Shown one piece after another: positions 1 to 64,000 of a stretch of 64,000 bases of DNA. Made by a program: the position numbers and the translations under genes. Location of the stretch: contig CAIIXF020000004.1 of the NCBI GenBank assembly GCA_903813345.2, forward strand, positions 14,763,196 through 14,827,195, read 5' to 3'. Within the stretch, counting starts at the first letter, position 1. Every line of letters begins with the position of its first letter. Origin of the DNA: Owenia fusiformis (Eukaryota > Annelida > Polychaeta > Sabellida > Oweniidae). A model generated the notes under the pieces. The model saw nothing but the letters and a program-made list of their open reading frames with translations, was not told the origin of the DNA and ran no database searches.

Positions 1-687
1 ATCTGAAACCATTTTTTAAAATTTCGCATTTGATACTGGCTTCAAAGAAAATTCCCTTTGAAGAATGACTGATTTAGCCATTGTTTGGTATTTTGTCTTA
101 GATAAGTAGCTTTAAAGTTAAAAACTATACTCTACTAATATTCAAAACCAAATGTCAGTTTATGTACATATATGGTTACTTTAATGAAACACAAGAGAGT
201 GCTTGCAACGACGTTCCTGCCTGCTTTTAAATCATTCAATCATTTATAATTCTACATTCTAAATGACTTGTATGTATTTTAACAGATAAATATATTTTAG
301 AATGAATGCAAAGGGTAACAGGCTGTCATAGCTTCAAAATTTCTAGAATGCTACATAAAGCAGAAATTAAAAAAAATTATGAAGCAATCTCTGCTTCAGG
401 TAAGATTGGGTCAAAATTTTTATTCATTTTTAAAATATCTTTTGTCATACTTCAATCTTTCAATGATAATTGATCAGCATTTATTAATAATAACTTATTA
501 ATAATAAGTAGGCATTGATAGGCATTGAAAATTAATGACCTATTGTTTAATTACTACCTAATCACAAAATAAATAAACAAAACGAAAATGATGTCATGAA
601 TGAGAATAGGCACACTAGACACGAGGTATTGTGAAGCATTCTGTCGATTGAAACAACTTGTAGATTTATGAAAAGCATTTCATGAAA

Positions 688-763
688 ATGAGTTCCACTG
701 TTTCAAGGATAACACTCGTTGCATACTTGTATTTTTACTACTGCGGTGCAGTGAGGGACATAG
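688..763 (+). CDS. Orphan signal-peptide first exon, A-type receptor family
   Basis: An ATG at 688 opens 25 codons for a hydrophobic leader ending in AVRDIG, followed by a good donor (gtaatg) in phase 1. Length, phase and the AVR-x-IG ending match exon 1 of the gene at 1979. No second exon of its own lies before that next first exon. It is therefore either an alternative first exon and promoter for the second exon at 2319, with which it is phase-compatible, or the relic of a deleted gene copy. A partial interferon-response-like string (GAAAATGA) lies about 100 bp upstream. Confidence 0.6.
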
Positions 764-1978
764 GTAATGTAAAAGGTATGTAATATATACTAAATTGAGA
801 TAAAATTTTAATATTTAGTATATTAAAATGATATGTTTTCACTTTAAAAAGCACACAATATATAGCATTGAATTTAGTAGCTGTATTTCCATTTGTCTTG
901 TCTGTATCACCCATAAAACGACAAAATGAATAGTAAGGGATAGTAGTAGTAAGGATAGTACAATTGTGAAGAATAGGGAGATTTATTTTTTCATGAGGTT
1001 TACCAGTAAATTGGTGAATGAGGAGGTAGATAGTACGGTGGAATGTATTAGGTCTTCTATGATTTTTTGAAAATAACCTTTAAAATGTAAGAAAATCCGA
1101 TGTGAGACAACTACTTTATTTCGGGGGAAATGAAATAAATTGTTTTGAATGCTTGATTATTAAAAAATTATGATACATCACATAAAAATATAAGCACCAA
1201 TGCCAAAAGGGAAGGGTGACTAAAAGTGACTAAAAACTTAAAAGAAACTCGACAAGAAAAGCAAACTGTAAGTGTAAATCTGTCATAAGAAAAGTAGACC
1301 CTATATAGCCCAAAACCATGATCTAACGTGAAAAAAAAAATGTCTAACATCCCCCTCCCCCCTCTGATCGAGAACCAATATCACAATCCAGGACCTGGGC
1401 AGACTACAAGTATAAAGTAAAATGGTTTCTGTGGCTTCTAAAACAGGTAAAACATTTTAAGTGCTTGATCCTAAGACATTGAAGGTGGACAACATGAATC
1501 CCAACTGTTTTGCATTCTAAGTGATAAATTTAACTGAGTAAATTAAATTATAAGGTAAAAACTACAGATAGAGATAATTATTATGTCTATATAAAAAAAT
1601 TACATATTTGATATATGAAAGACAATGTTTATTACACAAATAGAAACAGCTGATGTTTCAGATGATTGGGAAGAAAGATTTTCAGTAATACGCAAAGTGG
1701 GCCTTTAAAAAGTCACTTTATATGAAATAGGAATGAGCAAAAGAAAAATATATTGCTAATTTTGGCAAGTAGTGAGGTCAATATACTTTTTAAAATATCA
1801 ACATTTCCTCATACCTTTACCCTTTGGTCATTATTTCAGCCTTATCACGCAATAGATTAACGAAACAAAAGTGGCGTCATCAATACCAAAAGAATCAAAG
1901 TACACTTCACATTAGCTTTGTGTATTACTTTTAACCGTTACTCCTTAGGATATTTAGAGAAGCATTTATTTTATAAAA

Positions 1979-3394
1979 ATGAATACCATAGTTTCTGGAA
2001 TTGCACTTCTATTTTTGTACTTTCACCATTGGACTGCAGTGAGGGGCATAGGTAATACAATATCTATTAAAATTGAATCATACACTTAAAGGATATTATG
2101 AAAATGATACGGTTATCACTTCAAACATATAAAAAGGTACAACATTGAATTTATTAGAGGAAGAATACAGCTCTCATAAATTCAGATGCAGAATAGAATG
2201 GGCAACTCCCTTGATCTATTAAAATATGTGAATTTATTATGCAACATTGAACTGTAAGGAATACAGGATATCTTGTTCAGTTAGTTCAAAATTAATTCAT
2301 AAAATGTTTTAATTTCAGATAACTGTTATCAAACAAAATACATTATAATAGGTTGGGAACATCAATTCACCACTACCTGTGCAAAAATTGGAACAAATTT
2401 AAATGCTACAATCGATAACAGAATGGAATGGCTAATGGCAGCGTGTGTACAGAGAAGCAATGTAGTACTGTTAGATTATGATGATCATGAAGCTTCAATG
2501 TACAGATGTGAATCAAATAAAGATGGAACTGATTGGGATTATGGATGGAAAAAAACCATATCACAAGGCCTTTTACTTGCGTTTGTCTTACCACATCCTT
2601 CTTCACCAAAGTGTCAAGACTCCTACTTTATTAAGAGAACATGGAAAAGCTCTGAAAATATCAATGACATTTGCCCTAATATTTCAACATATAGGTCAGT
2701 GAATGATGTTGAGGCATGTATGGCAATTGCATGTGATAAACAAGCAGATCTTTTACACTTTTTAGACAATGGAATGTGTAATATTTTGTATTGTAAGCCA
2801 ATGTTTGACTATGAATGGTTGGGCTATTATCACAACGAAGATACCATAGTATATACAGTGTCAAGAAAACATTTTGATGAACATCCTCTTTATACTTTAC
2901 GGGTAACAACGATGGAAACAAGAATATCACCAACTAAAATATCAAGAAACATCACAATTGAATCAACAAGTCAAACAATTACTACGGGAGATAATAAAAA
3001 TAACGATGAGACTACCACTAATATAACTTCTATGACAGACCATGTGAAACCTGAGGACTCACAGAATTTCGATTCAAAAACACTAGCAACAGTAATGACT
3101 GGAACTACAGGAATACTGTTAGGCTTGGGAATTGTATTAGCTGTTTATGTAATTATAAAAATAATCAGAAAGAGACACAGACCATCCAGAAACGGGGATT
3201 CTTTAAATCATTCAACTGAGGTATTTTCTGCAGATTCTTCTGGTTGTTCAACAATCACATCTAGAACTTCAACATATTACCATAAGTACTACACAATTGA
3301 TGAATCTAAAATGCTTCCACAACCTAATATCAATGATCAAAATGTTGAGACAATACCACTGAGAAGAATAAATCCTGAACATATTGAGTGTTAG
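1979..3394 (+). CDS. A-type single-pass membrane protein, copy 1 (382 aa)
   Basis: Exons are 1979-2051 and 2319-3394, joined in phase 1 (gtaata donor, aatttcag acceptor). Exon 1 is a signal peptide. The ectodomain has ten cysteines (about residues 27, 45, 67, 88, 123, 143, 158, 163, 178, 183). The second half shows two C-x4-C pairs separated by about 14 residues, reminiscent of PAN/apple or MANSC modules; this is an inference. Conserved islands are SN-x-DGT-x-W-x-YGW and LPHPS. A Thr/Ser/Asn-rich stalk with several N-x-S/T sites leads to one membrane helix at about residues 282-305, then a basic stop-transfer stretch. The tail carries STYYHKYYTIDESKML and ends near ETIPL. I do not recognise a named family. 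The topology suggests a surface receptor or adhesion protein. Confidence 0.85.
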
Positions 3395-3462
3395 TTTTGA
3401 CATTAATCAATACAAGGCATTGACAAAACAAAATGTTACCACCTTGTTGCTCACAATATAAT

Positions 3463-3745
3463 GAGAACTTGTAGATATTTTGAAAAAATGGTCAATTTGA
3501 AACAAGTTGAAAAAATAACTTTTTTGACCCTGAGAAGGTCATAAAAGGTCAAATCTCAAAACTCAAATCTAAAGTCAAACTTGAACTTCTGAGAACTTGT
3601 ATATGAATTCTAAAAAATTGGTCAATTTGAACCAAGTTGAAAAAATACCTTTTTGACCTTTTTTAACTTTTTTGACCTTGATAAGGTCATTGAAGGTCAC
3701 ATCTTAAATCTAAAGTCAGATTTGAACTTGTAGATGATTTTGAAC
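3463..3745 (+). repeat. Short tandem duplication downstream of copy 1
   Basis: A segment beginning gagaacttgtagat and containing ggtcaatttgaa and aagttgaaaaaat recurs two to three times with a period of roughly 120-130 bp. The copies are diverged. No coding potential is visible. Confidence 0.55.
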
Positions 3746-3800
3746 AAAGTGAAGTTAGTTAAACAGTATTTGTGAAGTTATTGAAAGTTATAAGAATTTG

Positions 3801-3906
3801 TTACAGATGCCAACCGCCGATCACCAACCACCAATTGCCGACCACCGCCCACTATAAAAAGAATTGGAGACCATAACAGTATGTCGCCACTAGTGGTGGT
3901 GACATA
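3801..3906 (-). repeat. Dispersed repeat family, copy 1 (reverse orientation)
   Basis: Read on the minus strand this starts with tatgtcaccaccactagtgg, followed by a conserved ttatggtctccaa block. It matches related segments at 44296-44585, 54738-54870 and 60865-61035. The short inverted motif around caccac-x-gtggtg at one end suggests a small transposon. Confidence 0.5.
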
Positions 3907-4325
3907 ACAGACTAACTTAGTGACTGTTGTAAATATCCCAAATATTTAAGCTCTGTCGACATTGGTATCATAAATGAGGAAGTACAAAATATTCACTCAT
4001 TTAAAGCATTAAAATGGAAAACTAGAATTCAATTGCAATAATTTGTCATTGGCTATGTTCATAATACTACAGTACAGTATAAGAATTTGTGGTGTTTGAA
4101 TATTTCTCAAAAATGCCACGTTTGTCAAAATTTCAAGTATATTTGACAGGATGAGGGAAAAATATTCAGTTATGTACTCTACACTGATCTTTTACAGTGG
4201 TTCTTTATGCTGGTGATAAAAATAAAGGTACTTTAGAACTATTAAAATGACAGGCTTCTAATGATGATATAACAGAATATCTATTTTAAAATAGGTTGTA
4301 CAGGTATGTTGGTGATTGTTAAAAC

Positions 4326-4337
4326 GAAAATGAAACT
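4326..4337 (+). promoter_or_regulatory. ISRE-like motif upstream of the B-type gene
   Basis: GAAAATGAAACT fits the interferon-stimulated response element pattern GAAANNGAAACT bound by IRF factors. It lies about 108 bp before the B-type start codon. The same 12-mer occurs at 14251 and 22552. Function is inferred from the motif and its position only. Confidence 0.4.
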
Positions 4338-4444
4338 ATGAAGTAACATCTGATTCATAATCTAACTCCATTCATAGCAAATATCAATAGGCATTGAATC
4401 AACATTTGAATTTTTGTATTTGGCATTCATAGGAAAAAAAGCGC

Positions 4445-6324
4445 ATGAAAATAAGTTCAATGATGAGGATTTCATTTATCTGTTTCTATTTTTATTGTTT
4501 TGTTGCATTGGGACCTACAGGTAATATTACAGCTGTTTTATTTTTTGTTTTGAACGTTCATTTTCTATATACTGAAAAGTGCAAATGTATATTATTACTA
4601 TCTATAGCTTATGTAAAATAGCTACTGTCTAATAATATAGACAACAATATACAAGTATAATTTAAGAAATATCACATTTCTAATGTAAATAAGTCAAAGA
4701 ATCAACATATCTTAACATCAAGCCTAATTTGACATGTACAAATATTACTTATGATGTCACAATAACCTAAGCACAATCAATAAAGCTTGATAAATAAAAA
4801 TAATAATGTTGGTTGTAATTCTTGTTGAATGTCCACTCCCTGTATGACATACTTAGTGGGAGCCCATGTTGCCATGCTAGATGTTCTGTGCAGCCATTTG
4901 TCCAACAGTATCCTATATGGATGACTCTGTTCCTGTAGAAAAAGACTGATTATGTCTTAATGATCTAGGCACAATCAATAAAGCTTGACATAAAAAAACC
5001 AAAAAATGACATGTACTTTCATTTTGTTCACCCCCTGTATGACATACATAGAGGCAAGATGTCCATGCTGGATGTCCAACAGTATCCTATATGGATGACT
5101 CTGTTCCTGTGCACTCTTAACTTCAAAATCAATGATTCATTTTCAGATGGCTGCTCTAATGACAATTATCATTTGGTGAGACATGGCTGGGGATTATCTT
5201 CAAACTGCACCAAAATTCGTAAAATATGGCCAAAAAACTTGAAAAAATGTCTCATGTCAGCATGTACATTTAGCAGCAATTTGGTCACTTTCAAATATGA
5301 GAGACATGAAAAATATTCCTGCTTTTTGTATAGATGTCAATCAAATAATGATGGAACTCACTGGAATTATGGATGGCAAAAGAATACAAATGGGAACTTG
5401 TATAATACACACGCTTATGCTTTGCCACATCCTTCAACAAAATGCCACAACTCTTATTTTATAAGGAAAACTTGGTTAACTCATAGAAATGCCAGTGAAC
5501 TTTGCCCCAATAGAACAGCATATGCAGCCGTTCATGATCTCCATTCATGTATCGCACTTGCATGCCGTAAAAAGGCAGATGCTTTAGATTATTTAGTTGA
5601 CATAGGAACATGTAAAATAATGCACTGCAATTCGGAAAATGAGACTTGGGAATACGAGGACTATTTCTCAAACAAATTGAGAGTGTCTGATAAAATGCTG
5701 ACATATATCTTATCATCACATATAATTGAATCCAAAACAACGAAAGCACCAAGAAATTCTGAAACCAGATTTACAAGGCAAATCCCAAAAGTGACAACAA
5801 ATGCCAATATTATCCAAGAAACTGTTAATAAAACTTGCAATTCCACGAATGACCAAATAGAAAACACTGGATCGCAAAACATGGATTTCAAAACATTTGC
5901 CATAGTGATGACTGGAACAACAGTTGTATTCTTTATAATAGGCACTGTTATAGCAGCATACATTGTCATGCAAAAATTCAAAAGAAAGAGTCAAACAACA
6001 CCTAGAAATATCCCCATGCGGTCTTCAGGTATCTCAACAGTTAGATACTCCCAGGCATCAACATATATTTCACCTTACACAGCAATTGACGAATCTAGGA
6101 TGCTTCAACTTCCGCAGATTCATCACCATTATGAAAATGATGAAATTGCACTTTTGGGGACTGCGATTGAGGAACGTGAACAATTCCACACTGTACCACC
6201 AGATACTTACTCAGACACTCAAACATTGAGAGTGAATGATAGAATAGAACATGTAAAAGATAACACAGGTGATATAATATATCTACAGGTACTGAATCCT
6301 GAAGAATGTGAAGAAGTCAAATAA
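4445..6324 (+). CDS. B-type single-pass membrane protein (417 aa)
   Basis: Exons are 4445-4520 and 5147-6324, phase 1 junction (gtaata donor, cattttcag acceptor). Exon 1 is a hydrophobic signal peptide; in-frame ATGs at 4460 and 4463 are alternatives. The ectodomain shows two comparable modules. Each has a C-x4-C pair followed 15-20 residues later by another C-x4-C pair: KCLMSAC with SCFLYRC, then SCIALAC with TCKIMHC. It shares the DGT-x-W-x-YGW and LPHPS islands with the A-type proteins. A single membrane helix (about FAIVMTGTTVVFFIIGTVIA) is followed by STYISPYTAIDESRML and a tail longer than in the A-type. The open frame runs upstream of 5147 to 5011, but the splice acceptor and paralogue alignment place the exon start at 5147. 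Confidence 0.85.
4763..5110 (+). repeat. About 203-bp tandem duplication in the B-type intron
   Basis: The string aggcacaatcaataaagctt (or a close variant) recurs about 203 bp apart. Both copies continue into ccaacagtatcctatatgg and atgactctgttcctgt. A related copy lies at about 15830-15960 next to the B-type relic, so the repeat predates duplication of the gene pair. Confidence 0.6.
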
Positions 6325-7163
6325 TAATCCATGTTGTAAATACTTTTGCAGTCTCTTGAAATAATCTGTGCGAAAACCATTCAAACACTAATAATATTTG
6401 CCTGATGCAGTACTAAAGCTTATTCACGGGGTACATGTATATATGCCTCATGTAGGAAATGGTCTGTATAGTAGCTGTGATTATCAGAAAGCTTTAGATT
6501 GATAAATAGATGGCAGTGTGCTTTTTTCATAGTATATAAAGTTTTTAAATATACATCTATAATACAATATTATCTATAATACTCTTAAAGACAAACCACA
6601 CTGCCATCTTTCTGTCAACCATATTCAGCTTTTTATAGTCAATGGCCTTCAGGACTGTCAATATAGATAGCGAAAAATTCAGTGGGTTTAATAGCAAACT
6701 TTAACATGTAAAAATTGCTCCAAAAATCTCAAAGGATAGATTTTATTGAAAATATCCCAAACCTTTTGATTTTGAATCTTAAAACGTGTTTGTAAATAAT
6801 GATGAAGGAAAATATGATATTTATTTAATATGTGTAGTGAATTTGAAGTTTTAAAACCTAGTAGTTAACTGCCATCTACATGAGTCCTGGCATTGAAATA
6901 TAAATGGACTTGTAAAATAAACTGTATGCATATTACAGGAACATTTCAGGGAGTGCCTTCTGAAAATGATTAATCCTAACACAGGCAAATGTTCCTTATA
7001 GACAGAGTTCATTGATGAGTAAGTCAATGAGTCTTGATTATTCTATGTAAAGAGTTTCAAACACAAAGATGGTTTCCTGTATGCTGTTTTCTTACTTATT
7101 AAATATAAACCAATAATGTATTTATTGAAATGCTAACTCAGCATTCCCCCCTGTTATCCTTTC
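6325..7163. other. Intergenic, no gene seen
   Basis: AT-rich sequence between the B-type gene and its downstream relic. The only structure noted is a short inverted repeat with the shared core cactgccatc (about 6508-6530 and 6588-6612). Confidence 0.5.
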
Positions 7164-7199
7164 ATGCTTTTTACCATAAGAAATGTCAAAGAAGGTAGC

Positions 7200-7621
7200 A
7201 ATGAGGATTTCACATCCTCCAGTGAGCAAACAGGACCTATTCAATCAGAAAATCTGGATTTGAAAATGATTATATTTATACTGACAGACATAACAGCAAT
7301 GTTCTTGATGTCATCCAGGAATATTTTCGTACGCTCTTCAGATGCTTCCGCCAGGAGATTTCATCTGTTCCAATAAGGAGTTTCTTCAAATAGATATTTA
7401 GAAGTGTCTGCTTCTACATCTCCCAATGCATTGATAAATGAATGAAAGCTTCATCAATATTTTCTGAACCGGAGAGGAACGATACAGGGGAAAATGAAAC
7501 TTTCCAAACAGTGCAAGAATAAATTTTCAGAGCAAATCATAAAGTAAACCTCAAGGTAGATGATATAGGTGAAATAATACCACTTCAAATATCACATCCT
7601 GAAAGAACTGAAAATGTTTAA
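7200..7621 (+). pseudogene. B-type receptor 3' relic
   Basis: Pieces match the B-type C-terminal half in order. A stalk and membrane-start segment (SENLDLKMIIFIL compares with SQNMDFKTFAIVM) comes first. Then, in other frames, comes a stretch resembling the STY...IDES region. Last comes a tail reading DDIGEIIPLQISHPE, which aligns with DNTGDIIYLQVLNPE of the intact gene and ends at a stop at 7619. In-frame stops and frame changes separate the pieces, and neither the signal exon nor the cysteine modules are seen upstream. Confidence 0.65.
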
Positions 7622-8124
7622 CCATAATATATGTTGTTCTAACTTTTGAAAGATGAACAATGACAATTGATGTATTACATAGAGATGAAATCAGTATGTT
7701 AGACTTTTAATTGTTTTAACACAATCAGAAAATATACTGATGGTTAAGACTCAGATCTGACTCAAAATCATAATGCTTGTTACTGATCTGCACTTTAACA
7801 ATAGGTTGACATTTCAAACCCTTCCGGTCCCTTAAAAACAGTAACTTCCAGGAGTAGAAAATCCTTCAGAGCCAAACATATTTTGGCATATCTTTTGTCA
7901 TCTTGAACATCATGTCCAAAAGTTTATTTATGTCAATTTCTGCGTGTAAACTGCACCTTCCAATACGATCTTTGATTCTCCTCCCACAAGATCAGGGAGT
8001 ATGTTGCTGTGAGTTAAAATTGTTAGCAACGTCAACATTATTATAGGTTTTGGTGACATTACAAAGACCTTTAACATTATCATTTAGACCATAGGGGTTA
8101 ACACCATGTTTAAACGTAAACCAA

Positions 8125-8192
8125 GAAACCATCAAATGCAATGATATCATGGTCGAGAACTTGACCATGATATCATTGCATTTGATGGTTTC
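8125..8192. repeat. Perfect 30-bp inverted repeat (hairpin)
   Basis: Arms 8125-8154 and 8163-8192 are exact reverse complements around an 8-nt loop. The arms contain atgatatcat, itself palindromic. Confidence 0.85.
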
Positions 8193-8301
8193 TGACCATG
8201 AAATACTACGAAACGGCAGTATTTTTTCAATGGAAAACTCCATGTTAAAAACGCGCTGTTAACCATGAAATGCAATGGTGCCATTTAACGATCATGATCA
8301 G

Positions 8302-8405
8302 CCATGGTATTACCATGGTATTTCATTGCATATCATGGCCATGTACCATGGTATACCATGGTCATACCATGGTAAGACCATGGTATACCATGGTATAACC
8401 ATGGT
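8302..8405. repeat. CCATGG palindrome cluster
   Basis: Eight CCATGG hexamers, mostly in the form ta-CCATGG-ta, lie within about 105 bp. The array is nearly self-complementary throughout. The ORFs running through it are by-products of the repeat. Confidence 0.8.
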
Positions 8406-9606
8406 CCATTTCAACATGGTTGAGTACCCAATTGGAGCATCCAAAATTGCTCTTTAGTTAAAATTCCAGTTCTAAATTCATGATCAGTTTCTCCTTGAAT
8501 TTGAAATATTTTATCAATGATTTGAACAGAGAAATCTAATTGGGAATTGGGAATATATATAACAATGATCACCGTATTTAGCACCCGTCCCATAAAAACA
8601 CTCTCAAAGTTTCACAAAGTTCAACAAATATCGAGGAATGACAAGTTACACCAAAACATCAGAAAAAGATTGACTATCAAAGGAACTCAAGCGCGGCGAT
8701 AATAGAGTAGTCACTAAAATTTAATAAAAAATGGTCCCCTTATTCTCACGTCGTTTACACGACTTTTACATAAAAAGATGATCTATCATTAAATTAAGAT
8801 CATAAGTCAGAACTTTAGATCGATATCAGCAGTCTTTAGTAGAAATAATGAAGATAATCCGGGAAAACCATTCATTAATTTGAGGGGCCCTTCTGGGTTT
8901 TCTTAAATATTGTATGGTTAGATTCTTGGTTTATTTTAGCGGTCCTTACTGTATGCGGCGACGTCTATATCAGATTGATTGAAATATGAGATAACTGCAA
9001 TGCATACCACACTTTCTTAAGGCCCAAACATGTTAAACAACTTTTAGATGTGACTAAACCAGAGAAACTTGCCGCTAGAAGTTACAGTAATTTTGTGTAC
9101 CCGGGTTTACTATATGTACTGGACGAAATGAATTAACTCAAGTTTTACTCGAGTTTTGGAGATATTTGGCAAGTTGAACTCGAGTTGGATTTTCTGGCGA
9201 GTTACACCTCTACTAATTAGTGCCTTTTGACATATCATTCACCATGTTAAATATCATAAATATTTTTTTATATAGAAATCAGTTATTTTTAATACAGGTC
9301 TCTTGCCTGCTTGTTAAAATAAAAGTACTTTTACTCTCTAGAGGCTTTTATCATATTTTTCTAGTCTAGTACAAAATCTTACCTATCAAAATACTGTAAA
9401 TTAAACACCAAAAGGTATTAACAAGCAGAGTATATAACAAAAACACTTCATGTTGACTTGAACAGACACTCCAAAACTCTTTAAATTATGTTTTGTTTTC
9501 TAAAAAGGTGTATTTACTAGACATTCCTTCATTCGGTGTTCAACTTTCAAAGAATTGAGAGTGGAGGCTATATTTATAGAAACTCACTTCAATTGTTTCA
9601 AGAATT

Positions 9607-12600
9607 ATGTTTATTACATTATTTTTATTGTCATGTTCTTGCCTTTGTGCAGCATTAAAGGACATAGGTAAGTTGGCATTGCAATCAAAATATCAATGGT
9701 TTTAATGAGTAATAATAGATGGTGGGTTCTCGATTTCACTCGAGGAAATCATTTCAAGTTTCCATGATAAATCAATGTTAGTTTCATATTCATTGGAACA
9801 CGCCTTACCATCGACAAGGTACAGTGACAAAATATACCGTAGTACAGTTTAGATATACAATGTCACTATTTAACCGATTTGAAGCTAAGACAATGATGCA
9901 GGTGTGATGTAGGTTTTAAAAAATTAATCTGAGGAATACTTGAAAGAATTCATGTTTAATATTGTGTGTATTCGTTTAGGAAGACATTTAACTTTTTTAT
10001 AACATTAAAAGATTTTCGAACAGTGCTTGATTTTTTCGTAGTCAATCTACCCATGAAAATTGATCGGTTGGACAATGTTGGGTTTTTCACATTTCCTTTG
10101 ATCATTTTTTTCCCCTGTTGCCTAAGAGTGTCGATTATTTTTATGAAAATATGTTTCTCTATAGTTAAATTGTAAATGTTTGTGAGTACTTTGAATTTAA
10201 AAAATAAGCAATCAAATGACCAAATTGAAACAGTTTATGTAAAAATAGAAACATTCGTATTTATCCTAACTTTTGTATATTTCAGAAAGTAATGTGTAAT
10301 GTGCAGCAAAGCTGTGGCCTTTTGTAATTTAGGGAGTTTCAGTCATGTTAATTTTTCCGAAATAAACATGGCAGAGAAGTATCAAAATATAAGAGGACAC
10401 AGATATGATAGCTAAACTACAAACTAAAATATACAAAAATTAGGATAAATATAAATGTTTCTATTTTTACATAAACTGTTTCAATTTGGTCATCTGATTG
10501 CTTATTTTTTAAATTCAAAGTACTCACAAACATTTACAATTTTACTATATACTACACAATTTAGGACGGGTGGAGATTAATAAATATTCAAGTATTTATT
10601 GTAATTTAAAAAAATCAGAAATGTGCGTTGTCAACTCGAATGTACATTGTCCCTGTAATTGAAATTCATGAGATATACGTAATATTAAACAATGTAATGA
10701 TTTCATTTCAAAATTCATAAGGGTTTTTATGAGTAACAAGTGATCTTTAACGATCATGTTCAAGTATCCTTTTTGCCTTTTCATTTTATGAAAGTTTTGT
10801 TGTGGTGGTGGTTAATTTGTGCCCATTTGGTGTTAGCTTCCAGCCCAAACTCCCATCCAGTGTCTTTGAATAGAATATGTTGAAGACTAGCACTGCCACA
10901 GAGTCTGCTTCCACTGTTTGATTATTTGGCATCTGTACCTTACATTTTGTTAGTTACATTGATAGATAGATCTACTGATCTATATTAGCTTATTGAATTT
11001 GACTTTTTAAAATCCTGTTTATGATATATCTGAAAAGTTTCAATAGTTCAATCAAATTGATGTGATTCTGTAATTGTTCTGTTTCAATTTTAAATGCATC
11101 TGACCCCCTGTCTGTAAGTGTAATGAAAAATATGTTGTCTGCATTAGGTTAACTGTGAATTGAGTAAGTTCAATGGGACATTATGTACATTCGAGTTGAC
11201 AACATACACTTATGATTTTTTTAAATTATAGCCAAAATGTTAATACTTATTAAATCTTCAACAGACCTTAATTGTGCTGTTTAACCTTTAGCAGACCACC
11301 GGCGACCGCGTCCGCCCATTCAAAATTACCGCCAGAATCCACCGGCGGATCCGGACGACACAAATCTAACTTTTGAAAACTTTACTTTTTCCCGCCGTTC
11401 TTATGATCCAATTAGATTGCCCGATTTATTCAGTCCTTAGTAGGTGACTTCCTGTTGACCTAGAAATGGCGATGTTTCGAAAAATATTTCTCAATTCAAC
11501 AATTTAAACAGTTTAAAGTCATTTTTAGTGAACAAATCGTACAAAATGACGGCCAAATACGATCACAACGAAAATGTGGAGGAAATGGATTGCGATTTCG
11601 AGCTCTTTAGGCTCTTGGAAGCCAATAATGGTCATCGAAAATAGAAACTAGAATATTTTCTGAACTGAAAAGAAGAACATTCGATCGCTGCAAATTCAGT
11701 TTTGGATTCTGACCAGACGTTGAATCTCCCGAGGGGCGAAACGGCGGATTCCGGAGGAGTATTCATGGTATATTTATGCCCAGTCGTGTTTATGTACGAG
11801 AAAAATTCATGAGAACATTTTTCTCATGAGCCACGCTAGTGTATCTTCCCTTTGTGAAAATTTTATCCAGATTCATTCAGTAGTTATTGAGATATTAATT
11901 ATTTAGTCCAGGCATATCATTTTTGAAAAATAAGTCGGATGCGTGGGATATATTTGCTGAAATAAGTCAGAGTGCAGAAGGTTAAAGAAACATATTCTCA
12001 TAAAAATCTTTGACACTCTAAGATGACAGGGGAGGAAATGATAAGATAAAAGGAAATGTGTAAAAACACAACATTTTCCAACCGACCAATTATATGGGTA
12101 GATTGACTACGAAAAAATTGAGCACTGTTCAAAAATCTTTTAACGTCATTAGAAAGTGAAACGAATACACAAAAAGTCAAACATAAAATCCTTAATGCAT
12201 TCCTCAGATTATTTTCTTAGAACCTACATCACACCTACATCATTGTCTTTGCTTCAAATCAGTTAAATAGTGACATCGTACATCTAAAGTGTACTACGGT
12301 ATATTTTGTCACTGTACCTTGTCAATGGTTAGGCGTGTGGAAGGGCCAGGTCAAAATGAAAATAAAAGCATGTAAAACAAGTATTGCTTTTCTATATTTC
12401 ATTTTTGATTGTGGTAATAGTTTCTCTAAAGTAGGGGAGTGGAGTGTAAAGCTACTGTTTCAATATAAATTAGAGCATTAGTTGGAATGCAGATGATTTT
12501 CTATCATGGGAAGTTATATTCTATGATCGCTATCAAAATTCAAACATCTGGGCACAAGTACAAAGCTGGCAGATGTATATTGTTTTTTCCAAAGCCTAAC

Positions 12601-13771
12601 TTGTAGATATGCTTGATTTTCAGATGACTGTTATGAAGCCAAATACATTTTCAAGGATATAGAAACTGGTATAGTTCCTAAGTGTAGAAAAGTTGGATCA
12701 CGTTTGCATGTTACAAGACAGGACCATATGGAATGGCTAATGGCAGCATGTATACTGAGTAGCAATGTGGTAATGTTTAATCAAAATGATAAGAAAGCTT
12801 CAATGTACAGATGTGAATCAAATAAAGATGGAACTGATTGGAATTATGGATGGCAAAAGAATTTAAGCGCGCCACATAGTCTCTTATTTGCCTATGTCCT
12901 ACCACATCCATCTACACCAAAATGTCATAACTCATATTTAATAAGGGTGACATGGTATCCCTCTGTGAATATTCATGACTATTGTCCTAATAATATAATA
13001 ATAAATAAGCCAGTGAATGATGTTGAGACATGTATCACAATAGGATGTGATAAACAAGCAGATATTTTAGAGTTTACAGACAATAGAATGTGTAGAATAA
13101 TGTTTAATTGTAAGTCTGAGTTTTACAATAAATGGATACGCTATTTTCCAAACAAAGGACCGATAGCATACTCCTTGCCAGGGAGACATTGGCATGAAAT
13201 TTCCCTCAATAATTTAAAGACAACTACAACAGAAATGTTAAAGAACATCATAACTGAATCAACAAGTCAAACAATTACTACAGTAAATGCCAAAAATGAA
13301 GAATCAACAAGTCAACCAATGGAAAATGCTAAAAATAAACAATCAGCAATTCAAACAATAACTACAGAAAATGATAAATATAAAGATGGAAACACCACTT
13401 ATATAAGCTTAGCACCTACAGCAGACAAAACAAAACCTGAGAATTCACAGAGTTTGGATTTCAAAACACTAGCAATAGTAATGACTGGAATGACAGTGTT
13501 TTTGGGATTAGGTATTGCAGTAGTAGGTGGTGTTATTAAACGAAGATTCAGAAACATACATGGAACATCTAGGGACCATAATGTGGAGTCTTCAAATCCT
13601 TTTTCTGCAGACTCTTCTGGTGGTTCAACTGTCATGTCTGGCTCCTCAACATATTACCATCGTTACGATGAGATTGATGAATCAAGGATGCTTCCCCAAA
13701 CCAATAACACATACTCTTATGTTGAGACAATACCACTGAGAGTTATGTATCAGGAAGACACTGGAGATTAG
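9607..13771 (+). CDS. A-type single-pass membrane protein, copy 2 (402 aa)
   Basis: Exons are 9607-9667 and 12624-13771, phase 1, with a 2.96-kb intron. The first exon is shorter than in other copies. The position of the paralogous ATG (22686 in copy 3) is not ATG here, so translation probably starts at the second conserved Met, leaving a compact leader ending AALKDIG. The ectodomain has the same conserved cysteines and SN-x-DGT-x-WNYGW and LPHPST islands. The stalk carries repeated ESTSQ/ITTENDK units. One membrane helix (TVFLGLGIAVVGGVI) and the tail STYYHRYDEIDESRML follow. The intron is swollen by nested foldback and TTAA-type elements. Confidence 0.82.
10166..10544. repeat. Inverted repeat with about 120-bp arms
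   Basis: Arms at 10166-10286 and 10424-10544 are near-exact reverse complements, sharing gtttctatttttacataaac on opposite strands. It lies inside the larger foldback. Confidence 0.8.
10600..11229. mobile_element. TIR element, about 630 bp
   Basis: Ends of about 55 bp are inverted copies: gttgtcaactcgaatgtaca on the left and tgtacattcgagttgacaac on the right, each running outward into an A/T stretch. No ORF of note lies between, so it looks like a non-autonomous DNA transposon. Confidence 0.65.
11281..11985. mobile_element. TTAA-flanked piggyBac-like non-autonomous element
   Basis: TTAA occurs at both edges (11281-11284 and 11982-11985), with short inverted ends CCTTTAGCA and CCTTCTGCA read inward. 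Unlike its surroundings it is rather GC-rich near the left end. An ATG at 11546 opens a 32-codon acidic reading frame that then hits a stop. This could be the start of an ancestral transposase, but I cannot confirm it. Confidence 0.55.
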
Positions 13772-14250
13772 TTTGACACACTGAAGGACCATTGCAAAAA
13801 TCAACTGAGGATAGAAATTATATGTTCATAGTAAGGGCGTGTATATGTTCCTAATAGTGAAGCTCTGCTGATACTGGTATCATAAAAGAGGAAGCACAAA
13901 GTATTTCGTACTACTATAATTCTATGAATTATGTCAATCTGGATATTTAAAAGAATAAATAAGGTAAAAAGTGTCCTATTGCAATAATTTGTCATTAGAT
14001 ATATTCATGGAAGGCTAATAATACTATTAGAACATGTAGTATTTGAATATTTCTCAAAAATCCCATATTTGTCAACATTTCAAATTTGAGGGTGTCTAAG
14101 ACATATCCTACATGGATCTTTAACAGAAGTCCTGCTATATGCTTTTAATAAGAATACGGGCACTTTAAAACTATAAAAATAACAGGGTCCTAATCATGAT
14201 TATACCTATTATTAAGTAGTGTGTACAGGTATTTTGGTGATTGTTAAAAT
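13772..14250. other. Downstream flank conserved between A-type copies
   Basis: This stretch aligns by eye with the flank of copy 1 (about 3940-4320). Shared strings include ttgcaataatttgtcatt and tatttgaatatttctcaaaaat. It shows that the duplication unit included the downstream flank and next promoter, not only the gene. Confidence 0.6.
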
Positions 14251-14262
14251 GAAAATGAAACT
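14251..14262 (+). promoter_or_regulatory. ISRE-like motif upstream of a B-type relic
   Basis: GAAAATGAAACT sits in sequence matching the intact B-type promoter (the block gaaactatgaagtaacatc is shared). A transposon now separates it from the relic exon at 15177. Confidence 0.4.
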
Positions 14263-14286
14263 ATGAAGTAACATCTGATTCATCCA

Positions 14287-15063
14287 ACTCCCACACCGGA
14301 ATAGCCTGACAAAGGTAAAGTCAGATACCGTTGTCACAAATGGTGGACATAACCGTCGCTTCTATTGTTTAATCACTTGGTTGCAAATTCTGTGCGATAA
14401 TGTAGCATATGAAATCCCATTAACCTCTTGACTACCCAGAGTGACGAGATCACCTCAGATCAGAAATAACCTTGAAACCCAGAGTGACGAGATAATCCGT
14501 CACAAAATTGTTCACTAAAATTGCTCTTATTTGAACAATTTTTATCCAATTTACACAAAAATTGTTTTAAAATGTCTAGAAATGATCTCTGCTGTCTAAT
14601 TTTACTAAATTGAACATCGTCTGTTGTATATGTATGTAGTAAAATGTCAAAAGCTGGCAAAAATGAAAATTTATCTGGTTTCAACCTATTTTAGAAACTG
14701 GGATTCAAGAGGTTAATCAAATTGGATCGTGAATCACACAAAATAGCGTCCGTGATATCGTCAATGACAATGGAATCTGAATTTGAGTAATTTAGAAAGA
14801 CAACAGAATGGTAATTACAGTGTCTGTTGTCCCGTATCTCATTTTGATCGGTTAAATTAAAGACTTTATTTCGATGGTAGAACATTATTAACTGTACAAT
14901 GAGTATTAAGGCACTTTGTATTGATTGTTGTTCCAAAGGAATTTAGTCTAGATACTCTATTAAACATACAGTTCATGAAAATCTAATTGAAGCGACGGTT
15001 ATATCTGCCATTTGTGACAACGGTATCTGACTTTACCATTGTCAGGCTATTCCGGGGTGACTC
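14287..15063. mobile_element. TIR element with 4-bp target duplication (ACTC)
   Basis: About 65-bp inverted ends (cggaatagcctgaca on the left; tgtcaggctattccg on the right) bound 14291-15059. The flanking ACTC at 14287 and 15060 reconstructs the uninterrupted B-type promoter string aactccattcatag seen at about 4365. A second TTAA-type element is nested inside. No transposase is visible. Confidence 0.75.
14420..14716. mobile_element. TTAA-flanked MITE, copy 1
   Basis: TTAA lies at both ends (14420, 14713) with inverted ends CCTCTTGA. The interior matches the copy at 16453-16730, for example ccttgaaacccagagtgac. It is nested inside the ACTC-duplicating element, so it is the younger insertion. 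Confidence 0.8.
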
Positions 15064-15176
15064 CATTCATAGTTAAAAATCAACAAAGCAAATATAAACA
15101 CCCATAAATGAACAATTATATTTTTGTATTTGGCATTTATGATGAGAATAAAGCAAGAGAATAAAGTAGTTCAATT

Positions 15177-15234
15177 ATGAGGATTTTGTTCATATGTTTC
15201 TATTTTTATTGTTTTGTTGTATCGAGACCTACAG
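15177..15234 (+). pseudogene. B-type relic: first exon only
   Basis: ATG at 15177 opens a leader (RILFICFYFYCFVVSRPTG) nearly identical to the intact B-type leader. The donor has changed from gtaata to gttatt. Intron-like sequence similar to the intact gene continues at about 15830-15960, then homology stops where the second exon should begin. A truncated, presumably dead copy. Confidence 0.7.
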
Positions 15235-15599
15235 GTTATTTTAACCTTATTATTTTGAACACCCATATGTTCGTTTTCTTTACACTGTATAGTACAAATA
15301 TATGTTATTGATATCTACAGCATTTGTAAAATAACTAGCATCTGATAAATTATATATTATTATATATATGTATTATTTATACAGACGATCAGATGTATTC
15401 AAAAGTGATATCACATTTTGAATAGTAAAAGACTAATCTATTACCCTCTGTAGAGAAAAAAGGTGCACAGTCCTTTATCAGTCATAACATTTTCAAAACT
15501 TTGGATAAATTTACCAAACCCATGTAGGCATATGGCGTAAATGTGGTGAATAACTGGTGGAAATTTTAAGAATTTAGATGAAAATTTAAAAAAGTAAGC

Positions 15600-16452
15600 A
15601 ATTGTTGAATACATTGTGTCACAAACTCACTGAGTTAATTTTTTCCATTATAAATTACGTCATAAATTACAAATTGGTATTATACAGGGTAATACATTGC
15701 CCTCTAGGGCTGAGACATAACTGTCTATATGTTATATTCTTTATACTATTGTATAGCCCGTCCAAAATAGTCATAACTGACAGGTTTGAAATAAACATTA
15801 ACACAATGGCAAAAGATTACATGTACTTTCATTTTGTTCACCCCTTCCCGTTGTATGACATATGAAGAGGCATGACAGTGATGTTGGTGCAGCCATTTGT
15901 CCAACAGTATGGTATAGTATGGATGACTCTCTCCCTCTACACTCTTGCTTCAAAATTAACTTGACAACAGCAACACCAAACTGTAGCAAATCCCATCGAA
16001 CAGCCAGGGCTGGCATTTTTACAAACATAGTATATAGCAAAAATGGCCACCTTCTACCAAAAGTGTCATTAGACAGTGTGCCATGTTTATAGTATTCACA
16101 TACCAAATATGAACAAAATCGCTCCCCTACTTTTCGAGTTATAGTAAAATACGTTAAAATGGCAGCCATTTTTCTGATTACCTAACATATAAAATATTAT
16201 GTGTGCCTTCTCAGCTAGGAATCATGGAGCTTTCACTTAGGCTTCTCCTTACACATTGACTTACAGGATGAAACAACAATGCCAGTTCAATTTCATCATT
16301 ATCATGATAAAGGTAGACGGAATTTAAGCATAAATGAAGTCCTTTGAAGAAGGATGGTGGAATGGTTCCTGTGGCTGATGAAACAGGAAAATATTATTTC
16401 CTGAAGTGCTTTCTCCTAATAGCCTTGCTTCAAGACCCTGAGCTATCTACTT
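15600..16452. other. Repeat-derived intergenic sequence
   Basis: Contains the intron-repeat copy (15830-15960) and unassigned AT-rich sequence. A minus-strand ORF of 123 codons at 15798-16169 shows no recognisable domain and crosses repeat sequence, so I do not call it a gene. Confidence 0.4.
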
Positions 16453-16730
16453 TTAACCTCTTGACTACCTGGAGTGACAATATTTCTCGTCATCTCAAAA
16501 ATGACCTTGAAACCCAGAGTGACCAGAAAATCAGTCACAAAATTTTTCACTAAAATTGTTCTTATTTGAACAATTTTCATCCAATTTACATAGAAATTGT
16601 TTTAAAATGTGTAGAAATAATCCCTTTGATCCAATTTTATTAAGTTGTATAGGTATGTAGTAAAATGTCAAAAGGTGGCAAAAATTCTCTGGTTTCAACT
16701 GATTTTAGAGCCTGGGATTCAAAATGTTAA
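16453..16730. mobile_element. TTAA-flanked MITE, copy 2
   Basis: Same family as 14420-14716, with TTAA at 16453 and 16727. The right end is worn (attcaaaatg instead of attcaagagg). The two copies share most of their length. Confidence 0.75.
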
Positions 16731-17120
16731 CTTGTGTTGTTGAGATAGGAGTCAGGTCCACAGTCTTGAAGCAAGACTAAATGCTAAAGACATTGAAAAT
16801 TGGGAACAAAAGTCTCCAAATCCAAAGTTCAAATCCAAAGGATTTTTGAGAGAAGAACATGTTTTTGCATACTTAACCCACTCACTACGGCCCCATGCTA
16901 TTTCGTCAGCAATCTGACGATGGTGTTCTGGACCAGCGTCTAGAGGCATGTCAGGGTGACACCCATCATGAATTGTATAAAATTGAAGATTTATACTTAC
17001 TTTGTTGATTATATGTTCTTTTTTGATGTATAATATGGTTTAACATGAAAAAAACATAAAGAAAATAAAAAAAATTGAAAACACGACTTTGTTGATTTTT
17101 CCCGTGATGCACTTGTCAAA

Positions 17121-20100
17121 ATGGTGGAAAATTTAAAACGCCCTGCTAGAGATGCAAAAACAAGAGCCTTACAGTTCTTTCAAGACGGGTTTTCACTTGA
17201 TGGGGACTGTAGTGATGAAGATGGTTTACCAGAGCATGAGGAGAACCAATTAGATGAGGATTTTATGAGAGCTAGGTATGTAAAATGTAAGATGATTGTG
17301 TTGTTCGTCAGTTGTTGTCAGTTTCAAAAAATGAAAAAAAAACTTTTTGCAAGCAAAACACGAAAAAAAGTAATTATTCGAGGAAAAGACTGATTACCAA
17401 CCTTTTTCAAAATACAAAGTACCATAACATGGTATTTTACCATAGGAAATAGCGATGAAATGTCCATAAAATTGCTGAATAAGTTACTTCCGGTCCATCG
17501 CGAGTGGGCGATAATAGGGTACATTCAAGTTTACGCACTTTTCTATCTATCTGCTTCAATAAACAGAATCAGTTAACCAGTATACAAATATGACAGTTGC
17601 TTCTTTATTTGTTAATATCTATAAATATTGCTTCTTTTACCCAGATTTCCTTGTCAATTCATACTACCTGCATCCCATGGCAAAATTTTCAAAATCTATG
17701 ATATTTGAACAGGTCTTTTCAACATTTTAGGCAAATTGATGATAGTGATGCTGATTCTACAGCTGATGATGATACTGATTCTGATGACAGTCTTGCTGAC
17801 AATGGTGTTGATTCTGATGATAGCCTACCTGATGCCCCTGGTCCAGGAGGTGATGCAGCACAAGGAAGACCTTTGCCCAGGGATGTGGCTAATGACCAGA
17901 TAAAATATGGGTATGGTCAAAATGATATTGCCCCCAACCCATTTCAATTTCGTCCAATCAAAGAGCCAGGCATCCAACTTGGAAGGCTTACCCGTAATGG
18001 TCTACTGCAGTTTACCTCTGCCCTTTCCATATTTTCACTATTCTTCTCAGATGTCATTTTACAAGAAATAGTCAACAACACAAACCTTTATGCCTGGTTA
18101 AATATCTTAGACAAGCCATCATATTCTTCTGCTGATGGAGGCTGGCAAGATGTAACTGTCCCAGAAATTCGACAGTTCATTGCTATATTGATTTATATGG
18201 GATTTGTTGATGTGGCAACGATTGACAGGTACTGGTCATTGAAGACATTGTACAATGGACTATGGGCTAGGAGGTTTTTGTCCAGAGAAAGGTTTCAGGC
18301 AATTTTGGCATTTCTTCACATATCAGATCCAACACGAGAGGTCCCATTTGTGCAGGATAAACTAAGAAAAATACGCAATTTGATCGACCATATTCAGAAT
18401 GTTTCAATTGAACTCTTTCAACCAGATCAAAATGTGTCCGTAGACGAACGAATGGTTAGATCAAAACATCACAGTGGATTTCGGCAATTCAATAAGGACA
18501 AACCTGTCCGGTTCGGATTTAAATTGTTTGTTTTGGCCGAAACGGACTCAGGATATACATTCAAATTCAAAGTCTACACTGGCAAAAACAATGAACCAAT
18601 AGGTGACAATGGAGTTGCTTACGATGCGGTCATGAGTCTAATGCAGGGCCTATTAAACCAGGGATATCATGTATTTTACGACAACTGGTACAGTAGTGTC
18701 GCACTCGCAAATGAACTGGTATATAACAATACAGACTGTTGTGGTACTATGCGTGAAAACAGGGTCGGCGTTCCTCAGACATTGAAACATAAATGGGTCA
18801 AACCTAACAGAGGTAGTCTTAGGCTAGATTTTCCAGGGTCATTGTTGGTTTGTTGTTGGGCCTGTTGGTTAGAAATGGTTTGATGGCTTAGTTTTCAGCT
18901 TTATTCTTGATAACATTTTTATATTAACACATTTACCAGTTATGTATTAATATTATTATTACTTATAGAATTATATTTATTTCTTATATGATCATTTAAC
19001 GTTACACTTAAAGTATCAATTTTCTGTTTTGAAATAATTTTTTCCCTTGATAATGCTGTTATAATATAGGGTAACGAACATTTTTTTGTGAAAAGAATGT
19101 TGAGAATAATAGAACTGTGGGTTTATTCACATTTTAGTGATATTATGTTCATTGCCATAAAACTTGCTAATTGAGATAGTATTGAACTGTATTTATTTCT
19201 TACCAATAGCTCATATTTCACCATGAAGTTTTACTTTACATTTAATGTATTTTTCTAGGTAATGTCAGGTATGTTAGGCAAGATAGGCTGTGCTTTCTTC
19301 AGTGGAAAGATTCCAAACTGGTGACCATGCTATCATCTTTTGGATCAGTATCCCAACATGATTTTGTGAGGTAAGCATAAGGCTTTTGATAGAAATCAGA
19401 ATTTTCTCAACACTCAACAATTTTCTCAGAACTCTGTGCTCTTTTTTCATATGTGCTGAAATATACTTGTGACAGTTCCCATATGATTGACATTGCAGAA
19501 CTAACTTTACAGTTTACCCTGTAAATTATAAATGTTTGATTATGCTAATTTCTAACTTAGGCTACTGCTATTTATATGTTTAGACGTATGGTGAAGCAAG
19601 CAGGTCAATGGAGACAAACGCTGGTGAGAAGGCCAAACATTATTTCTGCATACAATAATGGAATGGGAGGGGTGGATAAGTCTGACCAGTTGATTGCAAG
19701 GTAAATAATTTGATGGTTTTGATATTTTATTCCAGCATGCATTCTACATTTCAAAACAGATGGACCAATATCAATAAATATGGGTTATCTTGCATGTGTC
19801 TTAGTAAATTATTCTGTTCCAAAATAGTAAAAATACCATAGGCCTACCATTTACAGGTGGGGTGGAAATGAAACTTGATTGCTCTTTCTGATTTTCACAT
19901 CAGACATTTTGATTTTATCAATAAATATGGGTTATCTTGCATGTGTCTTAGTAAATTATTCTGTTCCAAAATAGTAAAGATACCATAGGCCTACCATTTA
20001 CAGGTGGAAATGAAACTTGATTGCTCTTTCTGATTTTCACATCAGACATTTTGATTTACTTTCAGGTACAACATACTTCAGAGGAGCAGGAAATGGTGGA

Positions 20101-20810
20101 AAGTGCTATTTTTTCACATGGTGGATGTTGCAGTAGTGAACAGCTACATATTGTTCAATCACCTCAGGACAAAGTTCCCTGACCACCCTGATTTGCAGAG
20201 ACCAGCAAGTAAGTTGCAGACTTCTTATCACTTTGAGATGAAATGCATTTATATAGATTATTGTGAATGCATTTAAATGTACATAGATTATTGTATACTA
20301 AATGTGGTTTGAAAATAGTGATTAGGGTCTTTTGATGTTTGACTTTTTGAGTAGGGCTTATTTTCTCTGCATTATTACAAAATGTAGGTAAATTGCAATA
20401 ACTATGTTATAATTTTTTTGTGTTCATGTTGACAATGAAGTAAAATGTTGCCGCTAACTTTTCCATTGATTCCTATACAAATACTATGCTAGCTGAGTAG
20501 CTGTATGTAATACTGTGGTATATTTTCAGGATATGGTCAACTCGAATTTAGGGAGGAGTTGGTGAGGCAACTTGGAAATATTGCCAATGATGAAGGCGTT
20601 CCACCACCATCATCATCAGCCCGTAACGTTCCCAAAAGTGATGCTGCAATGCATCTACCTCTCAGAACAGACAAGCAGAGGAACTGCAAACTTTGTTACC
20701 AGCAAAGTAGGACGGAAAGAAAATCAATTTGGAAGTGCAATGTTTGTGACAAATACTTTTGCTTGAATGAAAGAAACTGTTTCACAGCCTTCCATTTGAA
20801 TCTTAGATAA
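17121..20810 (+). CDS. piggyBac transposase, six exons, about 629 aa
   Basis: Exons are 17121-17275, 17731-18812, 19259-19370, 19584-19700, 20066-20208 and 20530-20810. All have GT-AG borders and compatible phases, giving 630 codons with the stop. The N-terminus is acidic (Asp/Ser-rich). The DDE_Tnp_1_7-type core shows the three catalytic aspartates: VDERM (about residue 290), YDNWYSS (about 369) and MGGVDKSDQ (about 481). The C-terminus has a cysteine finger (CKLC, CNVCDKYFC, then a later Cys and His), as in the DNA-binding tail of this family. The frame looks intact, so the protein may be functional. Family members excise and insert at TTAA. Confidence 0.85.
19760..20055 (+). repeat. About 150-bp direct duplication in transposase intron 4
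   Basis: Two consecutive copies share tatcaataaatatgggttat through to cacatcagacattttgat. They differ by a few bases and a short indel. Both lie before the exon-5 acceptor. Confidence 0.8.
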
Positions 20811-21429
20811 AAGATAAAATTAATGGAGGTAACATTGAATTTGTAAGCAGAGGAATTGTAAGTACTAGGATGTTACCAGCAAAGTAAGATTGAAATTAAA
20901 TCAAATCAGGAATGCAATATTTCTGAGATGGAAGAAACTGTTTCACAGCATACCATTTGAATTCAATTACTGTGTAGGTACTAGGTAACATGGAATTTGT
21001 TAAACATGGAGGTTCTGTAACCCAGGTATTTTTTTACGCGACTATATTTCATGTTTTCGCTAAGTAATTTTTGGATTTTGACACTATTAAATGTTTCGTA
21101 GGCCTATTTAAAGTGCCAGACTGTTGAAAGAGATTACCTACACTCAGGTGCTACTGTTTTCTAGTTAAATCACATTTTTAATACAATTAAATGTGTATTT
21201 TATTCTATAAAAGATAGATTCAAAATGAAATAAAGGACTGGTAGGTAAATATTGGTGTATATTTTGTCGTTATTACCCCAAAAAGTGCTTAAGTTGTACG
21301 TTGCATCTAAATGTTTATAAACGGTGTCATTGCGATGTAATCTCATTTGAATAATTAATCATATGATATAGGTTTTTGGAAATGTGTATTTTTAGCTTTA
21401 AAATGATATGTAGCATGCCAGGGAAGTAT

Positions 21430-22320
21430 GAAATGTATTGAATGGAGGTTAGTCCTTACTAATGGGCATTTTTACAACGATTCGCGCATTTTTATTGCTA
21501 ATCGCCATTTTTATGACTTTTCCCAGCATGTTCAAAGACCTGTAATTTCTTTATATGAAAGAGTTGGGAGGTCATTGATGGCTCATTGTAAAGCTCTGAT
21601 CAAATGCTTCGAAATGACATATAACACTTATCCATAAATATGGGGAGTGTTGGTCAATCTCAAGGTAACCATGAAATTTTTGTGAATTTTTCACACTTTT
21701 TACAATCGTACAGTCATTTGTAACGTCACAATGACGTCATCTCATTTGCATAAATTAGCATATTTTATCAAAATTGGAAACCATGGCTTATAAGCTTTAC
21801 AATGAGGTATAACTTTCCAGGGAAGTGTTAAAAGAATTGATAATAACAAACTTCATTCATGATATTGGCCATAGAGTCAAATGGTCAATGGGCATTTTTA
21901 CAACGATTCGTGCATTTTTCCTGCTTATCGCCATTTTTATGACTTTTCCCAGCATGTTCAAAGACCTGTAATTTCTTTATATGAAAGAGTTGGGAGGTCA
22001 TTGATGGCTCATTGTAAAGCTCTGATCAAATGCTTCGAAATGACATATAACACTTATCCATAAATATGGGGAGTGTTGGTCAATCTCAAGGTAACCTTGA
22101 ACTTTTTGTGAATTTTTCACACTTTTTACAATCACACAGTCATTTGTGACGTCACAATGACGTCATCTCATTTGCATAAATTAGCATATTTTATCAAAAT
22201 TGGAAACCATGGCTTATAAGCTTTAAAATGAGGTATAACTTTCCAGGGAAGTGTTAAAAGAATTGATAATAACTAACTTTATTCATGATGTTGGCCATAG
22301 AGTCAATAAATTCTTTAAAA
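21430..22320 (+). repeat. About 425-bp tandem duplication in the piggyBac 3' region
   Basis: Two full copies and a partial third share catttttacaacgattcg, cttttcccagcatgttcaaa and gacgtcacaatgacgtcatc. The partial third runs into the right transposon end. Two 60-codon look-alike ORFs arise from the copies and are not genes. Each unit includes CRE-like tgacgtca strings. Confidence 0.8.
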
Positions 22321-22551
22321 ATGGGCTGTAGTTAAAGGGTTAAGAATTATTAGATAGTGATAAATAACTGAGAACTAGAAACCACGTGAATTAAAATATT
22401 GTGTGAAAAAAGTAATCAAGAACTGTTACAAAGGATGGAGACATCAGTATTCCATCTTCATGACTCAATGTTCATTCACAATAAAATATTTTAATCTAAA
22501 GAGACTTTTATGCTAGTGTACAATACAATATCTAAGCTAATGAAATAAAAT

Positions 22552-22563
22552 GAAAATGAAACT
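22552..22563 (+). promoter_or_regulatory. ISRE-like motif upstream of A-type copy 3
   Basis: GAAAATGAAACT lies 123 bp before the ATG at 22686. Sequence beyond the motif differs from the B-type promoters, so the match is not simply long-range duplication. Confidence 0.45.
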
Positions 22564-22685
22564 ATGGTCATTTGACACTGCCAACATTTAAAAAAACTGT
22601 ATAAGCATTCAACTAAAAAAGTGCATTTAATTCATTCAGTACCCAACCTTCAAAGAACTGAGAGTGAAGTATACATTAATGGAAT

Positions 22686-24468
22686 ATGAGTTCAGTCGTA
22701 TCAAGAATTATGTTCATTGCATTATTTTTATTGTTTTGTTTCTACTATTGTGCTGCATTGAAAGACAAAGGTGAGTTAGCACCACCTCATAATCATTGAT
22801 TTGACTTTATGACTTCAGTTCAAGGTTCCATGGACAATCAGTGTTCAGAACTCATTAAATAAAAAGTGTATGTTCCTGAAATTAATGCTCTTCACAGTCA
22901 AGTTGTATTGATTATAAGATATGCCTAAAGCTAGTGTCTTAGTATGCCTGAATTTGTTTGCTATTGATGACATCACTTTAAAGGCACAGAAAGGCACACA
23001 TTTGAATTTTTCTTTTACAATTGCTCTGCAGTGACGGAAATTGGTAATATAATAATAATACAATAAACTGAAATAACATCATGTCCTTTGTATTAGGACG
23101 ATATTTTTTATCACTTTCATGCAATATTATGAAACAGTTAGGGCTAGATCATATTGTCAAGAAGAGTGCAAACTCATTTACTGATATACCCTCTATTATA
23201 GAAATTTAATGTGTAAAGGTTAGAGAATATCATGTATAGTCACAAATTAACATTAGAAATGCTTGAATTTCAGATGACTGTTATAAATCCACATACATAA
23301 TAAAAGGTGCAGTAAGAGCCATACCCTCTAGGTGTACAAAGATTGGAACAATTTTGGATTTTCCAAATCTTCGAAATCCCACAATGGAGCTTATGACAGC
23401 ATGTGAACAGAGAAGCAATGTGGTATTATTTCTCGATCATAAAGCTTTAATGTATAGATGTAAATCAAATACAGATGGAACTGATTGGGATTATGGATGG
23501 CATAACACAAGTGACCTCTTTTTTGCTTTTGTCTTACCACATCCTTCAACACCAAAATGTCACAACTCATACTTTACAAGGAGAACATGGAAAAACCCCA
23601 TGAACATCCGTGACAATTGTCCAAATATTTCAACATATAATGAAGTGGATGATGTTAAGGCATGTGCGGCAATCACATGTGATGGACAAGCAGATATTTT
23701 TGACTTTTCAGACAACAGAATTTGTACAGTAATGTATTGTCATCAGGGATTTTACAAAGACTTGGAGGAAAAAATTTCCAACAAAGGAACCACAACATAT
23801 ATGTTGTCAATGAGACATTTGGATGCATTTCCTCTGTATTATTATACACCAAAAACAACAATAACATCAAGGAGCATCTCAAGTGAGTCAACAAGTCAAC
23901 CAATTACTACAAAAATGATAAAAGTAAAGAATCAACCAGTCAAACAATTACTACAGAAAATGATAATAAAAATAAAGAATCAACCAGTCAAACAATTACT
24001 ACAGAAAATGAAACAAAAAACAAAGATGAAACTACAACTGATATAAGCTTAACCTCTATGACAGAGAAAACAAAGCCTGAGTCATCACTGTATCTGGATT
24101 TCAAAACACTAGTAATGATAATGGTTGGAATTACAGCAGCGCTCTTAGGATTAGGCATTGTAGTAGTCGTATATGTAATTATACGAAGATTCAGAAAGAG
24201 ACATAGGACATCCAGGAATGTTTATGTGGATTCTCCAAATACTGGTAGTTTACCTCAGGGTTTTTCTGCAGACTCTTTTGGGCTTTCAACTTGGGGATTT
24301 TCTAGATGCTCTTCTATTCGATCAACCACTGTATCTAGCACTTCAACATATCTTCATCCATACAACATGATTGATGAATCAAAGATGATTCCTCTACCTC
24401 GAAATGTCTATCAAAATGTGGAGACAATACCACTCCGAGTTATACATCCTGAAGACAGTGATAATTAG
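22686..24468 (+). CDS. A-type membrane protein, copy 3, frameshifted before the membrane helix
   Basis: Exons are 22686-22770 and 23274 onward (phase 1). The leader ends AALKDKG. The ectodomain keeps the family cysteines and the DGTDWDYGW and LPHPSTPKC islands. Compared with its own internal repeats and with copy 2, one base is missing near 23911 in a run of A. The reading frame therefore shifts and stops at 24046, giving 285 codons with a basic out-of-frame end. The original frame resumes to 24468 with an intact membrane helix (LLGLGIVVVVYVI) and STYLHPYNMIDESKMI tail. Either this allele makes a secreted ectodomain, or it is a recent pseudogene, or the base was lost in assembly. Confidence 0.7.
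23905..24020 (+). repeat. Coding minisatellite in the stalk of copy 3
   Basis: A unit of about 45 bp containing aatcaaccagtcaaacaatt is repeated about three times. In the intended frame it would encode Glu-Ser-Thr-Ser-Gln-Thr-Ile-Thr-Thr-Glu-Asn units. Copies 1 and 2 carry fewer or more diverged units. Confidence 0.7.
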
Positions 24469-24725
24469 CTTTGGCATGCTGATTAATCCATACAAACTAG
24501 GATACTGCTGCAAAATATCAATGTAGGATAACAACTAGGCTTTCATAGTTAGGGAGGGGGTGCAAATATAAGCTTTGCTGACATAGGTATTATGAGGCAG
24601 TAGAAAATATCTAATATTACTCGTATGTGGCAGAAAATTGTAATACTCAAATCTGCATTAACAGAATCAAAAAAGGGAAACCACTATTCCATATTTTGTC
24701 ACTTGATATATAATGTCTTTTCAGA

Positions 24726-25443
24726 AAGGAGGAGGGAAATTAGCGCAACAGATTTTGGAAGTCATATGTTGGATTTTGGCCATTTTCTGAGGATTTGAAC
24801 AATTGCATATGTTAGGCAAATGCATTACGTCCAGGAAAATCATTTCTAGAGATGATAAAACAATTTCGACTTTGAGATAGGGTAGATGCAAACAACCCAC
24901 CCACATGTTTTTTCTGGAATGTTTTCCTGATTTTCAACCCCTTCCATCCTTGCTTTTTTAATTTTTCTTGCATCAATATGTTGCATTTTGACACATAGTT
25001 AACCACTTCAAAGGAATAAGTGAATCCTTCAGGGGTTTTAAAGATACCTATTATGGGTGACCAAACTTAGCTGAAAGCAATGATTTTTCCTATGGGAAAA
25101 TAACATGGGAAATATTGTTTTCCACTTTATCCAAAAGGAATCATTTATTCCTTTTAAGGGATTAACTGTGTGTCAAAACCCAACATATTGATGCAAGAAA
25201 AAAAATTAAAAAAGCAAGGATGGAAGGGGTTGAAAATCAGGAAAACATTTCAGAAAAAACATGTGGGTGGGTTGTTTGCATCTACCCTGTCTCAAAGTCG
25301 AAATTATTTTGTCATCTCTAAAAGTGATTTTCCTGGAGGTAATGCATTCGCCTAACATATGCACCTGTTTAAATCCCCAGGAAATGGCCAAAATCAAACA
25401 TATGACTGTCCAAAATCTGTTGCGCTAACTTCCCTCCTCCTTT
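24726..25443. mobile_element. Foldback element with about 290-bp inverted arms
   Basis: Left end aaaggaggagggaaattagc mirrors the right end around 25425-25443. The arms are long enough that mirrored ORFs of about 60 codons appear on opposite strands. The central spacer is about 140 bp. No transposase is encoded. Confidence 0.85.
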
Positions 25444-25717
25444 GCATTTTTCTTTCAAAATTTTGCGAATAAGATTGTGGATTTTGAGATTCAAAAATTG
25501 TATGGATTTTGCATCAAAAAATTGAATTTTTAAAAAGAGCATTCAAGAAGGTAATGAAATAATTTATTTTTGAGATTTTATGCATCAACTTCAGTAAAAA
25601 ACTTAGTTTCTTGCTTTTTGCATTTTTTGAGGGCAGGTGTTTGAGACTTAATATATTAGTTGGTTATCCTATTCTCTTGCAGTGGTCATTAATGCTGCTG
25701 ATAATACATGGATTATA

Positions 25718-25937
25718 TACAGGGTGTCAAATAAATATGTTCTCCCCCTTAATTTCAAGAAAATGAACTTTTGTGCATAAAAGTGCATGTAGTTGAGCTA
25801 CTCATCTGAAACTTCTGTGAAGCATCGTTTGATGTGCTAAAGCACAATTCAGATACCATGTAGAGCAAAAAGTTATCCAACATTATGTGGATGTTAAAGC
25901 TTAAGGAGGGGAGAACATATTCATTTGACACCCTGTA
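25718..25937. mobile_element. TA-flanked MITE with CAGGGTGTCAAA ends
   Basis: Inverted ends (cagggtgtcaaataaatatg / catattcatttgacaccctg) are bounded by TA on both sides. This is consistent with a Tc1/mariner-type non-autonomous element of about 216 bp. Confidence 0.8.
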
Positions 25938-26038
25938 CATGTAATAATATTGAAAAACAACAGGAAGTTACCTGAAGACCTTCTTATGAAAACTTTGTCA
26001 ATTTCAAAAGTGAAGTATGAGTGTGTATGTTTGAAATC

Positions 26039-26247
26039 CAGTGATCTCCCCAGGATTTCTTCTCAGGTGGATGCAAAATTCTCATTTTTTTCTTAGTTCA
26101 GGCCAAAATTGGTCAAAATATGCCAATTTTTCATGATTTTTCTCATTCTCAAGTAGGTGCAAATGGATTTTCAGGTGGGTGCAAGCCTAATTTCAAAATC
26201 TCAGGTGGGTGCTGCGCCTACTTGCTTTAATGCTGGGGAGATCACTG
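26039..26247. mobile_element. Small TIR element with AGTGATCTCCCCAG ends
   Basis: The left end cagtgatctccccag and right end ctggggagatcactg are inverted copies. The interior has three caggtgggtgca-type direct repeats. Confidence 0.75.
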
Positions 26248-26258
26248 ATTGTTAAAAG

Positions 26259-26340
26259 GAAAATGAAACCATGAGGTAACTTCTGATTCATAATTCAACT
26301 CTATTCATAATTCAAGAACAACAAAGCATATGTAAATAGG
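26259..26340 (+). pseudogene. Third B-type promoter relic
   Basis: GAAAATGAAACC followed by atgaggtaacttctgattca matches the B-type promoter (atgaagtaacatctgattca) downstream of A-type copy 3. No leader exon follows. The position relative to its A-type neighbour matches the other two A+B pairs. Confidence 0.55.
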
Positions 26341-27626
26341 CATTGGAATAGGCATTTCTTTGCCAAGCTTTAACTATGAAGTGTAAATACAGTAAAACTT
26401 GTTTAAAATAAAAATATGGTGTTTTGCTATGAATTCTTCAATGATTTGCAATCAATTTAAACATCTCGATAATTGCCAATAGACAATATGAACAGGGCAA
26501 AGGGTCAGAGTATATAGGTTCATTTTTCTGACGATTTTTTCAGCTTTTGTTTGGTTTAAGGTGTTCCTATGTTAATTACAAATAGGTTGCTCTGTATGAA
26601 GATTTAGTATGAGGTGATTGGAGGAAATCAAGTCTACACCCATCTACCCTTCATGAGAGTTTGACTGAGTCTGTCCTCTGAAACCAGATCCTCTGATCTA
26701 GCCAACAATCAAAAAAATGCATTCGGGCTCATTGCATTCCTTTTCATATCTATTTTCTAAAAATACCCAAAGTATACTGTATTTGAGATGTTTACAATAA
26801 TATAAACATAATGTATTATTTTTCTATTTTTATGGTTAACATTGTAATATTTGGGAGATTGTAAACAATTTTTCCCTATTTTGGCACTTTGAATCCTTTA
26901 TAACTTAACCAATTTATAACATATCATAGATATTTTGGAAGATATTATATTTGAGATTGTAAAGAATATATTGGAAGGTCAATTGTAAATGGTGCTTGGA
27001 ATTTTATCACTCCCTATAGAGCTGATTATGGATTGGTATAGTTTAGAGATCCCCTCATTCAGATCAATTTTTATTGGGGTGACATCTATAAATGAGAAAA
27101 AAATCATTTTTACAAAAAGAGAACATCGATGTGGATTCCTGTGATCTTTATAAAGATGTGTGTCCAGCTGAATATATATCCCTCTATAACAATAAATTTC
27201 ACTGATATTTAGAATTCAAGAATTAACTGCTTGATAGATGATTAAATTTAATTAAGAAGGTAAACTACATGCCTATTTACTTTATTCCTTGTTAATCTCA
27301 CCAATTTTCACTTATAAAACATGATAATATCATTGCTTTTATGAACAGGTAGGGCCATTATGTCAATTTTGCCCCTAAGCAGATACAAATAATGATTGAT
27401 TTCTGTTACATTTACTTAGGTATCAACCCTAGTAAGTTATAAATGTAAGTCTACTTTTCTTCCATAATCAACCACTCAACTTCTTTGTTAACTCAACTTC
27501 CTACTGTCATCGAACAGAGTATGGAGATGTAAAGGATATAATAAGGGAATGATGGATTAAAGGTTCACTCCATGACTGAGACAACTGTTCTTTGTGGAGT
27601 TAAAAATTCCCATACCTGCATTCATC
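26341..27626. other. Intergenic, nothing recognised
   Basis: AT-rich sequence with scattered poly-A/T runs. No ORF with recognisable domains and no clear repeat. Confidence 0.5.
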
Positions 27627-27722
27627 TTAGACAAGCACAACTTTCTCTCAGACGAGCACAACTTCATCTCAGACAAGCACAACTTCATCTCAGACGAGCA
27701 CAACTTCATCTCAGACAAGTAA
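27627..27722. repeat. 21-bp tandem repeat upstream of the glycosyltransferase
   Basis: About five units of cagac(a/g)agcacaacttcatct. On the minus strand the unit reads as a seven-residue SEMKLC-type repeat, which is a by-product of the period being a multiple of three. Confidence 0.8.
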
Positions 27723-27882
27723 AATGAAATTACAGCATTATGCAAGTGTTGGATTTTAACATTCTCAACCAATGAGTGAAAGTATTACTATTACTACTTG
27801 GGATATTCTCAATGCAAATGATACATTCAATGAAAGTTAACTATCTTTTTTTGTGGAGCTGATACCATATCCAAACAAAAAC

Positions 27883-28899
27883 ATGAAGTTTTTGAGCAAG
27901 ACATATTTCATTTGGAGGAAGATAAGGAACAATGATACAAAACTTCTATTTTTCACTTTTATAATGATGATTTATATCACATATAGGAATTTAAAATCAA
28001 AGCATTATGTACAAAAGCCCATACAAAGACAAACATTACGGTTGATAGTGCTGACATTAAACCGAGCAGACTCACTGAAAAAGTGCCTGAATTCAATCAA
28101 CGAAGCAAACTATATAGGTTTTCAGGTAATCCTGGATATATGGATAGACAGGTCAACAGAGATGGAGGTTGACCAAGATACTTTAGAAACTGCTCAAAAG
28201 TTCAATTTCATTCATGGTGAGAAAATAGTTCATGTACATAAAGAGCATGTTGGTCTTTATGGGCAATGGATCAATACGTGGACGCCAGATCCAGCAATGA
28301 GAGAAATTGGTCTCATTCTGGAAGACGATGTTGACTTGAGCGTTCATTTTCTCCATTGGCTTAAACAAGCAAATGCCATATATGGTCGTGATCCAAGAAT
28401 CAGCGGAATTTCTCTTTCGACAATATACCCAGATATGTTAGCTGCTTCCGCCAGATATCTAGCTGTCCAATCAGAGTTCAATCATTACCTGTACAAAATA
28501 TCTGGCACTTGGGGTTTCAGCCCGAATCCGCACCACTGGTCCAAATTTCAAAAATGGTTTCACGAAATACGGAAAAATGCAACGTTTAAGCCTTACGTCG
28601 AAAATTTACACCAGACAGATGCGTACCAACGTCTTGAAGAGAAGGGCAAGGAGGGCTCCATGTGGTCGATGTGGTGGATTTATTACATGCATACACATGG
28701 TCTACACTGTGTGTTCCCAAACCTCCCAGACGGGCAAGTCTTCGCTCAACACCGACAGGAGAGGGGGCTACACTATAACAGACAGCGTGACACATGGGAA
28801 GACCACTTAGTAAAACAATGGAATATCTCATACATCGATTTTTTCGGACCTGTACCAAAGTATGATTACAAAGGAAGAATGTCGATCTATAGATACTAA
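27883..28899 (+). CDS. Type II membrane glycosyltransferase-like protein (338 aa)
   Basis: Single exon. I use the ATG at 27883; the frame extends upstream only through a GTG codon. The N-terminus has a short basic cytosolic tail and one hydrophobic segment (LLFFTFIMMIYITY), the layout of Golgi enzymes. The lumenal part begins LRLIVLTLNRADSLKKCLNS, typical of the nucleotide-sugar end of a GT-A fold. It has an EDD motif at about residues 147-149 (LILEDDVDLS) in the place of the metal-binding DXD. A Trp/His-rich C-terminal half follows. GT2- or GT13-like chemistry is plausible, but donor and acceptor cannot be told from sequence. It is intronless while its neighbours are spliced, so retroposition is possible. 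Confidence 0.75.
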   Translation: MKFLSKTYFIWRKIRNNDTKLLFFTFIMMIYITYRNLKSKHYVQKPIQRQTLRLIVLTLNRADSLKKCLNSINEANYIGFQVILDIWIDRSTEMEVDQDTLETAQKFNFIHGEKIVHVHKEHVGLYGQWINTWTPDPAMREIGLILEDDVDLSVHFLHWLKQANAIYGRDPRISGISLSTIYPDMLAASARYLAVQSEFNHYLYKISGTWGFSPNPHHWSKFQKWFHEIRKNATFKPYVENLHQTDAYQRLEEKGKEGSMWSMWWIYYMHTHGLHCVFPNLPDGQVFAQHRQERGLHYNRQRDTWEDHLVKQWNISYIDFFGPVPKYDYKGRMSIYRY

Positions 28900-29059
28900 A
28901 AAAAATCTATGCAAAATAAATGCTAAAAATATTACACATTTTATTATTTACAATGTATACAATCTCTGGAACAAAAGTAGATATAGGGACTCAGGATTGC
29001 CTTCCTGTCAAATTGTAAATAAGATCAGTTACCCTACACGCAGAATCTAGATATAAACT

Positions 29060-29395
29060 ATCCTCTACCTAGTATAGAGTATATTACAGTTTAGGAGCCC
29101 CACCTCAAAGATTAGTGCCTGAGTATGACAGCCCAGGTAATAAATCATTTCAAAGATACCATGCTGACCCTTTCTCAACCAATCAGCGATGTGGAAGGTA
29201 CACATGCTAAATAGTCGTGTTCATTAACTATGCGGTGATGTCAGAGGAAATGACCATATAGAAAGTTGTCCGTATTTCGACGACAAACTCTGATTGGCTT
29301 CAGGGATCTGATCTTCAGAGATTCATTGTTAACTGAAAGAGTAAAGACGAAGCTCTCTTTTAAAAAGTGAAGCCGAATGAATACAAAGGGTAGAG
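29060..29395. repeat. Dispersed repeat, copy 1 (about 330 bp)
   Basis: Shares long stretches with 36540-36870: tgaccctttctcaaccaatc, catattacagttta-like segments, agacgaagctctctttta. No ORF is conserved between the two, so it is probably a non-autonomous element. Confidence 0.8.
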
Positions 29396-29603
29396 ATCAG
29401 TAAGTCTTATAAACAGAAATGAACATAACTTATGACATGTGCTTGTGTTCTTATACCTATGTCTCTTAATTAGCAGTACAGCTACATGCACATCTAATTA
29501 GGGATATTATATCATAACATGCTCAAATTTCAATCAGATATGTACATTCATCTCACAGGTGTAGTTAGATCATTTTGCCAGTATACATACAAGTACAGTA
29601 TAT

Positions 29604-29805
29604 GCATGGGCGTAGCGCATTATTTCTAAGTAGTACGCCACCGTGGGAACAAGAGTTGAGCGAAGCAAAAAACAGCATTTAAGGGGCTCTCTGGGGGTTC
29701 TCCCCCAGGAAAATTTTGAAATTTGGTTGTATTTGGAGCGAATTTGCAACCATCTAGTACGCCTGTGTGTACCCAGCGTACCGGGCGCTAAGCCTATGAT
29801 ATGTA
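29604..29805. mobile_element. Probable small TIR element
   Basis: Ends atgggcgtagcgca and gggcgctaagcctatg are roughly inverted. The interior has ggggttctccccc. Recognised only as a pattern. Confidence 0.4.
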
Positions 29806-31900
29806 CATTGTACTTAGTGCACTTAATCTCATGAATCTATTTTTCCAAAATATTTTCATCTAATATTTAATGTTTCTCCAGAATTTCAGTCTACAATTCG
29901 TAACACTTTTGATCTTAAGTAATTTCCCAGTATGCCTTATTGTAAATGTATGATTGATGAAATAAAGAGATATATTATACAAAAAGCAAAAATGTTAATC
30001 GTTAGTGCATGATCAATATGACAAGGTAGGTCATCCCAACTACTGTCCATTCTCCCCCCCCCCTCTCAGTTCAACAGCATAATTTTTAATCACATGACAC
30101 TTCTTAAACTGTTACCATGGTAAGTACAATACAAAATCTGAAATACAAGACAGATGACCCTCTGTTCATATATTTGTTAATATAAGCTCTACTCTGGGAT
30201 GAATTTGACGGAATTCGTCGCATTATCTCGATATTAATCCTAATTAATTTCTTAATTGCATTTGGTGCATTTGTGCATGCGTACCTCAAATGTTGCCCTT
30301 TGTTCTATGATCATATTTACAAAACATTGCTTTAAGAGGCCCCTTGACCTTAATCCTGCCCCGATAAAGTCACACTGTGATTCATGTACTTTTCTAGTCT
30401 TGCTTCAAATCTCTGGACACCCCCCCCCCCCCCTCTACTTATGGGTGGGGGACTGGGGGTGTTACAAGGGCTTTAACAGAACTAGTACTTTTATGTTCAA
30501 AAGAAACTTTATTTCGTAAATAGATGTCTCTACCAGCCTCAAAGATTGTGAATATTAAATCACTTGATAAAAGAATGCACTAATACAAGTCTAAATCAAA
30601 TCTCTTGAATACAAGCTTTATCTGTTGTGTAAACAATGTAGGCGGCAAACATGATGTTTGACCTTCTTCTGAAATTTAATTGCGAGAAAAGCATGAGAGA
30701 AAATATTGAAAGATAACAACATCTAGTACTTTTGTATTGCATTTATATATGAAATATATAAGCTGAAATGTATATCTTGAATTTAGCCAAAATAAAATGG
30801 TTCAATTCCTTGAAAGGGATAGGGGAAATGTAATATTTTGTAAGGGTTATCAATAACATAAACAACTTGAGGTGTGATAATCTTGATTGAAATGTATTAC
30901 CCACATAAATCTATTTAAGTTACTAAATCAAGCATTAAATATAGAGCATATACCATTTCTAAAGACATGTCGTTTATTTATTTGTCCATCCTACGCTGGC
31001 GATCATCGAAAGCTAGTTGCTCCTATTTGAGCTAACCTAGCCAAGGCCCCAGGTATTCATAGTCTAGCAGTGTGGGATTCAGAGGTCCTATGTTTAATTT
31101 GAATTTAACACACTGTCTGCATCTGGGGTCTGTATGGTTTAACTTCACATATCAGAAATTGTTAGTGTCTCTTGATTAGTGTTCACCCCTAAAGGTGTCC
31201 CTGGTTCGTACATGCATTGAAATGTTGATGGATGGAGAAATATGTGATCATCATATCTGACCGAGTAGCCATGAAAGACAATATATTACCCTACCTGCCT
31301 AAAATTAACCATAGACTTATAATAACACATCTCTGGTCTAACATATCTTGTATTTCTAAAAAAGTAAGTTATTATACGTGTATTATTATTTACACATGTC
31401 AAACTTTATTCTCTAATTATCCACTTCCTGAAAAAAAGACAAATTACGATCCTTCATCTCTTCATGTTGAGGCATAGCTAGAGCATGGGATTTTTAGTAC
31501 AGATATACAGAGTCCATGGTTGCATCAAGTCTGATAAACGGGTGTGTTATGTACAAAAATAGCATGAAATATGAATCTACTGTACCTTAGATTGCAAATA
31601 TGTACAGTCCGTGTAAGCTCCTGCCTTATTAGAATTAACCACAATTATCACCTCGGCTCCACTTTTACTTTCCATAAACTTTGCAAAAACTGAAAACTTA
31701 TGTCAACAGCCTGGACGAGCACCAAGACCCAACAAACACTAAACTAAGCTAAAACCTATCTAACTATAAGAATATAAATATAACAAAATCATAAGCTTAC
31801 CTGCCGGTCATAAAGATGCCTGAGAAAAGCGTAAAACGTCTTCGAAAACAAAGGCTAAAATATCATAAAAATATTTTCCGAAGTTTTGATATTTACTCCA
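29806..31900. other. Intergenic between the glycosyltransferase and the exchanger
   Basis: AT-rich, with poly-C runs at about 30055 and 30420. No convincing exon, RNA gene or known element was found. Confidence 0.5.
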
Positions 31901-31908
31901 ACTTCCGG
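31901..31908 (-). promoter_or_regulatory. ETS-type site in the exchanger promoter region
   Basis: ACTTCCGG (CCGGAAGT on the minus strand) lies about 225 bp before the chosen start codon. This is a common arrangement for broadly expressed genes. A 32-codon upstream ORF (ATG at about 31819) ends just after it. Both are suggestive only. Confidence 0.3.
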
Positions 31909-32131
31909 TTGTAGATATACGGAGTCAAGTTTGTTAAACTTCATTCAGGGCTTAATCAAATAATCGTATAATTCATATCAAATTGAATGTAATTAATTAT
32001 TAGATTTAAAATCGGCCTATATATTCCAATTAGACGTTGATTCGATTAATTCATCCTTAATTGATTTGACCTACTTAAAATTCCAACCAATCAGGATGCT
32101 CCTAATTCGATACACAAAGGGGAGGTTCAAC

Positions 32132-32378
32132 ATGGACGGCGAAATATTTGGAGCTGCGATTTTGTTCGCATGTTTTTCCATAATACTCACAGCTGAGAAT
32201 GCAAATATTGATAAAATCACGAGCAAGGTGGAGGAGAGAGTCGAGGCAAACCATCGATTGGACTCTCAGAACATATTTATGTTCATGTCACTGCTTATTT
32301 TGGTTATATTAACAATATGGCTCTTCAAATACAAAAGATTCAGATTTGTTCATGAAACCGGTCTAGCTGTTATTTACG
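32132..32378 (+). CDS. NHE exon 1: leader and first core helix
   Basis: Residues 1-82. ATG at 32132 has a strong context (aacATGG) and is followed by a hydrophobic signal-like leader ending near TAEN. An in-frame ATG at 32096 is the alternative. It ends in the conserved [12 protein letters not shown] block, donor gtaagt, phase 1. Confidence 0.85.
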
Positions 32379-35300
32379 GTAAGTTTTCTCATCTAGGTGT
32401 TTACGAATATGTTGCAGACAATATTAGGCGTATGCAGAAATGAACAATCTTTCGTAAGGTATATGTTATATAGCTCAGCTTCAGATGTTTGTCAAGATAT
32501 CTGATGTCAAAGTTCATTGTTTTTATTTTACAATTTTGTAAAGTTGACACTGCAAAAGAATCTAGATTCAGAAGAGCCACTCTTGAATATTCTGGAAAGA
32601 TGAGAATTCATAGACTAACACCAATGCACTGTATGTACACTGGAGATACTGCCTCAACTGCCATACGATTCTTAACACACTGAAGGTCAATACGTCTGCA
32701 GAAACAGACAAAATACAGAAAGAAAGTTCTCATAGAATTTTTCATGGATAGTCTAGATGTCAGATTGACACAAATACAGTATATAAAACGTATATGCAAC
32801 TGATATATGTCCTTTTTCAAAAATTGCTTGATATATTTGTTATGAAATCGTAATGAAAAAATACTGTTATGAATTTTTTTTGTAAATTTGTGATTCATAA
32901 TCACATGGCTTATATTCAGATTAGTATTTATAGGTTATATTCAGATTAGTGTTTATAGGTTATATTATGATTAATTAATACACCTTTGACTATCTATCTA
33001 GATCAACTCTGCACCTAAACCAATTACTTTTGACCAATAAATTTTGACATCACTATGTATTAAAATAACAATCAATAGAGTACAGGAATCCATGTTGAAA
33101 AAAGGTTACTATCTAAAAAATTTACCATTTACAATACAAGTTATTAATTTATTATTAAACCTTTTTGGGGAGATTGAGTGTCACTAGTATCAAAAGTTTT
33201 GTATGACTGAATTGAAAATATTATTCAAAATAAAAAGGGAACAACAACGATATTAGATCAGTTATTTTTATTAGCTCACATGGTGAGCTTTTGCAATCAC
33301 TCACTTGTCCGTCTGTCTGTCCGTCTGTCTGTCCGTCTGTCTGTCTGTCCGTCAACAATAGTGGCACGTTTTAAAACCTCTGTCGATAGGATTCCTGTTT
33401 TAAGTTATTTCTGTTCAACATCAATACAGAAAACCCCCCTATGACTCCTGGTTCAAAAGCTCGCCTATTTTCAAAATGGCCGTCACTTTTGTCTCGGGAA
33501 ATTCACTTTTAGTCCATTTCCTAGCTAACCTCTGTCGATAGGATTCCTGTTTTAAGTTATTTCTGTTCAACATCAATACAGAAAACCCCCCTATGACTCC
33601 TGGTCCAAAAGCTCGCCTATTTTCAAAATGGCCGTCACTTTTGTCTCGCGAAATTCACTTTTGGCTCATTTCCTAGCTTTACAAATAATTTCAGGTGTCC
33701 TACATTGTAAAAATCCATGTCAATGTAAAAATTAGATATATGAAATAATTTTGTTACAAAAAATCAGCGAAAAATTGTATCCATTTTTTTATTTTCAGCC
33801 ATTTTAGTTAACATTGATTTGTCTATCTGACTCGCGAAATCCACTTTCTGTCAATAACAGTGGCACGTTTCAAAACCTCTGTCGATAGGATTCCTGTTTT
33901 AAGTTATTTCTGTTCAACATGAATTCAGAAAACTCTCCTATGACTCCTGGTTCAAAAGCTCGCCTATTTTCAAAATGGCCGCCATTTTTGTCTCGCGAAA
34001 TTCACTTTTGACCCATTTCCTAGCTTTACAAATAATTTCAGGTGTCCCACATTGTAAAAATCCATGTCAATGTAAAGATTAGATATATGAAATAATTTTG
34101 TTACAAAAAATCAGCGAAAAATTGTATCCATTTTTTTATTTTCAGCCATTTTAGTTAACATTGATTTGTCTATCTGACTCGCGAAATCCACTTTCTGTCA
34201 ATAACAGTGGCACGTTTTAAAACCTCTGTCGATAGGATTCCTGTTTTAAGTTATTTCTGTTCAACATCAATTCAGAAAACTCCCCTATGACTCCTGGTTC
34301 AAAAGCTCGCCTATTTCCAAAATGGCCGCCATTTTTGTCTCGCGAAATTCACTTTTGACCCATTTCCTAGCTTTACAAATAATTTCAAGTGTCCTACATT
34401 GTAGAAATCCATTGCAAAGTAAAGAGTAGATGTATGAAATAATTTTGTTACGAAAAATCAGCGAAAAATTATATCCATTTATTTATTTTCAGCCATTTTA
34501 GTTAACATTGATTTGTCCATCTGTCTCGCAAAATCCACTTTTGGACCATTTACCTTAAACCCTCTGTCGATAGGATTCCCATTTTAAGTTAATTTTGTTC
34601 AACATCAATACAAAAAACTCTCCTATGACTCTTGGTTCAAAAGCTCGCCTATTTTCAAAATGGTTGCCATTCTTGTTTCGCGAAATTCACTTTTTGCCCA
34701 TTTCCTAGATTTACAAATAATTTCAGCTGTCCTGCATTGTAAAAAGCCATGTCACTGTAAAAGGTAGTTGAATGAAATAATTTTGTTACAAAAAATCGGC
34801 AAAATATTATATCCGTTTTTTTTATTTTCAGCCATTTTAGTTAACATTGATTTGTCCATCTGTCTCGTGAAATCCTCTTTTGGACCATTTGCTTAAAACC
34901 TCTGTCGATAGGATTCCAGTTTCAAGTTATTTTTGTTCAACATCAATACAAAAAACTCCCCTATGACTCCTGGTTCAAAAGCTTGCCTGATTTCAAAATG
35001 GTCGCCATTTTTGTCTCGCGAAATTCAATTTTGGCCCATTTCCTAGCTTTACAAATAATTTCAGGTGTCTTGCATTGCAAAAAGCCATGTCACTGTAAAG
35101 AGTAGTTTTTTTTTCAGCCATTTTAATTGACTGAGAGACAGATGGCTTGAAATAATTTTGTAACAAAAAATCAGCAAAAAATGTGACCATGTGAGCCCAG
35201 TACCCACGGTACTAATTTTTAGATTTATTTCATTTTTATCTATGATAATTCAAGTGAACGATTTCATGAGGCGTTTCAATCTATCCTTTGAGCTAAAAAT

Positions 35301-38300
35301 CATATATTTTATAACCTGGGGTATCAAGGTAGGTCACCATATGCCAGTCTAAACTCTAAAGGTGGTCCTAAATTGAATGAGGAAGTCAATCTGAATAATA
35401 TATTTTTCCATTCCAGGTCTCATTATTGGAGCTATCATAAGGTATGCTAGTCCTAAAGTGGTCCTAAAACCGCCAGTCATAGATTTACCTCTAGCATCCA
35501 ACTATACTGCGGGTGACCCCCCTGAAGTTGTTAAAGTCTCTATACACGATGAAACAAATGTTAACTCAACAATTCAATTCCGTTACCAGTTCCGGGATAT
35601 TGTCCAAACAGAGGAGGCTGAGTACCAGGAGGAGGAGCTGGTACAAAAGGTAAGAAATCTGGGTAATGACATTGATATATTGACTCTGGATGAGATTGGA
35701 GTATTTATATGGTCCTAAAGAAGCAGAGGAACATGCCAATGGAGTTGTACATTAATCTAATTAAATATATTTGATGAATCAAAAAATCAAGTAATCTCGT
35801 TTCAAGCCCCTTTGACACCCCTGTGACGACCCCCCCCCCCCCCCTCTTCTTGACTATTCAGGTATGGAAACCTCACGCAGAAAGGTTTGTAGTAGGGGAC
35901 ACAAAGGCTTGTAGCTAGACTAGAAATTAAGTGACTTGTCAGTTTTCTCCATATTATAAATGGCCTGACCAAAACCATTAGTGCCATCAATTTTTCCCTT
36001 TATATTGCAAGCTTTCTATTACGTTTTTTCTATTAAACTTGTGGACTTTCAACTGGTAATTGCCATGTTTATATATGGCAATAGACTCACATTTCTGTGT
36101 TGTGGGAAATTACATTTGTAATAGAAACCACTGCAATTTAAACTGTCATTCGTGAAATTGATTTAAAAATGTTCTTTTGAAATTAACACAATTGATTAGA
36201 TATAGACATTGATTATAAGTCTGTTCAGAATATATGATCCATGTTTTTGTTTGAATTTTATAAGATAGACACTCAGATTTAATCAAGGAAATCATTGACA
36301 TTTATAGCAGTTTGATAATAATTAATTGTACATTTGATTTAATTTAAATGACTGTTGAAGAAATATATCTATGAAACAAATGAAAAATATACAGGGCGGA
36401 CCAAAAATATCTACATTTCTATATGGCGCAGTGCTTGCATTAGGCTCAAGAAAATTTGAGTCCCAATGAGGGAAAACAAAACCCCAATTATTCTTAATCC
36501 AATGTGAAAAGAAACAATGTCTAATACCCTACCATGCGTGCAGAGTCTAGTTATTAATTACCCTCTTCCTAGTATATTTATATTACAGTTTAGCAGCCCT
36601 GCACCAAAGATTGGTGCCTGTGACAGTGCAGGTAATTAATCATTTCAAATCTACCACGCTGACCCTTTCTCAACCAATCAGCAAAGTAGAAGGAATGTGT
36701 GCTAAATACATGCTCATTAACTATATGGTGATGTCATAGGAGATGACCATATGGAAAGTCGTCCATATTTCGACAACAAACTCTCATTTGCTTGGTGAGA
36801 TCAGAGATTTATTGTAAACTGAAAGAGTGAAGACGAAGCTCTCTTTTAAGAAGGGAAGTCGAACGATTGCAAAGGCTACTAATACCCCTTCCCCTCCATT
36901 CAAGTTCACTTATCATACTTAACTGAAGATAGATAGTATAGTACATACATGTATTTATAGGTACTTGACATTGACACTTATTAGATACATGAAGGTTATC
37001 TCAACTGGCCACAAACTATTCATTCATTACATAAACTTATCTCATTCTGTTATCTTTGAAGTACTCAAAGACCACAAAGTGTTTAGGTTTACTATTCCCA
37101 CAGAATTTGGTATTCACTTCTAGAGGCTGGTGTATTAGAGACTGGTATTCATAAGAAAGTAAATTTTCCAGTAAATCATCTTATTATCTATACTGTATTT
37201 ACCAGAGACTGGTATTAACTAGAGATTGGTATTTATTAATAGAAATTGGTATTTAATAGAGTGATATTCACTAGAGAGTGATATTCATAGGAAAGTATTC
37301 ACCTGAAAGTGATATTCTTGAGAGGAGATGTATTTACTAGAGAGTGGTATTTACTTGTAAATGATATTCTTTAGAATGTTTGTATTTTTAGAGACTGGTA
37401 TTCATTAGAAAGTAGAATTTTCCATGTGCATCATCTTATTATCTATACTGTATTTACCAGAGACTGGTACCAACTAGAGATAGGTATTCATTAATAGAAA
37501 TGATATTTATTGGAGTGATATTCATAAGAGAGTGGTATTTACCTGAAAATGATATTCTTAAGAATGTTGGTATTTACTAGAGAAGGGCATTCATGAGACT
37601 AATACTTGATTAATATTAATTAATACTTACTGATTGATATTCACTAGAGTGTGATATTTATAAGAGAGTGGTATTCACACAAAAGTGATATTCTCAAGAG
37701 AAGTATTTCAGAAAAGTGGTATTTACAAGAGATTTAGTCATATTCACTAGAGACTAGAGAGTGTCCAGGAGACTTGATATGATGTTATTCCTATGTGAAA
37801 TGTTATAGACATTGTCATTTGCCTCAGTATTATTACATGATGTCCTGTTGTATTGCTAGAATACAGATTAGAATATGTCACTTTGACTCTCTTGATATAA
37901 TCAAGCAGTCTTATATTGTGTTATCTAATTATATCCCTTGTCTTTCATTTCGGTTTTATGACACTATTGTTGTGTGAGATATTTATAATGTTCTGGACCA
38001 TATAATCTAAAGTTAGAAGTATGTATGGGTACAGGACAGTAGAGTAAAGGTATAGCATCTTAAAACCCTTCATCTTTTTCAATTTAAAATTAAAAAGTTA
38101 ATTTTCCCATTGAACAAAGTTTTTTCATGAAATGATTTTTAGCATAATCTAATAGCAGCATGTTGCTTTTATAGCAAATAAATTAGTCTGTGAATAGATT
38201 AATGTACTTATTACACAATTTTTGAAATGTCATAAGATGTTGAATTTTGTAAACCACATCATTCTCTCACCTTTCTGTACATGATAATACTCTATATAAC

Positions 38301-41300
38301 TAATTAATTAACTCTCAACTATATAAAAAACAGACCATAATATGTAAATCATGAATAAGACAAAACCTCCAAAATATGAAGTTTTTAGCTCTTGTCCTAC
38401 CAGTTTTCTGGGAGGTTTTTATGTTACAAGTGAAATAGACCTCATTATTTTCATATAATTGATTATTTGTTTCTTTTGTTTTCAGGCAACCTTTGACCCG
38501 GAAGTGTTCTTCAATGTATTATTGCCTCCTATTATATTCCACGCTGGATACAGTTTAAAAAGGGTAAGATGAACTTCCTGTTGGGGCTACCTGTTTGTAA
38601 ATCAGGGGTTTATATAACAAGACGTTATAATACAGCATGACAGATTAGTAGATGCATCTAATTGCTGTCCCCAATCCTCAGTTTTATGTGATTCTCAAGC
38701 CTGGTATAATTCTGCATAATCTTGATGCACAAAAACCATGTAGGAGCTCGAAAAATTCCAGAAAAGGCAAATGTTCCACCTAACTACAATTTAGATCATA
38801 CATGACCTACATCTTAGCTAGTTTATGTACTCATTACATCCTCGGACAATGTCGGCTAAAGGACTTTGCCCAATTCCAGTAACATGAATAATTTTTAAAA
38901 TCACATAACTTAATTTTAATTTTTAATATAATAATAACTTAATTTTTACTGCATGAAACTGAGGGGGAGTCATCATTATAACACACTATGCATTGTTCTA
39001 AATTGAATATTATTGAGTTGTGAGTAGTGTTGTGATTGTAATTTGACACCACTCTGGTAGATAGAAGCTGAACCACTGTTGTTATTGTACATTGACATTT
39101 AATACTTTTTGTGATTGATACCAGCATCGCTCACAAATTCTGGTAAACTATTTTCATCACAAATTCTGGTAAACTATTTTCATCACAAATTCTGGTAAAC
39201 TATTTTCATCACAAATTCTGGTGAACTATTTTCATCACTCATTTGCAAAATCTTCGGAGAAAGCTATAAATTGAATTAAAACTAAGTTCACACCGACGGC
39301 GCTTGGATACAATGGATAGCACTTTAAAGCGCCATCAAAGCGCCATTGGTGTGAACTTTGTTTAATCACGCTTAATCCTTGTTATGATAGTGAAAAAGTT
39401 TACAAAGAGATGTTTGAAATAATAAACACAATCACTGTTAATCACTTCAATTCTTTCATTTTTCAGCGTCATTTTTTCCGTAACTTCGGAGCAATTGTGG
39501 GGTATGCATTCCTGGGGACAACAATATCCACACTTGCAATTGGGTGAGTAGAGCCATTTTAGTGAGATAGATATTATAAAATGTCTAAAAGTGTCTTAGT
39601 ACCCTGCGTCTGTGATGTTCATATAAAGTGTATAGAAAGTGTATGGCGTATAGAAATTATTTAACTAGATGTGCACTATATGCACTTAAATAAGGATGAA
39701 AAAGACAAATGATTGACATGGCATAATAAGAAATACTATTTTTATTAATTTAAAAACTGCATTCCCAGGCCTTCGATCTCATTTGCTTGTTGAGTTATGG
39801 TATATAGGGGTATAACATTGACTTGAAACAATACTATTTCATCCTTGGCCCAAGAGTAATTCATTGCATTACATTACATTACATACATGATCTGCTATGA
39901 AAGCAGTGAAGGACCGATCTTGAAGGATGATACTATTTATAATGTTATCTATTCTATTGTTTGATGTAGAGCAGAGTATATCAGGTGAAGTGGTAAAATA
40001 TGTGTACACATGCTTCACTTGTATCTTTATAAAGCAAACAAATATATACAAATTATTGAAATATCTGCAAAACTGAATGTAAATAAAATAAGTCACAAAA
40101 GCAAACATAAGTAATGAGATGTTGTATTTACTCAGAATTATTTTTATAAACCAACCATTAATGTCATTTTGTAAACATAATTTGTCAAAATATTCATTAA
40201 TCTTTTTATGTAAAAATTATATTTTAGTAAATGTCACATTTTGAACACAATATGTCACTAAGTAATTCTAAATGCCATATACAGTAATACTAAAATAAAA
40301 TGCCACTATTTTTCCAAATGTGAAGATTAATCAACAGTCAATATGCAATTAGCAATAGCCTGAAATAGGCTTGAATGGTAAAATAATGTAACGGAATTAT
40401 CATTAAGTCACATTGACTGTCTGTATACACAAAGCACAACAGTTAAACCTCTGTATAATGAACAGTTTTGATATAGCCATTCTCCTAAAAAAAGCTAATG
40501 GAGTTAACACATATACTCATACATTGAGGATATTGAGTGTGTTGTGGGAAATATCTTATTTGTATTTACAAATGTAATGGAATTATCATTTAATTAATTG
40601 ACTGTCTGTATACACTAAACACAACAGTTAAACCTCTGTATTATGAATAGTTTTGAGATCCATTCCCCTCCCCACAAAAATAATGGAGTTTATAACACAT
40701 ATACTCATACATTTAGGATAAAGAGTATGTTGTGGGAAAATATTTTATTTCTATCTACAAATAGGCGAGGGCTAAATGGCAGTCTACTTGTCATAAATTA
40801 ATTTTCATGTGGACAACTAGGAGCTATTTTTACGAGGAAGATAATACAAGAACTGGTCCATAGGTTCTAGCTAATCAATGCAAGTCACAAAATTGTATTG
40901 CTATATGTTCCAAAGCATCTATTGCATCAGGAAGAGAGCAGAAGCTTTAAATAAAGAGTTACCCATATAGAGAGTGATACTATCAGAATTCTGAATTTGG
41001 TTAAAAAATCTGTATCAAAAGTAATCTAGCAATAGCCAGTGCAACTGCCTCTAGTGTAAGACCTGTTTATGTTTATACTGTCATTCTGACCAGAGCTGGT
41101 CTCAGATACTCAGCTTGACAAAAGCTTGAGGCCTGATACACAGCAGGCCCATAGCCAGGATTTGCCAAGGGTGTTCACTTTTTGAAAAATTCCAGGGGGT
41201 TCAGTTTTGACAATTTTTGTTCGAAAATTGCCAAAATCACTTAAAAAGTGCTCAGAATCATGAAAAACTGCATGATTTTGTAAGAATGTTTGGCTAGGCG

Positions 41301-44300
41301 GGGGGGGGGGGGTCGCTTGAACCCATAGAACCCCCCTGGCTACAGGCTTGGGTACAGGTTTCGCTTTCGCTGGTATTTGGTTAGTTGTTCGATTTACAAG
41401 TATAGAACAGCATGACCTGGAAAAACACTAGAATATGCATAGCATATCCAACATGTTGTTTGACTATTTATTTATCATTTTGGGTTCATCAATTTAACCT
41501 GGACATACTTTAGTTGTATGTTATCTATGGTGTGTATATACAGTACTGTACTTAACAGTGTACATGTTTATGTCAGTCAGTGCATATAAATGATGTATGG
41601 TTTTTGTGAGGTCAATGTTTATATTTAATTGGACATCATTTCATTCTTCAGTTATTTTAATAGAAGTAAGATCATTATTAGAAATGGCAATCTCAGTTGT
41701 TTGTCAATAACTGAAAGTTCATGTACTAAGAGATACCACAGTGGACACCCCCCCCCCCCTCTTCACCCCCCCCCCCCCCTCACACACCCCCCCCCTCACA
41801 CACCCCACACATTTTCCCATCAAGATAATCTTGAACAATAACATATAACATATGGAAAGCAGTATTTTCTTGATGATAGCCATTTATATATGGACTTATG
41901 AATATATTATCTATTTTTGGCATCCAGTCAAAAGTACTAACATGTACATATGCAATATAACATGTGTGAGTACCTTTTGTATGAGGGATAAGTGTTCATT
42001 TCATTCAAGACCTCAATACTATATGCAAAAAATGGATTTTTGGGGAAAATTGCATTCTGACATCTTAACTATGCTGATGATTTCACTTCCAAAGAGGGAA
42101 ACCTGTATGAAGAGGAAACTGCAATTGACTGGGTAAAAGTGTTCAAATTAAAGAGCTAGTGTTCAAATGCAAAGGTGTTGTTTGCTGTACATCAACAACT
42201 TATAGAGGTGTTCAGAAATACAGGTTATGCTGTACATGTATTGTAAGAAAAAGTCTACATTCAGTGAATATTGTGTGCTGGGACCAACTTAAGTTCCAGC
42301 CATTACTTACAGGCTTTACTGTGTTTTATGTATGTATATCAGCAACACATGTTAAAATATTTTAACTTACCCTGGCAAGAATGCATTGTTACCGGAATTC
42401 CATAGTTTAGGGTCAGTAAACAACTCTCTGCTTTCTGGTCTCTCTAATCCATCTCTCCCTGGCGACACCACATCCCGGCTATTGTTTACCATAGCAACGA
42501 GCTCAGAATGGGGATCAGTCCTATGTGGTCGACCAGCTGAAATATCCATATCATCTGAAGCCATGTTATGATATAATCCAAGTTTCTTGGGTAAACTTTG
42601 AGGAAAAGTTGGTTTAGATTCTGTTTAGTTGAAAGTTTGTAACTTGAGCTTGCCTTCCAGTTGCCTACTGTATTCCCTACTACATCTTTAGTGGGTGAAT
42701 AGGGATGCAGGAGCAGGGTTAGATTGAATGATTCATTCTAGTGAAATGTCTTGATCTATAAGGGCCTTATTGTGTGGTTCTTATAGGAAGTACTTTTTTG
42801 AGTAGATCCTTTTCATTATTGGTCTCTTTTGATAGTGTTATAAAGAAATAGTATTTGTTTTTCTTGAGTTTGTATAAAAAGTTTTATCAATTTTTGCAGC
42901 CTTGTAAGAAAGTTTTCCCCATTTGGGTTGACTCAGAGTCTGCAAGGCAAATCATTGCCATTATTCTCCCAGAAGTGCCAAAAAAGATTGTAAATAGGGA
43001 ATTATATGTAAATGGTTGCTTATGAGTGGAAATTGGGAAAGTATTTCCTGTACAAATTTATCCATAATTTCTCTCATTTTGAACTTCTCTAAATTCCCAT
43101 CAAATATGTTCTAAATATGCATTAATTTTATTGCTTTTTCGTCCTTCGATCATAATGTTATATAAATCATATCCCTTTCATAATATTTCACAAGATCTAA
43201 ATCAGCAATTTGAATTATTTGTAAGGGATGTTCTAAAAATGAAGCTAAGTGATGAGTCTATGAGTAGATCACTGCATCCACTGGTTAGGAGCTTAGTGAA
43301 GCTGCAAATCAACAAACACCTCTAGTGTTGAGCTAGGATGAATAAATAAAATAAAAACACCTTTGCTAAATTAACTTCTTTATTTTTGAGACAATAGCTG
43401 ATTTTCTCATAATGTTTCTCTTGTTTTATATCTAGTGATTTGCTAACCTGAATAGGGTTGTACAAAATAAAATATATCTCAAATAATGTGATGGTAAAAT
43501 GTATTATATGCATAAAATGCATTGACATAGGAGAAAACTTGTATGTACAGTAAAACCTGTCTAATTCGAACACCTTTTGGGACTGGCCAAAAGTGTTCAG
43601 ATACAGCAGGTGTTCACATTTCAAGGACAGAGAAAAAGTGTTCACATCGAGAGATGCTCGGATAAGAGATGTGCTTGGATATACACTAAACAGGTATCAC
43701 TGAACAAATTATGTCCAGTGAAAAGTTAAAAAGCATCTGACCCCCCCCCCCCCTCCTTCAACTTCCTTACCTCCTTGTCCGAGATGTTTAAAGGAAGGTC
43801 ATCACCTGCAATTTGTTACAGAGGAGATGTTTAAAGGAAGGTCTCAAGGGCTTGAAACAAGACTAGAAAATATGTTATCAAACTTAAAACAGAGGCTTGA
43901 GTCATCAGATAGAAACCTATAAAATGGGATACTTAACCATGAACAATTACAACTGCTGTCTTTTTTCATTAGATCAGGTTTTAGATTACAATACAGTCTC
44001 TTGCACAGTCTGCAAAGATTTCATTGATTTATATTGGCCTATTGTTTAATTTGTAATACTTTCATGTGGCTGTGGATGAGACTGAAATGAAATGTCAAAT
44101 GACTTCCGAGTTGTATTTACATTCTCTTCAATAAAACTTACGAGGCAATTATTAAGCCTTTTTCTCAAATATCCGCAAATGAAGAAAACTAATAATAAAT
44201 ACATATTTCAAATGAAAAAATAACATGTTAGTCCATGCTAACAAAAATGCTCTAATATACCAATAGAAAATTGAATCATTTGATTTTTTATTTAGTCTTT

Positions 44301-47300
44301 ATGTCACTGCCACAAGTGGTGACATGTTGTTATAGACTTATAGTCTCCACCTTTTTTGGCTGGTGTTTGGCATCTGCAACAGCATTACGCATCTGTAACA
44401 GTGTTTGGCATCTGTAACAGTGTTTGGCATCTGTAACAGTGTTTGGCATCTGTAACAGTATTTGGCATCTGTAACAGTATTTGGCATCTGTAACAGTGTT
44501 TGGCATCTGTAACATCATTTGGTAGTCAGCATCTGTAACAAATGGCAGGTGATAACATTTTGCATGTTAATGCCTTGTTTAAGTTAAAGAATGATACAAA
44601 TTCGTATAATAGTTTCTCTATAGAATATTTCTGTAAGAGCTCACTTTTGTATGGCTCTGTGATATCAATTGGAACGTGACAAGAATTGACGAGTCTTACA
44701 GGTGTCGGCTTATAGGATATTAAACTTGATATATGTCTTAATAAGTTAGGTTGTTAAGACTTCCCTGTTTGTATTGAGAAATGAGAAAAAATGAGAATTT
44801 TCTTTTCTGTATGTTAAAGCTTGGCTTTACAAGTACATGTAATAAGGTAAAATATCAAAGTGAATCGTATTAGAAATCAATTTATGTTTGAATTATGTTT
44901 TATATTATTTCTTTTCTGTCAGAACTTAGTGTTAACTATATCAGTTAACTTATCAGTTCACACTAAGAAATTAATTTTCTTCTTCTTCAGGTGCCCTAGT
45001 GAAGAATGATTAATTGTTCTACTTTGACTACCTTAATATAAAGAAGAAATACATAATGGGGAAGGGGATTAGAATACATAGGGAAATATATAATGGGAAG
45101 GAAAAATACATAATGGGAGAAAATGAATATTGGGAAGGGGAATACATGATGGGGAGGAAAAATTATGGAGAGGGAAATATATAATGGAGTGGGAAAATTT
45201 AAGATGGGCAGGCAAAATATATAATGGGGGACAGAAAATTCATATTAATAGATGGGGATACATAATTGGTAGGAGAAATAATGGTTAGCATGATATATAA
45301 TGGAGAATGGAGGTGAAATGTATAGACTAATTTGAGTGAAAACATGTGAAGGGGACCGGGAATACATAATGGAAAGGGGAAGTACATGTCATGGGGAGGA
45401 GACATACAAAGTGGGAAGGGGAAATTCATAATGGGCACAGATACTTGATGCAGGAGCTTGAGCAATAAGGTTTGATAGAAGACTAGAAAGCGTAAATGGA
45501 ATTAGAAAACAGATCAGGTCACCTCTGCATTATTGTAGACATGCTGATACTCGTCTTAAAATAGATTATAGAGGAAGAGATCAGAGTGCCACTTGTGCAA
45601 TATTGTAATAAAAACAGCAATTTTGTTCGCAAGTTGAATGCATATCTAATTTCTTTGACAGGTGACAAAAATAGCATTTATAACATACCTATGATGATGT
45701 ATAGTGCAAAGTGTACACAAGACAGCGGGCCAATATAAGTTTTGAAAAGCCCGCACCCGCTAACTTTCTGATTGGTCAAGGTGCTGACGTCATAACCAAT
45801 CAATCGAAGATAAAACTGCGCGAGCAATTTTTCTTAACTCATTTCAATCATTTTCAAACCATTTGTTTGTCAATTCTATAGGAAAACGATACTCTCTGAC
45901 CAGTCTACATCATCATAGGTATGTTATAAATCGTTTATGTCACTATCGTGGCACATATGCCCTCGGTTCTCAGAGATCAATGTCCCTCCCAAGGTCGGGC
46001 CATATATCACTGAGACCTCGGGCATATATGCCACGATAGTGACATAACCTCTAAATATTGTATAATAGCATATATTGTTATAGATAGGTTCAGAAATGTG
46101 GCGAACTTAAAGTAATCAATTAAAGCTGCACTGTGTCAGAATCCGACCTAATGAGACAGTACTGCTTGTCAAATTCTTAACCCTCCCTACATCGGGGGGG
46201 GGGGTCTAACCTTTGAATAGTGCATTGCTGTTATGAATGTGCTTTAGAATATTAGAATGGCTTGGCAATTTGATGGTATTCAGTTTATCATGTAAACCAA
46301 ATTCTTTAATTGACAATATTGTTGTGTTATCTACAGACTGTACTTGACCTCCTTATGAGGGTCGATCAATAAGAATTGCTTCTTTGACTATCCATTTACT
46401 ATAGATTTTTTTATCAGTAAGAAAATAACATATTTATCAACCCGCATATTTTTAAGAACTTAAAGAACATCTTCGTATCTTGTTAATGTGAATGTGATTG
46501 TGTAGCAATTGTAGATAGTTGAGTACTTTCCTGTAAGGAGAATTTCATTATGGTGACATTTTAAAATGCAAATTAAAGTGAAAAAGAGTGCAATAATCAA
46601 GGAAAAAACTAAATGTACTTTTAATGAACACTCTAAATTGTATAGAAATCTGAGATAATTAAGCAGTTCATTCAAATTTTAGAGAGTAAAGTGGGAAAAG
46701 GCATGACCGCAATTATGGTTTTCTCACATGGTTATCAAGTGTGCATATCTTGAATATGTATATTATACTCAAATATGAGCTAAGTCCATGGGAACCAGGA
46801 AGCAATGATATGAAGAAAAAATGAATACAGTGCTTTAATGTTGCGGAAAATATAGAAAATTGCATTTCTATTCGTTAGTCTAATTCATCAGTTTAACTCA
46901 AATTATTGAAACCAGGAAGATATAATTTTAGCAATATTATCTATGTGTAAACTTAAATGCAGCCGAGTGTACAGCCTCCAAAAATTTAGCTATAAGTTGT
47001 TATATAGAGATTCCGGATTTCCGGTTTAATATGCATATATCTTTAAGAATGTGGATACTATAAGTTATTGAATGATTTGAAGTGCAATACGGGATATATT
47101 CTGCTTGAGAAATTTTGTATTGGAACAAGACGAAGTCAAGTGCCAATACAGAATATCGAGACAGAGTATATCCTGTAATGCACTTCAAATCATTCAATAA
47201 AATTTTTATTGTGTGATCCTCTGTATTGCTACTGAGATTGTCCCCTCCGTACCAATATTTTCTGTATTGCAACGGAGATGATCAACGGGGACAATCTCAG

Positions 47301-50300
47301 TAGCAATACAGATTGGTACAGCACAAGAACTGACCAATCAGAGGGCTTCATTTTACAGATCATACGATAAAAGTGTTTGATGCATAACAAGTGCTTTCTG
47401 TATAATTTTATCATGGCTTGACGGGGTTCATATTTTGAGGTTTTAACATGAAAGAGAAAAGTGTTCCACATTTGGAAATTTTTTAGAGAACTATTTGAAT
47501 AAGAGAGGAAATGTCCAAATATACAGATTTTGTTTAAAGAATAAATACCGAGATTTTATGATTCATGGTGTTATATATTGAAAATATTATTATGTTCATT
47601 GTTAAAAGACCGAAATCGCGTAGCGATTGAGGTCTTTGGCAATGGCCAGAATAAAATTTGAGGTCATATATTTGACATAAATCATAAAATCGAGGTCTTT
47701 GTTATGATTTGAATATGATAAAACATGGACGTATATCAACGAAACACAACTATTTGCATTTATGAATTTTAGCGGTCATACATACTTCAATATAGACCAG
47801 TAAATCAATTGTTCTAGCTATTGTGAAATCACTTATCATATTAGATTATAATTTATTTGGTCTCAAGAGTCACATGATATAAGACTTCATATTAATATAT
47901 TATTTCTATGTTTCAGATGTGTGCTGTATGGAATAACAAGAGTGATGCCATATCTCAATCTGACCTTCACAGACACATTGTTCTTTGGAGCCCTCATCTC
48001 AGCCACAGATCCAGGTAAACCCCCAATCCCCCACCCCAATCCTCTAATCTTTAGGGATTTGCATCATCCTCCGTAGATATTTACATCATTGAATATTAAA
48101 GCAGTGGGTGCAGCATCCATTTGATATTTTGAAAAAATGAAAAAATATCCAATTAAGATTTTAATTAAGTGTTAGTGCCCACTCATTTGCAACCACCTGA
48201 AAATAAAAATACATAAATTCACCATATTTTGATGAATCATAGTCAGGATTGTGTAAATTAGAATATTGCACCAACTTTAAGAATGATTAAATACAGGAAG
48301 AATACGGGACTCAAGGGTGTATATTTCTGTATAACTTTTACTGTAGAATATATACAAAACTAGTTATACCAGTATTTTGTTATTATGCAGGTTTTAAAAT
48401 GAGAAAACAAATTTTTATGCAAAAAACTTATTTATGAGAAAATGACATAATTAGCAAGAGTAACATGTGTTTCTACCTGCATGAGATAGAAAGTGTGCTG
48501 AAACTGATGTAGCTTAAAGCCGACAACATGTTGCTATTCTCAATAGGCAATTTATAAGTATCATATATATATATATATATTATACTATAACTATAAATAT
48601 TGTATTTGTATTGTATTTTATTCCAGTGACTGTACTTGCCATATTCCACGACCTCCACGTAGATGTTGACCTTTATGCACTGGTGTTTGGAGAGAGTGTC
48701 CTGAATGATGCTGTGGCCATTGTACTATCTGGGTAAGTTTTCAGATAGTTCCCAATTTGACCAACCTGTGAAGAGAAAATCAAGGGAAACCTAGGGCAAC
48801 ACTGTGACACTTCAAAAACTGTCATAATATGGATGCAATCCCTCCTGAAAATTGAAGCAGAAACTTTGTCTTAAGAAACAGGGCTCATTTTTGGTAGAAA
48901 TGTAATTTTAGAATCTTAGAAAACATTTTTGATGGACAATCAGTTGCGTTAGATTTTGACAGTTCTATGCCTAAACAACCCTCCAAACATAATTTCATGA
49001 ATTGTATTATTTCCAATTTGATAATGTTTGGATACATTCCCTCTAGAAATAATTTTTGCAATTAACTAAGTCTAATGAAATAGCTCTATTGCAGCTTAAT
49101 TGATTATATGGCAGAATATCTATGAGATGAAAACATAAGTCCAGGCCTATCAGTGATCTCTAAGTATTAGAGCAACCGGGTGCTGATCCCTCTTGAAACT
49201 TTGAAAATGCCATACCTCATATTAGAGATCTGTTTGTACCATATTTAAAAATAGTTACACATTGAGGTTGAGCTATTTTATTATGTTATTAGGACAGGGC
49301 CACCCTGTTACCAAATACACATGGGGAGATCACTGCACACGATAATGAAAAAACTTAAACATAATATGAAAAGCTGATAAAAATTAATACAGTGAACTAT
49401 TACTAATGAAACGACTCTATTTTAGTGTAATAGAACAATACGGAGACTTACAAAGGTCAGAAATGGAACATGGTTTGATTATTAGGGTGTCTTAACCATA
49501 TAGAAATTATTATGATGGTCATGGTTAAATTTGTAAACTACAGAGGAATAAAGAAATTGGACATGTAGTGAACACTCAAAATTGTAGAGAAATACAAGAA
49601 AATGGAAAAGTCTAAAGAAATAGCCAGAAATATGAACAACTACCTCAGTCAGTTTTTCACTGGAACAAAAGTATTCTTTAAGAAACTTCCTCATTGAATT
49701 ATTAGCCTTAATGGTACATCAAAAATGTGTGAATAGTGATCACATTTTAGGTGTTCACTAAGAGTTTCAACTGAACATGGCCATCATGAAGTTTTTAACT
49801 GTTGGTGTAATTGTTTTCCAAATAAGAAAGTAAAAAGTAATGATGTCAATTTAAAAACAATATTTGGAAGGCCACTCCTGAAAATATGTGTTGTTATAGG
49901 TGGTGTTCCATTTACGAGAGTTCATTTTTTAACATTAAGTCAGTTGATATTGGGACTCTGAAAAGTGTTCCACTTACAGGGGTGTTCCATCCACCTCTAG
50001 AGGTGATCCACTTTACAGGTTTCACTATTATTTTTGAATCATCATTCACTATATTTTGTGGAAATGGCCCCTGTTAAAAATTTCTGAAAATATATCATGC
50101 ATCATCTTGAGCAATAATCAATTGTTGCATTATTTTTTGTTCAGTCATATATGCATGCATAAATTTGTTCAACTATGCAAAGTTATCACCCCATGCATAT
50201 TAACATTTAATGGCCATGCATGGACAAACTAACGATGTTATTTGCCATTTTAAATATACTAAACATCATGCTTTTTACTTTCTGAAATAGGGTACCTTCA

Positions 50301-53300
50301 TATTATTTAAACGTAGGGAGTGGACATTTTCAACTGTAAAATACCTAGTTTTATTTCCTAAAAGTTTTATGTAGGTTTTGGATTTGACTTTGGTAGTGCA
50401 GTTTTCTGACTAAATATTGTGTGTGTAACACATTCCGCCTTTAAGGTGTTTAAGGTTTGGGTGAAATCTTCCCTAGATCCTTTTTGTTTTTATTATTCAT
50501 TTTATCCTTTTGTTTTTTCACTTTTTCATTTATGTCTTAAATAATAACAATTGTAAAGAACTGGAATATAAACATCCATGTTTAAAAAAAAATTTAATAT
50601 GAAGATATTCACAAATGCCAAAGTTTTATCTTGAGAGTATAACTTTTGTCTGTACCATATTCTGTTTTCACTTGACAATGTTAAGGTTTGTCATTGATAA
50701 AGTACAAAAAAAATTATTTTATCCATTTTTCAACATTTTCCCCATTTATCATATTAACCATATTTCAACCCATACTTCGATAAGAATTTCCAAATTTTGA
50801 TTTATGCCTGGGTTGGGGTAAAAAATACATATTTGCCATTAAATATGCTTTTCAATATTCATAATGTTATCTCATGTTTTTCAGGTCCGTAGAAAAGTAT
50901 GGCAAGTCCACTACCGGGGCTACATTTGACGCAAAGGCCTTCTTCGAGTCCTTGGGGAACTTCCTGGGTATATTCAGCGGGGCATTTGCCCTGGGCACAC
51001 TCGGTGGCATGATTAATGCATTAATATCCTTTGTCACAAATTCAATGAATAATTATTAAAGTTGTTTCCTCTTGTATGTGGTCATTAGCATCCTCATCCA
51101 CTCATTCTATTGCAGTCAATGAGTTAATGGCCGATAGCTGTGCACAAGGATCTGATACAAGACAACTGCAAAATACTCCTAAACTTTACTTCATACAAAA
51201 TGAATTCCTTTATAGATTATAGGGAACATATTGAATATGGAATATATTATCAAGACAAAATAAGTGTAGATAGCGGTATTTGCCACATTGAGTGATTTTG
51301 ATTTTTAGAAATGCTCACAATACCATGGACAGTATTACTTTTCCAAAATGAAGACTAAATGTGATATTTATATTCCTTAAACCCCTTTGTACCTTACTAA
51401 ATACACAAAGATCTCTGACCATCCCCTGTTAGAGACGACCTTGTTCTTCCTGGTCAGTTATTCCACATACTTGGCAGCAGACGCAGCTGGGCTCACAGGT
51501 AGGGAAATGTCATGGTAGTCATGGTTTTAAATGCAGAATGTGGAGAAATAGAGAGAAATAATGAGAAATAAAGTATACAAGTGTAAATGTTAAGGTGACC
51601 ATGTTTTAAAATGCAAAATAAGGAGAAATTGGGAGAAATTATGAGAAATAAAGTATACAAGTGTTAAGTTGATACTCTGAATTGTATGGAAATGTTAAGG
51701 TGGCCATGTTTTAAAATGCAAAATAAGGAGAAATTGGGAGAAATTATGAGAAATAAAGTATACAAGTGTTAAGTTGATACTCTGAATTGTATGGAAATGT
51801 TAAGGTGGCCATGTTTTAAAATGCAAAATAAGGAGAAATTGGGAGAAATTATGAGAAATAAAGTATACAAGTGTAAAGTTGATACTCTGAATTGTATGGA
51901 AATGTTAAGGTGGTCCTGTTTTAAAATGCAAAATAAGGAGAAATTGGGAGAAATTATGAGAAATAAAGTATACAAGTGTTAAGTTGATACTCTGAATTGT
52001 ATGGAAATGTTAAGGTGGCCATGTTTTAAAATGCAAAATAAGGAGAAATTGGGAGAAATTATGAGAAATAAAGTATACAAGTGTTAAGTTGATACTCTGA
52101 ATTATATGGAAATGTTAAGGTGGCCATGTTTTAAAATGCAAAATAAGGAGAAATTGGGAGAAATTATGAGAAATAAAGTATACAAGTGTTAAGTTGATAC
52201 TCTGAATTGTATGGAAATGTTAAGGTGGCCATGTTTTAAAATGCAAAATAAGGAGAAATTGGGAGAAATTATGAGATATAAAGTATACAAGTGTTAAGTT
52301 GATACTCTGAATTGTATGGAAATGTTAAGGTGGCCATGTTTTAAAATGCAAAATAAGGAGAAATTGGGAGAAATTATGAGAAATAAAGTATACAAGTGTA
52401 AAGTTGATACTCTGAATTGTATGGAAATGTTAAGGTGGCCATGTTTTAAAATGCAGAATGCGGAGAAATAGAGAGAAATAATGAGAAATAAAGTATACAA
52501 GTGTAAAGTTGATACTCTGAATTATATGGAAATGTTAAGTTGGTCAACTGCAAAATAAGGAGAAATTGGGAGAAATTATGAGAAATTGAGTATACAAGTG
52601 TAAAGTTGTTTTAATGTTTTAAAATGAAAAATTAGGAGAAATGGGAGAAATCATGAGAAATAAAGTACTGTATATAGACATAAAGGTAATACTCTAAATT
52701 GTATCGAAATGCAAGAAAATCAGGATTTCATTTCAAATTATAAGGAAATACAAAATTGGTTGAAGTATGTCAAGGCATGAAGTTAAGATTGTATTGAGTT
52801 TTAAATAAAACCAGATATTTAACATTTTATGGAGAAATAGAATTAATTATGAGGTGAAGGTATTATCTAGAAAATGTTTTCATTTATATCAATTCAATTT
52901 TTGTAATAAACAATATGTATTTATTTTTTATTGTAGGTATTGTGGCCATATTGTTTTGCGGTATTAGCCAAGCTCATTACACTTACAACAATCTATCTTC
53001 AGAATCTAAGCTACGCACAAAACAGGTATGTCGATGTCAGTGTTATTAAGGAGGCTTGTGACATTTAACACATTGCTTCATTCAGTCATTTTCACATAAG
53101 GCATAGAAATATGTGACTATATTCCAAAAAGCAAAGCTCATTTTATTTATTTTCTACACTAACATAAAAGTATATTTATCTGTTTTATATGTGACTTACC
53201 TTAGTGTAACAAGTACTCCTTAACGTCAGCTGACCAGCCATATACCTTAAAGCAAGTGACCTTTGTGTTCCTGGGTTCAGAACTACTGACCAGCTATATA

Positions 53301-56300
53301 CCTTAAAGCAAGTGACCTTTGTGTTCATGAGTTCGGAACTACTGACCAGCTATATACCTTAAAGTATGTGCTATTTCTATTTTCAGCTGTTTGAACTCCT
53401 GAATATGTTGGCAGAGAACTTTGTGTTCTTGTATATAGGAGTCTCCACTTTTACATTCACAAAACACAACTGGAGGGTTGAGTTCATATTCTCAGCTTTC
53501 GTATCCTTTAAACAAATCAAAATTTTGATTTAGTAATCATTTTTTAGCCTATAATATTTGTATTATGTACCATTAAAATATTCTTGGTAAAACTTATACA
53601 CAATACTCATACAAAATTGTTAAAATGTTGATCTTTATTATTTGCAAGTTTCATTTAATTTCATTAGAAAAAAGCAAAGTTAGAGTGTGACATCCAAAAC
53701 TTTTGGATCACCCCTCGTACATAACAAACCGCTAGTCACCCGAACATAGAATTATTTATTGTAGAATTAAGCTTTATTATTAAGGATAGATGTTATATAT
53801 TTATTTACAATATATAATAATTAAGGTAATGCTCCGTTTTGTGCTTATAGTTGTATTGATACCAACTTTGTTTTGTGATCCACTGTTTCAAATGTTTTAT
53901 TACTAAAATGTTTTTTGCCTGCCATTGAATTGAAATGTGATTTTGTTTTGTTTAATAATCAATTTTGTGCTATTGCTCTCTCAGAGTATCTCAGAGTATT
54001 TTGCAACCAAAGCATGATATTGTTTGTATCTAATGATATGATAAATATTGTCAGAAAAATTCAAATAATTAAGCTCAATTTGTGGTTTATTTTGCATGCA
54101 TGTTTTTTACACCCATGAAGCCATTCCATGATGAAAAATGAGACGGAGGAATTTAAAGTTAACGTGAGTGAGCCCATTTTTAGGCGTTGCAAATATAGTC
54201 CCTGAGCATATGGTCTCTGATATGACCATAATGGAATCCAACTTACTGTTATCTGCCAATTTGAAAGTCATGTGAAAGATCCATATAAGGCTTGTGGGAC
54301 CATATATGGAAAACTAAGGGAAGCCCCTGATACCAAGTGATGCCAATGAATTATGGGAGCTACTCACCTTTTATGGGTCTCATAACTGGAATGGCTTCAC
54401 ATGTGTGTTTTCAGCTGCTTTGTTGTCCGCCTTAACTAAGTTTTCAGCTAGCCATTATAGTTGGTAGAGCTCTCAACATCTACCCAATATCATTTTTGCT
54501 CAATTTAGGAAGAAAAAATAAAATAAACTACAATTTTCAGCATTTAATGATGTTTTCTGGTAAGTGTATTTGCTTTATTTATAGTTTAGTCAGTGCACCA
54601 ATGGTCATGTACCTTTACTTGTTGTTTAATAATGTCAATTAAAGGAGAAATGTGCCCAAATATTTGGATATACTACTCCTTTAAATGTCTTCCCTTGAAA
54701 TTGAAATATGTAAAATTACATGGCCATTATTTGATTTTATGTCACCACCAGAAGTGCTGACATTTTGTTATAGTCTCCAACTTTTTTTTGTGTATGGTGT
54801 TCAGTAGTCGGCATTCAGTGTCTGTTATAAATGGCATGTAGTGACATTTTGCATGTTAATGCCTTGTGTTATAAATGAAATTAATATAGTTAGATATTGC
54901 CCCATTTTCATTTTGCCAAATTTCTATTTTTCCTTAGCCTTTATTTTACATTGCTAACATAAGATACCCCTCTTTAGAAACCATAGATAGCATGATATAA
55001 GGAAACACAGGAATCATCAAAATAGAAATAGTACAGACGTACATGTTCACTGTCAACATTCTGAATTGTATATAAAATCATGAAAATCAAAAAGTTCTTT
55101 CATATTCGGCCTATTGACCGAAACCCCTAGAAAACGGATGTTTTGCTCGAGACAAATCCAATCAGCAATATCGATTAAACGTGAAATTCTTTTTGATACA
55201 TAGATGGCAGCATTTCCTTATCTCTGTCAGATTTCCATAGTGATCGCCCGTGCCCTCAATATTTATCCGATCTCGTATCTTCTCAATTTTGGGAGGCAGA
55301 AAAAAATCACTCCGGCTTTCCAGCACCTCATGATGTGGTCAGGTAGTTAGCAGGCTATGATGATAAGAAATTAATTACCCTTCTTTATCTATTCTCTACT
55401 GTCCTATTGTCTCCATCTTATTAAAGTGATACAAAGTTCCAAATTTTTGACGAGCTGCTGCAGTGGTGGATCTTCAATTTCAAAGGGTGGAAGGCAAAAA
55501 AAACAAATTTTTGTTTGAAAATATTTATCCAGCTTTGAAAATAAAGCCAAGAATGAAAAAAATTCAGGTCCCCAAAAACCAGCCCTGGGAAGATCCTTGA
55601 GTGTATTGGACATTTAGTAGATTGGAAAGCAAGGTCAAAGGACAGAATGAATTGCTCAGTATATAAGTGAATGTTAAATATTCTAAGGGGACAGTTCATT
55701 TGGAGGTGGTAATAAACAATATGTAACAGCCTTTAAAGCAAAAACCTTTAAAATGCTTGCTATTTCCCTTGGAGAGTGAGATGAACTTATTTCTGTATTT
55801 ATTTTTAGGTCTACGTGGTGCCATAGCATTCGCGCTTGCCATCAGAAATACATCAAGTTCTGTTAGACAGCTTCTGTTGTCAACAACACTAGTCATTGTC
55901 ATAGCAACTGTGATAGGATGTGGAGGTTTCACCACCCAAATGTTACAATGGCTTAAAATACGGTAAGAATGGAATAATATAGCTGACAAAATGTTTAATA
56001 ATGTAGTGAATATTGCATTGTCTTTTAAAAATTGTACAAACTTGTAAAAATATCGTGAAAAGAGAAAGTTTGCGACTTTATCTGTACTATTGTTTTACAG
56101 TCTCTCAAACTTCCATCTTAAAATCATCTTTAAAACTGTTGAACTCTTAAAATTCTCAAGAAACTTTTTGTTTGTAGTTTAGAAATTCCTAGATTTAAAA
56201 ATCAGTCACTGAGTCAAAAAATACTGTGTATGCTTCTCAATATCTCCAAAAATAGATATTTATATTTCTTTAAAAAAAAAATTTTCCAGAGTTGGTGTAA

Positions 56301-59300
56301 CTGATGATACCGATACACACAACGAAACCACTGCAGTAAGAAATGTAAGTTTACTTAAAAATCATCCCAATATTTTACATCTAGTTTTCCTATATGTATT
56401 TCACAAAACAAATGATATTGTTGTAACGGGCTGTGTTCTTTCTTGCTAGCATTACCACTCTACTATACCTTGCATTTGGTGTTCATGAGCAACCCATTTG
56501 GCTTAATAGTATTGATTATGTTATTTTTTTTTATTTGTCTGTTCTTTATTAATGGTTTATCGGATGACTGTAAGATGTTAATAAGGTACTTTCAAAAATA
56601 TAGTAAACAATACAATTCGACCAACAGTGTATCTTATGCATTTTTAGGGGTTAGGTATAGTAGAATAGTAGAGTGATTATTGGGATTACTGGGTACTCCA
56701 CCTTCTTGAGAATTTAAGGATATCCAAGTTGAAGATAAATTGCACACAGTTTAGAATCATTGAAAAGTCATTAAAATGACATATACAAGCAGCATTACAA
56801 AATTTGTGCAATCTTTATAATCTGTTAATCTGGTAGTTATACAAATAACTTGTTTACAAAAATAACTTGTTTACAAATAACTTGTTTACAAGTCTGGAAT
56901 TTAATTTTGACTTCTCGGTGATCCTGCCTTCAAAACTAAAGTTTTGCACCCAGTTTGGAAAACCCCTAGGGAGAAAACTATAGTGACATGCTGGATGTTT
57001 AAATCACACAGCCGTGTGCAAAGCTACAGGAATTGAGCTGATTGTTCATATATTTACACTTTGCATATACCTAATGGAGATTTCAAGAATATGTAACCTC
57101 TAGATATACTGCCATTTGATTGACATATTGCCTTTTGATCCATGACTTATATTCGCAGGCAGCTACATTTCTCCAGCCAAACTTCAGCCAAATTTTGTTG
57201 TTGTTATTTTTTGTTGATTTTGCCACTCACATACCTTTTTATGCTTTGGAATATGTTGTAGTTTAAGCAATATTCACTGTGTTCATGCGCAAGATTGTAG
57301 TTTCACCTTTATGATCTTTATATTGTTGTTTGTGATAGCTTGATTTCCAGCTGATATATAATAATGCTTGTAGATTAAAATAATGATTCCCAATTTGACC
57401 TTATAAGCTTTATCAAATAGAACCCTGGGTAAGACCCTCTCCGTTTTGAATGTTTTAGCTTCTGCTTCATGACTAGACATTGTCAAGAAAGAATGAGATA
57501 AGAGTTTGGAATATTTTATTCACTCCAATGAAATATCATTATCAATCATCAATATTTTGTTTCATTTTCTCCAATTAAAATCTTAATCTTGATATAAAGA
57601 GTGTAATAATTGACCCATTTAGACTATGCATAAGAGCCCATGTTGATTTTTCAAATGTGGTTGTATACGTAAACTATGTTAACATAGAATTGGCTGAATG
57701 TTCGTACAAGATTCATCATTCATGACTTTTATGTTTGTTTGTCTTTAGTTGTCAAACGAGAGATTGAATGAGGTAAGACTTATAACCGAACCTCACATTT
57801 CTATTAAAATCTTTCTGTTTCTAAAATTAGTAAATGCATAGATGTTAGAAATCATCTAAAATAAAACAAATATATTTTGCTGAACTTCATAAATTGCAAA
57901 TTACTTTCAGAAATTAGCTTTCAATTTTGTTGGGCTGTGGGGCTTTTAAAATATCCATGCCTTTTTGCGCTTTAATGTTCCTAATCCCTTGTTTTTTAAT
58001 TTCGCCCCTAGGATTTGGAACGCCAACGAAATTATAGAGCTATACAGGAGGGTCGCACTGGAGGAGATAGGTCAAATATGGTTGGTTGCATTGTTGCATG
58101 TAGCGTTTTGTAGAGGGTGAAAGCTTCTTGTTCTGCCTGTCTGTCATTTAAATCACCCTGGTTTTGTGGGTGTTTTTTTTCCTAAATACCTCCAAACCTC
58201 TAAAAAATCTAAAGATTGGACAAATAAATGCAATTAATCATAGAAAATGAAATCTGAGATTTTCCTTGTTAGTGCATGTGTTATGATGCCACTGCCAGGG
58301 CTATACTTCCACATCTTCTAATGTAAATTACGTGATGGTTCGTACATTTGCTCATACCTCGTTCAATTCTGAAACCTTGTACAATAGCCATCCAAGAACC
58401 AGGGTGAATTACAATTTCTCAGGCTGCAGATTTTGTTGGTCTTGTTAATTTATCTCATTCTAATCCTGCTTGAGGTTGAGTTGAAACTTTACACCCTTTT
58501 GGTTGTAAAATAATTTAGACAATGTCACTGTTAATCTTAAATAACATAATGTTATACTTACTTAAAAATAGTCATGTGTAATATTCTCAATACTTTCAGT
58601 CTTTCATCTAAGTGGCTCACTGTTTTACGCTCATAGCACTGTGTTTTGAATATAATGTCATTTTAATATTCCAATATGAAGTGTAATCATTCCTTATTTC
58701 TTTTCACCTAATAAGCACTTTTCATTCTACTACAATACATTTTTCTTATCAACGTTATTTTATTTTACTGATCGCCATGGTTATGGTCAAGGTAATTAGC
58801 TGTATATAAGAACGTGTGTTGAGTTAGTGCAGAATTTGTTGAGTGTTATCGTTATATTCCTTAAGGTGGCCCAAGTCAGATACCTGTGGGACCGTTTAGT
58901 ATGCTGGTCTTTGTAAATGGTCCTAGACTTGGCCCACCTTAAAGTTTATGCCAGCAAATGTTAGCCTGATGTCATGCTCTGAGTAACTAAATTTAATGTA
59001 ATCTCTACAGCACAAATGATAAACTCTTGAACAGTTTGTTCATCTATTAACACAGTTTGATGACCTTTGACCTTACAAATTTCAGCTGACCTAAATTTGA
59101 AAAATCAACGATTAACACTTTTCAGACAAATGAAAATGGCACAACATATCTGTCTGTGCTAATGATTTTCTCCAATGGTCTATCTTTTTTCTCGTTTTGG
59201 AATAGTCAGAATTTTCTTGGGAAATTTCCTTGTGCCATTTTCTGTAGATATAGCATTACTCGTATATCTAAAATAAACACAAACATCTCTTTTTGGCTAT

Positions 59301-62300
59301 TTAACCTTAATTTTATTCTAGAATTAAATATTTACTCACTGCATGACCAGGCTAACATTTACTGCACAGCATTTTTGGAGTTGACCTGTGTGTTAGATCA
59401 TTTAGTATGTTGCAAAATATGTTGATATGTTGCACCCAAAAAAGTCCCACATTTTAGTGTGTTGCAAAACATTTTTATGTTGCACCCTCAAAGTCCCACC
59501 TATTATTGTTTTTATAATATTATTATGATATACATGTATATTATTATGATATACAGGGTGTCCCGAAAGTATGCCCCCCCCCAGGCAGACATATACCAAT
59601 GTCTCCATAGTATGTTTCATATATCATTTTAAAGCTTATCCAAAGTTACATTGATTCACCAAGTATCATGGTTCAACTCTCAAATGTGAAAAAATTACAA
59701 GCATTTCAAAATTTAGTGTTTGGTCAAAATTCAGTTCAATTTTACACCAAATCACTAGTCAATGTGTCCTCCCGGGCCATCTTAAAAGCAGCAATTCTTT
59801 ACGGGTCTGATGAATATTGAGTTGGAAAAGAGAACGGTGAGGGTAGAAACTCTAAGGAAACACTTCTAAAGTCCCTTAACAGGTTTTAAGAGGGTTATAC
59901 AATTCCACACCCCTATTTGAAGGGCTTTTAAGGTCATATTTGAAAATAATTGCTGCTGTTAACATGGCCAAGGGGGGACACATTGACTAGTAATGTGGTG
60001 TAAAATTGAACTTTATTTTGACAAAACACTAACTTTTAAAATGACTGTAACTTTTTCCCATTTGGGAGTTAAACCATGATACTTGGCAAATCAATGTAAC
60101 TTTGGATAAGCTTTAAAATGATATATGACACATACTATGAGGACACTGGAATATGTCTGCTTAGGGGGGGCCCATACTTTCGGGACACCCTGTATGTATA
60201 AAGTATTGTGTCCCCGTAAATACATTCCTGCTTGATGCATATTAGATGACAAAACCATTTAGTGGCATAGCTTAGAAACGTAAGGCAAATGGCAGCAGGT
60301 GAAGTAGATTACATAGGGGATTGTTTAACATATATTCTTCATGATTTTCAGAGCATCATAAACCGGCCCCTAGCCAGCTTTTGGCTTGGGGGTTCACTTT
60401 TCAAAAAATTCCAAGGGGGTTCACATTTGACAACTTTGGCTGAAATCTTAAAATGGGGAAAAATGCATGATTTTAAAATAATTTTTAGCCAAGGGAGTGT
60501 CTGCTTGATTTAGATTACATTGTACAAGAGATAATTCTAAAAGGAGAAGCTTACCTCAAACTACCAAATAAGGGGTTTAAGTGTGATTTTTTCATTTAGA
60601 AAAAGGCTTAGAAAAGCCTTGAAATGTGAACACCTCCCAGTCAAACACTTCTGGTCTGTTCCAGTATGTTCAGAGATTAGACAGGTTTTACTGTATTTGA
60701 TTGAATAACAATTATCCAGAGTATCACATATAGAACATTTCTAAATGCCTTTTATATCCACAGATGGCAGAATTTTTCTTAGGAAATACATATACAGGAG
60801 CGATGTATTATTAGTGTATTTATTTAAGATGTATTTCCTAAGAAAAATTCTGCCATCTGTGTTTATAATCACCACCAGAAGTAGTAGTATATTGTTATAG
60901 GCTTCAACGTTTTGTGGACAGTGTTTGGCCATTGGGGATTGATGTTTGGCACCTGGCAGTTAGTGTTTGGCTTTGGATGTCTGTAAAAAATGGCAGGTAG
61001 TGACATTTTGCATGTAAATCCCTTGTTTGTATTATTGCAGAGCTCTGAGAACACAAGTAGTCCTGTAGGATCCCCCAGTGAGACAAGTGAAGCAAGTACA
61101 CCTACAAGTCAAAGTGTTGAACCTGTCAAGTCCGCTTACCTCATTGATAAATGGTCAGACTTCGACAGAAAGTATCCTTCATAAGAATTTGCATCATCAA
61201 GATGCTCGTGAAAATACCTTTTTTACTCTTTAACATGTTCATTAGGTTGGATTATTAAATCACTAAAACACTTTTTTCTTCTTTTCACAACCTTTATTTT
61301 GAAAACACAGAGCCTTTTTTACTGTTTTTTTCTTCTTTTCACTGGTTGAGTGTCAATTTCACACTGAGCCCTCTGTACAAAATTAATTTCTAATTGGGGA
61401 ATGTTATTTGTTAAAGGTCCCATGAAGAATTTAAGTCACAAAATCATTCTATTATATCAAAAGTTCTCAACTGTCATTTTGATCGATAATTTTGAATTTG
61501 ATGCATTATTGAAAAATGTAATTTTCTAAGTAATAAATTCCTAGGTTTATTATGCAAATATACTGGACTCAATTGTAAACACTTGCTGAATGTTGATATT
61601 CCTTAACAGTCGTTAGATATATGAAGCCATTATTCACACATAGTAGACCACTATTAACAGAAACTCTACCAGGCTGCTGCCTCCCATTAGCTAGACTTCT
61701 TACAACTGACCGACAGTTGGCCTCTGTAAGTACCATATTATACACTCACCTTGTTCCTCAGTGTAATGGCAAAAAGAAAAATACTTTTATTTTATGTTAA
61801 TCAGACCTTTACTTATGGACAAAAAACTTGGAGAAATTTCATAATTGTGCTTTTTCCAGTATTCAAGAAATGACCAAAAATGTGTGACTCTTTCGGTCAC
61901 TCTGAACGAGTTGGACCTTATTTGAGCTAGTCTTATGACAAACGATAATATTATATATCTCCCAAGTGTTTTGTAACGAGGCTTGAATTGAGCATCTCAC
62001 AGACTGTTTTCAAATGTGAGAGGGGCCCCTTCAACCCCCCCCCTCCCTTGCCAATTTATGTTATGAATGGAATTATGGTTTATAAATTACAGGATCCTCA
62101 TCGAACCACTGGTGAGGATGACCTTGAGATTATTATAGATGACAACGAACTAACATATGGGGAACAGTCCAGTGCTAGTATACATGATCCCACACAGAAA
62201 GCAACTCTACAGGTAACATACTAGCCTGATGTATTTGGTGTGTCATGATATATATATTGGGTGTGTCATGATAAACATTGGGTGGGTCATTGTTGGGTTT

Positions 62301-63912
62301 GGTGGCTCATCAGGTGGGATCAGTTGAAACTCATTCTAGAAATGAATATTGTGACAGCGTCTTGAGTTGTTCCTTGAAGGATACTGTTCAAACATGTAAC
62401 CCCAATATAGCAATTTCTTCCCTTCCTACTTTATGAAGATGGTTTTACGTTGTTTTCCATAAAAATAACAATTAAGTAATTAGTGCCTCTGATAGTGTTG
62501 ATAATAGATATGGGGAATTAATTTTAAATAGGCAACTATAACAAATGGTCAAAGAACATATTGAAAAAATCAGCTGTTTTAAGATTTAGTGTAGATCTTC
62601 TAAATGTAGGGAGTTTCTGGAGCACTATATGAGATACTGTTATATTGTTGACACACCAAATATATGTTGTACCATCATGACACACCCAATATGTAATACA
62701 TTCTAGTTGCCCCATGTATAGACTATATAAACCAGTAGATATATAGTAGTCATAACTAGTCAATTTAGTGCCGCAAATTAATTTTTATTGTTTATTTTGC
62801 TTTTGAGAATATTTTACATTATTAATATAAATTTAAATTCATTGTGAAATAAATAATGTGACCATTTTTTACTAAACAGATACAGATAAAGTTACAATAG
62901 AGAATGTCCACATAGTTCACTTTTCCCCAATGTTATCTGGTGAATTAATTTGTATGGAATGAACCTTATTTTACCCAGTGTTATTTTGATGAAGTTTTTG
63001 TCTGCAAATTACAAAAAATTATAGATTTCATCCCTCTCATTTACCAAATCAGCATTTTATTTCTACGCATTAATTTGGTTCATAAAAAATTAGCCACAAC
63101 TTTTTTATTAATATTTTTAGTATTGATTTGCTTCAAGTTGTTGACAGTTAACGGCATTTCTTTTTAGAATTGATATAACTGCACAAGCACTATGTATCAG
63201 TGAGATATTGTTTCATTTTGCTTCAAAATATTTTTTCATAAATTTTCAAATTTTTACTTGCATCCAAAATCTGCAAAGTAAGGATGGATATAATCATTCA
63301 ACAATCTCTGTGCGAGGATAGAATAGAAATCATCCATGTAATCCTGTATATCTAATATCCAATTATAGTTCACTACCAAATCAATGGCAGTAAATGGGAC
63401 CAAAAAAGCAATAAATTGAGAGCTTTTTTAATTTCACTGTATGTGTATATGCTATTGAAGCGACAAATGTGATTTATCAATCTTACCCGTCTGTCTGGCG
63501 GCTCTGGCCCCATATCTCCCCTACTTATACTGCCCCCTGATCCCCCCTCCCCCCATCTTTAGTCCCCGATATATCCTCACATACATTATAGTTACCATGC
63601 CAGAACGAATCAGGATTCTATATTCACATTGTGTTGAAAAATGTAGTATTTTTCCTTACAGTATACTTCTTGAATTTAAAATATGGTTTTGAAAAAATAA
63701 AAATGTTGGGAATGTTCTGTTGAAAATAAGATGTGACTTATTCTGTCATGGTTACTATGGTTACATTTAATGAATCATTATATCCATCCATTTTCACTGT
63801 AATCTATCTCCTTGTCTTGTATATTGAATTGTGATATCCACCTATTTACATTGTATTCTATCTCCTTACCAACACAATTTCATGTTTTCAGCCATTATTA
63901 TCGGATTATTAA
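32132..63912 (+). CDS. SLC9A6/7/9-like: Organellar Na+/H+ exchanger, NHE6/7/9 class (about 693 aa)
   Basis: Exons: 32132-32378, 35417-35649, 38486-38563, 39467-39543, 47917-48014, 48627-48732, 50885-51023, 51393-51498, 52937-53025, 53387-53500, then 54448-54559 or 55231-55342, then 55809-55962, 56290-56344, 57749-57772, 58012-58080, 61041-61171, 61617-61725, 62093-62212 and possibly 63892-63912. All phases agree. Hallmarks are [29 protein letters not shown], the ion-binding [13 protein letters not shown] (Asn271-Asp272), CGI[11 protein letters not shown], RALNIYPIS and [13 protein letters not shown]. Members of this class alkalinise endosomes and Golgi by exchanging lumenal protons for Na+ or K+. 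The predicted length matches animal NHE6/7/9. Three introns carry U12-type signals, and one exon has a mutually exclusive twin. I cannot choose between A6, A7 and A9, and an invertebrate gene may be ancestral to all three. Confidence 0.9.
33269..35215. repeat. Satellite-like array of about 340-bp units in NHE intron 1
   Basis: Six units start with cctctgtcgataggattcc at about 33378, 33531, 33876, 34222, 34560 and 34898; the first is truncated to about 153 bp. A ccgtctgtctgt microsatellite (33308-33350) precedes them. The array is bounded by ttagctcacatggtgagc and catgtgagcccagtacccac, which look like the ends of a composite element. Confidence 0.85.
35417..35649 (+). CDS. NHE exon 2
   Basis: Residues 83-160, starting [10 protein letters not shown], then a lumenal loop with N-glycosylation-type sites and ending in an acidic [13 protein letters not shown] helix. 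Acceptor ttccag, donor gtaaga, ends in phase 0. Confidence 0.88.
36540..36870. repeat. Dispersed repeat, copy 2
   Basis: Same family as 29060-29395, in the same orientation. Confidence 0.8.
37060..37760. repeat. Degenerate short tandem repeats in NHE intron 2
   Basis: Many loosely spaced variants of tattcactagagagtggtat occur with a period of roughly 25-30 bp. A larger internal duplication shares atcatcttattatctatact. Confidence 0.75.
38486..38563 (+). CDS. NHE exon 3
   Basis: Residues 161-186: the near-invariant [16 protein letters not shown] segment, one of the most conserved helices of the exchanger. Phase 0 at both ends. Confidence 0.92.
39131..39238. repeat. 26-bp tandem repeat, four units
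   Basis: Unit cacaaattctggtaaactat plus tttcat, repeated four times with a single change in the last unit. Confidence 0.9.
39467..39543 (+). CDS. NHE exon 4
   Basis: Residues 187-212 ([19 protein letters not shown]). Acceptor tttcag, donor gtgagt, phase 2. Confidence 0.9.
41120..41350. mobile_element. Small repeat element, copy 1
   Basis: Ends cccatagccagga and cccctggctacaggc are roughly inverted. Related sequence at 60360-60520 shares ggggttca and aaaattcca strings. It contains a poly-G run. Confidence 0.5.
41740..41815. repeat. Poly-C / CA-rich low-complexity tract
   Basis: Runs of C interrupted by T and CACA; the ORF reading through it as Pro-rich is an artefact. Confidence 0.9.
42371..42564 (-). 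CDS. Candidate first coding exon of an antisense nested gene
   Basis: On the minus strand an ATG with a strong context (aacATGG) opens 64 codons, starting [15 protein letters not shown] and ending [14 protein letters not shown] textbook donor (CCAGG|GTAAGT) follows in phase 2. Composition is clearly less AT-rich and more protein-like than the surrounding intron, and the predicted peptide is hydrophilic with no repeats. I do not recognise the protein and could not place a second exon at lower coordinates. It lies within intron 4 of the exchanger on the opposite strand. Confidence 0.5.
44296..44585. repeat. Dispersed repeat family copy with 19-bp internal array
   Basis: The edges match the family (tgccacaagtggtgacatg and acattttgcatgttaatgcc). 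The centre, about 44364-44525, is an array of about eight 19-bp units tttggcatctgtaacagtg. Confidence 0.8.
45040..45440. repeat. Degenerate AG-rich minisatellite
   Basis: Irregular repetition of gggaagg-x-gaaatacataat over about 400 bp. It is purine-rich on the plus strand. Confidence 0.75.
45655..46045. mobile_element. Foldback element plus adjoining hairpin
   Basis: Sequence catttataacatacctatga near 45678 pairs with tcataggtatgttataaat near 45915. Immediately after, tatgtcactatcgtggca pairs with tgccacgatagtgacata near 46030. Two overlapping inverted repeats. Confidence 0.7.
47065..47305. repeat. Two adjacent inverted repeats
   Basis: Arms attgaatgatttgaagtgca / tgcacttcaaatcattcaat enclose about 75 bp. 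Next to them, ctactgagattgtccc pairs with gggacaatctcagtag. Confidence 0.75.
47917..48014 (+). CDS. NHE exon 5
   Basis: Residues 212-245, ending [14 protein letters not shown], the conserved entry to the transport core. Acceptor tttcag, donor gtaaac, phase 1. Confidence 0.92.
48627..48732 (+). CDS. NHE exon 6: ion-binding Asn-Asp
   Basis: Residues 245-280. Contains [19 protein letters not shown] and [13 protein letters not shown]; the Asn-Asp pair (271-272) is the cation/proton-binding centre known in this family. Phase 2 donor gtaagt. Confidence 0.94.
50885..51023 (+). CDS. NHE exon 7, ends at an AT-AC intron
   Basis: Residues 280-326, ending GMINAL. The frame runs open a little further (to 51059) but no U2 donor fits there. 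The string ATATCCTTT at 51024 is a consensus U12-type donor, and joining at 51393 restores the family alignment (LTKYTK next). Confidence 0.88.
51024..51392 (+). other. U12-type AT-AC intron (NHE intron 7)
   Basis: The donor is ATATCCTTT, exactly the AT-AC minor-class consensus. A branch-site-like TTCCTTAAA lies at 51373-51381. The intron ends in AC (51391-51392), about 12 nt beyond the predicted branch A. No AG acceptor exists in the correct place; phase 0 is kept. Confidence 0.88.
51393..51498 (+). CDS. NHE exon 8
   Basis: Residues 327-362: [20 protein letters not shown], then a helix. An AG at 51409-51410 would drop six conserved residues, which supports the AC acceptor. Donor gtaggg, phase 1. 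Confidence 0.85.
51520..52600. repeat. 105-bp tandem repeat array in NHE intron 8
   Basis: About nine to ten units containing gttttaaaatgcaaaataag and tatacaagtgttaagttgat recur every 105 bp and are nearly identical in the middle. Diverged single relatives are at 46460-46675 and 49490-49690, so a dispersed element was amplified locally. Confidence 0.9.
52937..53025 (+). CDS. NHE exon 9
   Basis: Residues 362-391: [20 protein letters not shown], then [10 protein letters not shown]. Very conserved in the NHE6/7/9 class. Phase 0 donor gtatgt. Confidence 0.94.
53229..53362. repeat. About 56-bp repeat, two and a half units, beside exon 10
   Basis: Units begin with ctgaccagctatatacctta at about 53229, 53284 and 53341. 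The last unit is cut short by the exon-10 acceptor region. Confidence 0.8.
53387..53500 (+). CDS. NHE exon 10, ends at a U12-type donor
   Basis: Residues 392-429: [20 protein letters not shown] onward, ending FIFSAF in phase 0. Acceptor tttcag is U2-type; the donor is GTATCCTTT, a perfect minor-class site. Confidence 0.92.
54448..54559 (+). CDS. NHE mutually exclusive exon 11a
   Basis: 112 nt encoding [20 protein letters not shown], then [17 protein letters not shown], residues 430-467. It keeps the GRA-x-NIYP motif of vertebrate NHE6/7/9. Donor gtaagt (U2) in phase 1, spliceable to exon 12 at 55809. Confidence 0.85.
54738..54870. repeat. Dispersed repeat family, copy 3
   Basis: Shares tatgtcaccaccagaagtg, ttatagtctccaac and acattttgcatgttaatgcc with the copies at 44296 and 60865. 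Confidence 0.75.
55231..55342 (+). CDS. NHE mutually exclusive exon 11b
   Basis: 112 nt, same length and phases as 11a, encoding [20 protein letters not shown], then [17 protein letters not shown]. 25 of 38 residues match 11a by direct comparison. The Gly before the conserved Arg becomes Ala. The donor gtagtt is weaker than that of 11a, so 11a may be the default. No stop or frame break, so not a decayed copy. Confidence 0.85.
55809..55962 (+). CDS. NHE exon 12
   Basis: Residues 467-518: [13 protein letters not shown] block, then the last core helices, ending [11 protein letters not shown]. Phase 2 donor gtaaga. Confidence 0.94.
56290..56344 (+). CDS. NHE exon 13
   Basis: Residues 518-536: [18 protein letters not shown], the start of the cytosolic tail (RVGV is conserved). 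Phase 0 donor gtaagt. Confidence 0.85.
57749..57772 (+). CDS. NHE 24-nt microexon (exon 14)
   Basis: Encodes LSNERLNE between a tctttag acceptor and a gtaaga donor, phase 0 on both sides, so it can be skipped without shifting the frame. Confidence 0.6.
58012..58080 (+). CDS. NHE exon 15 (tail, weak donor)
   Basis: Acceptor cccctag, then [20 protein letters not shown], then SNM in phase 0. The only phase-0 donor before a stop is the poor site gttggt at 58081. A better-looking gtcaaa at 58071 breaks the frame. Possibly a cassette exon. Confidence 0.5.
59550..60197. mobile_element. TA-flanked foldback with ACAGGGTGTCCCGAAAGTATG ends
   Basis: The ends pair over the full listed motif, with TA outside. 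Inner arms of about 200 bp also pair (tttaaagcttatccaaagtt with aactttggataagctttaaa). It shares the cagggtgtc terminus with the element at 25718. Confidence 0.85.
60360..60520. mobile_element. Small repeat element, copy 2
   Basis: Related to 41120-41350 (ccctagccag, gggggttcac, aaaaattccaaggggg). Both are in NHE introns in the same orientation. Confidence 0.5.
60757..60862. repeat. Hairpin with about 33-bp arms
   Basis: The arm cacagatggcagaatttttc and its continuation to ggaaatacat pair with atgtatttcctaagaaaaat and on to ccatctgtg. The loop is about 35 nt. Confidence 0.85.
60865..61035. repeat. Dispersed repeat family, copy 4
   Basis: Shares atcaccaccagaagtag, ttataggcttcaac and agtgacattttgcatgt with other copies. 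It ends at the exon-16 acceptor, so it may supply the polypyrimidine region. Confidence 0.7.
61041..61171 (+). CDS. NHE exon 16, ends at a U12-type donor
   Basis: Residues 568-611: Ser/Thr-rich linker, then [14 protein letters not shown], conserved in the NHE6/7/9 tail. The frame ends quickly at 61184, but GTATCCTTC at 61172 is a near-perfect U12 donor, phase 2. Confidence 0.85.
61172..61616 (+). other. U12-type GT-AG intron (NHE intron 16)
   Basis: Donor GTATCCTTC, exact consensus branch site TTCCTTAAC at 61599-61607, and an AG at 61615-61616 about 10 nt beyond the branch A. Joining restores [13 protein letters not shown]. Confidence 0.9.
61617..61725 (+). CDS. NHE exon 17
   Basis: Residues 611-647: [20 protein letters not shown], then [16 protein letters not shown], the conserved tail block with a Cys pair (possible palmitoylation, inferred). 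Phase 0 donor gtaagt. Confidence 0.92.
62093..62212 (+). CDS. NHE exon 18
   Basis: Residues 648-687: acidic [19 protein letters not shown], matching the acidic-then-LTYGD stretch of vertebrate relatives. Phase 0 donor gtaaca. Confidence 0.88.
63892..63912 (+). CDS. Possible NHE terminal exon (PLLSDY-stop)
   Basis: A good acceptor (catgttttcag) is followed in phase 0 by six codons and TAA. The vertebrate tail is longer and ends differently, so the true last exon may instead lie beyond 64000. Confidence 0.3.
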   Translation, partial: PLLSDY

Positions 63913-64000
63913 CAGCTCACAGGTTCCAAGATTTTTTCATTTTTGTTGTCTCAGTAAGAGAGAGGTGATGTCCCATGATTCAAAGTAGGCCTGGTTATCA

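Follow-up and report, generated by a model that had tools for sequence, protein, structure and literature searches.

The window analysed here, a stretch of 64,000 nucleotides (64 kb) from the annelid Owenia fusiformis, contains an exchanger gene of the NHE6/7/9 type that spans approximately 32.1-62.2 kb on the plus strand. Its probable first coding exon (32132..32378, MDGEIFG..., with a start codon that is one choice among the possible ATGs) joins in frame to exon A at 35417. Exons A to F (35417..51023), which encode the TDP and GESVLND ion-site motifs, lie at 35417-35649 (A), 38486-38563 (B), 39467-39543 (C), 47917-48014 (D), 48627-48732 (E) and 50885-51023 (F), followed by exons G (51393-51498), H (52937-53025) and I (53387..53500), all on the plus strand. 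Exon I is the common exon upstream of two alternative exons, 11a (54448..54559) and 11b (55231..55342), each of 112 nt and 37 residues, and exon 12 (55809..55962; GLRGAIAF..., TM12), preceded by a U2 acceptor, is the common exon downstream of the pair; exon 13 occupies 56290..56344. Joined together, the 12 exons from A to 13 (35417-56344) encode 453 aa without a stop, whichever of 11a and 11b is included. Translation indicates more 3' exons at 61.0-62.2 kb, which appear to resemble the NHE6 tail.

Several repeats are interspersed with these exons: a 347-bp tandem array (33527-35105, 4.6 copies, 91% match) in the gene's first intron, a 105-bp tandem array (51585-52608, 9.8 copies, 95% match) in the intron that separates exon G from exon H, and a 56-bp repeat (53230-53364, 2.4 copies) that ends just ahead of the exon I acceptor. 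Elsewhere in the window, the plus-strand open frames 2303-3394, 4969-6324, 12617-13771 and 23267-24468 are alike by eye, contain cysteines and have an apparent transmembrane segment; they have the look of a gene family arranged locally in tandem, and none has a Pfam match over cut-off. The frame at 17702-18883 (plus strand) is transposase-like (Pfam DDE_Tnp_1_7, E 2.4e-64).

Both isoforms of the exchanger match Pfam PF00999 nearly equally (238.3 and 237.3 bits) and exceed the cut-off of NCBIfam TIGR00840 (326.8 and 329 bits), a broad model named sodium/hydrogen exchanger 3. Among solved chains, the closest to the exon I-13 region are NHE9 (E 3.3e-49) and NHE6 (9.1e-46), the same region being far weaker against NHE3 (E 2.6e-13) and NHE1 (2.7e-10). 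The ion-site residues listed for NHE9 in PMC7737618 and PMC11953442, T214-D215, E239, N243-D244, R408 and R441 (NHE9 numbering), are all present in the spliced frame, including GLRGA. Judged by these similarities, the product is an endosomal-type Na+/H+ exchanger of the NHE6/7/9 class, as an earlier reading made from the letters alone (hereafter the sequence-only reading) had proposed, and its nearest solved chains are indeed NHE9 and NHE6, ahead of NHE3 and NHE1. An endosomal location would be expected from its family.

Exons 11a and 11b have equal length, the same entry phase 0 and the same exit phase 1, and encode identical residues at 24/37 positions, so that the two homologous 112-nt exons of the sequence-only reading are borne out, and all its coordinates hold on re-check. 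Neighbouring exons alike in length, sequence and phase are what characterises a mutually exclusive exon cluster. At the nucleotide level the two differ at 43/112 sites (38%), distributed over codon positions 1, 2 and 3 as 10, 6 and 27; pS between them is 0.99 and pN 0.23, meaning that synonymous sites are saturated. The alignment stops at the exon edges, and the flanking introns are unrelated. When 43 random changes were simulated under neutrality, 0/20,000 replicates retained 24 identical residues and 78% gained a stop codon; with AT-rich substitution (n=5,000) the pass rate was 0 at 43 changes, 0.1% at 30, 15% at 20 and 56% at 10. Since frame and protein remain intact after saturation, and given these pass rates, the pair is on sequence evidence an old duplication that selection has kept for most of its joint history. 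Genome searches place 11a and 11b once each, within the limits of the search tool, and tblastn with both exons yielded no convincing third copy in the 64-kb window (next best E 0.14).

A paralogue at G000:C3:5689.2-5690.2 kb (L001), which we provisionally label NHE8-like, agrees with the exchanger gene in the position and phase of both introns flanking the exon, and its exon gives a gap-free alignment of 37 residues, but its donor is of U2 type (GTAAGTA); genome searches revealed no duplicate of the exon at this locus. An intron stretch within the exchanger gene (54700-54870) resembles, by eye, the NHE8-like locus and sequence elsewhere in the window, and is perhaps a dispersed repeat. The RBFOX-like motif TGCATG is present 3 times between 53501 and 55808, where 0.83 would be expected; two of the occurrences overlap, one of the three (54850) falls in sequence similar to that of other loci, and no conclusion is drawn from them. 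Relatives of the 11a form were also sought in one scan of viral contigs (68 pattern matches, none confirmed) and one of prokaryote contigs (190 pattern matches, none confirmed); both outcomes are as expected for an animal gene.

The 5' splice site common to both alternatives (GTATCCTTT, 53501..53509, plus strand) is of U12 type. The donor at 53501 reads GTATCCTTTA, a perfect match, placed exactly at the end of exon I, to the U12 donor consensus RTATCCTTT. The pattern RTATCCTTTR occurs 4 times on both strands of the window against 1.07 expected, and 2/4 of these sites fall exactly on exon ends of the exchanger gene (53501 and 51024). On their other side, both alternative exons have U2-type donors: GTAAGT in 11a (GTAAGTG with the following base) and a weak GTAGTT in 11b (GTAGTTA), the latter with 2 mismatches to GTRAGT, as many as in the exon D and G donors of the same gene. 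A U12 donor facing two exons that end in U2 donors had been proposed by the sequence-only reading, and both elements are present. A shared U12 site upstream, together with U2 sites downstream of each exon, matches in this respect the layout of U2/U12-incompatible pairs of the JNK/TMEM87 class. The U12-class partner site is clear in 11a, though inside the U2 score range, and imperfect and pyrimidine-rich in 11b.

In the acceptor region of 11a (54427..54447, plus strand) the branch motif is CCTTAAC and the end TTTTCAG, and in that of 11b (55214..55230, plus strand) a branch-like motif, TTCCTTATC, without the second branch-site A, lies within a pyrimidine-rich stretch. With a U12 consensus and motif weights set in advance, not fitted, 0.12% of 1,646 background YAG sites score as high as the branch motif of 11a and 0.49% as high as that of 11b, compared with 5.7% to 95.5% of background for the remaining ten AG acceptors in the model of the gene. 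The earlier attribution of a U12 acceptor signal to each exon agrees with the motif of 11a, and for 11b needs the qualification that the motif is imperfect, yet ranks in the top 0.49%. This weighted score took over from a scan with the simple gapped pattern TCCTTRAY, which was found at 3 places against 3.81 expected and misses all three U12-like acceptors of the gene, because 11a reads GCCTTAAC, 11b is short of an A, and the AT-AC intron described below reads TCCTTAAA with an AC end. On a U2 acceptor profile built from 14 sites of this genome, and hence small and rough, 11b scores -3.7. Every one of the 14 U2 acceptors scores higher (4.8 to 14.0, leave-one-out), and 43% of background YAG sites do at least as well as 11b. 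The value for 11a, 5.9, falls within the U2 range, so its acceptor class is not clean by this profile. The 11b acceptor has 13/16 pyrimidines, and among nine U2 acceptors of the gene counted alike one is higher (14) and one equal.

A further U12-type intron of the same gene, absent from the sequence-only reading, separates exons F and G (51024..51392, plus strand). It is of the AT-AC class with textbook signals, namely the donor ATATCCTTT, the branch motif TTCCTTAAAC and an AC end (...TTCCTTAAACCCCTTTGTAC at 51392), and its branch score is reached by 0.67% of the 1,646 background YAG sites. U12 introns are known in the SLC9 family, because an AT-AC U12 intron is common to fly Nhe3 and human SLC9A7 (PMC2831892, Table 2); SLC9A6 is treated as a minor-intron gene in PMC6865273, and SLC9A8 is named among U12-intron genes in PMC8329584. 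The assembly itself contains genes for all four minor snRNAs over Rfam cut-offs, U12 (2), U6atac (2), U11 (2) and U4atac (1), as a minor spliceosome requires.

The protein segment exchanged by the pair was placed by the solved NHE6 and NHE9 chains and corresponds to NHE9 residues 402-438 (numbering via the 8pxb chain), comprising TM11, the following loop and the start of TM12. Arg408 (TM11), Ala409, Arg423, Ser438 and Arg441 of NHE9, as given in PMC7737618, fall on matching 8pxb letters. R408, N411, P414, R423 and an FQH motif are kept in both versions, and the 13 residue differences are located at 402-407, 417-430 and 437. The change before R408, G or A at 407, which the sequence-only reading had emphasised as a GRA versus ARA swap in a core segment, is present, although alone it is not exotic, being the same difference as between the PDB chains of NHE6 (GRA) and NHE9 (ARA). 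At four positions (A403S, L421F, N430A, F437W) 11b differs from a residue that 11a, NHE6 and NHE9 have in common; identity to NHE9 is 29/37 for 11a and 22/37 for 11b. Exon 11b thus appears from these comparisons to be the more derived of the two, and its use may be rare. Because 11a is closer to NHE9 (29/37) than to 11b (24/37), either 11b changed faster or the duplication predates the split of the vertebrate genes; residues 410, 415 and 434, common to 11a and 11b and found in neither NHE6 nor NHE9, do not decide the age of the duplication. Replacing 11a by 11b lowers the score of the region against NHE9 (169 to 156 bits) and NHE6 (158 to 148) and raises it against NHE3 (53 to 59) and NHE1 (43.6 to 50.5). 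The role of the Glu239-Arg408 salt bridge, called unclear in 2020 (PMC7737618), has been taken further in PMC11953442, where the bridge is confirmed and proposed to stabilise the ion site. Among the NHE9 autism/epilepsy patient variants in PMC7737618, 3/5 (A409P, R423X, S438P) fall in the region encoded by exon 11.

Taken together, the anatomy of the locus makes it very likely that 11a and 11b are alternative exons and suggests that they are probably mutually exclusive. The full reading, in which one exchanger would carry two alternative, mutually exclusive versions of TM11 and the TM11-TM12 loop, kept apart by split U12 and U2 sites, is in our judgement likely, and we hold it with reasonable though not complete confidence. 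On this reading both exons would be used and would exclude one another, in the order of splicing that follows; regulation of the choice, and any difference in transport, would come in addition. The minor spliceosome would splice the exon I donor at 53501, a U12 site, to one of two U12 acceptors, that of 11a or that of 11b, and the major spliceosome would join the U2 donor of the chosen exon to exon 12. If 11a were chosen, no U12 donor would be left for the 11b acceptor; if 11b were chosen, 11a would be lost within the long U12 intron. Inclusion of both exons, or of neither, would lead to a premature stop and no full protein, and the message would probably be degraded.

The reading-frame consequences can be read directly from the spliced frames. 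Joining 11a to 11b produces a stop in exon 12, 96 nt ahead of the next junction, in agreement with the frame break that the sequence-only reading had predicted, and skipping both exons produces a stop 15 nt into exon 12, 136 nt ahead of the next junction. Frame breakage is therefore firm as a second barrier. Splice-class incompatibility probably contributes, perhaps without being sufficient or airtight; on this point the U2 profile on the one hand and the pyrimidine content and weak 11b motif on the other disagree. By sequence, a join of 11a to 11b by the major spliceosome is possible. The earlier claim of a splice-class block is thus retained as far as the U12 donor and the U2 donors are concerned, and loses its strictness at the imperfect 11b acceptor with its 13/16 pyrimidines.

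It is against this background that other explanations of the pair have to be weighed. Exclusivity could arise mainly through frame breakage, nonsense-mediated decay and trans-acting regulators, with an 11b acceptor open to both spliceosomes, a reading that we regard as somewhat improbable but worth serious attention. The pyrimidine richness of the 11b acceptor fits it, as does the description in PMC8329584 of 3' splice sites shared by U2 and U12, where a pyrimidine-rich U12 branch site may make the same 3' splice site usable by either spliceosome; so do the stop in exon 12 after joined inclusion of 11a and 11b, and the figures for human clusters (n=629), of which 60% break the frame by their length and 0.79% show U2/U12 incompatibility (PMC5740500). 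The U2 profile speaks the other way, with 11b under all 14 U2 acceptors, and the sole donor seen on exon I is of U12 type, so that any productive use of 11b requires its acceptor to work as a U12 site.

The same features of 11b, its weak donor and imperfect branch motif, together with its four changes where 11a, NHE6 and NHE9 agree, would also suit a relic or rarely used exon in a gene that works through 11a alone. Against such an outcome, which seems to us quite unlikely, 11b has retained its frame, length and protein sequence although its synonymous sites are saturated; in the simulations some 10 neutral changes would often escape notice (56%), whereas 30 preserve such a copy in 0.1%, and these pass rates leave for 11b only a recent loss of function, which is possible. 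Far less probable still, to the point of being nearly negligible, is an assembly artefact in which two haplotypes or two loci were collapsed: the assembly consists of 525 contigs and no support for an artefact was found, and exons that differ at 38% of their sites between unrelated introns, each placed once by genome searches within the limits of the tool, argue against it. Mutually exclusive exons with split U12 and U2 sites thus remain the preferred reading.

It is tempting to speculate that the minor spliceosome picks between two versions of TM11 and that its activity sets endosomal transport or pH response in each cell from a single gene, in rather the way that mammals use two genes, NHE6 and NHE9; we consider this extension tentative and, on balance, unlikely. 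If transcripts confirm the pair, a single invertebrate gene would switch the catalytic-core helix bearing the Glu239-Arg408 salt bridge, and two naturally selected versions of the salt-bridge helix would be on offer.

Interlocked U2/U12 exon choice is established for MAPK8/9 and TMEM87A/B (PMC8329584, PMC6717393), and U2/U12 incompatibility was found in 5/629 human clusters (0.79%; PMC5740500). SLC9 is absent from the main text of that survey, and among the matches listed in the open-licence literature, judged by title and abstract, none reports such an exon pair in SLC9A6/7/9 or Nhe3. Within the exchanger family, SLC9A7 and fly Nhe3 are the nearest parallel, with an AT-AC U12 intron as in the gene described here; they differ in that PMC2831892 gives one AT-AC intron (number 5 of 12) and, in its section 8, mentions no duplicated exon. 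PMC6025963 counts fly Nhe3 among the genes that DN1 clock neurons splice alternatively, in a passage that does not give the kind of event.

The closest mechanistic counterpart is provided by the JNK genes MAPK8 and MAPK9, in which two alternative exons, 6a/6b (7a/7b), have interlocked U2 and U12 sites and one is included, the choice being tissue specific (PMC8329584, PMC6717393). In JNK, an unrelated protein, two U2 acceptors and two U12 donors are combined with a downstream U12 acceptor, whereas in the exchanger gene a single U12 donor, lying upstream, faces two U12-like acceptors, and two U2 donors follow. The sequence-only reading had spoken of the same logic as in JNK-type kinases; the principle is documented in PMC8329584, but the polarity is reversed and JNK is the mirror image. 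The JNK locus of this genome (L003, G000:C9:37259700-37264699, minus strand) has a downstream U12-like intron (GTATCCCTTT ... TTCCTTAAC ... AG). The exon upstream of this intron is the one that is alternative in mammals; only one copy of it was seen at that locus, and JNK was dropped as a positive-control exon pair for this genome. TMEM87A and TMEM87B likewise have mutually exclusive exons, 11/11a, around a U12 intron (PMC8329584, PMC6717393), but in an unrelated gene and with the U12 intron downstream.

The U12 intron is thus upstream in the exchanger and downstream in the named cases (MAPK8/9, TMEM87A/B), a mirror image. The class of mechanism is already known and reversed polarity is the twist here; the mirror form may itself not be new, because the survey in PMC5740500 examined donors on both sides. 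If transcripts confirm it, this mirror-image case would join the few known exon pairs controlled by U2/U12 sites, and it would help to tell whether exclusion is enforced by splice-class incompatibility or by frame breakage.
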